Assembly (NCBI GenBank): GCA_030052745.1 | Contig: JANBVO010000033.1 | Coordinates: 186,001 to 250,000, forward strand | Origin: Pleurostoma richardsiae | Taxonomy: Eukaryota > Ascomycota > Sordariomycetes > Calosphaeriales > Pleurostomataceae | Length of the DNA: 64,000 nucleotides | Direction: 5' to 3' | Shown here: positions 1-64,000 of the stretch, one piece after another | Layout of the letters: the number at the start of each line of letters is the position of its first letter | Position numbering within the stretch: position 1 is the first letter of the stretch | Program-made: the position numbers and the translations under genes | Notes under the pieces: generated by a model | Told to the model about the DNA's origin: nothing | Databases searched by the model: none | The model's input: only the letters and a program-made list of their open reading frames with translations

Positions 1-551
1 TGCAGATTTGACCGCAAGCCACTTCACAACCCACCGAATCACGTTCATTTGGGTGCGAGGCCTGTGTCGCCAGCCAGTCACCGACGACCACCTATTCACG
101 CGCTCAACCTTGTAGGGCTCTTGTCTGAACTCATACCTACTGTATTGAGCACTGAAGAGACCCGCATTAAAGTCAGAAGGACTAATCATGGTCAACTGAC
201 GAATTCCAGCATACTTAAGTGCGTTCGTAACGAGTGGATGGTGGCTGCCTAAACCAAACCTCCTTATCGCATGAGCCTCACACCATCTCCAACAACAGCT
301 TTAATATCCAATCCTTTCTTGCCGCGTTTCCCTCACAAATTGTCTTCAGCCCGGCTTCTCACCCTCCTTGATCCTAATCTAGACCATGCAGTTCATGGCG
401 GGGCCGCATAATCAGAAGAGCAGCCGTCAAGGCCTACTGGCTCGCAGTCTTCGGGGAATGCTTCTCGAAATGAAGGCGGGATGCGGATCAACCGAGAACT
501 ATTGGCGATGCCGAAGCACTAGAGCCACCCTCGTTCAATAAGTTTTGCGAA

Positions 552-820
552 GTGCTCATGCAGGATATGCATTATCGACAGACGCGACTTGCACGGAGTC
601 GCGTCCCTGCTGTCAGCCGGAGAAATAGGGACGGTGTCAAATGTATCGCCCTGGGCGCAGTCGAAGGCCATGATCAGATGATCAAGTTCCTCCACGACGA
701 TTCCGACAGTCGTGGACGGACACCCCTGATGGAGGCGGCACTCTGGGGGCGCCTATCCACGGCGGTTGAACACCGTGGACCCCCCAGCAGGATGTCCCGG
801 ACGCAATGCCCCTGCTCGAA
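552..820 (+). pseudogene. Ankyrin-repeat gene relic
   Basis: The reading frame carries a recognisable ankyrin pattern: a segment ending EGHDQMIKFLHDD is followed by DSRGRTPLMEAALWGRL, which matches the canonical GRTPLxxAxxxGxL ankyrin core. Coding sense is lost after about position 770 and no intact start or further repeats are in frame. I read it as a decayed fragment of a fungal ankyrin protein. It lies just upstream of a kinase relic, and the two could derive from one or two parental genes. What is seen is the repeat core; the rest is inference. Confidence 0.5.
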
Positions 821-951
821 GAATATACCGACGTTGATGCAGCACGAGCCTTACTCCATAGGGAAATCAAGGTTATGGAGAGGTTATTCTTGTTGACGGC
901 GCGCACAGGACCATGTCATTGAATATCTAGGCCACCAACACTCGACGCTCT

Positions 952-1101
952 CCGTTCAGAGATTTCATGCCGCTGCGAGAAGGCTCTCTGATCAGCTTCG
1001 TCAAGACGGAGCCGATCGCCGACTACACACAGCTCTGCCTCGACATGCTGGAACATTTACTCGGCGCCTTCGACTATCTAGCGAGCAAGAACCTACCATA
1101 G
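952..1101 (+). pseudogene. Protein kinase fragment (relic)
   Basis: This open stretch reads LREGSLISFVKTEP ... LLGAFDYLASKNLP and then stops. It resembles the segment just before the catalytic loop of fungal Ser/Thr kinases, where an LKEGSL-type hinge leads to an LxALxYLxxKxIVHRD motif. The HRD catalytic loop itself is missing. The fragment ends about 30 bases before a copy of the dispersed palindromic repeat (1135-1175), so insertion or rearrangement there may have truncated it. There is no start codon or kinase N-lobe in frame. Confidence 0.45.
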
Positions 1102-1134
1102 TAGTCCACCTGGATCCCATACGTCTTTGAGAAC

Positions 1135-1175
1135 GCACGGGCCACATCTGTTTTCACTCCGTTAGTGATCCGTGC
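1135..1175 (+). repeat. Dispersed palindromic repeat, copy A
   Basis: A ~40-bp imperfect inverted repeat begins GCACGGGCCACA and ends GTGATCCGTGC. It is the first of seven copies in the window (others at 10809, 28831, 31320, 36896, 41432 and 54095). Flanking bases (TTTGAGAACGCACGGG) match those of the copies at 41432 and 54095, so the repeat unit is longer than the palindrome. Confidence 0.8.
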
Positions 1176-1739
1176 GTGCTTTTGTCGCCACCTAAGATGG
1201 GTGCCTGGCTAACCACAGTCAATCACTAGTGCCCGCCCGTTTTCCTGCCTAAATCCCGAAGCCCACATTCATCGGATCACCATGTCTCTCAGCCTTGTCC
1301 ATTGAGGAACGGTATTCCTTTTGATAAATTCAAGCGATTGTCTTGCCAGGTTCGGCTTGGATGAGTTTAATCCCAGCCATACCGGGCTGTAGTCCACTAC
1401 AGCTACTAATTTTAAATAGCGTTCAACAATAGTCAAAGACAAGGGAAGCTTAGAAGCGGACGCCGCTTGCTTGGCGAGGTCAGGGGCGAAGGTTTTGCGG
1501 GCCGCGAACTAAACGGTCGGGCTAGAGACCATCCCCGCCATCCCGCCCGAGTTTCATTGGCGTACTGGAGTGCTAGCCGCCGCAGCCACCCACCCTCGAA
1601 GGCTGTTGTTCAATCAGCTGCTGCAGCTGGACATCCTTTGCCGCACCACATCTCTTGACCAATCCAAACGCAAACAGATTCAGCATCCACCATACCAAAA
1701 TTTACATCTACTAAAAAGAGAATGGCCTCGCTGTATTCT

Positions 1740-3746
1740 CTAGCCTTTGTGTGACCGTTGCTTTCGACCGGAGGATTTCCGCTTTGCCACTCCTGCAGGC
1801 TGGGAGGTGGTGTGACATCCATTTTGTGAGGACGCATTACGCCTATGGCCATTCCTTCGCCATTTGTCTACCGACTTGGTAGACTTGGTAGACTTGACGG
1901 ATCCTCCAGCCTTAATAGGCCGCGTTGACCGATTTGACCGGGCCGTCCTTGGTGATGGTTGTTCTAGAGAGTTTGATTTGGATGGATCTGCATGACCTCG
2001 CCTTGGACGTGATGCCGTGGGAACGATCGTTGCATCTGTCTGTGTCTTGATTGCTACAGAGCTCGCTGTGTGGTGTGCCGGGCGTGTAAGAGATAAACGT
2101 GCTGCAGAGACCATTGATACATCTGCTAGTGCCATGGATGCGGCGGAGATCATTTTAATGTCCGTCAGGCGCGTAATCGTTGAAGGTGCTGCAGAAATCA
2201 TTGCCACATCGACCTCGTCGGTAGGCGAGGATAGCACACCTAAGGTCGGCCGCATATTGTTCTGCACAGTTTGGAGACCGAAGAACTCGTCGAGAAGAGA
2301 TCGAGCCGTTGGGCGCTGATCAGCGGTGTCGGCGAGCATGGATGCGTATTGCGATGCGTGCTGGCTCAGGTGTGCCTGAAGTTGGCGATGCCACTGCAGC
2401 CAGTAGTCTTGCCATCGATATCGCTTATCGAGTTCCTCGTACCCTCCGTAGCAATCCACGAGAGTCGCGCCGAGTGAGTATATGTCGACCTCGGGTGTTT
2501 GCTCAGCGTACTGCAGAAGGACCTCGGGTGCTGCATACCACTCCGTTCCCATGAGAGTCACTGATTTATCAACAAACTTTGCGACGCCGAAATCTGTCAG
2601 GAAGAAGTCTCCGCCACGAAAGAGAATATTTGCAGGCTTGATGTCCCGATGGATGATGCCTTGCTTGTGGACGTGGTCTAGCACAAGAAGCATTTTGTGT
2701 AGCATCCTCTCGATCGTAGAGTGTATTACGTCTGGCGCTGTATGTCTCAAATGCCGCAGCAATGTATAGAGGTTTCCATCATAGACCGGCATGAATAACT
2801 TGACCTTCTTTCCGAGCTCCCAGCCTTGGTGAAACAGATACGGCACGATATTGGGCTGTTGCCGCTGTGAGTGAAAAAGAAGAGTAGGCAAGGTTGCGAG
2901 ACTTACATGAGCCGCTTTCTTCACTAGGTTCACCTCTTTCAGAAGCCTCGCCTTGTAATCGCTCTCATTGTATATACCCCATTCAGGCATCACCCTCCAG
3001 CGGATTGTCTTCTGAGCATAGTGATCCCCAGTGTCCAGATGAACGACTCTGTGTACGTCGCCTTGTCCCCCACTTCCGAGTAGCGCGCGTTCAACGCATC
3101 TCAGCTCTTCTCCTGGCTTGAGTCCGTCTGGATGCCTCCTCCGAAGATTGTAACCTTTTCCAGTCATTGTCGACCGATCCGACTGTATGCCCATAGCGTC
3201 GAGCCGCTCTATCGTCCATTCAAACGTCCTGAACTCGTCCGGAATCTGGTGGACGAAGGCGAGTCTTTCGGACGCGAATGCTGCGTTGTCTTGGTCGGTC
3301 GCAGCTCTTCGGGGTATAAGGCGGAATACCGCCTTATCGATCTCAAAAATCCATTCCTTGTCCAGTAGCACAACACACCGCCGAGGACTGGTGCATATCT
3401 GTTCTTCCGCCTTTTTATTGTCCTTGCCGATCTTAAATAGTTGTGTATCGTCGTCCTTGGATATGTCATGGAGAAGTAGCTCTCCAGTTATTGGGTGGAA
3501 GTCGAAATAGCACTGGTCGGTGTTCGGAAACTTGTGCAGGATTATATCGTTCGTGAAATGGAAGCGACCAAATGTAACGAGGCGGCTTGGAATCTTCGCA
3601 GGCTGGTCAAGTCCGATCCTTAAGAAACGCCTCGAGACGTTGCTCGGATCTACGCGTCGTCGACTGCTATTAGCCTCATGGTCGACAATTTCGAGGGCTT
3701 CCTCATTTTCGGGGATCAAATAGAAAACAGTCCCGGGCTCATCCAT
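1740..3746 (-). CDS. FHA-like domain Ser/Thr protein kinase
   Basis: This predicted nuclear or cytosolic protein kinase has about 654 residues after removal of one 42-base intron (2865-2906, GTAAGT...CACAG). That intron is in frame and would otherwise insert 14 residues between KKAAH and RQQPNIV. Residues ~40-147 resemble a divergent FHA phosphothreonine-binding domain (FGRFHFTNDIIL ... CYFDFHP ... WIFEI). The kinase domain follows with a Gly loop GSGGQGDV (~224), Lys in AQK (~246), HRDIKPAN (~338 spliced), DFG and APE, all intact, so activity is expected. The C-terminal ~170 residues are Ser/Thr/Arg-rich and disordered, ending in a basic tail. The start ATG at 3746 opens directly into the conserved region. 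Its upstream neighbour is the divergently oriented basic protein at 4058, the same arrangement as at 21-26 kb. The substrate is unknown. Confidence 0.85.
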   Translation of the reverse strand: MDEPGTVFYLIPENEEALEIVDHEANSSRRRVDPSNVSRRFLRIGLDQPAKIPSRLVTFGRFHFTNDIILHKFPNTDQCYFDFHPITGELLLHDISKDDDTQLFKIGKDNKKAEEQICTSPRRCVVLLDKEWIFEIDKAVFRLIPRRAATDQDNAAFASERLAFVHQIPDEFRTFEWTIERLDAMGIQSDRSTMTGKGYNLRRRHPDGLKPGEELRCVERALLGSGGQGDVHRVVHLDTGDHYAQKTIRWRVMPEWGIYNESDYKARLLKEVNLVKKAAHVSLATLPTLLFHSQRQQPNIVPYLFHQGWELGKKVKLFMPVYDGNLYTLLRHLRHTAPDVIHSTIERMLHKMLLVLDHVHKQGIIHRDIKPANILFRGGDFFLTDFGVAKFVDKSVTLMGTEWYAAPEVLLQYAEQTPEVDIYSLGATLVDCYGGYEELDKRYRWQDYWLQWHRQLQAHLSQHASQYASMLADTADQRPTARSLLDEFFGLQTVQNNMRPTLGVLSSPTDEVDVAMISAAPSTITRLTDIKMISAASMALADVSMVSAARLSLTRPAHHTASSVAIKTQTDATIVPTASRPRRGHADPSKSNSLEQPSPRTARSNRSTRPIKAGGSVKSTKSTKSVDKWRRNGHRRNASSQNGCHTTSQPAGVAKRKSSGRKQRSHKG

Positions 3747-4057
3747 CTGGAATACATTTTGTCGAGGGAAAGGAGAAAGAACGGAATTCTGAGAACACGG
3801 AGTGGGCGACGAATCCGTCTTGAACGGCGGCGGCTAAGCAGCGCGAAGCAGAGGACTTCCAAATCGATTGGCTGACGCGGGGTAGCTGTTGCAGTGCGTT
3901 TAGGCAGCGATGGCGCGTCGGATTATTTACGACCTGCATGATCGTTCCAGGTATTTGTCTCCGTCAATTTCTCTTTTTCCTCAATAAGTGTCAAGTCTCC
4001 CTTTCACCAAACCCTCAAGTCCCAAAGCTTATCCAACTCTGCTTAGGATACCTCTTT

Positions 4058-6232
4058 ATGGCTCCAATTAGACGATCACGGCGCCGAGCTGGCACTACCG
4101 CCGAACCAAACGGGGACCTAGCAACTTCCCGGCCCTCCCGACCTGGTAACAATTGTCGCGAGCCCCGCGATGTCGACCACGAGCTTGACGACAGCCCCAT
4201 CGCAAGCAATTCTCAAGACAATAGGTTCTGGACACCGGAGCCAGAGCCGTATGATGAGGAGGCATATACTGCTTGGGGTCGGAAGCATTATGGAGAAGAC
4301 TGGTACGAACAGCGAGAGCTTATGTTCCAGGAAAGGAACCTCGTCAAGCTTGATGTGAAAGACGATCATATCTATCTGGAGCGTCAGAAAGCTCTCAGGC
4401 AGATGGAACGCGAAAGAGAGGAAGGGAAACTGCTTCTGGACAGGGCCAAGACGTGGCAGGAGCTCATGGCTTGGGCCCGAATGCATTACGGCGACGTCTG
4501 GTTCGCACAACGACAAGCTTTGGAGCAAGATAAGCAGCGAGAAAAAGAGGCAGAGGGTCGCAGTGACGAATACAAGAAATCGAAGAAAGCCCGCAGGCGG
4601 CGGGAATTGGTCCGAAATCTGCAATGGGATAAGGACGAAGAGATGCTGGCCCAAGGCAAGACATGGCAGGAGATTATGGCATGGCCTCCCCAGCCCTCAA
4701 GCATCATACCACCGACCGAGATGGCTATGAGCGAGGCCACCGGCGCCGATCCCGTGCGTTCGCCTTCTGTCAGCAGCGACGACAGCATGATCAGCACATA
4801 TCCCCCCACTCCAAGCGATTGTCGCCGTGAAGCAAAGCACGGGCCACAACCAATATATCCTCAGAAGGGCTATGATTCAGATGTTGCTTGGAAGGAAGCG
4901 ATGGGCAGTGCCAACTGGGAAGGGTTTGAGTGGCGAGCTATCGCGTGGCGCTGGTCTGAAGCGGAATATGAGGAAGGGAAGAAGGGCAAGGTAGAAGTGC
5001 TCAGGCACAAGAGATCACTGCGTGAGTATGTGGAGTCTAAGCGGAGGGATTTAGATGAACGGGCGGACATAGGACACGCCAATCGGTTCTTGCGGGGAGC
5101 CGACAAGGAAATCCAGCGCGAGCGCCGAATCAGAGACATTGATCTTCGGCAGAGAGGATGGACCCAGGAGGATATCGACGCCCTGGATCGAGAAATAGAT
5201 GCAAGGAGGAAGGAATTCCGTGAACGAAAACAAAAGGACATGGACACGCCCTGGATACCGGATAAGCCCAAGAATCAAGCGCAGATGAACGCGAGATTCC
5301 GGGCCTGGGACGCCGCAGGTCTGAGACGCGAGATGCAGAATGAGATGGCTCGCTCGTACGGCTTTCAGGAAAGGCCGCCCAGTGTAGATGGACACGACGA
5401 GACCGGACACATGTGGGTGTCGCAGTGGAAGGACTGGGATGAACAACCAAAGCAGCCCGTGGTACCCATACCACCCCCCAACCCGCCACGAGATCACAAG
5501 GAAATGAACAAGAGATTCCTCATCTGGGACGAGCGGGGAGTCGGCCGGGAGAGACAGATCGAATTGGCTCGCTTGTACGGGTTCAACGCCAGACCGACTA
5601 GCCCGGACGGGCATCTTGAGAGTATGGTGGCATCGCCATCTCAGTCATCACCCCGATCAAAGAAAGATGATCCTCTTCGGAAAAGCCGCGGCGGTCGGAT
5701 TGTGAAGACGGCACCAAAGAGACAACCCAGCGGTCCCGGAGGCCAGTCTAGACACTCTGCGTCAACACATGTGGACGCCGGCCAACGTCGGGATCCCTCC
5801 AAGTCTGCGGAGCTCGTGGAGCTTGACACTACAGCACTTGAATGGCGCAAGAGACCGCGCAATACCCGTGGGGAAGAAGGATCCTCTAAAAATGAGGCAG
5901 CCCCATCTCCACCGCCAGTGAATCCGGGTCGTGGCCGCAAGGTCAAATCGACAGTTATGAATACAGCCGAGCAGCCGGGCTCTCTAAAGCTCCGTCGGAG
6001 TGCCCGCATCGCTCACCAACTGGAACAAGCTAAACGAGCCAAACAGTCTGAGGTCCCCGTTGAGCAGTTATACTCAACGAAGCCCACGCCTTCACGGAAC
6101 GCCGCGCGAGACAAACGTAAGAAGGCTCGTGGTACTGTCTCTTCTGAGAGAGGAGCGCGGTCTCCGAAGATCTCATCATCTAAACCGCAGGACATAGTAA
6201 AGAAGAAGAAGGCCCGGCGGCGAAAGACATGA
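4058..6232 (+). CDS. Basic Trp-rich repeat protein, kinase-linked partner
   Basis: I do not recognise a named family. The frame is open from an ATG at 3938, but the ATG at 4058 gives a natural N-terminus (MAPIRRSRRRAG) and about 724 residues. Two kinds of internal repeat are visible: a pair of helical Trp-rich units (AWGRKHYGEDWYEQR and AWARMHYGDVWFAQR) and, further on, a pair sharing MNxRFxxWDxxGxxRExQxExARxYGF. Acidic and coiled-coil stretches rich in E/R/K separate them. The C-terminus has LKLRRSARIAHQLEQ and a final run of lysines and arginines (VKKKKARRRK), plausible nuclear localisation or DNA/chromatin-binding signals. The same C-terminal motifs occur in the protein at 21281-23202 and in the relic at 11098. 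It is divergently paired with the kinase at 1740-3746, so a shared promoter and a joint function are likely but unproven. Confidence 0.75.
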   Translation: MAPIRRSRRRAGTTAEPNGDLATSRPSRPGNNCREPRDVDHELDDSPIASNSQDNRFWTPEPEPYDEEAYTAWGRKHYGEDWYEQRELMFQERNLVKLDVKDDHIYLERQKALRQMEREREEGKLLLDRAKTWQELMAWARMHYGDVWFAQRQALEQDKQREKEAEGRSDEYKKSKKARRRRELVRNLQWDKDEEMLAQGKTWQEIMAWPPQPSSIIPPTEMAMSEATGADPVRSPSVSSDDSMISTYPPTPSDCRREAKHGPQPIYPQKGYDSDVAWKEAMGSANWEGFEWRAIAWRWSEAEYEEGKKGKVEVLRHKRSLREYVESKRRDLDERADIGHANRFLRGADKEIQRERRIRDIDLRQRGWTQEDIDALDREIDARRKEFRERKQKDMDTPWIPDKPKNQAQMNARFRAWDAAGLRREMQNEMARSYGFQERPPSVDGHDETGHMWVSQWKDWDEQPKQPVVPIPPPNPPRDHKEMNKRFLIWDERGVGRERQIELARLYGFNARPTSPDGHLESMVASPSQSSPRSKKDDPLRKSRGGRIVKTAPKRQPSGPGGQSRHSASTHVDAGQRRDPSKSAELVELDTTALEWRKRPRNTRGEEGSSKNEAAPSPPPVNPGRGRKVKSTVMNTAEQPGSLKLRRSARIAHQLEQAKRAKQSEVPVEQLYSTKPTPSRNAARDKRKKARGTVSSERGARSPKISSSKPQDIVKKKKARRRKT

Positions 6233-6425
6233 GTGGGCGCCAGCTGGACCTGGGACGTTGTCAGAAGTCGAATAGAACTATGCGGTCATTCACCGCTTGA
6301 GCATACTGTAGGAGGCTCACATCATGTCTTCTCAATCTATGTACTACCGTGTTTACAGGTTCAGCATAAGACCGTGAAGCTCGACCTACAATCGGGATGA
6401 GAACTAGCTTGCAAGAAATGGTCTA
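6233..6425 (+). repeat. Direct duplicate of 11484-11665
   Basis: The 3' flank of the basic protein gene shares long identical blocks with 11484-11665, for example GGAGGCTCACATCATGTCTTCTC and GAGAACTAGCTTGCA separated by similar sequence. Together with the coding relic at 11098-11506 this marks a segmental duplication of the 3' end of the gene plus its flank. Confidence 0.8.
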
Positions 6426-7029
6426 CGGCCCCGTTGAGGTAGGCATCCTGCACACAATCCCGTAGCAAGTCCCTTGTCTTCTCTTGACCAATAGGATGAA
6501 AGCCGCGTAGGTTCCCGGTCACCACGGGGGCTATTCCGCTCTATGTATACCTCCTCAAAGATCACAAATGTTAGCAAGTGTATAGGTCCCACATATTACC
6601 CCACATTTTATACAAGTATTCTGACTGGCAGTCTTGCCGTTGGGTGACTTCCAAATCTGGGCTCGGCTGAGCTCGGCCAAAATATAATGTACATGTACCT
6701 TATATTTTCCTGATTTAATACCATTGTCTATGTAGAGATACTTTCTAGAATAGGATTAGCGTAGTCTTGAAGTTCTATGCTAACATTTGTGATCCTTTAA
6801 GAGGTGTACGTAGTCACCAGCTACCCCGCTCATCTCTCCATCTAATTCTCTTTCCTGATTGGCCCTATTAGTGTCTTTGCACACACAGTACTGTACCAAT
6901 GGCTCATGCCCTGTTCCGTGGAGGTGTGCAAGCGAGGAAGCCTATACCGCTCTTAAGTGTACTGTACAGTGCTGTACAGTACAAGAAAATGACAGGAACG
7001 TAAATCTTCGAGATGATCGTTGCTGAAAG

Positions 7030-7210
7030 AGGCGATCATGCTTTACAGTAAAAGGCGAATTGGGTGTCACTAAATTTTTACTTAACTTTTTTAAAAATAG
7101 TGGGGTAAGTGTGGCTTTGCAGGATAAACGTGTAGCGGGAGGTACTGCACTAACAGAGCGATACCTAACACGGGCAGAACTGGCCGTCAATCGTCACATG
7201 ACCACTTCCT
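7030..7210 (+). repeat. Dispersed repeat, inverted partner at 9940-10160
   Basis: The block ATTGGGTGTCACTAAATTTT followed by a T-rich tract and GGGGTAAG, CAGGATA and CAGAACTGGC recurs in reverse complement at 9940-10160. The two copies lie ~2.7 kb apart, flanking the 385-aa orphan gene. This is compatible with transposon ends or a transposon-derived repeat family; no transposase is visible between them. Confidence 0.7.
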
Positions 7211-7755
7211 TAAGTATCTACGGGTTTCTACGGGATTCCATTTGGGGTCCCCTCTCACTATTTCCATGACCTAGTTAAAATCACATCGATACTGAGTCTC
7301 TTGAGATGCATCGGGTGGTGTCACGGACCTGCTCGGCCGGGCCCAGGGTCCGGAGCCCGGACCCTAACGACAGCGTTCTGCCAGGCTACACCGCCTGCGA
7401 CCTACTTCTGACAGAGCCTGACCGTCAATACTGAGTAGCTCCTTGAGCTACGTCTTCATCAACAACCTGTTGCTTGCCAGCCCTATAGAAGACTGTTAGC
7501 TAATTAATCGATCCTGAACCGCGCAGATTATTCCATGCTGGCTTCGCCGACACGACGCCATTCACCTCGCCTGGGCTTTTGGCCTACTTCGCTCTGCCAG
7601 GCACTTTCCTTCCCTTTCCAAGATAGGGATAAATACAATGCTTTCCACCCCGAAGACACTATCGTGTCGGCGGTGAGAGTACGAGATATAAAGACTAAAC
7701 GTGCGTTGCAATGATAACTGCAGTCTAATCCTACCAGTACGCATCATGGTCTGCC

Positions 7756-8913
7756 TCAGACGTGAGGGACCCGACGCTCTCCAAGCATCCGAGGAGGAAC
7801 CGGAGCGCAAGGACAGTACAGTGAAGAATAGAGCAGGAGACCAGCCTCTGTTGGGACCGTAAAATACGGGTCTTCAAAGAACTGGGGCTCCAATGCTATC
7901 GATGTGTACTGGCCGACAAAGGGTAGGCAGAGTCCCACCTGCTGAAGCAACACCCATCTCGGCTTGGGCCGGAGAGCTCCGATGTGCTTTAGATGCTGAC
8001 GGTCCTCCGGTAGAGGCGTACACATGAACACGTAGGGAGCCCCCCCGTCACCTCTTTGGCCTTCGATGCAGAAGGGCCGCATCGCGTCGGGGAAAGTAAG
8101 GGACTCGGTGATGGCGAGAGGCTTGACGGTTGGCATCAAGATATGCAGGATAGGCTCCTCGCCGATCCGGGGGCGGACCTCATTGACGAGGAAGGCGCAC
8201 AGCTCGTCCAGATCGTCCCTATAGCCGATAAATTGAGGCCCGAGCGGGTCCTGGCGCTGGAGATCCTCGAACTTGGGGTGCCACTCATGCCCCTGGTGGA
8301 AGACAAAGAAATAGTGTGCCACCTCGTCAAGGGTATGCCGCTCGATCATGGTTCGGACGTACGAGTGTACGTGCTGGGGAAAGTAGTCGCCCCGCGAGTT
8401 GACCGAGTTTAGGTTCTGGTCGATGCCGCACAGCGACCCGGCGATCTTCTCGGTGTTGTCCGCGAGCCGCTTGATGGCGGCAACAGCGCCCGCTTCCGTA
8501 AGGAGACCTCCGATGCCAAGGATCTGACCCACGACAGAGGGCTTGCCAAAGGCTTTGATGGCGTCTGCGATGGACCGTAACGTCTCGTTGGAGGCTTCGG
8601 CCCGGCTCTCTAAGCCCTGCAGGGTATTCAAGATCTGGCCCAATTGCTCTCGCGACACCTCGGCTTGCGACCCCGCTGCATGACTGAAGATGTCAACAAA
8701 AGACCGCATCTGGGCATTGCTGACATCCGCTGCGGCGACTAGCTTCCGGATCTCTGCCAGGGTTCTGGCACCGTTGGGATCGTGTCGGACTCGATCCGAT
8801 ATATTGAGAGCGAGGTTGACGGCGTTCATGGTCGTATTGGCGCCCGATTCCCAGTCCTTCAAAGCATAGCGGAGGAATTCTCCCGCCTCCCCAGCACTAC
8901 TATTGTTCGCCAT
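7756..8913 (-). CDS. Hypothetical protein, helical N-terminal half
   Basis: This intronless 385-residue protein starts at an ATG and does not match a family I recognise. Residues ~20-120 are predicted by eye to be helical with heptad-like spacing. Residues ~128-165 form an unusually Gly/Ala/Ile/Leu-rich stretch (VVGQILGIGGLLTEAGAVAA) that could be membrane-interacting or a buried helical hairpin. The C-terminal ~200 residues look globular, with several Trp, Pro and Cys. The gene sits alone between two inverted repeats (7030-7210 and 9940-10160), which raises the possibility that it is cargo of a mobile unit. Good codon structure over the full length supports it being a real gene. Confidence 0.65.
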   Translation of the reverse strand: MANNSSAGEAGEFLRYALKDWESGANTTMNAVNLALNISDRVRHDPNGARTLAEIRKLVAAADVSNAQMRSFVDIFSHAAGSQAEVSREQLGQILNTLQGLESRAEASNETLRSIADAIKAFGKPSVVGQILGIGGLLTEAGAVAAIKRLADNTEKIAGSLCGIDQNLNSVNSRGDYFPQHVHSYVRTMIERHTLDEVAHYFFVFHQGHEWHPKFEDLQRQDPLGPQFIGYRDDLDELCAFLVNEVRPRIGEEPILHILMPTVKPLAITESLTFPDAMRPFCIEGQRGDGGAPYVFMCTPLPEDRQHLKHIGALRPKPRWVLLQQVGLCLPFVGQYTSIALEPQFFEDPYFTVPTEAGLLLYSSLYCPCAPVPPRMLGERRVPHV

Positions 8914-9939
8914 CGCAGCTCGTCTTGTGCCGGGTTTTGAGGATGGATGGGGATGGAAACACCGGGCTACGTGCTATTATTTAAAATTGGCACCGACCGA
9001 TTGGGGGGGAATAAGATAAATAGAGGGGAAAAGCAAGTTAATAGGTCTGTAGACCAAGCGTTGGGCCATCTTTGGGCAGCAATGCTAGCACGTGGCTTGA
9101 GAGGCTCGACTTGTGCTCGACTGTGCCCGATTGTGCCCGAATATGGCTAAGACGCTTTGGTGATGTTTACTATGTAGTACTGTAAGGCGCAAGCTGGTTG
9201 TAGGTGGAGAGCACGGACCGTTTAGTGGCTCCAGCTTGACTTGGCGGGGGAGAAATATCTTTGAGTGCCCCATCCTTGCCATCCTAGCCGTCCTAGCCAA
9301 AGCTATCCCAGTCCCAGCCGCATGCAATCCCAATTGCCATTCTAGTCAAATATCGCGCCACCAAGCCAAACACCCATCCTAATGGCATGCTCGATCGTGG
9401 AAGACGCTACACTGGAGACTGTCCCTGTTACGGGTCCTGCCAATGGTTTGAGGAACTGAAGTATGCAGTTGTGGCGCATCGGTTTTGTGTGGCTTAAAAG
9501 AAGCTCGGGACGTTCAGTGGATCGGGCGCTGGGGAGGCGCTTTTGTCTCTTCGTTCCGTTCCTCAAGGCACGCGAAAATCTATGCCAGGGAACCAACCAA
9601 ATCCTGCAGCAGGACGCATTAATCACTTCAATCCAGTCTATTAATGCCATGTTCAGCCTCGTTAATGACCACCTTCAATATCCTTCTCCCAAAGTTACGA
9701 TAGTGGAAGTCTACCATTTCACATCGATACTGTATAGGTACGGCTGTTCGATTACATATTACAGAGGGCTTTCAGCATGGTTGATGTCATGCAGCTACGG
9801 CGGCCGACGGGCTGTTCTTCGACTGGGCATTTCGGACTGTTGTCTCTCTAGACGGATTCTCTGGACGGCGCGCATGGTGCACGAGGCTTTTGACGCTATT
9901 AACTGGTTCTCAATTCCTTGTGTTAGCAAAGATTTGATC

Positions 9940-10160
9940 AGGATACGCTGTGCAGCATCCAGTTGCGGCTCGAGAACGCTGATTCTGGTGGGGATAGAAG
10001 AAGAGGGGAAACAGCCAGTTCTGACTTTGTTAGGGATCGCTTTCTTATGTACTTCCCACTACAAGTGTATCCTGTAAAGCCACGCAGCCACAGGCTTACC
10101 CCGCCGATACTAAAAAAAGTTAAGTAAAAATTTAACGACACCTAATTTGCCTTGTACTGT
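9940..10160 (-). repeat. Dispersed repeat, inverted partner of 7030-7210
   Basis: The reverse complement of this block reproduces the order of motifs in 7030-7210: a GGTGTCGTTAAATTTTTAC-type block, a T-rich tract, GGGGTAAGCC, ACAGGATAC and CAGAACTGGC. It is the same family in the opposite orientation. Confidence 0.7.
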
Positions 10161-10549
10161 ACGATCGTTACAGTATTCAAAGCCGGATATGGACTGTAAT
10201 GTCCAGTTTTGTCGTACAGGACCAGGGTACTGTAGTATCTTGAGAGGTCTCTGCCTCTGGTTTTGGAGGACGGATGGCTGGCCTGAAGTTCCCGTGCACG
10301 GCGAGCAGGCCACAGCTGTGTCAGCCACACGGCGTCACTTAGCGCCGTAAGTGGCCACAACCTGCAGTACAGTGCGGACATCACCATCTGCTACTCCGTC
10401 GAGAGCATGTACATGCTGTCACAAAGGGTGTGCGTACGCAGTACAATTGTTACAGTAGAGCTTGGCACACACATCGCAGCAAATAATGGCCGTTGTTTTT
10501 CGGATCTACATTCAAGTGACACGGAGTAACCTTCCAGATATGGCGTTGA

Positions 10550-10790
10550 CTGTTAGGCAGCAAGTTCGGAGGTTGCTGCCGTCCTTTTCTGTCTCATTCC
10601 TTTGTTCTGCAGCAGCCATAATCGGCTTTCATGTATTTCATGTACTAGGAAAGTACCCTACTGTGTTTGGAAGACACCGTACCAGAGGAAGCCATCTTGG
10701 ATGGCCCAAGTATCTGATACGGCAGATACAGTACTTGAGCGAAACCGCACTGTATCAGTCAAGCCCGTGAGAATTCACGTGATGAGGCGC
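10550..10790 (+). repeat. Dispersed repeat shared with 27980-28180
   Basis: Both places contain CTGTCTCATTCCTTTGTTCTG-like sequence, then GCCATAATCGGCTTTCATGT, GGAAAGTACC and a tract around CTGATACGGCAG. Sequence identity is high but interrupted by substitutions, as expected for an old dispersed element. Confidence 0.65.
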
Positions 10791-10808
10791 GCCGCAACCT
10801 TCAACGAC

Positions 10809-10848
10809 GCACGGGCCACAGTGGCATCTATCCCGGTGTGATCCGTGC
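10809..10848 (+). repeat. Dispersed palindromic repeat, copy B
   Basis: GCACGGGCCACAGTGG ... GTGATCCGTGC. It has the same arms as the other copies; like copy D (31320) it is preceded by GAC and followed by ACGAT. Confidence 0.75.
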
Positions 10849-11097
10849 ACGATGAACGGGCCGTAAGGACGTGCGAACCCCGCACGAAGATCGTAAGAAT
10901 ATGACACATGACCCACATACCCATTCCCTGACCGCCGATGTCATCCCATTTATCGATGCAAGTCTCGGTTTACATGACGGCACGTGCCGATTCTCTGTCT
11001 CCACGGCTCATATTCGAATCCCACATCGTCGCCTCCGCGACGTCCTTGGGCTCCCAATACCTGTAATCGACAAATTTTAATCTCATCTCCTCCATCT

Positions 11098-11506
11098 AAC
11101 TCGCCATAAACTTCAGGCAACCCTCGTCCCCCGCTCCATCCTCACTGCATCTGAGACTCACACGTGGCCGCAAGATACAGCCGAACAGCTCGAAGCTCCA
11201 AAGCTTCGTCGTAGCAGCCGTCTCGCTAGGCGAGAACAGGTCAAAGGAGAAGACAGAACCGAACGGTCTGCCGCCGCCCTTGAGCTGACAGACTCAGCCA
11301 TGACACGTCCACAGAAAGCCGTGCCAGACAAGGGTAAGAAATCTCGAGCGATCATGACTCGGGCAGGTGGCGCTGTCTCTCCGCCCAGAAGGGGCCGGTC
11401 TTTACAGACGGTGTCAGCTAAGGTTTCTAAGCCGCAGGGCATGGTAAAGAGGAGGGCCCGGCCTCGGGTTCCATTTCTGACGGGGACGTTGTGTGAAGTC
11501 GAATAG
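11098..11506 (+). pseudogene. Relic of the Trp-rich basic partner protein (C-terminus)
   Basis: The open frame reads LRRSSRLARREQ, then PRRGRSLQTVSAKVSKPQGM and VKRRARPR. These correspond to LRRSARIAHQLEQ ... SKPQDIVKKKKARRRK at the end of the protein at 4058-6232 and to RRGRSRRAVLSEASKPNGII in the protein at 21281-23202. Only the C-terminal ~110 residues remain and there is no plausible start. The downstream flank also matches that of the 4058 gene. I therefore call it a truncated duplicate rather than an independent short gene. Confidence 0.75.
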
Positions 11507-11665
11507 GATCACGCGGTCTTTCACCGCTTCTGCATACCGTGGGAGGCTCACATCATGTCTTCTCAATCCCCATACAGTACTGTACCATCGTGTTTACAGT
11601 ATTAGCGTACGACCGCGAAGCTCCAATCGGCGCGAGAACTAGCTTGCAGAGAATGGTCTATGGAC
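11484..11665 (+). repeat. Direct duplicate of 6233-6425
   Basis: This is the flank of the relic above, sharing GGGACGTTGT, GAAGTCGAATAG, GGAGGCTCACATCATGTCTT and GAGAACTAGCTTGCA with 6233-6425. Confidence 0.8.
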
Positions 11666-11949
11666 CTCTGGGCAGGCATCCTACTGCCTGTCCCAGTCTG
11701 GCTGGTGGTGATATGCCAGCATCAGGCGGGAACGAGGATGCTTTATCCGGCATGTCAGGGTACGTAGACCAGGGTATGGCGCTTACAAGAATCTGAAAGA
11801 GTGGTGCTGAACCTAGATTGTAGCTGCTTCTAATGACTATCTGGAAAAGGCCCCGTTCGGCAGCGGCGATCCGATAGAAAGCACATCACAACTGCATCGT
11901 CTCCGTTTTCTCCGTCACCGACCAGATCTGCAGCATCATCTCCAACTGA

Positions 11950-13234
11950 TCACTGAGGGACGAACTCCCCCAAGACGCGGTGCACCGTCGCTATGGCACC
12001 AGCGACCCCCCGGGTGACGGTGGAGCTGACGCGCGCCTTCATCTTTTCAGGTGTCCACCGCTGTCTCTCCTGCTCGACGGGCAAGATGCCGGCGGCGTGC
12101 TGGAAGAATTCGCGGACGTTGTGCTCCGTGACGTCCGTGAACTTGCCGGACCAGACCGGCCAGACTATGTCACTGCAGGTGAGCTATGAGGCTGTCAGCA
12201 TCGCTGTTCATGAAGTCGAGACGACACCGGCTTACCTTCTCACAAGACTTGTCGATGTCCGCCCATGTATCCCGATATGCGCGCACGGCGTCATCCCGGT
12301 CGGGGGTGGGATTTGCGGCCCAGGATCGACCGGCTGTGCCGTCGGGCCTGCTCCCGCGCCGGGTGGCCTGGTGCATCCGTCGCCCGCGCCCGCCGGCCTC
12401 AGCGGCTTTTGCGTCGACCTCGGGCGCCCCGTTGTCGACCGGTTCTGCTCGTCCCGCGTCTGCGCTCCCGTTCGGAGCCTCGGCCGAGTCGCGAGGGTTC
12501 GTAGCTCTCGCGGCCCGGCACGCCTTCAGCTGTGCTTCCAGCTCCTCGATCCGTCGGCGGGCGGCGTCCCGCTCCGAGCTCAGGCTGCGGATCTGTTCTC
12601 TCTGCTCTTCGACAACCTGCGCCTGCTGCTGTGCTGCTTGCGCTCGAGCGTCTGCGGCCTGCGCCCGCTGCTGTTCTGCCTGTGCTTGAGCGCCCACAGC
12701 CTGCACCAGCTGCTGTTCTGCTTGCGCTAGAGCATCCACCAAGGCCTTGTTCTCGCGTCGAAGCTGGCTGCACTGCGCCTCGTACAGCCTGGCGGCTGCC
12801 TCGGCGCTCTCGCAACGTGCTGTCATCTCGCTGACCCGCTGCTGGAGCTCGGCTGTGGCGCTGGGCGGGCGCTGGTACATCGAGACCGGATCGACCGCAG
12901 ACTGGCTGCCTCGCAACGCCTTGCAGAGCCGTTCGACGGCCTCAGTCTGGTTTTTGTGGTTGCTGCACAACAGGGACTGGAGGGCTGTCTTCAGCGTCGG
13001 CATGTCGGCAGCCGTGGCGGGCTCGAGAAAAGACAAGTTCGCGAGCGTGGCTAAGACCTTCTCAACCTTCGGCCTCCCGATACGCCTCCTGCATCGTTGC
13101 TGGATCGTGGTCTGGCCGAGACAGTTGATCTCGCCGTCCCTTCCGAGATGCAGGAGGCTCTCGGGATCCCACTGCGGACTGCGATAGAGCAGCACCGGCT
13201 GGGCTTGGCCTTTCACGGAGTTCAGGATCGCCAT
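11950..13234 (-). CDS. Coiled-coil protein, two exons
   Basis: I predict 410 residues from exons 13234-12236 and 12183-11950, joined over a 52-base intron (GTAAGC ... GCTGAC ... CATAG). The first exon alone would run into the intron. The N-terminal ~125 residues look globular. Residues ~128-235 form a long Gln/Ala/Glu-rich coiled coil with EQQxAQAxxAxAQ-type heptads. A disordered Ala/Gly/Arg/Asp-rich linker follows, and the second exon adds a compact helical C-terminal domain (VWPVWSGKFTDVTEHNVREF). No enzyme motif is visible. It is likely a structural or scaffolding protein; the family is unrecognised. Confidence 0.7.
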
Positions 13235-14474
13235 TTTCGGTTCTTTCGAGTCTTAGCAAGAGGCAGGTGTCTCGAGTTTGATAAGAATGGGTTGTTGAGC
13301 ACGCAGAGCGGCCAGGACCCGAGGGGGTCGACCCCTCCTTTATACCTGCTGGCGCTCATCTACGGAGAGACAGGCAGCGACGCTGCGGCGTGTCATCCCA
13401 CGCGGACGAAAGGATCAATGGTGTGGCCCGACCTCCGCCACATGCTCCCGCGACCAGAGCTGCAGGTGCGACTGACTGAGTCGCCTAGCACGTCATCAAG
13501 TTGGTCTCTCGACATCCAGATCATGCCGAAACCAGCTGCCGTGTCTCGGGAGGCCTCTGGGAGACGCCGTGAGGACGAAAACAGGCATCCTGCGAGCTCC
13601 TGGTCGTGGCAAGACAAGCAGGTTTGCCGTCTGGTCTGTCAAGGACAGCGAGGCTCGATTCCATGCCCCTTCGATACATCCCGCTCCCCTGCTGGCGGCC
13701 GCTGGTCGGTCTGCATCACAATGCACCAGGGGGCTATGGCTTGCTCTCTGTCCTGCCGACTCGTCCCATCCTACCATCCAGGACTGTATCACACCATGGT
13801 GCTTCGCCACCGGGATTTTGGTAGCTGCAATATCATGGTGGACAAGACATCTTGCGTCGCCACGACCCGTCCGACGTCTGCACCACAATTCAAGACCGCA
13901 TCCTGGGATGCTCAAACTTAAGGAGGCAGCCCTCGTCCTCGACGAGATGCATCCCCACGCTGGCAGGGAGACGCCTTCACCAGAATCTGGTCGTGCCTAC
14001 CTAGGGGAGAATTGTTACTCCCGCAGCCTATTCTCGAAAGGATTCGGGAACATTCTAGTCTCACCCGTGCATGTCTCCCATGTAGCAGTGCTTCTAGGAG
14101 ACGTGGCTGAGTTTCGTTGTCTGCTGCATCTGATGGTGGCCATCCAGCTCTCCCGCCCGCTTCCCGCATTTCCATGCGCGCCTTGCCCCTTCCGCAACAA
14201 TAATCAATAGTCAGATACCTGTGGCCTCAAGTTCGGAACGGGAGGCCTCCCCAGGACGCATGGACAGACGTCGACGGCGATCGTCTGAGCAAGGCATCTT
14301 GCCAAGCAAGGGTGATTCTCACAGCGACGGGAGGTTATATAACGTCACCGATGCACCTCGAAGCAAGCCACTATAATTTCCCCACCACACATCTTTCTCT
14401 CTACCTGTAGCATAATCCACTACCCGGGCACTCTAGATTGTCAAGCAGTCAAGATATCCTAGACTTCGACGAAC
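13235..14474. other. Gene-free stretch
   Basis: Several open frames cross this region on both strands, but none has convincing protein character or a start context. A TTATATAAC box at about 14336 could be a TATA element for the small gene at 14475. Confidence 0.5.
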
Positions 14475-14813
14475 ATGGCATGTGCGCCCTTCAAGACCAC
14501 GGAACAGAGAGACACTGTGGACGCCAGAAAACTCGACGTGCTAGCCATGGTGGCTATCGGCCGCCAGACAGCAGAGGACGAGATCACGCATCTCAGGACC
14601 AAGCTCGATGCAGCCCAGAGAAGACTTGAAAAGCTGGAACGGGCTCGTCAACGAATCGCGGAAGTGATGAATAAGGCCACCATCCTATCACGGGCATTCA
14701 AGAGGATTGGCCAGCGGGAAATAGCTCTAGAGGCGCAAATACAACGCCTGCATCTTGAGAGGCGGGTCATGGAATGGACGATTGATGTGCCCCGACACCA
14801 CGTTGAGTCTTGA
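14475..14813 (+). CDS. Small coiled-coil protein
   Basis: This 112-residue open frame with an ATG start has a single long amphipathic helix from about residue 34 to 95 (AEDEITHLRTKLDAAQRRLE, then further E/R/L heptads). It resembles the coiled-coil accessory segments common in fungal orphan genes. A TATA-like box lies ~140 bases upstream. It ends ~160 bases before the palindromic minisatellite. Function unknown; a non-coding fluke cannot be excluded at this length. Confidence 0.5.
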   Translation: MACAPFKTTEQRDTVDARKLDVLAMVAIGRQTAEDEITHLRTKLDAAQRRLEKLERARQRIAEVMNKATILSRAFKRIGQREIALEAQIQRLHLERRVMEWTIDVPRHHVES

Positions 14814-14964
14814 CTCCACAATGATACAGTACGTCAGAAATGTGGAAATCTTGATCGGAGATGTCTTGCGATGGAGAACTCTGCATATCAAACTGGGACA
14901 CAAGTGTAGCTGTATGTACTGTAGTGTACTGTACGTCAAATAAGAAAAGAACAAATCAAACTCT

Positions 14965-16400
14965 GAGCCCATTTTGCCGGGTGCGACTCCAGGGCTGGAT
15001 TGGAGGCCTGACAGTCCAGGGCTGGATTTTGGTTGGCTAGAGACCCAGTGCTGGAAGGGATTCCAGCGCTGGAGTGGTACGTCCTGAAGATCCAGCTCCG
15101 GATGGTTTTCCAGCTCTGGAGAAGTCGCTATCTGGAGGAATTTCCAGTGCATTGGAAACCCCTCCAGAATTGGAAACTACTCCAGTGCTGGAAACCGCTC
15201 CAGTGCTGGAAGCAGCTCCAGGTTGCCGGGTGCGACTCCAGTGCTGGATTGGAGGCCTGACAGTCCAGTGCTGGATTTTGGTTGCACCATTCCAGCACGG
15301 AAACTGAAGACCCAGTGCTGGAAGGGATTCCAGCGCTGGAGGGGTACGTCCCTGAAGATCCAGCTCCGGATGGTTTTCCAGCTCTGGAGGAGTGCAGCCA
15401 GCCACCCCTCCAGCGCTGGAAACCGCTCCAGAGCTGGAAGCCATTCCAGCACTGGAAACTCCTTCAGAGCTGGAAGCTGCTCCAGCGCTGGAAACCTATC
15501 CAGAGCTGGAAGCCATTCCAGCACTGGAAACTCCTCCAGGGCTGGAAGTCACTCCAGCGCTGGAAGCCGCTCCAGGACTGGAAGTCACTCCAGCGCTGGA
15601 AGCAGCTCCAGGGCTGGAAACCCCTCTGGAAGCTCCTCCAGTGCTGGAAACTCCTCCAGAGCTGGAAGCCGCTCCAACACTGGACCACCCCTCCAGCGCT
15701 GGAAACCGCTCCAGCGCTGGAAGTCACTCCAGCGCTGGAAGTCACTCCAGCGCTGGAAGCCGCTCCAGAGCTGGAAGTCGCTCCAGCACTGGACACTCCT
15801 CCAGCACTGGAAACCGCTCCAGGGCTGGAAGCCGCTCCAGAGCTGGAAACCCCTCCAGCACTGGACACTCCTCCAGGGCTGGAAACCCCTCCAGCACTGG
15901 AAACCCCTCCAGTGCTGGAAACCACTCCAACACTGGAAGCTCCTCCAGTGCTGGAAACTGCTCCAGAGCTGGAAGCCGCTCCAGTGCTGGAAGCCGCTCC
16001 AACACTGGAAGCTCCTCCAGTGCTGGAAACTCCTCCAGTGCTGGAAACCCCTCCAGCTCTGGAAGCCGCTCCAGTGCTGGAAACTCCTCCATTGCTGGAA
16101 ACTACTCCAGAGCTGGAAACTCCTCCAGTGCTGGAAGCCCCTCCAACACTGGAAGCTACTCCAGCACTGGAAGCCCCTCCAGAGCTGGAAACCCCTGGAA
16201 ACTCCTCCAGAGCTGGATCACAGGATCGTTAGCGCCTCTCCTCAGCGAATGGAGCGGCCTCCAGCTCTGGAGGAATTTCCAGCTCTGGAAGAGCTTCCAG
16301 CGCTAGAGGAGTGCTCGCTAAAGATCCAGTGCTGGAAGAGTTCCAGCGTTGGAGGGGTGTCTCTAAAAATCCAGCTCTGGAGGAATACATGGCAAGTCAG
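14965..16400. repeat. 18-bp palindromic minisatellite with higher-order duplication
   Basis: From about 15408 to 16200 roughly 44 head-to-tail 18-bp units are present, each of the form GGAAxCCxCTCCAGNNCT. The core CCAGNNCTGG is self-complementary, so every unit is a small palindrome and both strands look alike. Because 18 is a multiple of three and the units lack stops, all three forward frames stay open for hundreds of codons (6-residue periods such as APALEx, WKPLQS and SSAGNR), and long frames also exist on the minus strand. Upstream, 14972-15113 and 15214-15384 are diverged duplicates of one another, and a third partial copy ends the array at about 16310-16390. Coding is doubtful: ATG codons are almost absent from the array. 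Confidence 0.9.
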
Positions 16401-17009
16401 ATGGGAGAGACAAGATCGGAAATTTCATGTACTGAGAGCTCGCGTGATCATGGGACCGGATTCTTAGGTAAGGAGATATCGAGGAGAGGTGGTGCAAATG
16501 TATTCTTATAGTAGAAATACTAGAAGAGTGACCTTGTCAAGAGGTGGGCCTGTGGGGTAGAGTAGCTTGCCTGCAGAGAGATCCGGTTAGGAGTGGCTGA
16601 GGAGACCAACGAATTATACAGTATTGTAGCGCGACTAGTAATTACATAAGCTTTGAGGACTTGAAACGTCCCTCCATAGACCGTCCAGAAGCTCCTGTTC
16701 ATCGCTCACAAGAGAATTGGCGCCGCCAGATCCGGGTCGCCGAACATGACTGGGGCCGTGGTGGTGAGAATCATTCCAGGGCTAGGCTCAGGCGTGGACA
16801 CCGCGCACTGTCCAAACCTGAAGGTAGAATCCTACACGATACACGCACAGATGCACTTGACTGTGCTATATGGAAAGTCTCTCGCTGTCAGGCTGTACTT
16901 AGTTTAATGGCGTTTATGCAGAAGTGCTATGAAAAAGGTTACTCTAGTCTAGAACAGGCAGAGCGGTGACCCACTTGTGTACAAGCCGAGATTGCACCTG
17001 CGAAAGATG
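16401..17009. other. Gene-free stretch
   Basis: Intergenic sequence between the minisatellite and the 3' end of the next gene. Short open frames have no recognisable protein character. I see no RNA gene or repeat. Confidence 0.5.
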
Positions 17010-18866
17010 TCACGCTTCAGGCGCTGCCGGCTCCATCAGCGGAATCAAGTCTTTGACAGACAGCCTGCGAAGCTCTTGCGCATCCCTTCTCTCCCAAGCG
17101 TACACTGGAGGCTCCTTGCATCCCAAGATGCACTCTTGAAAAGACTTTCCCATTGCGCAGAGCTTCCAGGTGAGGTCATTTGCCAGAAGAGAGTGGAAGG
17201 CCCCCAGATCCTGGTCCGACATGTCGAGATAGCTCCTCAGAGTGATCCCATCTGCCTCGTCTGCCTCGAGCGGAATAAAGCATTCAAGACCTTGGTACGC
17301 CTCAGCACAGACCGCGAGGAGTCTTCGGGGGCCGCGGACCTCGTCCTGGAGCCGGCTTCTTGTCTTCGCATTGACGGGCAACCCTCTGCTTTGCAGGACC
17401 TTCGCGATCACCTCGGGATCCGCTCTCAAACGATCAAGCCTCTTCTCCTCTATTGTTCGTGCGAAGCTGAGCCGCGTGAGCAGAAGCAAAAATCTGTCAA
17501 GAAGTGTCCTGCGTTCAAGGACGCTCGTGATGGTGTCGAGTTTGATTGCTCGTGTGACCTGATTGCCCTCTGCGATGAACAGTTCCTTCACTGAGACGTC
17601 ACAGTCTCGCCAGCTGCGCACGAGAGACATGAATTGGTCGACGGCGCGCCTGCTGCACACACGATTGGCAAGCCGGTCCACATTTCCGGTCCTTGCCTTC
17701 TTCGATGGGCTCGCGTCATGCGTTGCAGTCCGTTTCCTTTTCACGCCAGCGGCACTGGGCTTCTGGCCCCAAGATTCGAACGCGGAGCATGTACGTTGCG
17801 TCGAGAGGCTTGGTCTGAGTGTCCTTCGCGACGATCTTCGCTCTTTCCGACCGACCATTACGTCGGTCAGCGGCTCGTGATCAGGATCCTGTGCATGGTC
17901 CTCTGCCGGGTCTTCTGCTGAGTGGCTACCGCGGACCGGGCAACGTTTAGTAGCAGGGTGTGGTGGATCATCTGTTGCTGAAACGACCTGTACACTCTGT
18001 CTACCCTGCACCACTGCCGTATCAGTCGTCCGTGGTCTCCTGGGGCCCTCTCTGGACAGTGCCTCGTCAGCATCTCTGGCTGCCGGTTCTTGTCTCGTTG
18101 CGGCCACTGGCTGTCCACCAAAGATAGCCAGCGTCTGAGGAGCGCCGTGACTATCGCGTGGCGAGTCCCTGCAAAGGCTTTCCGAGTACGTTCCGATCTG
18201 CCTTGCAGGACTATGGACACCGAGTCCATTTCCCTCGTGAGCTTCCTGGCGCAAAGATTTGTGCGGACTCGCTGCTCTAGTGCCCTCTTCATTTACCCTG
18301 ATGCTCCCCCCTGACGCTGGTAGATTTGTCGTTGGAAGGATCTCTTGCTCCAGACGAGTAGCCTGCGCTGTGATTGACCCAAGAATTCTTGCCGCGTCAT
18401 CCTTGATCAAGGGTTGCGTCCTGCATGCTGAGGCGGTATGGAGCTCCAGGACGAGTTTGAGCAGAATCTCAACCTCCATCCTGAATCTATCCGTCTCAAC
18501 CGGTTGGTATCCCGAAGAGTTCAGAAGCTGATCGACGCCTTGGCTGCGGAGAGCAATTACCGGGCCTTCCTCATGAGCCGTATCTCGCCCATTGTCTTCA
18601 CGGTACGCATCATCGATCAGGGCAGACACGTCGAAGAATCCACCCAGGCTGTCCTCTTCGACCAACGAGGCAGACGGCATGCTGTCTGCCAGAATAGGTG
18701 TGTCGAGAAAATCCCGACACATCCAAGCGAGCGAAGTCTCCCCTATCGGGGCGGATAGGAGAGGAAAGTAGTCGTCAAGTCCGGGAGAATCCGGCGCGAC
18801 TGTCTCTTCGTTGCAGTAGAAGACTGACTGAGAAAAATCGAAATCAATGTCATAAATGGCATCCAT
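17010..18866 (-). CDS. Hypothetical, probably nuclear protein
   Basis: The frame extends upstream of the first ATG only through non-ATG codons, so the ATG at 18866 (MDAIYDIDFDFSQS) is the best start, giving about 618 residues. The N-terminal ~110 residues are acidic and hydrophobic, resembling a transactivation-type region. The middle is long, disordered and rich in Ser, Pro, Arg and His, with a bipartite basic signal (KRKRTATHDASPSKKAR) at about residue 400. The C-terminal ~200 residues are helical and look like a folded domain. No catalytic motif is visible. A role in transcription or chromatin is a guess based only on composition. Confidence 0.65.
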   Translation of the reverse strand: MDAIYDIDFDFSQSVFYCNEETVAPDSPGLDDYFPLLSAPIGETSLAWMCRDFLDTPILADSMPSASLVEEDSLGGFFDVSALIDDAYREDNGRDTAHEEGPVIALRSQGVDQLLNSSGYQPVETDRFRMEVEILLKLVLELHTASACRTQPLIKDDAARILGSITAQATRLEQEILPTTNLPASGGSIRVNEEGTRAASPHKSLRQEAHEGNGLGVHSPARQIGTYSESLCRDSPRDSHGAPQTLAIFGGQPVAATRQEPAARDADEALSREGPRRPRTTDTAVVQGRQSVQVVSATDDPPHPATKRCPVRGSHSAEDPAEDHAQDPDHEPLTDVMVGRKERRSSRRTLRPSLSTQRTCSAFESWGQKPSAAGVKRKRTATHDASPSKKARTGNVDRLANRVCSRRAVDQFMSLVRSWRDCDVSVKELFIAEGNQVTRAIKLDTITSVLERRTLLDRFLLLLTRLSFARTIEEKRLDRLRADPEVIAKVLQSRGLPVNAKTRSRLQDEVRGPRRLLAVCAEAYQGLECFIPLEADEADGITLRSYLDMSDQDLGAFHSLLANDLTWKLCAMGKSFQECILGCKEPPVYAWERRDAQELRRLSVKDLIPLMEPAAPEA

Positions 18867-19109
18867 GGCGAGTATCACGTCGACAGGAGAAGGGTAGGAA
18901 CAACGTCGATGTCTGGATGTCGGACGGACGCTCTGGAGAACGAGAGATGAATGACAGGCATGGACAGGAGCGCTCCGGTCCTTAAATGCTTTGCTTCTGA
19001 TCCCACCTTCAGTCACGCACCAGAGACGACGCGCCAACCGTCGTCCTTTGGGACCATCTAGAATTAGCCACGATAGCCGGCAGCGAAGATGGTGGGAAGA
19101 GAAACGAAC

Positions 19110-19514
19110 TCAGAGGCCTCGAGTCCCGGCCATACCGAGGCACACTCTGCTGTCTCGATCGATCCGTCGCCATTCTGCCTCTCCATCAGGCGTGGCTTTG
19201 TCGGATCGCCAGGCTGCAGGACGGTCAAAAGGGGCTAGGAGGCACAGATGGGACACGCAATCAATGACTTGCGAGCCCTCTCGAGGCCTCCGGTAGAGCT
19301 GGGATACGAGGGCATCGACCTGAGCTTCCTCAAGATCGTCAAGCGAGATCCGTTGGCCCGTAGCCCAGGCATGATTACTGTCCAAGTGGTGCACCTCGTT
19401 GGCACCATGGTCTAGATGGTTGACCAGCGACAGTCTCACCTCTTGCTGAACCCAACCATCCTGCCAGGAGGCCTCTGGGCGCGTCCGGTGAAGCTCCTCA
19501 TGCGAAGATGGCAT
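19110..19514 (-). CDS. Small hypothetical protein
   Basis: An ATG at 19514 gives 134 residues starting MPSSHEELHRTRPEAS. The upstream part of the same frame translates a purine-rich tract and is probably not coding. Composition is balanced and protein-like (SLDDLEEAQVDALVSQLYRR), with no known motif. It lies between a minus-strand and a plus-strand orphan gene, and its promoter would contain the polypurine tract at 19549-19645. Moderate to low certainty because of its length. Confidence 0.4.
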   Translation of the reverse strand: MPSSHEELHRTRPEASWQDGWVQQEVRLSLVNHLDHGANEVHHLDSNHAWATGQRISLDDLEEAQVDALVSQLYRRPREGSQVIDCVSHLCLLAPFDRPAAWRSDKATPDGEAEWRRIDRDSRVCLGMAGTRGL

Positions 19515-19535
19515 GATGGTGTCTGAGGAGGACGG

Positions 19536-20605
19536 ATGACCAACGTCTATAGGAGGGGGGACAAAAGGAGGGAGGGAAAGAGGGGAGGGAAAAGGGGGAA
19601 GGAAAAGGGGGAGGAGAATGCGGTAGAGGAGGGGGGAAGGGGACCGGAGGATAAGGACTGTCCTGACCCTTCGCAGAAAACTACCCCTTTTCCTCTTCTT
19701 TCTTCCCGAGTCCCATCGCTTTCCCAGGCCTCCTCTCAACCACACGTTGCATCTGCTCAGACATATCATCCACGTGCGGTATCGATCGCCGAACCCCTTG
19801 GCGACACTTCTTCTCATTCTGATACGACTCAAGACGCCACCGGACTTGAAGCAGCCGACACCGAAGACGACTCTTCAGCAGCGCGGCCTGACGGAGATGA
19901 TGGCACCATATCTGTTGTTTCTCTTCGATCTGCCTCGCCCCCTGCACAGCATCGACCACATGATCACGACGTCCGGACCCGCACAATTGACGTAGCAGAG
20001 AGAAAGCACTCCAGCCAACTGTTAAATGCAGACCACTGTCCCGCTCAGACGCTGGAATAACCACATAATCTCCCGGCGGGATACATCCCCAGAATAGGAG
20101 GTTCACTCTGAAATCGCCATCCATTGTGAAATTCACGAGAGTTCTCCGAGCCGGTTCCGAGACACCCATCGTGCCACCGTCCACCATCTGTCCGCCCGTG
20201 GGTTTTAGGGGGGGAGACGCGATAACGACAGCCGTAGCACAGCTGGGATTTGCGGACGAAACACGAGCCCAGAGAGTCGTTCGCATTCTGTCTCCCGAAG
20301 ACCTTGCTGACGATCATCAAGTTGTGATCGATCTCACGCTCGACGACGATCACAACTCCGTCGCGGTTTTCGCCTACCCACAAGCGGCTTTTAAGGCTGT
20401 TAAGCAAAGCATGACTCAAGAAGCGACTGCATTTATCCCGTCAAGCACCGTGAGATGCGTCGAGCCATCTGCAGCGCCTCGCCAGGACGGGACCCAAGCC
20501 ATCTCGACGCCTGGGGCGGTGATTCGAAAGAGAAAATCCCAGGGTCCTCCATACACGCCAGAAAAGCACCGGAGGACCAGTAGCTGGTACATCTCGCCAG
20601 CATGA
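19536..20605 (+). CDS. Putative SUMO-interacting nuclear protein, two exons
   Basis: Two coding-like frames can be joined by a 101-base intron (19992-20092, GTAGCA ... CCCAG), giving about 322 residues. The true start may lie later than the ATG at 19536, because the first ~30 codons translate the polypurine tract. The first exon is Ser/Thr/Asp-rich with an acidic patch. The second contains VVIDLTLDDD, a textbook SUMO-interaction motif (hydrophobic core followed by acidic residues), and near its end a basic IRKRKSQGPPYTPEKHRR, which looks like a nuclear signal. No folded domain is recognised. The splice model is an inference from frame continuity. Confidence 0.4.
19549..19645 (+). other. Polypurine (G/A) tract, possible G-quadruplex/triplex
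   Basis: Almost 100 bases are nearly all G and A on the plus strand with many GGG/GGGG runs (e.g. GGAGGGAAAGAGGGGAGGG). Such tracts can form G-quadruplexes or H-DNA and often lie in promoters. Here it separates the divergent genes at 19110 (-) and 19536 (+). Confidence 0.8.
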
Positions 20606-21280
20606 CGGTGTATTGTGACGTCGAAAGTCACAACGTCGTTCAGCAGTGCACCTGGAACAGATACAATGGATGCTGGTGCAACGATCGAGGTAATGCGGTC
20701 AGCCTCGACGCTTGGATCGGGATGGATGGTCTCTCCTTTAAATGTGAGATGCGACCGTCAACGAGTTCATGTCCCCTGAGTCTGCCGGTAGGTCTCGAAT
20801 GGGACGCGGAGAAGGACCGGTTTGAAGGAGAAGGTCTGACCTTCTAGATTGCGGCGGAAGAAATGTGGGCAATGTTCAAAGACCTACTGGCGCGTCCGTT
20901 TCAGGGTGTTCGTGCTCTTTAATCTTACTGGAACTAGGAACTCTTCGTTAGGCTGCTGCTGGAAAGTGGAAGGCCAACTCATATAGTTAGTCGATGCTAT
21001 TCAGTACAAACATAGTGGTTGTATGGCTCGGCATTCTCTCCCCCTACATCAAGTTACTTGCTCTTCGGAAGTAGCACAGCGGACGCGTAGAGCCTAAGGA
21101 AACTAAACACATGCCGCAGAACGCACCATTTGACTAGACTTCACTCATTCCCGACTCCAGCAGGAAGCACATTGCGCCATTCAGACGCTCCCGACACCTT
21201 AGGGGACGTGCCGTTCCTCCGCTTAGAGCGACTTCAGTTTTGCCGCCACTGCAGGGCAGGTCAAGAAGTAGTGTACTGCT
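20606..21280. other. Gene-free stretch
   Basis: 3' flanking sequence between convergent genes. No gene, RNA or repeat could be supported. Confidence 0.5.
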
Positions 21281-23202
21281 TCAAGGGCGAGGATTTGATT
21301 GGATGGGTCGCAGTCGTCCCCTCTTCTTTATGATGCCATTCGGTTTGGAAGCCTCGGACAGCACGGCTCTTCGCGACCGCCCTCTTCTTGGGGAGTGAGG
21401 CACAGAGCCGACTCCCACCGTCGATGTCGCTAGAGACTTGATAGGCTTATGCGGTGCACCTTTCCGCGGAGTGGTCTCGATCCGGTCCATCTGCGTAGCG
21501 GCAAGCCAGTCCTCTACTTTCATACCCCTTTCCTGTCGTACCCTCGTTGTTGGGCTTCTTGGCTGACTGCCTTGTGATTCTGGGGATGAGGGAGGCGTTG
21601 GTGCTTGTGCGATCTGCTGTTGACGAGCCACAATTCGACGGCTGCGACGAAGCTGGGAGACCAGTGGGAGAGGAGAAGTATTCGAGGATTGTGCACCTAG
21701 AAGCAAAGTGTTTTGCGATGCTCTCTTGTCGTGACTATCCTGATTTGCTGCTGTAGTGGCCTCAGACCCTAGTGGCCCTTCTATCGAGCCGTAGGCATCA
21801 TGTCTCAAACGTTTTCGAGGTGGCTCGTCAGCCACGCTGATACCGTTGTTTTTGCGCTTTTGAACTCGGCCTTGGCAACCACTCGATATGCTTTGCTTTG
21901 AGAAAGGAGGACGCTCTTCCTGATCCTGCTTGGCTTCATCGGTCTGGTACCTCGATTGTACCAACTCGAGCTGAATCAATGAGACTCGCTCCCGAATGCC
22001 TTGCAACAGTATGCTGTGGCGCTCAGCATGGCGCTTGGCGTCGCGGTAATCTTGTGTAGTGCGATAAAATTCGGTAACGAGATCATTTCGTCTCTTAATC
22101 GACTCGAATGACTGCATTGCTGAATCCAACCTGGCGTGGGCCTCCGCCAATCTTTGCAGTGCAAAGGTCGAAGGCTGCAATGGATCATCGATGACGTGCT
22201 GTGCCGACGATACAACCGATCGCGCAGACTTCACGGCTTTCTCAGCTTGAATCTCTTCACTCTCATGCTGGAAAGTGCACTCATCGTTCCATATGAACTC
22301 GTACGTCTCACGTGGCCCCAACACTCCCGAGTCCACGAGTTTGTTCCACTGTGCCTCATACCATTTCTCGCGGCGCTTGTACCAGGCGTATCTGCAGCTG
22401 TAGAAGTTGTGCTCATACGCCAGATACTCGATCCATGTTGTCAGCTGGTCTTGTTTCTTCGGGTCCTCGTTGAACTCGAACTCGACAGGCGCCGTGTATG
22501 AGTGTGTGTTCAGGAGGAATATCCTGGCCCATTGTGTGTATTCGGCAATGCGGCCCTCGAACTGCTTCCTCCTCCGTCTCTGCCACTCGCGGAATAGGTG
22601 CCATCTCAAGAGTTGTCTCCCGAATACCATCCAGTCGTCCGGCTGTGCATCGGGATATGGCTGCCAGGCCCGTAAGAGACCGCTGTGCTCTCTTGGGTGC
22701 TTCGAGACCTCTTCAAGAAGGTGGACTGGATACCAAGGCCGCCCACCGTCGTTGACTAGGGCATCGTGATCTTCTCGTTCCTCTGCCAATTTCCGCAGGT
22801 TTTCATCTTCGGGATCCGGTGTTCCGTATGCTGACAACGATGCACTTGATGAGTCTTCGGAGTTCTCGGGTGGCGCTCTTCTGTCGGTAGATATCTGCAG
22901 CAGTCGCGCAGAAACTTGGTTGAGATCAGATCGCGTCGTATCGTTCGCGACATTCACTCGATCCCTGCTCAGCCGTTAGAATAACTACCAGTTATAGAAC
23001 GAATATCGTCACCTTAATCTCTGAATAAAAGATTCGGGCAAGTTTTCGGGGTCCTGGACACGAACAAGCCTATCCGCCTGTCAGCAAAGACGCACGACCA
23101 GTCAGCAAAGTCAACAGACCTTCCGCTTTCTTCCAGATATCGATCGAGTTCCGCATCGTCGTATGCGGCGATCTCGCGCGCCAACAACTTTGAAGCTGCC
23201 AT
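21281..23202 (-). CDS. Basic Trp/Arg-rich protein, partner of the FHA-kinase
   Basis: Three exons (23202-23120, 23069-23013, 22964-21281) with introns of 50 and 48 bases yield about 607 residues; the main frame by itself lacks an ATG. The N-terminus (MAASKLLAREIAAYDDAELD) is helical. A central segment is strikingly rich in Trp, Tyr and Arg (RWHLFREWQRRRRKQFEGR; YAWYKRREKWYEAQWNK). A coiled coil follows, then a disordered tail with LRRSRRIVARQQQ, PRRGRSRRA and SKPNGIIKKRGR, motifs shared with the protein at 4058-6232. It is divergently arranged with the FHA-kinase gene whose ATG lies ~410 bases away, duplicating the kinase/partner layout at 1.7-6.2 kb. A nuclear location is likely; the biochemical role is unknown. 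Confidence 0.75.
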
Positions 23203-23613
23203 GGGATATAGGAGATGATCTGTCTTCGAAAAGCTGTTGTTGACAGACTTCGCCTTGGGTAATTTGTCCTGTTTCGTCGGAACGAGGTTTCCAGGCAGCA
23301 ATATTATTTTAAGGCAGCCAGATTTGCAGTGGGGGTGGGTCCTGACATGAAAGCATCACCACCAGTCACACACCTCGCTTTGCCGCTGCGGCAGACCAAT
23401 CAGATTATATGGTTGGTCACCCTGATTGGCCTTTGACTGCTTGCTGCCTGGACAACTCACGGAGGAGCAGATTTGATTGGGCCTGGTGACTTGTGTCCGT
23501 TGGCAAGTCGGCCTTCCTTTTGGCCTTCATTTTGTTATGGCTGTCTACTTAAAGAGTAACAGTGAACCCTCGATTTATTCCCCGCATTGTCTGATGTGAA
23601 TCACACATCAACC

Positions 23614-26487
23614 ATGGCAGATCCAAATCTGATCGCTTACCTCTATCCAACTGGCGACAGGCTTTTGCACCTTGAGAATGCGTTACGCACAATTCGCATG
23701 GCCGAGAATGAGCCGCGACGCATCGAGCCATTGATTGAGGATCGGAGTCAACGGTCCTCCCAGGCTCCGGAAGACGAAGCCAACGACTGCTTGTATGAGA
23801 ACAACGACGGCGACAACGACGGATATCACGACCAAGAGGAAGCCAGCAATATTCCGAACAACGATTACAGCCCAGGACTGCAGCTCAGATTCGACGAATG
23901 GCGCAAGAACCGAGAAGGATTTGTCATTGGTACGAGCCGGAACTGTGACATTGTCTTGCCGAGACGGGAGAGCCTGAGTGGCCTTGCTCCTCGTCAGTGT
24001 GTCATCACCTTTGATGACCAAGGTCGCCTCATCCTCCGGGATGTGCAGGACCGAAGGAAGAAAGGTGGTACTGCCGTCACATACAACGGTAAAGGAGAAC
24101 AGAAGTGCCGTACGTTCACGTGGATCCTCAGTGGTCATAAATTTCCCGAGCGCAATCAGCCAATCAACATCATACTCCATGAAAATCTGAAGTTTCAAAT
24201 CGTCGTCGCTCACCAGGACATTCACTCGGCTGCATACCAGGAAAACGTCGCCCAATTTCGCCTGAGAGTTGCCACAAACCTGGATGATATCTCTTTTGGT
24301 GGATTTGGCTTGGAGAGTCTCAACTCGACAGCTGCGCCAAGCGGGGCGCAAAGCCCGATCAGAGACGTCATCCTTCTCGACAATGGGGAGCTCGGCAGAG
24401 GAGCCCAGGCAGTGGTTTCACGGGTGTGGAACGTCAGCACCGGGCTAGAGTACGCCTCCAAGGAGCCTCTCTCGAAGAGATTCCGCAAGCGTTTGGCGAC
24501 AGAAGTCGACATACTGAAACAGATCAACCATGTGAGTCGATTGTGTATACTCTGAACTGCAGAGCCACTAATGCCCTAGTAGGAACACATCGTCAAATGC
24601 ATTCCCGAGTGGTCGACAGCAATGCCGGAGCCTCGACTAGTCATAGAGTACATCCCTCTTGGGACCCTCGAACAGCAAGCGAAGAAGAGGGCGATCACGG
24701 GAGAAGAGAGCGTGGCGATTCTTCACCAAGGCCTTTCGGGTTTGAGGTACCTTCATGAGCGAGAAGACCCGATCGTCCACCGAGACATTAAACCGAGCAA
24801 TATCCTCGTTCAATCACGGACCCCTCACATTCATATCAAGCTATCAGACTTTGGCTATTCGAAAGAGAGCCAGGATTATCTGAAAACGGTCTGCGGCACA
24901 CGGCGCTATGCCGCCCCTGAAGTCCACAACCGTCAAAGCTACGATGCGGCCGTCGATGTCTGGTCTCTCGGTGTAGTTGTCTTTCAGTACTCCCACGGCC
25001 TTCCGGATCTCGACAGAACGACAGACTTTGATGGGGTGAACTGTAGCAGGATCCTCGAGGCTCTCACAACCAAGACCAAACAATCGCACTGCCCGATGCT
25101 GAGATTCTTATCGACAGCCATGCTCGTCGCCAAGCCGGATCTACGATACTCCGCACACAGGTGCGAGCAGCAGGCATGGTGGCTCGATCCATCACAATGT
25201 CGTTGCCTACCACCAACCGAGGTCTCCTATGTCCAGGAAGATGCAACGACAGTGATCTACAACCCTCCCGCAGGACCCCGAGGTCAGCTAGACCGGCAAA
25301 TCTCACAGGACAATTACGTTAACGCGGACGTGGACCATCGATATCCCACGGTCTCCACAGCCGTCGGAAGACGCATCAGATCAGCCGCTCCACCTCCTGA
25401 GTCTTCTGTGCCGGCATCTGTGGGTAGCCGGAAGAGGAAAATTCGGATATCGGAATCGTCGGGACGCGCCAAACAACCAGGGCGCAACGATGCGCCCCAG
25501 GAAGCAGCGTACTTCTTTGGCAAGTTCCCGAATCCGCTTCATCAACTCTATGTTGGGTCCTCTCTTGCCGAAAAAGAAAGTTCCGATTGGACCAACGGGA
25601 CGAGTCAACCTTCGACAGGCTCTGTCCGGCGGAGCCTGCCCGTGGGCGATCGATCTAGTGATTCGACTGTGCTTCCAAACTGGTACAGAGAACCAAGCGG
25701 TCATGTTGCACTTCCGGATCTACCGAACACTGGTAGCGCACACTCCGGCGACGAAGGCGTCCTAGATCGAGTCCGCTATCTTAGCGAAGTAATGCACAAC
25801 TGGCGAGAAGGAGAACCAGCCAGTACACTGATCTACAAACATGCTTCGTTCCACGAATATACCGATGCGTTGTGTCCCGGCTTTTTGCCACCCACTTCCA
25901 ACATCGAAGCGGTCGACGGCGAGGGTATACCATTCCACTACAGCATTATGGGCGAAGCGTATGCCGAACCAGCCGCAGCCACGCTGAGCCATACATTACG
26001 CAGTCTCCCGGATCCTGCTGATCAGCAGGGTAATGGCCACGGCTACCTTCAGAACGACATGCCCGGTCCCGCAGTCGAATCGAGAGGCGTGTCCGACTCT
26101 GCCGTAACAGATGCCAATCTGCCACCTGGGTTCGCAGCCATCTCCTGGAATGGAAAGTTGATCGCACATCGGCCTGATGAAGGAACTGTGAACGTGACTC
26201 AGGCAGCCCAGGCAATAGGCATGACATTAAATCAACTCCATTACAAACTCCGCCATAAAGAAACGAAAGAAACGGAAATTCAGCGTTATACGTTAAGAGG
26301 GTTTTCTAGTTACAAGGGGACATATGTGGGATATAAAGACGCACGGAAGGTTATGGGAACCGATGGTACCAGTCTTATGGACAGCTTGTTGCCAATGGTT
26401 GTTCAAGAGGGTCGGAGTCAGGACGTTCGAACCCCAGGGAGCAGTGGGGCAGTTTCCAACCCTGAGCCACTTGAGACTGTTGGCTAG
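23614..26487 (+). CDS. FHA-domain Ser/Thr kinase with KilA-N/APSES-like tail
   Basis: Exons 23614-24531 and 24583-26487 flank a 51-base intron (GTGAGT ... CTAAT ... TAG), giving 940 residues. Residues ~88-215 form an FHA domain (FVIGTSRNCDIVLP, later CVITFDDQGRLILRD). The kinase domain starts at ~255 (LGRGAQAVVSRV) and has HRDIKPSN at ~372, DFG at ~395 and APE at ~417, so it should be active. A long disordered region follows. Residues ~828-896 carry a segment resembling KilA-N/APSES DNA-binding domains: TVNVTQAAQAIG, then YKGTYVGYKDARKV, matching the VNATxxxxAxG and YxGTWVPxxxA signature. Fusion of a phosphopeptide-binding kinase to a DNA-binding fold would suit a chromatin-directed kinase; that is inference. 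The coding-like sequence continues beyond the TAG (see 26488-27024). Confidence 0.85.
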
Positions 26488-27024
26488 CCGGCACCCAGTC
26501 ACGGGAGCAATCCGCAAGACTCGCACCACGTTAGATCGAGGCCGACGACCGTGGCTGACCTCTCCATGTCAAAGCTCCTCGAAGCACATCAGCCCGATCT
26601 CTCAAGCAATCTATCATCTATTCCACTCAGTCATTCAGGCCCGCAAAGACATGCATCATCTCTTCCGGCGCGGCGCATCCCGACCCTGACATTGAAAAGA
26701 GCAATGCCACCCCACAAGCACTTCATCGACAGAATCGGCTGGCCAGTCAGGTATCGACGAAGATGCTGAGCAGGCAATGTTCGGCAACAAATTCACATTC
26801 ACTGCCCCAAGTCTCGATCAATTATGTGACGAGCACGAGAGTGACGGAGAGACGCCTGCGGTCTCCTCTTCGGCAAAGAGACTTCTGCAAAGGAAGCCAG
26901 GACATGGCCAGAAGACGAAGCGCGGAACCAAGAAGCAGCGGCTGAGACCACCTGCGGAGGAGCCTGAATTGAATGCGGGGCCGCTAGAGAGCTATCGCAT
27001 CATCGAGGCGATAAAGGACTTATG
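26488..27024 (+). pseudogene. Out-of-frame continuation of the FHA-kinase C-terminus
   Basis: After the TAG at 26485 the same frame continues with coding-like sequence (TVADLSMSKLLEAHQPDLSS). The sense then appears to pass into a second frame (AHPDPDIEKSNATPQ) and a third (SGIDEDAEQAMFGNKFTFT ... KTKRGTKKQRLR ... IIEAIKDL, stop 27024). This looks like a former nuclear C-terminal tail disrupted by a nonsense change and small indels, or an unusual set of short introns that I could not place. A separate short gene starting at the ATG at 26777 is the main alternative. Confidence 0.45.
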
Positions 27025-27979
27025 ACTGACTATCTTATGGCTGTTTGTTCAATCGTCATTGAGTGGCAAGGCCCCAGCGCGTGAGGAACCCTTTCACCCC
27101 CGAAACTTGCCATATGATAGCGGGGCCATTCTAAAATTTGGGAATTTGGCGCGCCCAATACGGGGACGGGTCTCCGTCAGACGGGAGGCGCCGAGCTCAG
27201 ACCCACCGGCCAAACAAGGCCCGGACAGAAGACCAGCTGGGCGAAGGATAGTGCGTGGAGTTAGCGCGCCTCTTTCCCGCATGCGATCGGCGGCGCTTCC
27301 CTCGACAACTTCTCGAACAGACAAAAGTGCTTAGTGACAGCTCTGGGGATCGTCGTAAACAGGCTCATTCCCTGCGTACTCTAACGATACTCTTGGGCAT
27401 AGAGATTTCTCTTCATGTTTCCTGTTTCTTTCAGATCTTAGATATCCTGGAATCGTCCAAGGGGCCAGTGGCCGACGAACCCTCAACGAGCACTATGTCG
27501 ATCAAATCCAGATGCACGTTTAAGTTTTTGCAGTGAGCGCATAAAACTATAGTACAGTACATATGGGATGACTAGGCTCACAGGTTTGTACATACTGACG
27601 CTGGCTTAGTTCATGACCGCCCTGATGCATGGGGCTGGAAGTACCTGCATGTTTCCTCAGAAGAGAGCGCCCGGATCCAGCCTTTGACACTCTGTTACTC
27701 ATGATAGAAAACGCTCTTGGAGTGTGGGAGAGATGGACCTCAAAGTTACAGAGTGCAGCGCGTAAGCCACAAACAGCTGTGTCAGTGCTAAACGTGGTCT
27801 GCCATTGGGCAACTTGTCATACAGTGCTGATTTTTGGTATGTTCTTTTATGTACATTCCGTCTCCAAGCGCTGAATACGCAGTACAGAGGTGGGAGCCAA
27901 AAATGGTCGCTACGTTTCAAGTTACATAAGAGCGACAGTTAAGTAACCTTCCCAGGTGATGACTACACTTCCAAACGCC

Positions 27980-28180
27980 AGGCTTGGAGGACAATTGCCC
28001 TTCTCTCTGTCTCATTTCTTTGTTCTGCAATAGCCATAGTTGGCTGTCATGTATCCCGTATACTGGGTAAGTACCGTATTGTGGTCTGAAAAGCTCAAAA
28101 CCGCTCCTCACCCGAGTGTCTGATAGGGCAGGTACTACACAATACACTCACGGAACAAAACTGCACAGTGTCAGCCTAAC
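27980..28180 (+). repeat. Dispersed repeat shared with 10550-10790
   Basis: Carries the CTGTCTCATTTCTTTGTTCTG block, GCCATAGTTGGCTGTCATGT, GTAAGTACCG and a GTCTGATAGGGCAGG tract in the same order as 10550-10790. Confidence 0.65.
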
Positions 28181-28484
28181 GTGGCGATAGTATTGACTTA
28201 AGCCACTGCTTTGGTCACCGCTTACGTAAAGCCCCGATGCTCTATCTAGGTCTTTGTCGCGTCCGGATGTCGAGGACCTGCCGTCTCAGCTTCAGCAACT
28301 CTCCTAACGCCTTCTCGGCTTCGTTAAATCCCTGGTGATACGCCATACTTGATCGTAGGAGTGGTGCGGTGGTTGACAGCAGGGAGACGAGATCGAAAGA
28401 GCGCGGTGTACGGTGTATCGAGCTTATCTGCGTTATGAGTTATTGTTGCCGAGAGTCGACACAGCCCCGGCTTGCCCATGCCGA

Positions 28485-29220
28485 CATGGAGCCTCAGGCC
28501 CAACCATTGGGCGACCTTCCCAGCCACCAGCTAAAGTAATTATCGGACGTAGGGAATCTCATGAGGGAAATGTTGGTTCGATCCAAGCAGGGCTAGTTGC
28601 GACTCATTGGCTGTACTATGGTAGTTGGCAGGACTTCATTCGGAGCGGCTTGAACGCAGCGGGAAAATCGGGTTGTGGTTGGTTACTGACGAGTTTCGGG
28701 ATTTAGCCAGAAAACGGGCGTGTGCTGGTGATCGATAGGCTGTGCTTGGGCTGGCACTGGGGAAACGAGAGCAGAAGAGGCTATACCTGATGTGATAAAG
28801 GGGCCGCATCTTGGGAGCTGACAAAGCAACGCACGCATCACAACGGTGTGAAAACAATTGTGGCCTGTGCGTTCAGTCATGAGTGTTTCAACGGTCGTCT
28901 CCTTCTAAGCCTGCTTCGACAACACCATGGCCGCGCTCGTCCTCCTCGGCAGACTTGTGCACTGAAACAACGGCGTGAAGGTCCGTCACAGTGTAGCCGA
29001 CGGATTCAGTCAAATCCAATAGATTAGGCCTTATCGACGTGCTGCTTGGCGAGTGGATATGGGATGGCCCACGAATCCTCACACTTTCGCGGCCACTCCG
29101 TGGTTCATTGGTTGTAGCATGCGGGACAACTGTGACAATGCATCTTGGAATATGAACCAGGTTAGCCCACCTTAATAAGTTGGACCCTTCCGCTCTCTTC
29201 TGGTCTTTTTCTTCCGCGTA
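28485..29220 (+). repeat. Duplicated upstream block (also at 36640-37340)
   Basis: Shared landmarks, in order, are CTTCCCAGCCACCAGCTAAAG, GATCCAAGCAGG(G)GCTAGTTGCGAC, GTTGGCAGGACTTC, the palindromic repeat, AATCCTCACAC and CGTGGTTCATTGGTTGT. The block ends at the start of the PD-(D/E)XK-like gene at 29238, so it contains that gene's promoter. Part of it also occurs inverted at 41330-41740 and near 53975-54285. Confidence 0.8.
28831..28870 (-). repeat. Dispersed palindromic repeat, copy C
   Basis: Reverse-complement orientation: GCACGCATCACAACGG ... TTGTGGCCTGTGC. It lies ~370 bases upstream of the gene at 29238. Confidence 0.75.
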
Positions 29221-29237
29221 TCCATCCTCTTCTCGCC

Positions 29238-30348
29238 ATGTCTCCAGATCGCCATCCAAATGCACCCTTCCACGTCACACGAACAAATGCCAGACAGATG
29301 CTACGGGGTGCACAGGCTCGAAGCGTTCTCTCTGATATCATCCGCCTCAAAGACGGGACGCTCCCACTCCCCAAGGTGAAGGAGCAAATTGAGAGAAGGC
29401 TTTCTTATGATCAGTGGTTGAAACTGAGTCATTGGATAGAATATCATGCGGAAGATGATTTGCGCAACTACTGGGACACAAAGCTACAGTAAGTTGATAA
29501 CTTTACTGGCCAGCCTTTTACCATGTTACAGGAGTTAAGGAGTTGTTAGCTTTGACTACACATGCGATCCACCGGGTTCCGGCAAGAACTTTGTCATTCG
29601 CATTCCTACTGCACCCCATCAGGTTGTACTCGGAGCTATGACCAAAGAGATCTTCGAGTGGTTAAAGGATGTCAGGGAGAACGAGGAATACAATCATGGG
29701 AATGAAACGACTATTGATATTGCCCACAATATCACAGCCCGGAACTCGACGAGGGTCTGCCTCGAGAACGGCGATGATTGGGAGCCAGATCAGTCCTTTA
29801 AGATCAAGAGGACGGGCCAAAAGAAGAGCCATCCATATCCCGCCGTGGTGATTGAAATCTCGTATTTGCAGAGATACAAGAACCTGGAGCATAGAGCAGA
29901 GACGTGGATCAGATTCAGCAATTCGAACGTCCGAACTGTCATTGGGCTTGACCTCAACGATGTCTACAAGCAAAACCAGTCTGCCACCGTCTTTGTTTGG
30001 AAATCACGAGATGGGGAACCAGAGCTGTTAGTAAAGAGCCAGGTGCGTTTTTTCCAGTGTTCTACTCAATCTACCCTTCAATGATAGAAATTCCTGACCA
30101 GAGATGTGAGGCAGTTTCGAGACGAGAGCGGCAGGGCTATTCCAGATGTTGATCTATGCGTTTCATTGAGCGATTTTCTGCAAGATGATGATGTTCAAGA
30201 AAACAGCAGATTTGTCGACCCAAAGATGCTGATTTCTTCCAAGGAGATTGTGATGGCCCTGGAGGATGGGGTCGAAGACCAAGAGATAGTGAAGAGGAGC
30301 CGTGAAGAGATTAAGAGTAGGATCGAGGCTCAGAAATCCAACAGATGA
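29238..30348 (+). CDS. PD-(D/E)XK-like nuclease-family protein (paralogue 1)
   Basis: Exons 29238-29488, 29550-30042 and 30088-30348 (introns of 61 and 45 bases) give about 334 residues. After an N-terminal helical region comes FDYTCDPPGSGKNFVIRIP, then PDQSF and, ~15 residues on, YPAVVIEISYLQ followed by a helix and VRTVIGLDLND. The spacing of the Asp, the Glu in VIEI and the final strand-helix-strand resembles the PD-(D/E)XK/Uma2-type nuclease fold found in large fungal families. The usual lysine is not evident, so catalysis is uncertain. A C-terminal VDLCVSLSDFL motif and a short Glu/Lys helix follow. Two paralogues in the window (32259, 54406) share both intron positions and phases. Confidence 0.75.
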
Positions 30349-30572
30349 TTTTCAGCGTTGCGTATCGTGTCCGGCTGGAGCGGGACTCTACGAAGGAGGA
30401 GATGGTGAATTACAAGCCTAACAGATGGCAGGCAAGCGGTAATACCTTGAAATAAGATCATATTTGCTTTGACTCTCCTTACAAGCGTCCGGTGCTTCCC
30501 ATCAGCAATCACTGCTTCAGGTTTCTTTACAACAGCTAGAGAGATTCGGTCGGTGATCAACCTCTCAGCTGA

Positions 30573-31100
30573 ATGAGAGGATCACAAGCTTCCTGCACCA
30601 GAATTCAGCTAACGGCGGGCGTAAAGAACTCAGAGTATTGCTTCTCACGACAAGACTGCAGGTTTTGGAATTGCGAACCAGCAGGCCGACCCGGGTGTGC
30701 ATCTTCAGCTGTCGCTGGAGGACTTTGTCTGTCAGAAAGGGGTAGAGAAGCTGTGCGCCGAGGAACCAGAAAGAGGCGATTCAGTACCCATCGCTTGCGA
30801 TCCCATCGCAGACTACCTGCCAGTGGTTCGAGAGCGCAGTCGAAAAGTATCGAGACCAATGACCACTTGAGCGGGAGCGGCGAGCGAACCAGAAGCGCGG
30901 GATAGAGGAGGCACATGCTGCCACGCAAAAGGAGAAGGCGGCCAAGCTCGAGGAAGAAGCGCGCAAAGCGCGCATCTTGGATACTGGATCGCTCTGGACA
31001 CAGGGGCTTCGAGGATCTGGAAGACGTGGACCGCCGGAAAACCAGAGGGCCGCCGAGGTGGGATCTGGATGTGAGGCGGCGATGTACGGGGAAAATATAG
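30573..31100 (+). pseudogene. Broken 3' part of a PD-(D/E)XK-like paralogue
   Basis: Frame from 30676 reads VHLQLSLEDFVCQKGVEKL, equivalent to MRLSLKDFLCEQKENKMG in the paralogue at 32259, then stops at 30870. A neighbouring frame continues with a charged coiled coil (IEEAHAATQKEKAAKLEEEA), like the coiled-coil tail of that paralogue. The N-terminal and nuclease-like parts are missing. It lies directly after the intact paralogue at 29238, suggesting an old tandem copy. Confidence 0.6.
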
Positions 31101-31319
31101 AGTCGTGATGGGGCGGCTATCGCGGCCTCCTCGCGAGGCACGACTCCCGTCAGGACGTGCTTCACGGTCACGCGCGGACTAACCTCTCGCTGCCCTTGGA
31201 GGCAGCCTGCACGGAGGCGCTGCCTTCAAGGCAAGCGAGCGAGAGCATGCCCGATTCGCAGGATCGGCGACATCGCGGTGGTGGATCGACTCAAGACAAC
31301 AGCATAGATGGCTGAGGAC

Positions 31320-31359
31320 GCACGGGCCACAAGTGTCCTCAGACACTTGTGATCCGTGC
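31320..31359 (+). repeat. Dispersed palindromic repeat, copy D (best palindrome)
   Basis: The two 18-base arms, GCACGGGCCACAAGTGTC and GACACTTGTGATCCGTGC, are complementary at 16 of 18 positions around a 4-base loop (CTCA). This is the most symmetric copy and could extrude as a cruciform or hairpin. Confidence 0.85.
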
Positions 31360-31551
31360 ACGATTCACCGAAAGGAGGCCCTTAGCACGATGACCCTTAC
31401 CCCGCAGTGGCAATGCCGTCGTCGGACGAATTCTCTTCTAGGGCATCCCTACCGAGTCCAACGCTCTTGTACCCGGATTCGACTATACTCATTCGCATAA
31501 AGGCCTCAACCCTTCTCTCGACCGGATGACTTGGATGTGCTTCGTAGGGCG

Positions 31552-31965
31552 TCATTCGACCGGCGTCCAAATCTCCGCGAATGCATATCCATAGCCCGTC
31601 AGGCTGCGGACGAGCTTATTCTCCCGAGTCAGGACAAGGACGTGCATTTCCAGATCGCCATGATGTCCCTCTCGCTGCGGAAAAGGAAATGAGATCAGCG
31701 TGGTTTCCGAAAGTTGAGGGATGCCTTCGTGGGCAAGTGCTTCTTCCGATTCCATTTCCGGAACTTTGCTTACCTGCGTCTTAGGTGTTCGAATCCTCGC
31801 GGCGTACTTATTTACGTCGAGGGACTCAATTATCCATGGCAAGATGGTGGACGTGGAAGGGTGGGTCAGAGACATGGAGTACATGCGCTGTGAGCGTATC
31901 GTGACGGCCTTGACGGCCGCACTTTCCAAGCTCCACGAATGAATAGTGGATAGACGGGAGTACAC
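31552..31965 (-). CDS. Uncertain open frame, no known family
   Basis: The frame has no ATG until about codon 28, so either the start lies inside at 31884 or an upstream exon is missing. The text from TILPWIIESLDVNKYAAR onward looks protein-like but matches nothing I recognise. A companion frame upstream (to ~32186, starting MAFGEVQSRARLVKAG) might supply a first exon, but I could not find a splice that joins them in frame. Treat as tentative. Confidence 0.25.
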   Translation of the reverse strand: MYSRLSTIHSWSLESAAVKAVTIRSQRMYSMSLTHPSTSTILPWIIESLDVNKYAARIRTPKTQVSKVPEMESEEALAHEGIPQLSETTLISFPFPQREGHHGDLEMHVLVLTRENKLVRSLTGYGYAFAEIWTPVE

Positions 31966-32258
31966 AGACGGCCCCAGCGCGGTGCGGATGGCGTCCCGGT
32001 CTCTTTATGTTGTCGGAATGGTCGCTTCCGACCTGGGTCGGACGCTTCAGAGCATGAGGGTGACAGGTGGGTTGGGAATGATTGAATTCGACCTGAATAC
32101 CTGTGCCATCTCTGGCCCACAAGGCGCTGAGGCCAAGTACCGGCTTTGACGAGTCGAGCTCGAGACTGCACCTCTCCGAACGCCATCGTCGTGGCCAGAG
32201 GACGGCTGCGGGTTGCAATTTCATCTAGAGGAACCTCCCAGTGAGAGCTAGCTCTTGA

Positions 32259-33628
32259 TCACCTTTTCTTCCTCAGCCCTATCTCGGCCATTTTTGCTTC
32301 CACTTCAGCCACCTTCTTCTCCGCCTCAACTTTCCTTTTCTCTGCACGGGCCGTCACGTTGTCTACCTTGCTCATCTTTTCTTTTATGTCCTTCATCGAG
32401 CTTCTCATCAGAACAACACCGTGTCTTATGTCGGACATCATATTTTGCACCTCCGCCAAGTCGTTCTCCATCTCCTTCATCCTGAGCATCTGCTCCAAGG
32501 ACTCATCTGCTTTCCTCACTACTTTGTCCAGCACTTTCTCTGCCTCGTTCAGGACATGGTCCCAAAATGCATCCTTATAAAGGCAATGAAGTTTTGTTGA
32601 GGGGATCTCCAGAGATACATCTTCAAAGTCTCCCATCTTATTCTCTTTCTGTTCGCATAAGAAGTCTTTCAGGGAAAGACGCATGATGCAGTCTTTGACG
32701 GCTTGTCCATTTTCGTCGATGAACACCTGGGTTGCCGTCAGAACTATCGTAACAACCTGGGACTTCGGAACGTCTCATCATACCTGATCTTTAACCGCCG
32801 GGACTGATCTCCACTTGTCGCCGACAGGTCGAGCTTTCCATATAGAGAACGTCGCCCGAGATGCGCCCCGGTAGATATCACCCATATTCAGCCCGATGAC
32901 AGTGCGGATTCTGCCGTTCTTCCCTTCAATATATCGCCGTGCCCTGTCGGACAACCGCAAATTGCTCTGAGACCATGCCACTTCAACCAACAAGTCGGCA
33001 ACCGTACAACCCCTAAAAGTATAGGAGAGATCTGGATCCAGGTGGTCGCCGTGGGGTTCATTACATCTCACCCTTGCTGCGAGCGAAGAATGTATCTTCT
33101 TCGCCACATTCTTGGTCTCCTCTTGAGTACTGTCAACCGTGCAAACTGCACCTATTTCGATGGAACCTAGCCATTTAACGATCTGGTCGCTAAACATCCC
33201 AGCCATGCTCTGGTGGAAGGTAGACGGCACATGGATGACGAAGTGCTTGTCGCCTCGGAGAGGGCGACGCATGTAATCGAAGCTAGCATGTCAGAAGCGT
33301 CGTATGCCATGATCTTGGGAAAACGGGCTTACTGGAGATCCTCGAGAAAATGCAGGAATTCTTCGTTTTCCTCCTTCCTCAGCTCCACCTCCCGTAGCAG
33401 CTTATAGCCGGAATAGCGAAGCATCCGCTGGATCAAGTACTTTCCTTGTGGCCCGCCTTTCTTGACCGAGTACGTGCCGTTCTTGACTTCTCTTAACGTT
33501 CTCAAGACCCGCCTTACATCCGCCAGATCCCGGGCTCGCGCTCGGGATCCTCGATCCCGAGCCCCGCTTCGACGAGACGCCAGACTGTCGGTATCTGTAA
33601 GAATTCGGGCGGGGAGAGGATCGAGCAC
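32259..33628 (-). CDS. PD-(D/E)XK-like nuclease-family protein (paralogue 2)
   Basis: Exons end/start at 33333, 33282-32784 and 32726-32259, with introns of 50 and 57 bases at the same positions and phases as in the paralogue at 29238. The first-exon frame opens at a GTG (33628) with a stop just upstream and its first in-frame ATG is far inside, so the true start or a first exon is unresolved. About 420 codons are open. FDYMRRPLRGDKHFVIHVP is followed by DPDLSYTFRG ... LLVEVAWSQS and RIRTVIGLNMG, the same Asp/Glu arrangement as its paralogues. After MRLSLKDFLCEQ the protein has a long coiled coil (KRKVEAEKKVAEVEAKM) absent in paralogue 1. Its upstream flank (33645-33830) is duplicated at 36447-36650. 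Confidence 0.65.
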
Positions 33629-33644
33629 GGAGTCACTTCAGTGA

Positions 33645-33830
33645 GGCCGCTTCCCTGGGGCCGTGCTGCCTCAGCCTGCCGCAGGGTGGACTGGGTGGCC
33701 GAGTTCGTGATGACTGATTTGGATGCTGCCGGCTTGGATGAGAACAGTGAGGATATTGACCGAGAAGATAGAGTGCGGATATGAAATAGTACAGATACCA
33801 CGCAACAGATATCATGCCCATGCCGATGAC
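33645..33830. repeat. Duplicated upstream flank (also 36447-36650)
   Basis: Shared blocks include CTGATTTGGATGCTGCCGGC, TTGGATGAGAACA and CGAGAAGAT(A/G)GAGT. In both places the block lies immediately upstream of a minus-strand nuclease-like gene (32259-33628 and 34996-36437), so a promoter-containing segment appears to have been copied. Confidence 0.8.
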
Positions 33831-33849
33831 TCAAGTCGCGCTCCAACAT

Positions 33850-34995
33850 GGCAGATCTTCGTGATGGGCGATTGGGCGGCGAGCACGCGCATTCAAACTG
33901 AAACCACCAACCCCTTGTGGCTATGTGAACTTACGACTAATGGGTTAGGTATCTATAGCTATTGGCTTGGGGGGCGAAAAAAGAGCATTGGGACCGACGC
34001 GCTCCTGACTTAGCACAGACGAGGTCGTTGAATAAGGTGGTGTGGGTCTGCTCCTCGGCTCGCCTCTGCAGTTGTGAAACTGGCCGCGGATGTTGGAGGC
34101 CAATCATCCCTGAATCCTGTCGGCCTGGAGGAGGAAGAGAAGTGCGCTTGAGCCAAGATATACGATGGAACCGATCCCTCTCTTACGGCAGGAGTCGTTA
34201 AGAGATCTGGTAATCAAGCCGCTGGCTGGCCTCCGACTCTCGCCATTGATAACGAATAAGGTCGCATGGACAGTCAACGTACACACATATGTAGCAATAT
34301 TAGATAGGAAACTTGCCTCTTCGCGCTAGTTTTCTGGGCTAAAAAAAGATACCGCCATATCTCGCTAAGTGCCCAAAACAGGTCGACGTGGCCATTGAAG
34401 ACAATAACAGCCTCGTACGGCCTTGATTGACAGACTCCGCCTGTGATTCACGGATCTTGTGGCCAGGCCCCGTCAAGTGGCCGCTGCAGAGAAGGCATCA
34501 AAGCCTGAGCGCCTATCATTTTCGCGGGAACCAGGGCAGAGGGACGGGTCGCTGGGTGACTACCAGCAGGCCCCAGGATATGACCACTTCACCCTCCAAC
34601 CGGCTTGCATTGATGCAGGTCTTCTGGGTCACAAAACGGAGGAACCTCGTTCAGTTGACAGGCACCTTGTTCTCTCCAGTCCGTGGTGGCGGCGCGTTCG
34701 CGAGTCTTTATCGTTGCCCTTGACGAATGCCAAGCAGCCGATGGCTCCCGGACTAGATTCCTCTCCGAGTTCTTTAAGCTACATCGGTCCTTCATGGATG
34801 TCTAATTCTCTCCCTTCCACTACCGACACAAGTGCTACTTAGTACGCTGTCGTTTCCTGTTCCTAGGATTTAAGGAAGTCGAGGCTTGGCTCGCAACTGG
34901 TTCGGCTGGAGAAGAATCAGAAACCTGGGTAGATTCCTGCTGGCCGGTATCAATCCTTTGTGAGCCCATTCCCAACTCGGCAGTCCTGGGACGTG
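33850..34995. other. Gene-free stretch
   Basis: Open frames on the plus strand around 34427-34842 have no recognisable protein features. No repeats or RNA genes were identified. Confidence 0.45.
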
Positions 34996-36437
34996 CTACT
35001 CGGGTGGAAACGTGGCTGGCGACTGAAGGGGTTGAATTATTCCGTGTAGGCGGCGGAAGACGTAACCCCCAACTATGATCTTCTCGAAAACGTCTGTGAC
35101 CTTCTCTCTAGTGAAGTCGGGACCGCTGGCCTCGAAGAAGTCATCAAATACGAACTGTAACGGATAGTCTTTGACGATGCGGGTCATGGGAGGAATATCG
35201 TCGGGCTGTCCATCCTGCGCAGACACGCCTATGTGACAAGCCCGATGGACACGGATTCTGATCCCTTTGCTTGTTGACACGGCCGAAAAAAACCTGACCT
35301 TGTCGAAGAACGTGCGGACGTGCTCATCGCCAGCTTCTCTGAAGAACTCGTACATGTTGTGGAGAGATTGGCTGGCATTGTTCAGATTCTGCAAGAGCGC
35401 AATTTCATCATCGGGAGTGTCGGATGGATTTTTTTCCTTCGATCGTCATAAAGTGGAAGACGCGAACCTCCGGCCCTGTCCCCATCCCTTGCTCCTCGTA
35501 GCATAGCAGCTTCTTCAGCGCAGTGGGTAGCTCTCGCCAGTGTTCTTTCTGGAAGATAGCGTACTGACGGAATGCCAAGGCTAGGTCTGCCTTCGGTCGC
35601 GTAAGACACTTTGGCTGCGGGTCCATCAAAACCCTTGATGGCATCGGTGGGCAGTTCCAGTATCTTTCAACGGCGAAATCAAGAACGGGTTGCTTAGTTT
35701 CGTCGTGAGCATAGATAAATCGATGGCGATCAATCATTGACATCATGATTGTGCGCTGGAAGACAGGCTCTTGGGGGTCGTTTTGGACCTTCACTAGATC
35801 TAGCTGCCATGCGCGAATATGTCGCTTTTTCTCTAGCGGTGTTTCCTCTTCCGCCTGGGGCTTGAGCGACCTGAGTTCTTCAATATATGGATCATGGGAA
35901 GGCTCCAGTGATACGTTGCGCTCGTCGAGACCTACTCGAAAATTCTCCCTGTCAGACGGGCTGATCCGACCTCCGGTTTTGTCCATGCTAGGGTTTGATA
36001 GTATTTGTTCAAGAAGCCGGAGCGTCGACTCGTCCAGAGGGGGCAAATATCCTATGTTTCTGTAAACAGTCTCCAGCGGATCCTCACCCGCAGAGCAGGA
36101 GGATTCTGTCTCTGAACTTCCAGGCTCGGTAGATTCAGAGGGCGGGTACCCGATGCTTGCAGAGTTGGCCAGCCACCGTTGATCGTTAAAAGAACCAGGC
36201 AACCCAGAATCTAGTACCTCGTTCTTGTCACTCTGAACACGTAATGAGACGTGTTGTTCTTTGTCACGCCGACCCTTACGAAGGACAGCTTCTGGGTCGG
36301 TAATAGGAAAAAGCTCTGAGCTGCTCAGTGTAGCTCTTGTGCGAGGCCTGCTCACTGTAGGTCTCCATTTCGCTTATGTCAGTGACTTTGTTGGACAGAT
36401 GTGGGACTGGGACTTACTCTTTTTTGAAGTGAGCCAT
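34996..36437 (-). pseudogene. PD-(D/E)XK-like (DUF7924-type) protein, frameshifted
   Basis: The main frame (36355-35408) runs to FHFMTIEGKKS and then stops. The next frame (from ~35430 to 34996) resumes at once with SDTPDDEIALLQNLNNASQS. An A7 homopolymer at about 35437-35443 explains this: with six A residues the frame reads continuously (IEGKNPSDTPDD). The intact protein would be ~445 residues. KADLALAF and VRVFHFMTIEGK fit the Asp and Glu-x-Lys elements of a fungal PD-(D/E)XK-like family, and QNLNNASQSLHNMYEFFREAG is typical of it. The main frame begins at GTG; a short first exon starting at the ATG at 36437 with a GTAAGT donor is plausible. It may be a real lesion or an assembly error in the homopolymer. 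Confidence 0.7.
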
Positions 36438-36446
36438 CACGGGCTG

Positions 36447-36650
36447 CGCTGGGGTCGTGCTACCTCAGCCTGCTGGAGGGTGGGCTGGGTCAGGCCGAGT
36501 TCGTGATGGCTGATTTGGATGCTGCCGGCTTGGATGAGAACATTGAGGGTGATCTTTGCCGAGAAGATGGAGTACGGATATGGAATAAATAGTACAGATA
36601 CCATGCAACAAAAATCATGCCGATGCCAACCATTGGCATCGGCGACTTTC
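36447..36650. repeat. Duplicated upstream flank (also 33645-33830)
   Basis: Second copy of the flank described at 33645-33830, adjacent to and continuous with the 36640-37340 block, so two duplicated segments abut here. Confidence 0.8.
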
Positions 36651-37340
36651 CCAGCCACCAGCTAAAGCAATGATTGGATGTGGAGCAAACTCATCCAAGC
36701 AGAAGATCTGTAGAGGCGGGTGTGGAACGTACTATGGTACGGGGTGGTTCACGGACCCTAGTTCGAGCGCTGACGCCTGATCCAAGCAGGGGCTAGTTGC
36801 GACACTGTGCAATAAACGCAGACTCATTGGCTGCAGTTGGCAGGACTTCTCGAACCAAGCTGCGGGCGGCAGGATTTAGGCAGGAACGCGACATACACGG
36901 ATCACAACGGACTTGTGGCCCGTGGGTTCTCAACGATAGCATGGGAGGCTGGTGCACACGATCTCTTTGATCTCTCAGTCATGAGTCACAGGTAGAGTGT
37001 CTCAATGATCGTCTTCACATTCGATACTCGTGTGTCTATTGGGTCGGTCATCTCTGAAGGCCTACTGCAATGCTGCCCTGTTGGATAACCAGCAATGACT
37101 CGACGACTGAGAGCTCGTCGCGGTGATACCGACGGCTTCAGTAAAAGCCAATAGAATGCTGCTTGGTGAGTGGGTGCATTGACAGAGGAAGACGTGAAGA
37201 CCTACCAATCCTCACACATCAACACACCTGCCGCTTCCACCGTGGTTCATTGGTTGTGACATGCTACGTCTTGTGACGCTCCTTCTGCGTGCATCTTCGT
37301 TTTTGAGCCAAGTTAGCCTGCCTTGACAAGACGGACGCTT
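36640..37340 (+). repeat. Duplicated block, copy of 28485-29220
   Basis: Same landmarks in the same order as 28485-29220, but more diverged and with small indels. It runs into a fragment of PD-(D/E)XK-like exon 1 at 37310-37450. Confidence 0.8.
36896..36924 (-). repeat. Dispersed palindromic repeat, copy E (short)
   Basis: CACGGATCACAACGG ... TTGTGGCCCGTG. The central spacer is shorter than in other copies; orientation is reversed. Confidence 0.7.
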
Positions 37341-37450
37341 CTGTTTCTTCCTCGTACCAATCAATGACAGGCAGAGGCTAAAAGGCGCAATGGCTCGCAG
37401 TTTTTCATACAAGCAGCCTCAAAAACGGGTCCGTACGCTGGAGATTGTTG
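37310..37450 (+). pseudogene. 5' fragment of a PD-(D/E)XK-like paralogue (left)
   Basis: DNA similarity to the leader and first exon of the gene at 29238 (AGTTAGCCTGCCTTGACAAG; GGCTCGCAGT...) and, more strongly, to the inverted fragment at 38830-39005 (AAACGGGTCCGTACGCTGGA versus AACCGGGTTCGCACGCTGGA). An ATG at 37390 opens 66 codons, but the translation no longer resembles the family. Confidence 0.55.
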
Positions 37451-37647
37451 GCCGTGCTATACCAGTGCCCCGAGTATCATATCAACCTTCGAGATGCAGA
37501 GGCAGGCTTAGTTCACGGATTGTGACTCAGGTCAGATCCACCCGCGTCCTCTGTCATCTTCGACACTCTGCTTTGCGAGCAGGGAATTGATCTTGTTGCA
37601 TCCGTCCAATTCGTTCGATTTCAGCAAACGATTGTCTCTAGGCAGCC

Positions 37648-38479
37648 ATGACAAGAGATACAGCCTCTAACAGGCAGCTCACAGCTGCTCACGAGCTCCC
37701 TCCTTGTCATGGACCCAAGCTGCGGGCTTTCGAACACCGCCATGCCCAAATCGAATGGCTCGACCGGCTAGACGGCTTGAGTGACTCAAGATCAGGTGGA
37801 CAGGGGTACGTGTTTAAAGTGAAGATTGAGTCTAGGATTTATGCTCTGAAAGTTGTATGTTACTGTACTTGGAACCTAGCTGTTGCACAAGATTTACTGA
37901 GAGATGACTTAGTTTAGATTCTTCGAGCCTTCAGCCGAGAGATTTCTTCTCGGTGTAGACGCAGGGTGCGTCTCGGAGGAGATTCTAAGACTCCATACCG
38001 TCCCCTTCTTTGCCGAGTGCAGGGCATACGGGCGGATCCAGGAGGCTCGGACGAAAGAAAAAGTAAAACGACAGGTCGCTGCTCGATGCTATGGTTTCCT
38101 CACCGTGTCGGAGAAAGACGAGAGACTTCTCGTCGAGCAAGGTCTGGATCTTTGGGATCTCTCCCCAGATGATGAACATCGCATTGAAGCAGAAGGTAGC
38201 CCGGTTTGGGCCATTGTGAAAGAGTATGTGGAGGATAACGGGGTGCTTGATGTTCTGACCCTCAGGAGGATGTTGAGAGATCTCAAATTTCTCCACAGAC
38301 ATAAGATCATGCACCGGGATATCACATTAGACAACTACAAAAACGGGCTTCTGGTCGATTTCGGCTCTGCCTGGACTGAGCCGCATTGCATTACTAGCGT
38401 TATGCCAAGGGGATTGGTAGACGACTGGAGAGAAGAAGACTTGGTGGCATTTGACGAAATGGCCGAAAGAAGGCTTTAG
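37648..38479 (+). CDS. FTA2-like kinase-fold protein
   Basis: Exons 37648-37854 and 37913-38479 (58-base intron; the acceptor used is the first TTAG, giving LKVFRFFEP) encode 257 residues. The sequence follows the fungal family usually annotated as kinetochore Sim4 complex subunit FTA2-like: SGGQGYVFKV, YALKV, FFAECRAYGRIQEA, then HRDITLDN (~203) and VDFGSAWTEPH (~218). The HRD and DFG motifs are present, but the domain is short, with a divergent Gly loop and no APE-type lobe, so it may be a pseudokinase or an atypical kinase. The many paralogues of this family in fungi make a true kinetochore role unlikely here. It is flanked by inverted fragments of PD-(D/E)XK-like genes. Confidence 0.8.
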
Positions 38480-38829
38480 GAATCATATTCGCGCGTTACC
38501 GAATTTCGAATACAAGGGGAAGCTGAGGGAGAAAAGTGCAGGAGGACGCGCCAATCACGTCGCCAATGACACAACAGCGTGAGCCTCCACCACGACACCA
38601 CCACAGGATTCTCTCTGGGATCTCCAAAAACTTGCGAAAGCGTAAGTACCGCACTGTCCGCCCAAAACCGCTCACCCGTGCTTCGAGAGGTACCAGGAGG
38701 AAGCCGAGCTGGACGGCCCGTGCCTTGACGAGCCGGCTGCTGTGCCCCTCTTTGACCGAATTGTGCTATCCCGTCTCCTGCGCGATCTCCATCTCGCTAA
38801 GCCAGTCATCGAAGACACATCAGGAAGCA

Positions 38830-39005
38830 ATCTCCAGCGTGCGAACCCGGTTTCGAGACTGCTTATATCGGAGAGGGGACTTCGAGCCCGTGGACCTTTT
38901 AGCACCTGCCTGTGATCTGTTGGTTCGGTGGAAGGGTGGGTTTGGCGGATCTGGAGAGAAAGCGGGCAGAAGAGAGCGGCAGAAGAGTCCATCTTATTAA
39001 GGTGG
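38830..39005 (-). pseudogene. 5' fragment of a PD-(D/E)XK-like paralogue (right, inverted)
   Basis: The reverse strand reads CCACCTTAATAAGATGGACTC, matching the leader of the 29238 gene (CCACCTTAATAAGTTGGACCC). It then translates to RQVLKGPRARSPLSDI, against RQMLRGAQARSVLSDI in the intact protein. The similarity stops after exon 1, so this is a truncated copy. Confidence 0.65.
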
Positions 39006-39025
39006 ACGAGAGGCCGGAGAAGTGT

Positions 39026-40418
39026 TTATCTCGAGTCTAGAAAATCATCGACAGTCTCAAACCAGCCCCTATCTTTTAGTATGTTCAACACGCTTGTTTC
39101 GACGCCAGCGAGCACCAGGAGAGCGCCAAGGATCGCAAATATGTCCAAGCACCTCTCCAGGCCAATCTTGTTGATATCGGGCAGTTCCGGCGGGTCATTG
39201 AACGCCCACTGCACCTCTTCCAGCGTGAACTTCGGGTCTTCTGATTCCACCCACCTCTCAACGCTGTTGTTGAACGTTCGGAAGTAGTCGGGTTGTGTCC
39301 TAGCCCGCTGCCCAAGGTTAGCCAGCCGTGTAAGGAGGCGGACAGATGTCGGCGAACCTCCAAATCTCGTTGCAAGACTAGCGAGCATTCGAAGACAAAG
39401 TTCTCTTTCGCCGCCTCTTCTGCCCTCTGTTGGCCAAGTACGGCAGTCTGGATGTCCGTAGGCTTCCCGGACTTCGGTTTCTGGCCGACAATGACGACAC
39501 TTTCGGGGGTCAGCGGGACCCTTCAGTTAGGGGCGGTCAACGTACCCTCCATCTAGAAGGCAGTCTTCGATTATCTCAAAGCCATTTCTTCGCATGATCA
39601 AGGTCAGCTCCCGACCAGTACCTCCATCGATGTGCATCCGAAATAGAGGATCTGGCGGTTGGGCTCGTTCGCGTAGCTCGAAGAATCCACCAGGAATCAG
39701 AGCTGCATAAGCCAGCTGGCACTGTTGATCCATGTCGCGCGTACTTGGACAGATGTCGATGCCCATCACCAGGTTCTGAGACGCCCTAGCCACCTGCCAG
39801 TCGTCGTTGAGATTGCAGGCCAGGAAGTCACAGCTGCTGGGCATGCCCGGGACAGAGACGACATGTCTTGCCGATACCTTGATGTCTGGATACAGATCCA
39901 GAACGTCTCTGTGCAGGCGTTAACGAGATGTGAGTCCAAGGACCGCTTGGCTTACCCGACCCACGCGCCATTGCGGGGGAATATCTGTAACGCCGCGTCA
40001 AGATGCTCAGGGTTGGGGTACTCGATTACGGGATGCTCCGGATCATCCCCAGGGTAATAATAAATCTCATCCTCAGGGCCAGCAACAAGAATCGGGGATA
40101 ACCACGGAGGACTGCAGCGTCGCTCGAAAGCCTCACGCCAATTATCGTCCTCGCCGGTCATGTGAGGAAGATGCCCATCTCCCAGCATCCTGCTGGGCAT
40201 TAGCATCACATCTAGAAGCTCGGGGTCGAACCTCACATGCTAAAAATGTCCGTCTCTACGGTGGTCCGGCTTCACGAACTGGCTGTACTAGTGTGCTGCT
40301 GACTGGGGAAACTGGGAAGGAGGGGAAAGCGCAGATTTATGTGGCAAGCGTTGGTCAGCGAGGAGGCCACCCTGTGAGTCTCTGCCTTACCATTGGCGCG
40401 CCGCGGCGGGTCTTCCAT
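39026..40418 (-). CDS. LaeA-like methyltransferase-fold protein with eroded SAM motif
   Basis: Six exons can be joined (40418-40391, 40311-40280, 40239-39956, 39908-39546, 39499-39379, 39307-39026) for about 369 residues, the usual length of LaeA-like methyltransferases. The third junction uses a 40-base intron and is the least certain. The segment NGAWVGDVLDLYPDIKVSA aligns with the SAM-binding motif I region, but the Gly-rich DLGTGTG core is replaced. Downstream, PSSCDFLACNLNDDW parallels PPNCVFEVDDFESEW in the intact homologue at 59295, and YAALIPGGFFELRE matches the conserved LxPGGxxEL motif. Either it binds SAM poorly or it is a catalytically dead relative. Some exons could instead reflect decay. 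Confidence 0.55.
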
Positions 40419-41329
40419 CAGCGCAGCCACCCGTCTTGGAGATGGATGCGGGCCGGATTGATCCGCGGAACGGGCACGGTGCCGCGAGTTGTGACAGTAC
40501 GGCGTCCAGCGCAGACACGAACGACTGACGCTAAGACGGGTCATCGCGGCAGGGTGCAGTCGGGAATGCCCCTGACTACTAGATGAGACTGGATGCTAGG
40601 TATCTTGCCTGACCCCTTGCTGTCCCGACCTCGGCAGAGCATCAGCATGCATGATGAATGGCTGAGTGTCTGATGGCGCTTCGCACTGGGTTTCCCGATA
40701 CGACGCCACCCTGAGCCACTCTTCACCAGGATCGTTGGCGCTGGCGACGGCTCTCGCGTGCCTAACAGACTCGCGGGACAGCTTCAAGGCCAGAGCGTTA
40801 GTCTCTGAGCGCGGTGCCTCTCGTGCTATCTGGCTTCAGTTCTGGAGAGGAGGCTTCTGGTGCATGCTGTAAGGATATATGAATGCATTGCTATCAGATC
40901 GACCCCCAGTGCATCCTCACTCTATGAAGAAGCTCGCTAATCTGCAACGTCCCGCTTTGGATCAGTTCTGCTCTACTCTCGTCATCATCCGGGACGGGCG
41001 GTTTAGGCTCGAAGATTCATCACACGTCCGCTGCGATGGTGAAGCGTGCCAGACCCTCTGGTGAGATGTTGGTGGCCGCCACGTCAACCCCCGCTGCCTG
41101 GCATTTCGCGCTGGTAACTGCTGCATATCGGCTGGGCCGGGCAGGGGTGGCTCGACTGCATAGGGGTGGGCATAACACCGCTACAAAGGCACCTCAAGAG
41201 ACATGGCAGCAGTGTGGTAGTGTCCAAACTAACTCGAACATGGCTGGCGTTTCAGGGCATGATTTCCGGTGGGGTGAGTCACTGCTGCTGCCGCGGTCGG
41301 TCTCGTGGGAATGGCTGACCCAATAGACA

Positions 41330-41740
41330 CCGAATGTGAAGGAGACGATCGTTGAGATACTCTACCCGTGACTCATGACTGCGAGGTTAAAGCGATCGTG
41401 TGCCCCAGCCTCCTATGCTTTCTTTGGGAACGCACGGGCCAGGAGTGCTTTCACACCTTTGTGATTCGTGCGCGCCTTGTCGATGGGATCTGATTACTGC
41501 ATCGGGTACGACCTCTTCGGCTTTCTTTTCCCCCAACGCGTCGCGTGCCTAGACTTGTGGGGTCCCTTTCAGGAAGCACAGCGCCGCTCCGGATGAAGTC
41601 CTGCCAGCTACAGCCAATGAGTCTGTGTCTGTTGCGCAGTGTCGCAACCAGCCCCTGCTTGGACCAACATTTGCGTCGGTGAGATCGCTCTACATCCAAT
41701 GATCGCTTTAGCTGGTGACTGGGAAACTCGCCGACAATGG
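41330..41740 (-). repeat. Inverted copy of the 28485/36640 repeat block
   Basis: In reverse complement it carries GCTAAAGCGATCATTGGATG, AAGCAGGGGCTGGTTGCGAC, GCTGTAGCTGGCAGGACTTC, the palindromic repeat and a CAATGATCGTCTTC-type end, in the order seen at 36640-37030. Forward landmarks such as TGTGAAGGAGACGATCGTTG mark its left edge. Confidence 0.75.
41432..41471 (+). repeat. Dispersed palindromic repeat, copy F
   Basis: GCACGGGCCAGGAGTG ... GTGATTCGTGC, preceded by CTTTGGGAAC as in copies A and G. Confidence 0.75.
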
Positions 41741-42049
41741 AGCTCACTTGGGTGAGGGGATTCCGGCCGCGCCTCTGCTTGCGTCCTAAGGCTGCCTCAG
41801 CCCGGGCTTCCTCATTGACCGCCCGCCATTCCAAGCCCCCCTTCCCCAAAACTCCACGCTTTAAAACCTCGCGATTGCATCAATCACACCGCTCTCTGAC
41901 TGAAGCAGACCTCTGCCCGGGAGACCTGGCTAACCATCAATTTCTCGGTCTCAGAATAAACAAGGACACCTTTCGACACTACACAGCGACAACGCCCAAC
42001 AGCTTCCTTCCTCTAGGAGGAGCGGAAGAACCATCAAACTACTGACAAG

Positions 42050-43234
42050 ATGACGACCAGGGTACGTCCATCCTTCAAACCGCCGGAGTTCATTCACGGT
42101 TCGACAATCTGACCAATCGACATTTCCTCCTGCGACTGACTGATGCCTCAACCTGATGAATTTCCTTTGTCCTCGTCCACCACCAGAGTTATCCGTCCGT
42201 TGGACAGTGATGCCCGACGAAGATCTTCCAATGCTAACCATGCCGTTCAGGATTTTCGTGTCGGTAACAAGTACCGCCTCCGCGGAAAGATCGGATCGGG
42301 CTCGTTTGGGTCTATCTACGCCGGAATTAACATCATCACCGGTGAGGAGATCGCCATCAAACTCGAGAGCGTTAAGGCCAAGCATCCTCAGCTCGAGTAT
42401 GAGGCCCGAGTCTACAGGTCTCTGGCTGGAGGCGTTGGCATCCCCTTCGTTCGCTGGTTCGGCACCGAGGGTGACTACAGTGCTATGGTCCTCGATTTCC
42501 TGGGCCCCAGCTTGGAGGATCTCTTCAACTTCTGCAACCGCAAGTTCTCTCTGAAGACGGTTCTCTTGCTGGCTGACCAGCTCATCTCCCGCATCGAGTA
42601 CATTCACGCCCAGTCGTTCATCCACCGTGACATCAAGCCTGACAACTTGCTGATGGGCATTGGCAAGCGCGGCAATCAGGTCAATGTTATCGACTTTGGA
42701 CTGGCCAAGAAGTACCGCGATCCGAAGACCCATTTGCACATCCCCTACAAAGAGGACAAGAGCCTCACGGGCACTGCCCGATATAGCTCCATCAACACCC
42801 ATCTTGGTGTCGGTACGTTTTGACCTTCGCTGTCAACCTGCAATCTCGCCGGTCGCGCTGACAGCCCGACAGAGCAGTCTCGACGTGACGATATGGAATC
42901 TCTCGGCTATGTCATGCTCTATTTCCTCCGTGGCTCCCTCCCCTGGCAGGGTTTGAAGGCTGCCACCAAGAAAGAGAAGTACGACCGCATCATGGAGAAG
43001 AAGATGAATACTCCCACTGAGGTCCTGTGCCGTGGCTTCCCTAATGAGTTCGCCATCTACCTCAACTACGTTCGTTCGCTTCGCTTCGACGACGACCCCG
43101 ACTACAGCTACCTCCGCAAGATCTTCCGTGACCTCTTTGTCCGTGAGGGATTCCAGTACGACTTTGTCTTCGACTGGACAGTCTACAAGTACCAGAAGAT
43201 CGCCGCTGCTAAGCAGCAGCAGGAGCAGAAATGA
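42050..43234 (+). CDS. Casein kinase I family Ser/Thr kinase, short paralogue
   Basis: Exons 42050-42061, 42251-42812 and 42873-43234 encode 311 residues: a tiny first exon (MTTR), a 189-base intron and a 60-base intron. The protein is unmistakably CK1: GSGSFGS Gly loop, IAIKLE lysine, [36 protein letters not shown] and the RGSLPWQGL motif. CK1 enzymes phosphorylate acidic or primed sites in signalling, trafficking and DNA repair. The protein stops soon after the kinase domain with a Lys/Gln tail, whereas the main fungal CK1 proteins usually have a longer C-terminal region that controls activity. Substitutions such as NLLMG and [15 protein letters not shown] suggest a paralogue rather than the housekeeping copy. 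Codon use looks optimised. Confidence 0.93.
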
Positions 43235-44859
43235 ACTATCGCTGGCCACCTAACCGAGACTGTCTTTTTGTGGGAGCACTGTAATCCTCGAGCGAGAAAC
43301 CAACGGGCCTTGACCAACCATGACTGCGCGCAGGCAGCTCTCTGAAGTCGCCCGGTTTCGGTCACGGTTTGCTAAGACGGGATCTCCACTTGATTTCATA
43401 TCACGACTCCGCACAACCTACACCCTCTCATGGATTGCTTTTCCTTTCGTTCTCCGACGTCTCATCGGTATCGACTCTCCTGTCTCGGGCAGTTGAGGGA
43501 AGACCAGGAGGAAACCGCACGACCTTGCCTCTGGCCTTGTTGCGCGGCTACCCTGCAACTTCCTGCACTGCCTGAACGGCACGCCCGGTATCTTAGGTCA
43601 ACTGAGGTGCCAAAATCAGAGGAGATCTGGACCATGAGCTGCTCTCCGAGTTGTCACCGCCAGCTACCGACCGAGAGCATAGTTCGCCGAGACAACCGTG
43701 GTCTGCGAGCACATCTGGCCACGGACCGGACTACGTCGCTGCGATGAAACAGCTTCCTGATGGTCATGCGTCTTGCCCCTCTCCAGTTTCTTGAATGATA
43801 TGCATCCTAACGCTTTCCCTGCTCTTTGATTTGCATTGGTTTCACGCTTACTCCGGCACGGCCAATCCCCTCTCTGCAACGGTCCGTCAGGGTCCTCTAT
43901 CTGCTCTGCCGGACAAATGCCCTTCTGGGGTAGGTCGCCTTCGACGACACCTCGACCTTCATGTCCAGTCTTCCACAGCGTATGGGCTTGTGCACTGCAG
44001 GAAGGCGGGGTTCACTTTTCAACTTGACGATGGAATCGGTGAACAGGCATGGACACACGCAAAGCCAAGCTAGCTAGGTAGTCACTACACAATCGAGTCT
44101 GCGTTGCTATTAGTCTTCTGTCGAGGAGCTCTCTTGCCTATCCTCCGGAGACTCACCCATCTCCGCAGCGTGTAGACACAGTGCGTGATTAGATAAGAAG
44201 CCGTCGTCGTTAGGCAGCCGCCATCCACCCGTTGCGCGTCGAGATCGGACGCGGGGCAGAGGCGCAGCAACCGCGTCGGGTGCCCTGCCAAGGATCGCGC
44301 TCGCGTTGCCGCGACGCATGCAATACGACGTCCACTTCTCCTCGGACCCGAGGCCTGGTCCAATACGGTCAAGGTACAATGCGTATGTGGAATACCTCAT
44401 CGGCTCTGATTTTGACTTCTCCCATCATCCCGTCGCGGTCCGCACCGACTTGCGGAAGAGGGGCCGCTTCAGCACACTGGACTTTCAGTCCGCCTTCGTC
44501 GCACGCTTCCCAAGTCGCATCGAGAAGAAGAGTTCGGCGGTGGTATGGCCGCCATCTAAGGCGAGAGCTGCATGTAGCTTATTCCTCGTGAAGAGAAAAT
44601 GCCCCTGACCTACCTGACTGCCCCTGACCTACCTGACTGCCCCTGTTATTTTTTTGCTCTTCCTGCACGGACATCTCACGTGGGAGACAACGAAAGTCAC
44701 AACGCTACTCTTCACTTCTACTGCTCTTCATTTTTCACCTTTGCGATGACGACTCATCATAGCTCGGGAATGCAATCAGTTCTTTTTTCAAAGAATTACG
44801 GGCGCGACAATACAGCAATGTGATAATTTTACCGTCACCGTCTTTGTCATCGGCCAAGT
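43235..44859. other. Gene-free stretch
   Basis: This is the 3' flank of the casein kinase gene, then sequence with short open frames. One (44318-44608, MQYDVHFSSDPRPGP) looks slightly protein-like but has no family match. A small tandem repeat lies at 44600-44645. Confidence 0.45.
44600..44645 (+). repeat. 19-bp tandem repeat, ~2.4 copies
   Basis: TGCCCCTGACCTACCTGAC is repeated twice exactly, followed by a third partial TGCCCCTG. Confidence 0.9.
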
Positions 44860-47855
44860 CTAGCTGCCCTTAGTTCGCTTTTCCGACCCCTCCATGAGCT
44901 CATCGGCTCCCCGTTTCTGTCCTACTGCGCGATGGTCCTCTGCGGCAAGGGACTCTAGCAGAATGAGCTCCCGATAGCATTCGCTGCCGAGGAGACCTCG
45001 TAAGAAGTCTCCTTCCAACGCTCTGAGAGCTACCTTCAATCGCTGAACCGCTGTGTTGTACGCTTCGAGTCTTTTCGTATATTCCGTCCCAACCTTCTCT
45101 ACATTCAACGAATGGCCTGTTCCGTTGTCAAGCGATCTTGTTTTGAGTCGAAAGAGATGCCGGTCAGTCAGCAAAGACTCGACGTGCGTCACTCTCGAGC
45201 GGTCCGCAACAAATCGCCACCCCTTTTCATCCTCGGATGCCAAGAATTGATTGAGCGAATCGCAGTCAGCGCAGTGTGTCGACTCGCATCGTCGTGTCTC
45301 ATAGGAAGGACCAGGGAGTTTCTTTGGGCGTTCTGGAAGTTTTGCATGAAGACCATGCCGAATGATGAGGTCGAAAATGTTCCTCGCGGAAGGGGAAGTA
45401 GACAGCTCGTGCTTGTGCTTTTCGATGACCGATGCTAAAGGGTGAAGGAAACAATAGACCAACCCCCTCTCAGATATCTTGCTAGTATCCCAAGACGGCA
45501 GTGCACCTGCCAGGTCATCGCATGTCGCCTCCAGTAGCCGCAGGGCGCATTTACCGGCCCCGATAGCACAGCCATTATCTAGAAAGGACACAAACTCCTC
45601 ACAAGGTCCAACGGTGGCGAGGGTATAGCTCCTGGCAGGGTCCTGGTGGAGGTCGGTCTCATGGAGCAGCAGCTTGCCGCTAGCATGTTCGAAGAGGAAG
45701 TCGAACGCGATCCGGGCCGTCAGAGAAAACTGCTCCTCCTGCCGCCTCTTGCAAATTGTATTGAAGAAATTGTAGAGCAACTTGCGCTCGCCTCGGGAAG
45801 ACAATGCTGGAAGTAACCTAATCGACAACACCGGTTAGCGACTGTGCTTGTGCCACAACAACCCCAGAAAATTCGCACGCCTAGCCTGTCGAATTGTTCA
45901 GCAGGGCATGTCTTCTTACGTAGTCGTGATCCACTCAGAGTCACCGTGACGTGTCTCGATGCTCCGGATAAGGAATGTGTGATCTTCACAACGAAGGATA
46001 GGCTTAGAATCGAACTTCCGGTCTAGTTTCGTTTGGGCCCAATATGTGAAGGAGACTTTTAGGTGGTCGGATATGAGATAGCCTGGTAATTGCTCAAGAA
46101 TAAGCTGCCACGATTCTAGCGAACAGGATCTTTCTAGATCCTCAAACCTACAGTAGTGACGTGTTAGTCATTCAAAGGACCCAGCTGTGGCACGGCAAAG
46201 ATGCGGCCCTTCAACGATTGGGGTACAGTACGAGAGGGAAGCAAATTAAACGTTAAGACTCACCAGGCATCCCATGCAATACCATTGGATATGTTTCCAT
46301 TCTTCTCTTCGATATGGCGACAAATAGTCTCGAGAACGGCCCTGCGGGCGGTAGAATTGCCCGTGACGGACTGCATGGCAGCTCGGTATAATACTTTGTT
46401 GTCAAATTCTACTGCCCAATGTGCAGCTGTTTGCACTATGGGCACCGTTCTGAAACCCGAATGAAGGGCTTTGTTGAGAAGGGCAATGGCTGCTGATCTA
46501 GTTGCTGCGTCCTGGTGAGTCTCAAGATCTCTGTCAACCATGGAGACCATATTCTCCGGCGCCATAGTGGCTCTAGGAATCCCAGCCAGAAATCGAAGTA
46601 GATATCTCTTCGGAACTAGCATTGCAACCTGAGATCAGAGTCAGTCAGATCGAACACGATAACTCAGGGAAATCACTCAGCTGCTTGTGCACGTACAGTG
46701 TCGTGATAGCGGAAACACGGCGGAGCGTCCTCGTTTCCGGTGTATTCAGCCTCGTCCGAGCTGTCGGGATCTCGCTCAGAGAAGTTCAAAATTTCCGGTG
46801 GATTCACCACGAAATTTGATCCGATCACCGTGCCATACCAAGAATACATAGTGTCCAGAGAGAAGAAGGTTTCCTGGTATGCAGAGGAATCGTCCTCGTC
46901 TCCCACCTCGGATCGTGTGATGTGTGCCAGAGCGAGGAACACGCCGCTGTCAGAGCACGTGTCGTAGAGGAACTGGCAGACTGCTCGATCACGGCCCTTC
47001 ATATTGGCGAGTGACAAGCTCGATTCCGTGTACTGATGGTCGAGAATAAATATAGTAGAGCACGTATTCAAGAGGGGCCTTAACCTTCCAGTCAAGAAGA
47101 ATCGACTGCAAATCTTGCGACTGCTGATGGAAGAACAGGGCCGATTGCTTGAGGGGCCCGATTTGGATGAGCTTGTACGTCAGAACCAGTCGGTATCCTC
47201 TCTTAAGCTTTGAGACCTCATGCGTCACATCGGAGAACCAGGCCAGTGCCGTGATATCCCAAGCAGAGGACGGCGCAGTGGCAAAGGTTCGCTGCTCAGA
47301 CTTGAAAGACAGGAGGACGTCCCCTCCTTCATGCTGGGAAGGAAGACAGACGACCAGGGTTCCCACCATGCCGGTCTCCTTCTCGGAGTCCTTATGGCGC
47401 TTGAAAAAGGAGCCTTCTTCGTACAAGAGCAGTTTGTGGAGGCTGGCGGTCACATCTAACAAGCCGAGCCCGTCGGCGGCGTGCTGGAGGATCTTGGAGA
47501 AGCACGACTCCCACGCCGGGTTCGCCAGCTCAAATTGAGAGGGATCTAGTTCCCAAGTATTGCGCACACTGGTGTCGACGACGGTCTGACTACCCTTACC
47601 GAAGGGGGCCTGTCGACAGACACGTTTGATCGCTTCAGCGTCGGAAGGAGCTAGAGGTAGGGGGATGATGCGATTGCCGTCAAGTTGTATGCCCGGATTG
47701 GCGAATCTCTCATGACGACTGCAGATGGCGAAGTCCCCAGAAGATTCGATGCTATTCAAGCAGCCGAGGAGACTCGTTTTCCAGGTATCCGCAACACGCC
47801 CAATCGAGGCATCAGAGCTCGAGTCTGTGTCTGACTCCGAATCTGAGCCACTCAT
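44860..47855 (-). pseudogene. 2OG-Fe(II) oxygenase family gene with a one-base frameshift
   Basis: Exons 47855-46697, 46628-46264, 46147-45920 and 45817-44860 (introns of 68, 116 and 102 bases) would encode ~902 residues. The first ~230 residues carry the 2-oxoglutarate/iron dioxygenase facial triad: H154 and D156 in RHKDSE, H212 in DVTHEV, and the 2OG-binding Arg in KRGYRL. In the first exon the frame LEYVLYYIYSRP must switch by one base to reach LDHQYTESSLSLANMKGRD, at about 47028-47040. Exon 1 is 1159 bases, one more than a multiple of three, consistent with a single extra base. A 32-base intron there is formally possible but too short and would remove the conserved LDHxYT motif. An earlier ATG at 47981 exists. 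Everything else looks intact, so the lesion is young or an assembly error. Confidence 0.75.
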
Positions 47856-47981
47856 GCTGACCCGCAGGGTGACAGAGGCTCGCTCTCGAGGCTGTATTGA
47901 AAGATTTTGGTGCGAATCGATTGCTGCTGCGCTTGTGCCCTTTAGTGGCTCAATTTGCAGACGAAAAGATGTAGTACGCAT

Positions 47982-48935
47982 GCTCGATGTTTCCTGGGGT
48001 TACATTATTATTATAATACTCCAGCAGCCGCCCCCGCAAGTCAAGATCCGGCATGCGGCATGTTTGCTGGGTGATGATTGGACCTGAATCATTCCCGTTA
48101 TCACTTTCTATGGCTGCCTAGAATGAGTGATGCCGAAACTGTTGAATGACGTTGCTCACCTCCAATCACCCCTCGGTCAATAAGAGAATTCCGCACAGCA
48201 GAGCATGCCGGCTGCCGATAATTGGACACCAGACTTGGTAATCTGCAGCGGTTGCGCAAGAAAAAATACCTGTATGGATCGGACATCAGCGATCGAACCA
48301 GGATCCGTGTACCACCCCCGTACCGCAACGGCGCGTTCCGCCTTTCAGAGCTTTAAGATTGCCCCACAGCCAACCATTTGCTTTAGCTGGATGCTGGGAC
48401 ACTCCTCTGTTTCGAGGACGCAGCTGACGATGGGCGACCCTTGAAGCTGTCGAGAGGTGGCGATCTGTCCCCGACATTCCATTCTGGACCGTCCGTCCCT
48501 GCATCGGGGCTGCAAATACTCGAATCAGAACGCAACCGTCCAGCTCAGATGAACTCATGGAGCTTGGCAACGACTAGCACACTATGTCTGATCGTCTGTC
48601 GGACAGAGCCGTTCTTGACTTGAGTGTTCCCCTTTGACTCTTCGCCGATCCAGTCACCCCACCTGGGAGAGCAGCTTTTGCTCGCTAGTTTGGGTGTCGG
48701 GAATTTGATCCCTCAGACACGAGATGGAATACAGAAATACGTCAAGGAGCGAGTTGTACCGTCGCGATAGACTTTCTATTGGCATTCTGGATCGGAATGA
48801 TTGTCACGTGATTCAAGGCTGGATGACAGCGCCACTACCCCGCTCATCTGCTTTATCTTAGGGGTGACGAACCTGGCTGCTTCACTAGCAGCATCATAAT
48901 TGTATCAATCTCTTCTTGCGATACGGCTGACGATC
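47982..48935. other. Gene-free stretch
   Basis: Region between divergent genes. Part of 48190-48260 (GAGCATGCCGGCTGCCGATAATTGGACACC, AGCGGTTGCG) resembles 54260-54330 and is probably a repeat fragment. No gene supported. Confidence 0.5.
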
Positions 48936-50436
48936 ATGAATACATCACTGGAGGCACTACTCTTCCCTGCCGACGGCACCGCGATCCGTCTTGTCAAGTA
49001 TGATACCAAGCAGCGAGAGGAAGGAGACGGGACGGTCGATTTCTACGAACATCTGCCGGATCTGAGGCCCTGGTTCGGAGAAGCTTTCCCGGAACGAGAC
49101 TTTGCAGATTTCTATGTCGACAGCAAGGAGCAGCGCGGCTCATACGGTGCCCTTGTCCGCTCCGACAACCAGTCGATTCACGGTGCGTATTGCCTGTACT
49201 ACACGACAGCTCCCGCGCTGCCCTTGAACGAGACTTGCAGGCGTCTGGTGGGGAATGGCCCGCCGGAGGAGCGGCTCTTCTGGAGAGGGGACGTGCTGCT
49301 GGTCAGATATGCAGGGGAATTGGGTATGGGTCACGAATACATTGGTGCCCCTCACGCTGTGTCATCCGCAGCAGAGCAAGTAATCAGAAGCATGTATGAG
49401 AATCAGGCGCTGGAGAAGAAGAGAGATTCCGATCTGAAATTCGAGCTTGAGATGCAGGGAGCAAGTAAGCCCTAGTCTTCGGTGGGGTGGCTCTGGCTAC
49501 CGTCGGATCCGGCTAATACGTCACTCTCCCACAGGATATCGCTTCCCAGACATGTTCAGAGCAGAGGAAGCTGGCGCCGTAGAAAGATTCCGGACCGGGA
49601 TGACAAATGAAGAAGATGCAGACCTGATCGGCAGACTATCGCGATACGTAGTGCGGTGGCCCAGCGGGAGCACGAGACGACTTCTTGATCTATCGACGGC
49701 GCTCTGCAGCGCCCAGAACTTCGACGGGCAAGGTGGTCGAGTGAACCAGCCAGAGGCTCAGCCGTTTGCTGGTGCAGGCCTGGACCCTGGAGCTCCTGCT
49801 CCCCGACCATCACTCGCCTCTGATGTACGAGTAAGTCTGCAGGTCGGTGAGCGTCGATTCACCACGACTAAGGAGACTTTGGTGGGGGAGAGCCATTTCT
49901 TCGCGTCTCTTCTGTCAGGGCGGTGGAAGAATGCTCTGGAAGACGGTTCCTACTTTATTGACGCCGATCCTGTCCTCTTCGAGCACATTCTCCGCTTCCT
50001 CCGCAGAGGTGTGTACCCGCTCTTTTTCGACGTGGTCAAGGGTCACGACCATATCCTGTACCATTCCCTGCAGGAAGAAGCGCGCTATTTCGGCATACCT
50101 CGACTCGAGGATTGGCTGGAGCAGAAGCGATACCTCGAGGCTGTGAGGGTCGATAGGACCCTAGAAATACGTGATGAAGGCACCATCGCCGGTCAAGATA
50201 CTGCAGTGAGTGCTGACACACTGATCGACTACTATCCATCTTGGGGGAAAAGGAAGATCTATGTTTGTCCTCGTGGGATATCTTTACATAGGGGTAAGCC
50301 ATCTGCGTGCGGGAAGGATTGCCACAAGGCCAAGGGTGATGCAGTAGATCACTACGACACTGTGCCTTGGCTGCGGATGCTGGTGGTGCAGAAGAGAGTG
50401 ACGTACATGCCGGAAATCTGCGTAGCTCGAGACTGA
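48936..50436 (+). CDS. BTB/POZ (T1-type) domain protein
   Basis: Exons 48936-49464 and 49535-50436 around a 70-base intron encode 476 residues. The first ~176 residues form an unrecognised globular region with several acidic and aromatic residues. Residues ~273-376 are a BTB domain of the potassium-channel-tetramerisation (KCTD) type: VRVSLQVGERRFTTTKETL, SHFFASLLSGRW, FIDADPVLFEHILRFLRRG and a terminal EEARYFGI helix. KCTD-like BTB proteins often oligomerise and act as adaptors for Cul3 ubiquitin ligases; that role is inference here. The C-terminal ~100 residues contain Cys/His positions (ACGKDCHKAKGDAVDH) that might bind metal. The ATG at 48936 is preferred to an upstream TTG. Confidence 0.8.
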
Positions 50437-51099
50437 GATGTTCCGCGGTCACTGAGCTAGGTCCTCGAATACGATCTTGATCCGTCCGAAACTCGTTGGC
50501 CGTGCTGCTGTATGAGACCGTCCGTGCAGGACGTGCCATTGCGGGAGTAATACGTTCCCTTTAAGCGCCTCCAGCATCTACCCTCTCCCTGTGACCTCTG
50601 ACCCCTGGGCGCGCGACAATTTCTGGCCGAGGACACTTGTCCTCGGAGCTCTTCTGCCGCGCCATGGTCGTGACCCAAAGCCCCCCCCGAGTTTGTCTCT
50701 CTTCCAGTGAGGACAACTCGTCTAAGCAGGTCAGCCCGAAAAAGACGAAGTCTGCAGGGTGGTCAGCCCGCCTGGGAAGAGAACGGCTCGACACATAGCG
50801 CCTGCGCTCGCTGACGAAGTGTCACGCGCCGGCCTCGGAAAAACATACTGATCAAACCACCTGCGAGTCTATACCTGCGAGTTTACTTGAGTGTTGCTGC
50901 AGCCGCTTATTTTACGGCTCTTCCTTTACATCAACTATAGAGTACTCCCGGAGAGCGCACCTTCTCTCCTGCCGTCATCCCGACGAAGAGGGCCAAAGAT
51001 CCGTCCTGAACAAGCCTTTCTCGTGCTCGAAAGGGAAGATGGAGACTATCGTGACTACCCAACAAATGCCAACGATTTTCGCTGTTCCCACCTTACCCC
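50437..51099. other. Gene-free stretch
   Basis: Convergent 3' ends. No gene, RNA or repeat supported. Confidence 0.5.
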
Positions 51100-53566
51100 T
51101 CACGTACTGGACTTTGCTTTGCGCTCGTCTTCCAACTTCCTGATCTTCTTCCAGATTGCATCTTTGTGCGCGGAGAGGCGTGTGGTAGCGGCCCATATTT
51201 TTTCCACGGCTGTCGGATCGAGTAGCATAATATCGCGGCGAGAGCGGTATTGCTCTGCCGCCTTCTCCTTGTCCTCCCCTTCCTTCAACTCCTCCTCATT
51301 CGTCCAGGTAGGCAACGCCCCGACGCCGACTTTCCACGCCTGCGCCGCTTCCGCGTCGTCCGCCGCCGTGGCAGCAGCGGCAGGGTCGAGCACCTCGAGC
51401 CGCCCCTCGCGGTCACGCGTCACCAGCCCATATCGCAGGCGGCCGTGGTCTGGCTCCCGCAGAAGGACCAGCGTGTGCTCCCCGTGCACGATAGGATAGG
51501 AGCCGCGGGCAGGCAGCGAGTTCCACTCTAAGATACAGCCGCCTTGCATCTCGCGTGTGGCGAGACTAAATGCCTCGGCCGGGAAGGCGGAAGACACCCT
51601 ATATTCGGACTTTTTCTTTTCGGTCAGTGGGGTTCTTGCCGCTAAAACGTGACGTACTTGCCTTTTTGTTGCCCGTAGCCATCATCAGAGGAATGACCAA
51701 AGGCCAACGGTCCGTTAAGGTACAAGTGCTGTCGGCAATGTCATTGCAGGACATGAACTCCTCGATGCGCGCCACAGACGTATAAACCTCGGCGAGGGGT
51801 GCCCAGGCGTCGTGATGCGGTAAAGCGATGTGTCGGGCCCAGATGGTGTTCGACTCATCATATTTAAAGACGCGACGGTGAAAATCGGGATGCAGGAGCA
51901 TTGCGAGCGTGTCGACGTCGAGAATCTCGAGACTCAGCTTGCCGTTGGGAATATGCGCCAGACCGGCCGAGTACGGCCGCGTCTTCGAGGCTTCGAATTC
52001 CACGGTCCCGAGCGTCATCCACACAACCTGGCGAATACGTGTTTGCGTTGGTGCAATGGGTGGCGGAGGCTGAACGGGGACCAAACTTTTCTTCGTGCGA
52101 TAATTTTGCCTAGCCCACCTTTCCAGCGGCGCCAGGAAGCCGGCGCGGCTCGTGAGCTTGGATATCCGGCCATTCGCGATGCTGGCGACCTCCTCCAGGG
52201 GTAGGCCCGGGTTGTCCCAGATAATCAGCTCATATATGGTCATCTCCCTCAAGATGCTGGCTAGGTGGTCTGGTGTAAGTGACTTGTTGAAGGAGATGTT
52301 CAGCATTTTCAGGGTCTTCGTCGCTCTTTTTTTGATGGCCAAGTTATGAGCGCAGACGCTCTTGACAAGCTCGACAACCTGGTCGCCGGACAAGTCCCGT
52401 AATCGGCTCAGATCAAGGTCTTTGACATAGGTCTTGCTGTATGTCAAGACAGCCAGGAGGAGTGGCACGGCGCCCCTGTGTTCGGCCGTGAAGTCCTCCG
52501 GATGTTTCTGTATGTAGCGCTTTAACAGCGGCCGAAACCTCGAGTTTCTTTTCTGGACACGTAGTTTGCTTTGGGGGCAGGAAACGAGAAGCTCCTGGAT
52601 CGTGCTACAAATACGCTCGTCGACCGGCTCGGATCCTCTCTTGCGCTTCCTCGACGCTGGTGCTTTCTCCTTCAACACTGACGCTTCTTCGTCTACGTCC
52701 TCATCACCCTGCGCAGTCTCGTCATCATCATCTTTTTCCTCACATTCGCTATCCGAATCTTCCGACGTCAACTCTGGCGGAAACGAGGGCCACACCTCTC
52801 TGAGCGCCTCGATGGATGTGACAGGTGAAGGGCCATCAACCCCGTAGGCCGATACTATGTCGACGATGGGGTCCTCGTCCTCGAGGCCGAACGCCATGAG
52901 CCACTGGTGTCCGTTAAGCGGCCGAAGCCTGAGGTTTCGGTATGTCCGTTTGCGTGCCATGCCGCACGCCTGGTGAGCTGGTATCACGAAGGCGTAAGAG
53001 TGGTCAGTGAGGTCGATGACCGTACATCCTGGCTCCCACATGCCATTTCCACCCCAGTTCGGGGGCGAGTTCCACTGCCGCGTGCACACTTCATGCAGGA
53101 ATCCATTCCCAAAATCAGACGAGACGGCGCCGAGGTATAGACATGTGTCGACGAAGGGGAACTTGGGCACTAGGGCCGCGACGCGTTCCTCGTCAAGCTT
53201 GCGGAGCTCTTCATCAAACTCTCGTGACCGATCAGTAGGAAGAGGCTTATGCTCGCTCAGAAATCGACGATATTCCATGTCCGCATCCCGGCTCCATTCG
53301 TCATCGGGCACCGTCTCCGCGTAAGCTAAGTCGAGGTCGATATACCTTTGGTTCTCCTTAAAGTACGTTAGTATCCTCCTGACAACTGCTCGAGCGGGTT
53401 GTCAGCGACTCTCAGTGTCTACAATGAGGCTAAAGTGAACATGGGATCACGTCGTACCTTGCACCATGTCCCAATTAGGATCAGCTCTTGGCAGCTCAAG
53501 GCAGGCTATGGGGCGGCGCCTCCCCTTGACCGTGGCGATAACATGCAGCGGGTGCACGAGGCCCAT
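51100..53566 (-). CDS. Leucine-rich-repeat-like hypothetical protein, multi-exon
   Basis: A short first exon (53566-53458, starting MGLVHPLHVIATVKGRRRP) splices over 72 bases to the long exon beginning 53385 (VVRRILTYFKENQRYIDLDL), which otherwise lacks an ATG. The long frame ends at a stop at 51599, but 51597-51100 continues with excellent coding character in another frame (GGCILEWNSLPARGSYPIV). Joining needs either a weak GTCACG donor to the TATAG acceptor or a one-base change; the stronger GTACGT donor gives the wrong frame. Total length would be ~775 residues. The middle contains LRR-like units (DLSRLRDLSGDQVVELVKSV; LKMLNISFNKSLTPDHLASIL) after an acidic, NLS-bearing linker. The function is unknown, possibly a protein-interaction scaffold. 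Confidence 0.65.
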
Positions 53567-54405
53567 ACTGCTCACAAGAACGGGACAGTAGAAGATGGTG
53601 CCGGTATCAAAATTCGCTGTACAAAGAAAGATAATAGGAGTAAATTCAATCAAGAAGACGAACAAAAGGGAACGAGCAGAAGGATCCGTCTCATCAAGAT
53701 GGGCCAACCTGGCTCAAATTCCAAGATGCAGGCAGGAGGGAGCGTGCCCAGCATGCTACAACCAATGAATTACCGGGTGGAGGCGAAAGTGTGAGACTGT
53801 TGAGGCCTTCTCGTGTCACAGGCAGCCACTTGTCAAGCAGCACGCGTGATGAGGGCTAATCCATTGGCCTGTACGAACCCGTCGCCTTCACGACGATCAG
53901 CACACGAGTCCGGTGAGATGAGTCGCACGAGCGCCGTATGGGGGTTATCGGAGCATGCTTGTCCAATGATCGACCCAGGATAAGATAGTCGAAACACTCT
54001 ACCTGTGACTCATGGAGGCTGCTAGGTTAGGACATCGTGTTAGGTCTTACTAGCAGGCGGCTGGACACCTGCTTCCTATGCCATCTTTGAGAACGCACGG
54101 GCCACAAGTGTTTTCATCCCGTTGTGATCCGTGATCCTCTTAGGTGAAATCGAATGCGGCCTGTTACTACATCGGGGATAGTCCTCTTCTGTCCCAACGC
54201 GGCGCGTTCCTAGACTTGTTGTCCATCTCGGTGCCAGGCCAAACACAGCTAATCATTCAAGAGCATGCCGCTGCCGGTATTTGGACACACACTTGATATT
54301 CTGACTCAAGGGTGAACCGTGCAGCGGTTGCGTTCCGCACCCGGCACCGTGCTCTCTCAATCTTGTCTCTCTCTTCTTCGACGTCAGTCACCCTCACAAT
54401 CAAGT
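53567..54405. other. Gene-free stretch with repeat copy G
   Basis: Sequence between divergent genes. 53975-54285 is related to the 41330-41740 repeat and contains palindrome copy G. It would include the promoter of the gene at 54406. Confidence 0.55.
54095..54133 (+). repeat. Dispersed palindromic repeat, copy G
   Basis: GCACGGGCCACAAGTG ... TTGTGATCCGTG, preceded by CTTTGAGAAC as in copy A. It is ~270 bases upstream of the PD-(D/E)XK-like gene at 54406. Confidence 0.8.
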
Positions 54406-55485
54406 ATGTCGTACTGTCAGGGATTTGGCGACGAGTGCTTGCCGGAAACCCAGAAGGCCAGTTGTCAATTTGAAGACTCTCAATCCTCGGCCATCCGGAG
54501 GGTAGTCGACCAAATCAGAGAAATCAAAGACGGCAAAAACGAGAGCGAAGAGCTCTTAATCAGCATCAAGCTCTCCGGCTCCGAATATCGACAATTGCTT
54601 GAGTATATAGAAAAGTCCAAAGACGAATCACTGCGAGGATTTTTCAATGACACACTTCGGTAAGCGGATTCGATGGTCCAACATATGGTGAGTCCTGTCT
54701 GACATGTCAGGTACGACTACACGCGTTCTAAGAAGGCCTTTGTCATTCGAATGTCTTCCTATATTCACGATATTGTAGCCGAAAATATAGGGGTATCCAT
54801 AGGAGCCTGGTTACAAGACATTGGGAAGAGTTCTGACGAGAATGCTGCTCAAATCGCCAAGCAAGTGGTCCCTGCAGGAAGCTCTACTATCGAATTCCGA
54901 TTGGCAAAGGGCAAACCGGATCAAAAGTCAGCGGATAAGATTTTTCAGCACACAAGCTGCAACTACCCCAGCCTGGTCATAGAGATGGCAAGGTCCCAGA
55001 GTGAGAAAGAACTGGTAGAACGTGCCGAGTCTTTCATAATACGATCCAAAGGTCAGATTCGCACTGTTGTTGGGATAAATCTGCACAGACTCTGCCTGGC
55101 AGAGTGGGATAATGACGTGGCCGAGGCACCTGCCCTCTTTTCAGTGTGGAAGGCCGACTTTGATTCCAAGGGAAAAGTGACTTGCCGACCAGTGGTCGTA
55201 AATCAGGTATTCTCCATGACCCCCTCTTCTCTTGACAAAATTCTGATGACATGGAAGGCCTTCCGAGACGAAGAAGGGAAGGCTGTTCTAGGTGAAGATG
55301 GAGAGCCGATAGTCCTACAGCTCTCATTGAAAGAGGATTTCATCTGCAGGAAGGTCGCGGACTCGATCACAGATTCCGATTGTCCGGCGCCTTTGAAACT
55401 GTCATCGAAAAAACTCTGCGAGTATTATGACTTAGCGGTAGCTCTGTACCGTAGACGACAAATGGCGTGGAGTTTAGATTCATGA
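54406..55485 (+). CDS. PD-(D/E)XK-like nuclease-family protein (paralogue 3)
   Basis: Exons 54406-54659, 54711-55206 and 55258-55485 (two 51-base introns) encode about 325 residues. The second intron is in frame and stop-free, but its position after VNQ matches the proven-looking introns of the two paralogues, so it is probably real. Landmarks are YDYTRSKKAFVIRM, a KSADKIF segment (candidate Asp), YPSLVIEMARSQS with the candidate Glu, and QIRTVVGINLH. These match the PD-(D/E)XK-like pattern in the genes at 29238 and 32259. The C-terminal LQLSLKEDFIC motif follows. The frame stops at 55485, while acidic coding-like sequence continues in another frame to 55605. Confidence 0.75.
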
Positions 55486-55605
55486 GGCAAAATCGGAAAA
55501 CAATAATTCGGAAGATGATATGCCAGAAAACAGTCCTTCTGAACCTGACAAGGCAGAAGCGAAGAGCTCTCAAACCACTTTCGCGCTCTCCTCTCTCTGC
55601 GACTA
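55486..55605 (+). pseudogene. Out-of-frame C-terminal tail of paralogue 3
   Basis: Directly after the stop, another frame reads HEAKSENNNSEDDMPENSPS and continues acidic and Ser-rich to a stop at 55605. Removing one T at about 55480 would join WSLD to HEAKSEN. This suggests a recent one-base shift trimming ~40 residues of disordered tail. Confidence 0.5.
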
Positions 55606-55818
55606 GGTGAGTATAAAGCCAGACACAGCAGCATCCCTGCCGGTCAGACCAGACCTCAGAGCAGCTCCGCGCACATTGCATCGCTTCAGGCGTCTGCCTC
55701 CGGAACTTCGCCACAAGATATGGATCGGATACCTCCTCATCAGACCGACGGCGCACTTCTTCAACGTCGTCGAGGGGTGGTAAGCCCGACGTGAGGGAGA
55801 AACCCAGCACCTACCATC

Positions 55819-56270
55819 TTGAGCGAGAAGTTTATCAGACGTCTTGAAGAGCATGTCATCTGGTCCTTCCAGGCGCGATACGCCGAGATGATGGTCTCAT
55901 GGATGCCGACCACCATGATAGAGTCGTCTGCGAGCTCCGAGAGTGAGGCGCCGGCGCTTCCCATGGACATTGATTTCCTAGAGCAACTCCGTTGCGAGAC
56001 CTTCGGTCGCGCGTTACTCCTCAGGCACCGTACGGACAGCACCAGCGTCTACACTTGGGGGCGGATGGGAGAGCACAACCTCGTTATTGCCCCTCTCGCC
56101 GCCGGCGTCTACGGGACCACCTCGGCCGTCACCACCGCCTCACCCGTCCTCGCCTCTGTGCCTCCTGTGAGAGTCGGCCTTCTTGTCGGCATTGGAGGCA
56201 GCATCGCCCGGCCCCCATGAAAATCACGATATCCGTCTCGGCGACATAGTTTGAGCCAGTTAAATGGAAC
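55819..56270 (+). pseudogene. Nucleoside-phosphorylase-domain (fungal NLR-type) relic
   Basis: The frame reads VYTWGRMGEHNLVIAPLAAG, VYGTTSAVTTA and VRVGLLVGIGGSIA, a clear match to the start of the purine/uridine phosphorylase domain found at the N-terminus of many fungal NLR-like proteins (LGRIGEHNVVIA ... GLMVGIGG). At a CCCCC run at about 56213 the frame is lost; another frame continues HENHDIRLGDIV and then stops. There is no ATG at the front, and the rest of the domain and any NB-ARC, ankyrin or TPR parts are absent. Confidence 0.75.
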
Positions 56271-56553
56271 CATCAGTGACGTCTACTAGTATGACATGCT
56301 ATAGGCCAAGTCCCGCGACATATGTGAACGCAAGGGCTTCCTTGCTGCCCCTCCCACCGTCCTCCTCAAAGCCCTTTCCAGCATTCAGCCGATCGTGAGC
56401 TGAAGGAGTCTAAATTGCTGAACGCCGCTCGAAGGAGGGTTATGATTTCGTATTCATTCCGCCAATTGCCAACCGTAGGTCGGTAGAGTAGGGTTGGAGT
56501 GGCCGGGCCCGACAGCGTCGGGGTCGGCGAGGCTCGGCGACATCCTCCCGGGC

Positions 56554-57834
56554 CTAGCAGCTGGCGACAGTGTCGATCGCGTGCTGCTCTAGAGAGGCGT
56601 CGCAAGCTTCCTTCAGCAGCTGCAACGCTTGACGTCGACGGGGAGGCGTATCTTCTTTCTCGAGACCCTGTAGGGCATTGCGAATCTCGTCCCTCGCTGG
56701 CGTTACTGAAGCGCCCTGATTGATGAGCGCTGCGGCAAATAAGAAGAAACAATGCTTCACAGCAAATAGCAAAGGCATCACCGCCGGGATATCCTCATCT
56801 TCCGCTTCACCATCACCATCACTACCCGTGACGGTCTCATTTTCGTCTTCGGGGCTGCTCGGGACCGTTTCTCGTTCGATGCCTAGATCACGCGGGACGC
56901 CTTCCAGCAGGGCCCCTAAACCGATGAGTCGACTGATGAGGACGTCACGAGTCAGCTCTGATGGCGGCATGGCTGTCGAATCATCCGCGCCATCGGCAGT
57001 TTCCGGTATGGCTACGCAGGCATAGGAAAGGGCAGTTAAACCATGGTAGTCAGGCGTGTCTCGAAGGCGTTGCTTCGACTCATGGAGCCAGTCATGAAGC
57101 CGGTCAAGGAGTGTTGTGCAGCGAGCCCCGTTTGCTGCCAGGACATGGAACGCAGTCGCACCAAAAGTGTTGACGAAGTAGTGGTGGTCTTGCCTCGGCC
57201 ACCGTTGGAAAAACATGAGCGCTATGCTTTCATGACCGTGGGCAATTGCGAGATGTAGCGGAGTCGCTGGAGGATAATCGCTCGGGAACTCAAGCCCTAA
57301 CTGGGACCGTAGAAGCTGTAGGTGGCGGGATGGACACAGGCATACATCACCGGATGGAATGCAGGTGATGGGGGGCGCATGCTTCAGATTCTCCAAGAGC
57401 CAATCAAGAACGTCCTTTTGCCCGTGTTGTGCTGCGAAGTGAACAACGCCGCAGTAGGCAGCCCGGTGTGTCGCGCGATGATCTTGACAAGACACTGCCT
57501 CGGGGAGCAGGAACTTCGCGTCAAGGAGTCGAGGGATCGCGCCATAGCGACTATCGAAAAGGTTCTTGTACGCTTGCAGTGTAGAGAGATGCCCACGCTC
57601 GGTAGCCCAGAGAACCACGGGAATAGGCCGCCGGCGACGGCGCCGCATCAAGAAGGAATCCAACGGTGATTTTATCAGGTCGAGTGCGTCGCTGTCGACG
57701 GCGGCTTTGTAGAGACGTTGCTGAGCCCACGGTCTGACGGCTCGCGAAACGACGCAGAACCTGGCCAGGGTAGAAACGCCGCAGTGAGCGACAATTTCGG
57801 CGATCACCTCGTTGGGAAGATCTCGAAAAGCCAT
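56554..57834 (-). CDS. F-box and ankyrin-repeat protein
   Basis: This intronless protein has 426 residues from the ATG at 57834 (MAFRDLPNEVIAEIVAHCG); the frame opens slightly earlier only through a GTG. Residues ~2-45 are an F-box (DLPNEVIAEIVAHC ... LARFCVVSR), which would dock to Skp1 in an SCF ubiquitin ligase. Ankyrin-like units follow (GVVHFAAQHGQKDVLDWLLE; TPLHLAIAHGHESIALMFF; TAFHVLAANGARCTTLLDRL), likely for substrate binding. The C-terminal third is acidic with additional weak repeats (LLFAVKHCFFLFAAALINQG). F-box/ankyrin proteins are a common expanded class in fungi. Confidence 0.85.
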   Translation of the reverse strand: MAFRDLPNEVIAEIVAHCGVSTLARFCVVSRAVRPWAQQRLYKAAVDSDALDLIKSPLDSFLMRRRRRRPIPVVLWATERGHLSTLQAYKNLFDSRYGAIPRLLDAKFLLPEAVSCQDHRATHRAAYCGVVHFAAQHGQKDVLDWLLENLKHAPPITCIPSGDVCLCPSRHLQLLRSQLGLEFPSDYPPATPLHLAIAHGHESIALMFFQRWPRQDHHYFVNTFGATAFHVLAANGARCTTLLDRLHDWLHESKQRLRDTPDYHGLTALSYACVAIPETADGADDSTAMPPSELTRDVLISRLIGLGALLEGVPRDLGIERETVPSSPEDENETVTGSDGDGEAEDEDIPAVMPLLFAVKHCFFLFAAALINQGASVTPARDEIRNALQGLEKEDTPPRRRQALQLLKEACDASLEQHAIDTVASC

Positions 57835-59294
57835 GGAGACAAGATTGAAGTTGTGTATCACGGATAAGTGAGTTGATGACTGCTCTGTATGTAATACCGT
57901 AGGGTTATCCGGCGTGTGGTCAGAAGTAGGCGGTCTCGCGAAGGAGAGTGCGTGAGGTATGACCTCGCGTGCGTGCAGATGCGTCGCTCGTTTGCCAGTC
58001 GTTGGAGTTGCGAGTCCGAATCTCTATTTACGTTGCCCTAGCGCCCGCGCGCTCGTGAGGAGCCGTTGGTGCGCCCGGGACCATGCTCAGTCACTGTGCA
58101 CTCGTCGACTGCCATGTACTTCAATCTCCTCTGGCAGTGTCACTCTTGCTATGCAGCAGCGTACAGTACCACGCGTAGAAGCCACCTATACATGGCATAC
58201 CAATTTGCCGGGCGGTAGAGTGTTTCCCTCGTCACTGCTGCAGCGCGTGGGGGGTGGTCTCTCCAACAGAGTTCTCGATGCAGATGATTGGATCTCAAGC
58301 ACTGACTACCACAAAGGTGGCACGGTGCCAAGTGGCGACGATATCTCGACACGCTCTCCTGGGCAACAGATTGTTCCATCTCCGGAGGGTGGAAGCTGTT
58401 CGAACTATTGCTGCTCAATTGCATGTACTGTAGGATCGAGTGTACACGGTAGACATGCTACATTGGAGAGAACAAAGGGAACGATTCGCGAATCGGCCCC
58501 TGCGGTGTCATGTCGCAGCCTGGAATAACAGTGCCGTCTCCTACCTGCGACCCTTGTGGAACACGCACTGTGTTGTCAGGCAGAAATCAGCAGGCACGAA
58601 GGAGCCTTGCAAGAGCCTGTCCCGCTTTCTGACTAGGCCATAGAAACCTGATTGATCGGTTATCGCGGGCCTCGGTGGCAGGCGACAGCACCCTTCACGC
58701 GATGAAAAGCCGCAAGACCCCATTTCCTCAGACGACTTCGCAGGACAGTCCCTTCAGTCCCTTAAGGCTGCTAATCCAGAGCGCTCTTTCCTCCAGCTCG
58801 AGCATGCCGAAGCGACGTGCGGTTCCGCGAGCGAGCCGGACCCAGCGCGGTGCATCTGTACTTGGACCTTGGACCATCGCCGGGCTAGTCGAATGGGTGA
58901 CGGCCAGCCGGCCTTCCGCACGTAGTTGGCTGTCTCGAGCCATCGAATGACCGGGTCTGGGCGGAAGTCGCAGATCGGTTATGGATCCCTGTTACGAGAT
59001 GGTGTCCTGCTAGCGGTATGGGGAGGTGCAGGCTGTGATGGAGGGAGCGGTGTGGATAGGAAAATGCCGCCGGTCTGGGCACATTTGCTCATTTGGCGCG
59101 TGGTCAGAGTAGAGTACAAACGAAGAATTCGGCTTGCTTGAAGACAGCTCTAGCAAGAGCCCGGACGGAGTAGATCCGACCAGCCTCGGGACCTGCTGCA
59201 CTCGATTCACGATAAAGAACGCCGCCAATGTGTAGTAGACAGTCGAAAAGATCTCATGTCATTTAATAGGACCTGATGGGCATGCCAGAGAAGA
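57835..59294. other. Gene-free stretch
   Basis: Intergenic sequence between two minus-strand genes. Open frames (e.g. 57959-58528, 58675-58950) have no protein-like features. Confidence 0.5.
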
Positions 59295-60850
59295 TCAGGG
59301 CTTTCTTCCCCAGACAAAATAGACAGGAAAGTAGAGATGTATGGAGGAATCCTTCAGCTCGCTCTTCACCTTGGCAATGAAGACCTGTGTTTCGACTTCA
59401 GTCCAGCTAAGCACCCGTGTGAAGATTCCCGGGGTGTACGAGTCCACTGCCTGGAGCTCCTGGTGATGCTGGACCCCGCCGATCTCCCTGAGTTTCCGAT
59501 CCTTAGGCCAAGGCCCGATTGGTATCTTCACTCCCTCTTAGCGCCTGGATAGCCTGCGTCCAGGGGCTGCTTACCTTGAGGACCTCTTCCTCGATATCCA
59601 CGAAGCCAGCAGCCCGTAGCTTCTCCTTCCATAGGGGAGCGTTGTCTATTGGTTTGCCGAATTTGGCCATGCCCTCGCATAGGGTCTTCATCCAGCGCTG
59701 CGCATGCGTGGCCTTCTCCGCAGTGCCGTCATCGGAAACGAACCGTGTGTAAACAGCCTGCAGCTCAATGTATCCGCCAGGAGCCAAGTGATCGAACGCT
59801 CGTTGAAACAGCTGCTCCTCGTTGGCGATACACCCACCCAGTTCCCGGGCGTGTATAAAGTCGAACGGTCTCCGGTACACCCATTCCGATTCAAAATCAT
59901 CGACTTCGAATACGCAGTTTGGCGGCGTCCTGCATATACCTTGTCAGCGTCCAGCACAGCGAGAACGGGGCGACTCTGACCATTTCGGCTGGATGGGACT
60001 CAGATCAGTCCCTATGACTTCTGCGGAGGGATGCTCGCTAATCCAGTATCAGAGCGAGGCCAATATGTCGAGGCCAATATGTCGAGGCAACAGCTGCAGA
60101 CGTACTCGGCAAAGTCCATGGCCCAGATCCCAGTCCCGGTGCCGAGGTCAAGCACGCGCTGGGGGTTGTCGCCAATCGGAGCAAGATACAGCCTGCCTCC
60201 GAGAACCAGGCGATATATGTGATGGACCAGGTCCATCCGATCCTGTTCTTCCTCGTCATTTGGCTGTGATTCCGTCAGCTGCGTGACACGCCATCACGGC
60301 TATCACTCAGTGCGTACCACTAGATAGGCCCCCTCGTGAAATGCATGATATCGGCGTCCGTTCTGCAGCGGCGTCAGCACCAGCAGCACATGATCGCTTT
60401 AAAACTGACCTTGTATCTGACCAAATGCAGCACAGCCCGTCAGGAAGATGTCCACGTCCAGTTGGTTGGAGCCTTACCTGTAGTTGACAATGCTCGATCG
60501 GAGAGACGTCACGTAGCTGGTAGATCTAGAGAAGCCGATCAGAGGAGGTCAACAGTATTGTGCGGTCAAGACGCACACATCACCGTAGCTGGAATCGCCA
60601 TCACGCAAAGCCTCCTGTGCGCAGTATGTCAACGTTCCCTCCCCAGCACTGGTCAGTCTTGGGTAGTTACATCGGGCTGCAGAGGATTCTGGGCCAGTAC
60701 ATCCTGCAGTGGCGCTGGAGTCGGATGGCCCGGACTCTGCTCTCGAGTCGCGTCGTCAGCGGTTTCTTCCGCCATGTCCTGCAGAGGGCTCTGGACAGTG
60801 GAGTGCGAGGAAGCAAGAACAGATGCTAGCAGTCGGGCAACTCCGTCCAT
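59295..60850 (-). CDS. LaeA-like SAM-dependent methyltransferase, nine exons
   Basis: Exons at 60850-60671, 60614-60577, 60525-60478, 60416-60410, 60362-60318, 60278-60106, 60037-59981, 59929-59575 and 59525-59295 give 377 residues with every junction in frame. Exon 4 is a 7-base microexon supplying YK in NYRYKNGRRYHAF. The SAM-binding motif LDLGTGTGIW is at ~148-158, followed by GTDLSPIQPKW, PPNCVFEVDDFESEW, FDFIHARELGG, LAPGGYIELQ and the C-terminal YFVWGRKP, all typical of the LaeA/UMTA family that influences secondary metabolism and development in fungi. The gene appears fully intact; all nine exons use GT-AG borders. The start may be the Met at ~26 (MAEETADDATR) instead. The splice model should be confirmed by RNA. 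Confidence 0.85.
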
Positions 60851-62041
60851 TTATTCTCACCACCTCGGCCGCATTCCGCACTTACCCCACTTCAACGAGC
60901 CCCCTTGGCCAACAGGAACGAAAGCCGGGCGGAAGCTTTTTTGCGTGATATCGGAGCTATTCCGCTCGTGGCTAGTCACCGCAAGCCACGCCACGTATCT
61001 TTACCAGCAGGGGTACTTCCACACTAACACAACGCGCATGTTTCTCACGGTAGCTGTTAGTAGACAAGTACCAACATTTGGAGTGTGGGCTTAGAGTTAT
61101 TCCGCTGTGAGCATTGCACGCATAGGTAGAGCAGATCATTCCGGATCTGCAGCAGCGCCGTGAGGCGTCATATTTCCTGGATGTCCTCAGACACTTCAAG
61201 CGTTTGTCGGTCGACGTGGACCTCGTTGATGAAGCCGTTACCCGTGCACGCCCCACTTGATGTGCGTCGGGGTTCGCAGCTAAACCACGGAGTTATCGAG
61301 TCGACTCGTGTCTTTTGATTACATCCACCGCGTCTTCTGATTTCATCAACCTCGCGTCTCCTGATTCAGATAGCGGCGAGCATTCGATTGGTGCACGTAC
61401 TGCAGGCTGCAGTAGACTGGGCGCGTGGCCGGTGGGTGGACAAATCAATGATGAGGCAAACATGCACGCCACGCCTGTGCCTCCAGGACAATCGTGCAAT
61501 CAGCGTCAAGAACTGTTTTCACAGTGGCTGCCGGTCGTCATCCTTGAGCCCGGCCCCGGAACGCAGCATGCGAGAACGAGTCTTGCGGTTCTATTTCGCA
61601 GCGTTGTACCACGGCTTCAGTGCGAGGCCGCTTCTTCTAAGGATTCACGGCCTGCTTGAGAGGCGCAGGCACCGCTCCATCGTAGACAGCTAACAAATGC
61701 CAGTGCCTAGTGGTGTGGGGTATAGTGATGGCGGATAACTATCCGAGCTTTGCGGGTCGGTGGATCTTAGCTCGCTTCTGTGCCGTCCATTGTGCGGGCC
61801 TCCTTCCCTGAAGAGAATAGTAACAAGGAATAACGCGGGCGGACATGATGCGTCCTGAGGGTGGTGTTATTTCCCTACCCGACTGGGCTTTACACGGTTT
61901 GCGAGACACGGTGAACCATATCGCCACATTAAATTTGAGTGAGTGGAATTCCAAAGCTCAGAGCATTCACGACCGAAGAAAAAAAGAAAAGAAAACGCGC
62001 TCTCCAGATCCACACAATTGTACAGTAGAACAAACCCCAAT
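60851..62041. other. Gene-free stretch
   Basis: No supported gene. Short frames at 61315-61693 lack family signals. No repeat was identified. Confidence 0.45.
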
Positions 62042-62704
62042 TCACAGCGAGGTATCCCGTGTCTCACCGGGGGTTGTCAGGCAGTCGCTCTTCTCAATCC
62101 AGACTATATCATCGCCCTCTTCTTCAACACCGGTGGAGGCTTTGTAAGCATCCAGTCTTGATTCGCATTCCCGCACAACAGCCAAACTCTGCTTGATATC
62201 TTCACGGGCAGCTTTCAGTTGGCTGATTTCTTTGGAGACTGTATTCTCTTCGCCCTCTTCTTCAACGGGGATAGAGTTTCTGTAAGCATCCAGTTTTGAT
62301 TCGCATTTACGAACAAAAGCCAAATTCCTCTTGATACCGTCACGTGCCGCTTTCAGTTGGCTGATGTCTCTGAGCAGACTCTCCTGAGGTCCCTGGGGAG
62401 ATTGCTGGGCATCAATTTGTGTTAATCTTCTCTCGCATGCCCTTCTTGTTAATTGTGTTGCAACAAGTGCTCGCTGTGCTTCCTGATTCGAAGGTGCATT
62501 GACCAAGCTAGTGTGATAATTATCAGCCCTTCGCCCTCGGGAAAATTTGTGACGGACGTACAAGTCGGTGAAGACCTGCGCCATGTTGCGCAAGGCCATT
62601 GTGACCTTGGCATCGTAGTTGTTTGTTTCGCGCTCTTCGATCGCGTCATTGATACGCTTAAGTAGAGTGCTCGCAGTCGTCGGCTCCGCCATGATCAGTG
62701 TCAT
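62042..62704 (-). CDS. Coiled-coil protein with an internal tandem duplication
   Basis: This intronless protein of about 220 residues may start at 62704 or at the ATG at 62692 (MAEPTTASTLLKR). The second half contains two copies of a ~42-residue unit: ISQLKAARDGIKRNLAFVRK plus CESKLDAY, and ISQLKAAREDIKQSLAVVRE plus CESRLDAY, each followed by an acidic EEEGE tail. The DNA is also duplicated (~126 bases at 62105-62230 and 62250-62375). Both units are amphipathic helices. Its upstream region contains one arm of a ~180-base inverted repeat whose other arm lies upstream of the divergent gene at 63558, suggesting shared regulation or common origin of the two promoters. The family is unrecognised. 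Confidence 0.65.
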   Translation of the reverse strand: MTLIMAEPTTASTLLKRINDAIEERETNNYDAKVTMALRNMAQVFTDLYVRHKFSRGRRADNYHTSLVNAPSNQEAQRALVATQLTRRACERRLTQIDAQQSPQGPQESLLRDISQLKAARDGIKRNLAFVRKCESKLDAYRNSIPVEEEGEENTVSKEISQLKAAREDIKQSLAVVRECESRLDAYKASTGVEEEGDDIVWIEKSDCLTTPGETRDTSL

Positions 62705-62860
62705 TATGATGCTTCGCCGTGAGACGAGGGGAGGAAGTTGGAAAAATGCAATTTTTGAGGGGTGCGGGGTTGATATCTTCTCGGCAAAGCGGGTTCAGGT
62801 GGCCCGTGCTTCAAATTACAATACTGAGGGACAAGTCAGGCTGCTGCTCACGCCATCAAC

Positions 62861-63036
62861 TTGGAGTGAGGAAAGAGATGAGTATTCTATCCGAGAAGTT
62901 GAAATGAGGACAATCGCGCATTTTATGTCATGACGCAGGCTGCTAATCACCGTCTTGCGGCCCAAATGTGACCAAGGCGCATGTGGTTTCAGCCTTGGAC
63001 ACGGAGAACCAGATATTTAGGCGCCGACGTCGTTGG
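62861..63036 (+). repeat. Inverted repeat, left arm
   Basis: Highly similar in reverse complement to 63358-63545. Shared blocks include ATGAGTATTCTATCCGAGAA, GCATTTTATGTCATGACGCA, GCTGCTAATCACCGTCTTGC and TTAGGCGCCGACGT. Confidence 0.9.
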
Positions 63037-63357
63037 GTGCGTCCAGTTCGCACGCCACTTCCCCGCAGCGCGTAACGAGTGGATGAGCCTAATGACCTTT
63101 TCCCACGCGGTAGTGGACGGCTCGTTAGAGCAGCCGCCGACTAAGAAGATTCCATTGACAAGGCAGTATCGCAGCCATTAGAACTATTCCCCGACATTGG
63201 ACGATACTGTGCAGTATATTTACTTTGGCACACAAGTCGACCGGAGGAGTCTAAAGTTCCAACCGCAGGCATGGTTGATCCTCTATAGGCAATATCGCAG
63301 ACAGCCGCCGATGCCCAGCAGTGTGGGGTTATTGACCTTGAGGCGTGCCAATGAATT

Positions 63358-63545
63358 ACGTACCTTAGCGCCGCCAATCACGTCGGCGCCTAAGTGTGTG
63401 GTTCTCCGTATCCGAGGCTGAAACCAAATGCGCCTTGGTCACATTTGGGCCGCAAGACGGTGATTAGCAGCCTGCGTCATGACATAAAATGCGCAATTGC
63501 CCTCATTTCAACTTCTCGGATAGAATACTCATCTCCTGTTACTCC
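63358..63545 (-). repeat. Inverted repeat, right arm
   Basis: Reverse complement of the left arm with ~90% or better visual identity. The spacer between the arms is ~320 bases. The outer ends lie just before the starts of the divergent genes at 62704 (-) and 63558 (+). Confidence 0.9.
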
Positions 63546-63557
63546 AATCCTCGCCAC

Positions 63558-64000
63558 ATGAAAATGGACTGTTCGCGCCTCCAAAAAGGGCTTTACATCC
63601 ATTTAACTCGCCCTGGACAGTCTGGAGAATCCCTTGGGGAACTCGTGTCAGCATGTAAAAATGCTCTCGACCGACTCGACTGGACTTCGATGGGCTCACG
63701 GTTGAAAGATGCGATCATCGGGTACAATGATGCCTGCGCAAAGCATTTGCTTCAGGAGGCAGACTTCGAGAGGTTTATGCACTACTCCAGAGCCGTGACT
63801 TACTACGCACTCCTTTGGACGTAAGTTGCTAGTAGGAGATATTGAGGCAACGCTAATATATTCTATAGGCGCGATGAGATCCCCGGGGGAGACTTGTTGA
63901 AGAATGGGAAAGCTTCTTTGAAGACCCTAGAACCGCTGATTGGCCCCGATTTGCAGAAGCAGCAGACCGGTGTTGCTAGTCTACGTGAGCTTTACTCTCA
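63558..64000 (+). CDS. Hypothetical protein, partial (runs off the window)
   Basis: Exon 63558-63820 (MKMDCSRLQKGLYIHLTRPG) splices over a 48-base intron (GTAAGT ... CTAAT ... TATAG) to an exon open to the end of the window. About 131 residues are visible, mostly helical (LVSACKNALDRLDW; YNDACAKHLLQEADFERFM), with no motif that I recognise. Its promoter lies in the right arm of the inverted repeat. The C-terminus and domain content are outside the window. Confidence 0.6.

Follow-up and report, generated by a model that had tools for sequence, protein, structure and literature searches.

Recurrent head-to-head pairing of FHA-family kinase genes with genes for basic two-box-tail proteins in Pleurostoma richardsiae

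In the genome of Pleurostoma richardsiae, genes for Ser/Thr kinases of a fungal FHA-kinase family recur head-to-head with genes for basic proteins that end in a two-box tail, and we have little doubt that this pairing is real. Two such divergent pairs, pair A at 1740-6232 and pair B at 21281-26487, are situated in the window, i.e., in the whole stretch of 64,000 nucleotides that was analysed (C64:186001-250000 of an assembly of 39.4 Mb in 136 contigs), as an earlier note on this DNA had described; two further divergent pairs, at C60:460.8-465k and C64:328.5-332.4k, confirm that the linkage recurs within the same genome. The more far-reaching statement that each pair constitutes a two-gene unit, composed of an FHA-family kinase and a nuclear partner acting as its anchor or substrate, is put forward tentatively, mechanism included, as the best explanation. 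The features in the window are the following.

1740-3746, minus strand: kinase A, 654 aa when spliced, N-terminal FHA-like domain and Ser/Thr kinase domain (Pkinase 8e-34)
Within kinase A, minus strand: intron of 42 bases (a reading of 51 bases is possible), directly before the QPNIV motif
3747-4057, no strand: divergent intergenic region of pair A, 311 bases from start to start
4058-6232, plus strand: partner A, 724 aa in a single exon, tail boxes RRSARI and SKPQDIVKK
11081-11506, plus strand: relic, an open frame corresponding to a partner 3' end, tail boxes RRSSRL and SKPQGMVKR
21281-23202 (5' limit approximate), minus strand: partner B, main exon 22975-21281 of 564 aa, tail boxes RRSRRI and SKPNGIIKK
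23203-23613, no strand: divergent intergenic region of pair B, 411 bases from start to start
23614-26487, plus strand: kinase B, FHA (2.8e-4) and Pkinase (4.8e-34) by Pfam, followed by a C-terminal region
24532-24582, plus strand: sole intron of kinase B, 51 bases

Concerning pair B, the two short 5' exons that would extend partner B up to 23202 are predicted. The pair had been thought to reach to 27024, but the frame of kinase B stops at 26487, and the stretch 26813-27086, which is 85% identical to a site about 35 kb distant on this contig, does not belong to it. The FHA domain of kinase B lies N-terminal to the kinase domain and scores 21.7 bits against a Pfam cut-off of 20.7. At the C-terminus (26083-26487), a helix-turn-helix match (HTH_8) of 20.2 bits stays below the cut-off of 22; judged from this sub-cut-off match, kinase B is possibly a DNA-binding kinase. 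A KilA-N/APSES domain in the same region is unsupported, as Pfam gave the sub-threshold HTH_8 alone, and a comparison of the region with solved structures yielded no match below E 0.8. Further downstream in the window, a repeated, uncharacterised protein family is present at 29307-30420, 32496-33592, and 54703-55485, and neither of the two members scanned has a Pfam match; of the stretches at 29307-30420 and 32496-33592, repeats (76% and 81%) also lie nearby on this contig.

Concerning pair A, partner A is rich in Trp (3.0%) and Arg (12.6%) and carries a net charge of +29. The partner-tail relic, previously placed at 11098-11506, proved to be an open frame beginning at 11081. Its 3' flank resembles that of partner A (11483-11682 versus 6252-6449, 76% DNA identity), and since the relic runs on into this partner-A-like flank, it has arisen by duplication of the 3' end of a gene like that of partner A. 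Further pieces of partner A were found by the genome search in two places on C85 and on C134. The C-terminus of kinase A itself ends in SQPAGVAKR (1779-1805), which resembles the second box of the partner tails; a related tail is present in a paralogue of kinase A on C93 (49% over 35 aa, E 0.01), and this ending is absent from the other four kinases treated below (kinase B and those on C60, C64, and C5). Kinase and partner might, to judge from this resemblance, bind a common third factor. Between partner A and the relic, at 7044-10161, there is an insertion of about 3.1 kb with imperfect inverted repeats of about 145 bp (75%) at its ends; it holds a DUF6579 gene (8913-7756, Pfam 5e-20) and is 0.8 kb away from pair A, and in a copy on C85 the flanks of the insertion are uninterrupted, i.e., an empty site is found there. 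At 14974-16467, the window contains a long degenerate array of short tandem repeats, in which frames rich in Trp, Leu, Gln, and Lys are open on both strands.

The two pairs situated elsewhere contain the nearest complete relatives of kinase A, namely k60 at C60:463256 (plus strand) and k64 at C64:330266 (minus strand). Their partners are as follows.

From C60:462476 downwards, head-to-head with k60: partner p60, uninterrupted, Trp/Arg-rich, 561 aa, gap of 779 bases
From C64:330716 upwards, head-to-head with k64: partner p64, uninterrupted, Trp/Arg-rich, 567 aa, gap of 449 bases

Identity between p60 and p64 amounts to 39% (blastp) to 45%, compared to 56% between k60 and k64, such that the partners diverge faster than the kinases. 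In a genome search that scored the best candidates only, the p60/p64 type was found in two copies, each adjoining one of the two copies of the k60/k64 type. Four of the five recognised complete kinases of the group are accompanied by a divergent partner that ends in the two-box tail. The fifth, at C5:15209 (minus strand), has upstream of it, at a distance of 173 bases, a tandem basic neighbour of 237 aa without the tail, for which neither a Pfam family at cut-off nor any other genome place below E 0.4 was found.

The neighbourhoods of kinases were examined at six loci picked by kinship, i.e., on C60, at C64:330k, and on C5, C78, C93, and C98. Upstream of an FHA kinase on C78, the single control with enough flank, no ORF of at least 120 aa with the two-box tail is present within 3.1 kb; two Arg/Trp-rich frames on the minus strand (201 and 155 aa) are both tailless, and the shorter one overlaps the first exon of the C78 kinase itself. 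A truncated kinase on C93 has a Rad10/ERCC1 gene upstream, and a marginal partner-A match next to this kinase (E 0.09) was not counted. For a fragment of kinase B on C98 and for the partner fragments on C85 and C134, no counterpart was found nearby by tblastn in the DNA examined.

The tail motifs shared by the partners, already claimed in the earlier note, are real. The DNA examined, a part of the genome, contains 419 distinct stop-to-stop ORFs with a length of 130 aa or more, and the two-box tail occurs in six of them, i.e., in the four divergent partners, in the relic, and in one relic on C85; not one of 41,900 shuffled tails carries it. The narrower motif of the earlier note had been fixed beforehand, and since the pattern was later widened to admit the tails of p60 and p64 after these had been seen, the enrichment is partly post hoc. 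The relic matches tail A and tail B with a score reached by none of 1000 shuffles in either case; a direct comparison of tail A with tail B lacks significance, 339 of 1000 shuffles scoring as high. As one and the same part of the relic matches both tails, tails A and B are homologous via this intermediate. The likeness of the p60 and p64 tails to the relic is one of motif alone (94 and 32 of 200 shuffles as high, respectively). The assumed homology of partners A and B is supported for the tails only, not over the whole length.

Outside the tails, weak hints of relationship come from the Trp-rich N-terminal parts of partners A and B (6 of 400 shuffles as high) and from partner B and p64 (3 of 200), and profile comparison among the partners found nothing. 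No NCBIfam family was assigned to the partners of the four pairs, and partners A and B do not reach any Pfam cut-off. The partners are basic proteins in which the Trp residues are clustered, and the predicted structure of the N-terminal part of partner B is all helical, at low confidence (pLDDT 48). The middle part of partner B and its SKPxGI-KR tail presumably resemble a large, uncharacterised family of Trp-rich helical proteins of filamentous ascomycetes sometimes named 'ankyrin 2,3/unc44', on which no title was seen among the matches listed in a literature search for 'unc44'. The Trp/Arg-rich basic composition, which had been regarded as a telling feature of the partners, was dropped as a criterion, since chance frames near two other kinases exhibit the same composition; for this reason, the C5 neighbour is counted as suggestive only.

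The kinases of pairs A and B can be aligned in the catalytic domain only (28.7% identity over 230 aa). A duplicated module had been supposed. Pair B cannot be regarded as a recent duplicate of pair A: there is no DNA similarity between the genes, and the kinases, at 28%, are not sisters. In a tree of 33 kinases of this genome (A, B, and 31 loci chosen from 70 and 58 places), kinase A groups with the truncated C93 kinase (at 1010k; 99/96), kinase B weakly with the C5 kinase (88/77), and A, B, and the kinases on C93, C60, C64, and C5 form one cluster with the C78 FHA kinase at a support of 84/94, which the tree tool does not rate as firm. A phase-0 intron site is common to kinases A, B, k60, k64, and C5 and to the C78 FHA kinase, the GTRAGT donor directly following a histidine, immediately ahead of a (P/D/E)(H/N)IV motif, and other in-frame readings being possible in A and C5 and several in C78. 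Setting C93 aside, inspection by eye showed that the reading frame passes this site without a break in 15 of the 26 other tree kinases and left 11 undecided.

With regard to the FHA domain that had been ascribed to both kinases, the assignment stands for kinase B, in which the Pfam cut-off is passed, whereas kinase A gave no profile hit; Pfam FHA is equally below detection in k60, k64, and the C5 kinase. Kinase A and k60 have homologous N-terminal domains (0 of 2000 shuffles as high); the corresponding values for kinase A are 8 of 2000 against k64 and 71 of 2000 against kinase B, and none of the other comparisons of N-terminal domains that involved B or C5 reached significance. Compared with the FHA domain of the C78 kinase, 9 of 1000 shuffles score as high for B, 77 for A, 302 for k60, 112 for k64, and 498 for C5. 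Profile comparison of the N-terminal domains with the FHA domains of the genome itself found nothing, and a structure model of the N-terminal part of kinase A, built from an alignment of three rows, was too poor to use (pLDDT 34). Kinases A, B, k60, and C5 possess intact HRD, DFG, and APE motifs, and k64 has DLG for DFG. Together with the glycine-rich loop and its lysine, the set is complete in A, B, and k60, such that these three should be active; the C5 kinase gave no match to the glycine-loop pattern. The kinases of the unit are, judged by these motifs, probably active as Ser/Thr kinases.

FHA-domain checkpoint kinases are of the Rad53/Chk2 type. Similar to these, kinase B possesses an FHA domain before the Ser/Thr kinase domain, and the kinases of the pairs have the same intron site as the C78 FHA kinase. 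They differ in that the kinases of the pairs have diverged far, the FHA profile does not recognise kinase A and its relatives, and four of them adjoin a partner with the two-box tail, whereas the C78 kinase is without one upstream.

In the favoured reading, the unit would consist of a Ser/Thr kinase of the fungal FHA-kinase family and, head-to-head with it, a Trp/Arg-rich protein that evolves fast and ends in a basic two-box tail. Both genes may be expressed together by virtue of the short intergenic region that they share; the intergenic regions of the four pairs contain neither a 7-base word common to all nor an excess of shared promoter words. The partner would be nuclear, with the basic tail binding DNA, a chromatin factor, or an import factor, and the FHA or FHA-like domain of the kinase would dock on a phosphothreonine of the partner, which would thus be anchor and substrate at the same time. 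A nuclear kinase with an anchor or substrate appears to be the likeliest function, and a pair serving conflict or allorecognition its main rival.

Rather unlikely, in our judgement, is the alternative that the genes are inherited neighbours only, i.e., that one ancestral divergent pair was copied and its adjacency remained unbroken, without any cooperation of the two proteins. The intron site common to all five kinases makes descent from one ancestor likely, and p60/p64 together with k60/k64 look like the product of one co-duplication. Nevertheless, linkage and tail have persisted between pairs A and B despite a kinase identity of 28% and partners that are alike in the tail only. Moreover, the linkage can be lost, as illustrated by the broken kinases on C93 and C98, which have no clear partner, and by the partner fragments on C85, which have no kinase match in the DNA examined.

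The rival concerning function, a conflict pair involved in self/non-self recognition, killer/antidote action, or incompatibility, in which one protein controls the other and both diversify fast, is considered unlikely. It takes as its model the fungal incompatibility loci with adjacent regulator and effector genes. Divergent regulator/effector pairs are known from fungal incompatibility, and paired immune receptors from plants; like these, the pairs described here are head-to-head and fast-diverging and are accompanied by repeated copies and relics. The partners diverge fast, the pairing is recurrent, copies, partial copies, and relics are found on C64, C85, C134, C98, and C93, and the setting is rich in repeats and locally duplicated. 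Unlike these systems, however, the proteins scanned exhibit no immune or cell-death domain at cut-off: in five kinases and five partners (partner B without its 5' exons), Pfam detected no HET, NACHT/NB-ARC, HeLo, or similar domain, and neither an NLR nor a pore-forming domain was found at cut-off. Among the matches listed in a literature search, there was likewise no such conflict system. We hold as distinctly unlikely the broader statement that filamentous fungi possess a paired family of FHA-type kinases and fast-evolving nuclear partners that originated from a checkpoint-type FHA kinase, acts as a recognition or killer/antidote unit, and has been diversified by duplication and decay.

Transport of the pairs as cargo within transposons, which would account for the copies, is very improbable: relics and partial copies on several contigs, the inverted-repeat insertion close to pair A, and short repeats near both window pairs (10588-10665 versus 28006-28083, 82%; 1201-1260 versus 28757-28695, 77%) are in line with it, but these repeats, which are short and unequally distant, have similar counterparts elsewhere in the region, none was seen to bracket a pair in the comparison at the DNA level (which covered the two window pairs), and the insertion has a gene of its own, its main ORF being DUF6579 and not a transposase.

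Both protein types presumably resemble families of filamentous ascomycetes that are large and uncharacterised. Among the matches listed in a literature search, none described such a kinase/partner pair, and no relatives were found in viral contigs, bacterial and archaeal genomes, or plasmids; as these collections are non-fungal, absence from them says nothing about other fungi.

Some fungal genomes are rich in kinases without a known role: an excerpt of PMC6001611 gives an average of 41 unclassified kinases for Fusarium genomes and few for most other filamentous fungi. For such kinases, a recurrent partner tagged by its tail constitutes a directly testable candidate substrate or anchor, and the pairing may mark an undescribed module.
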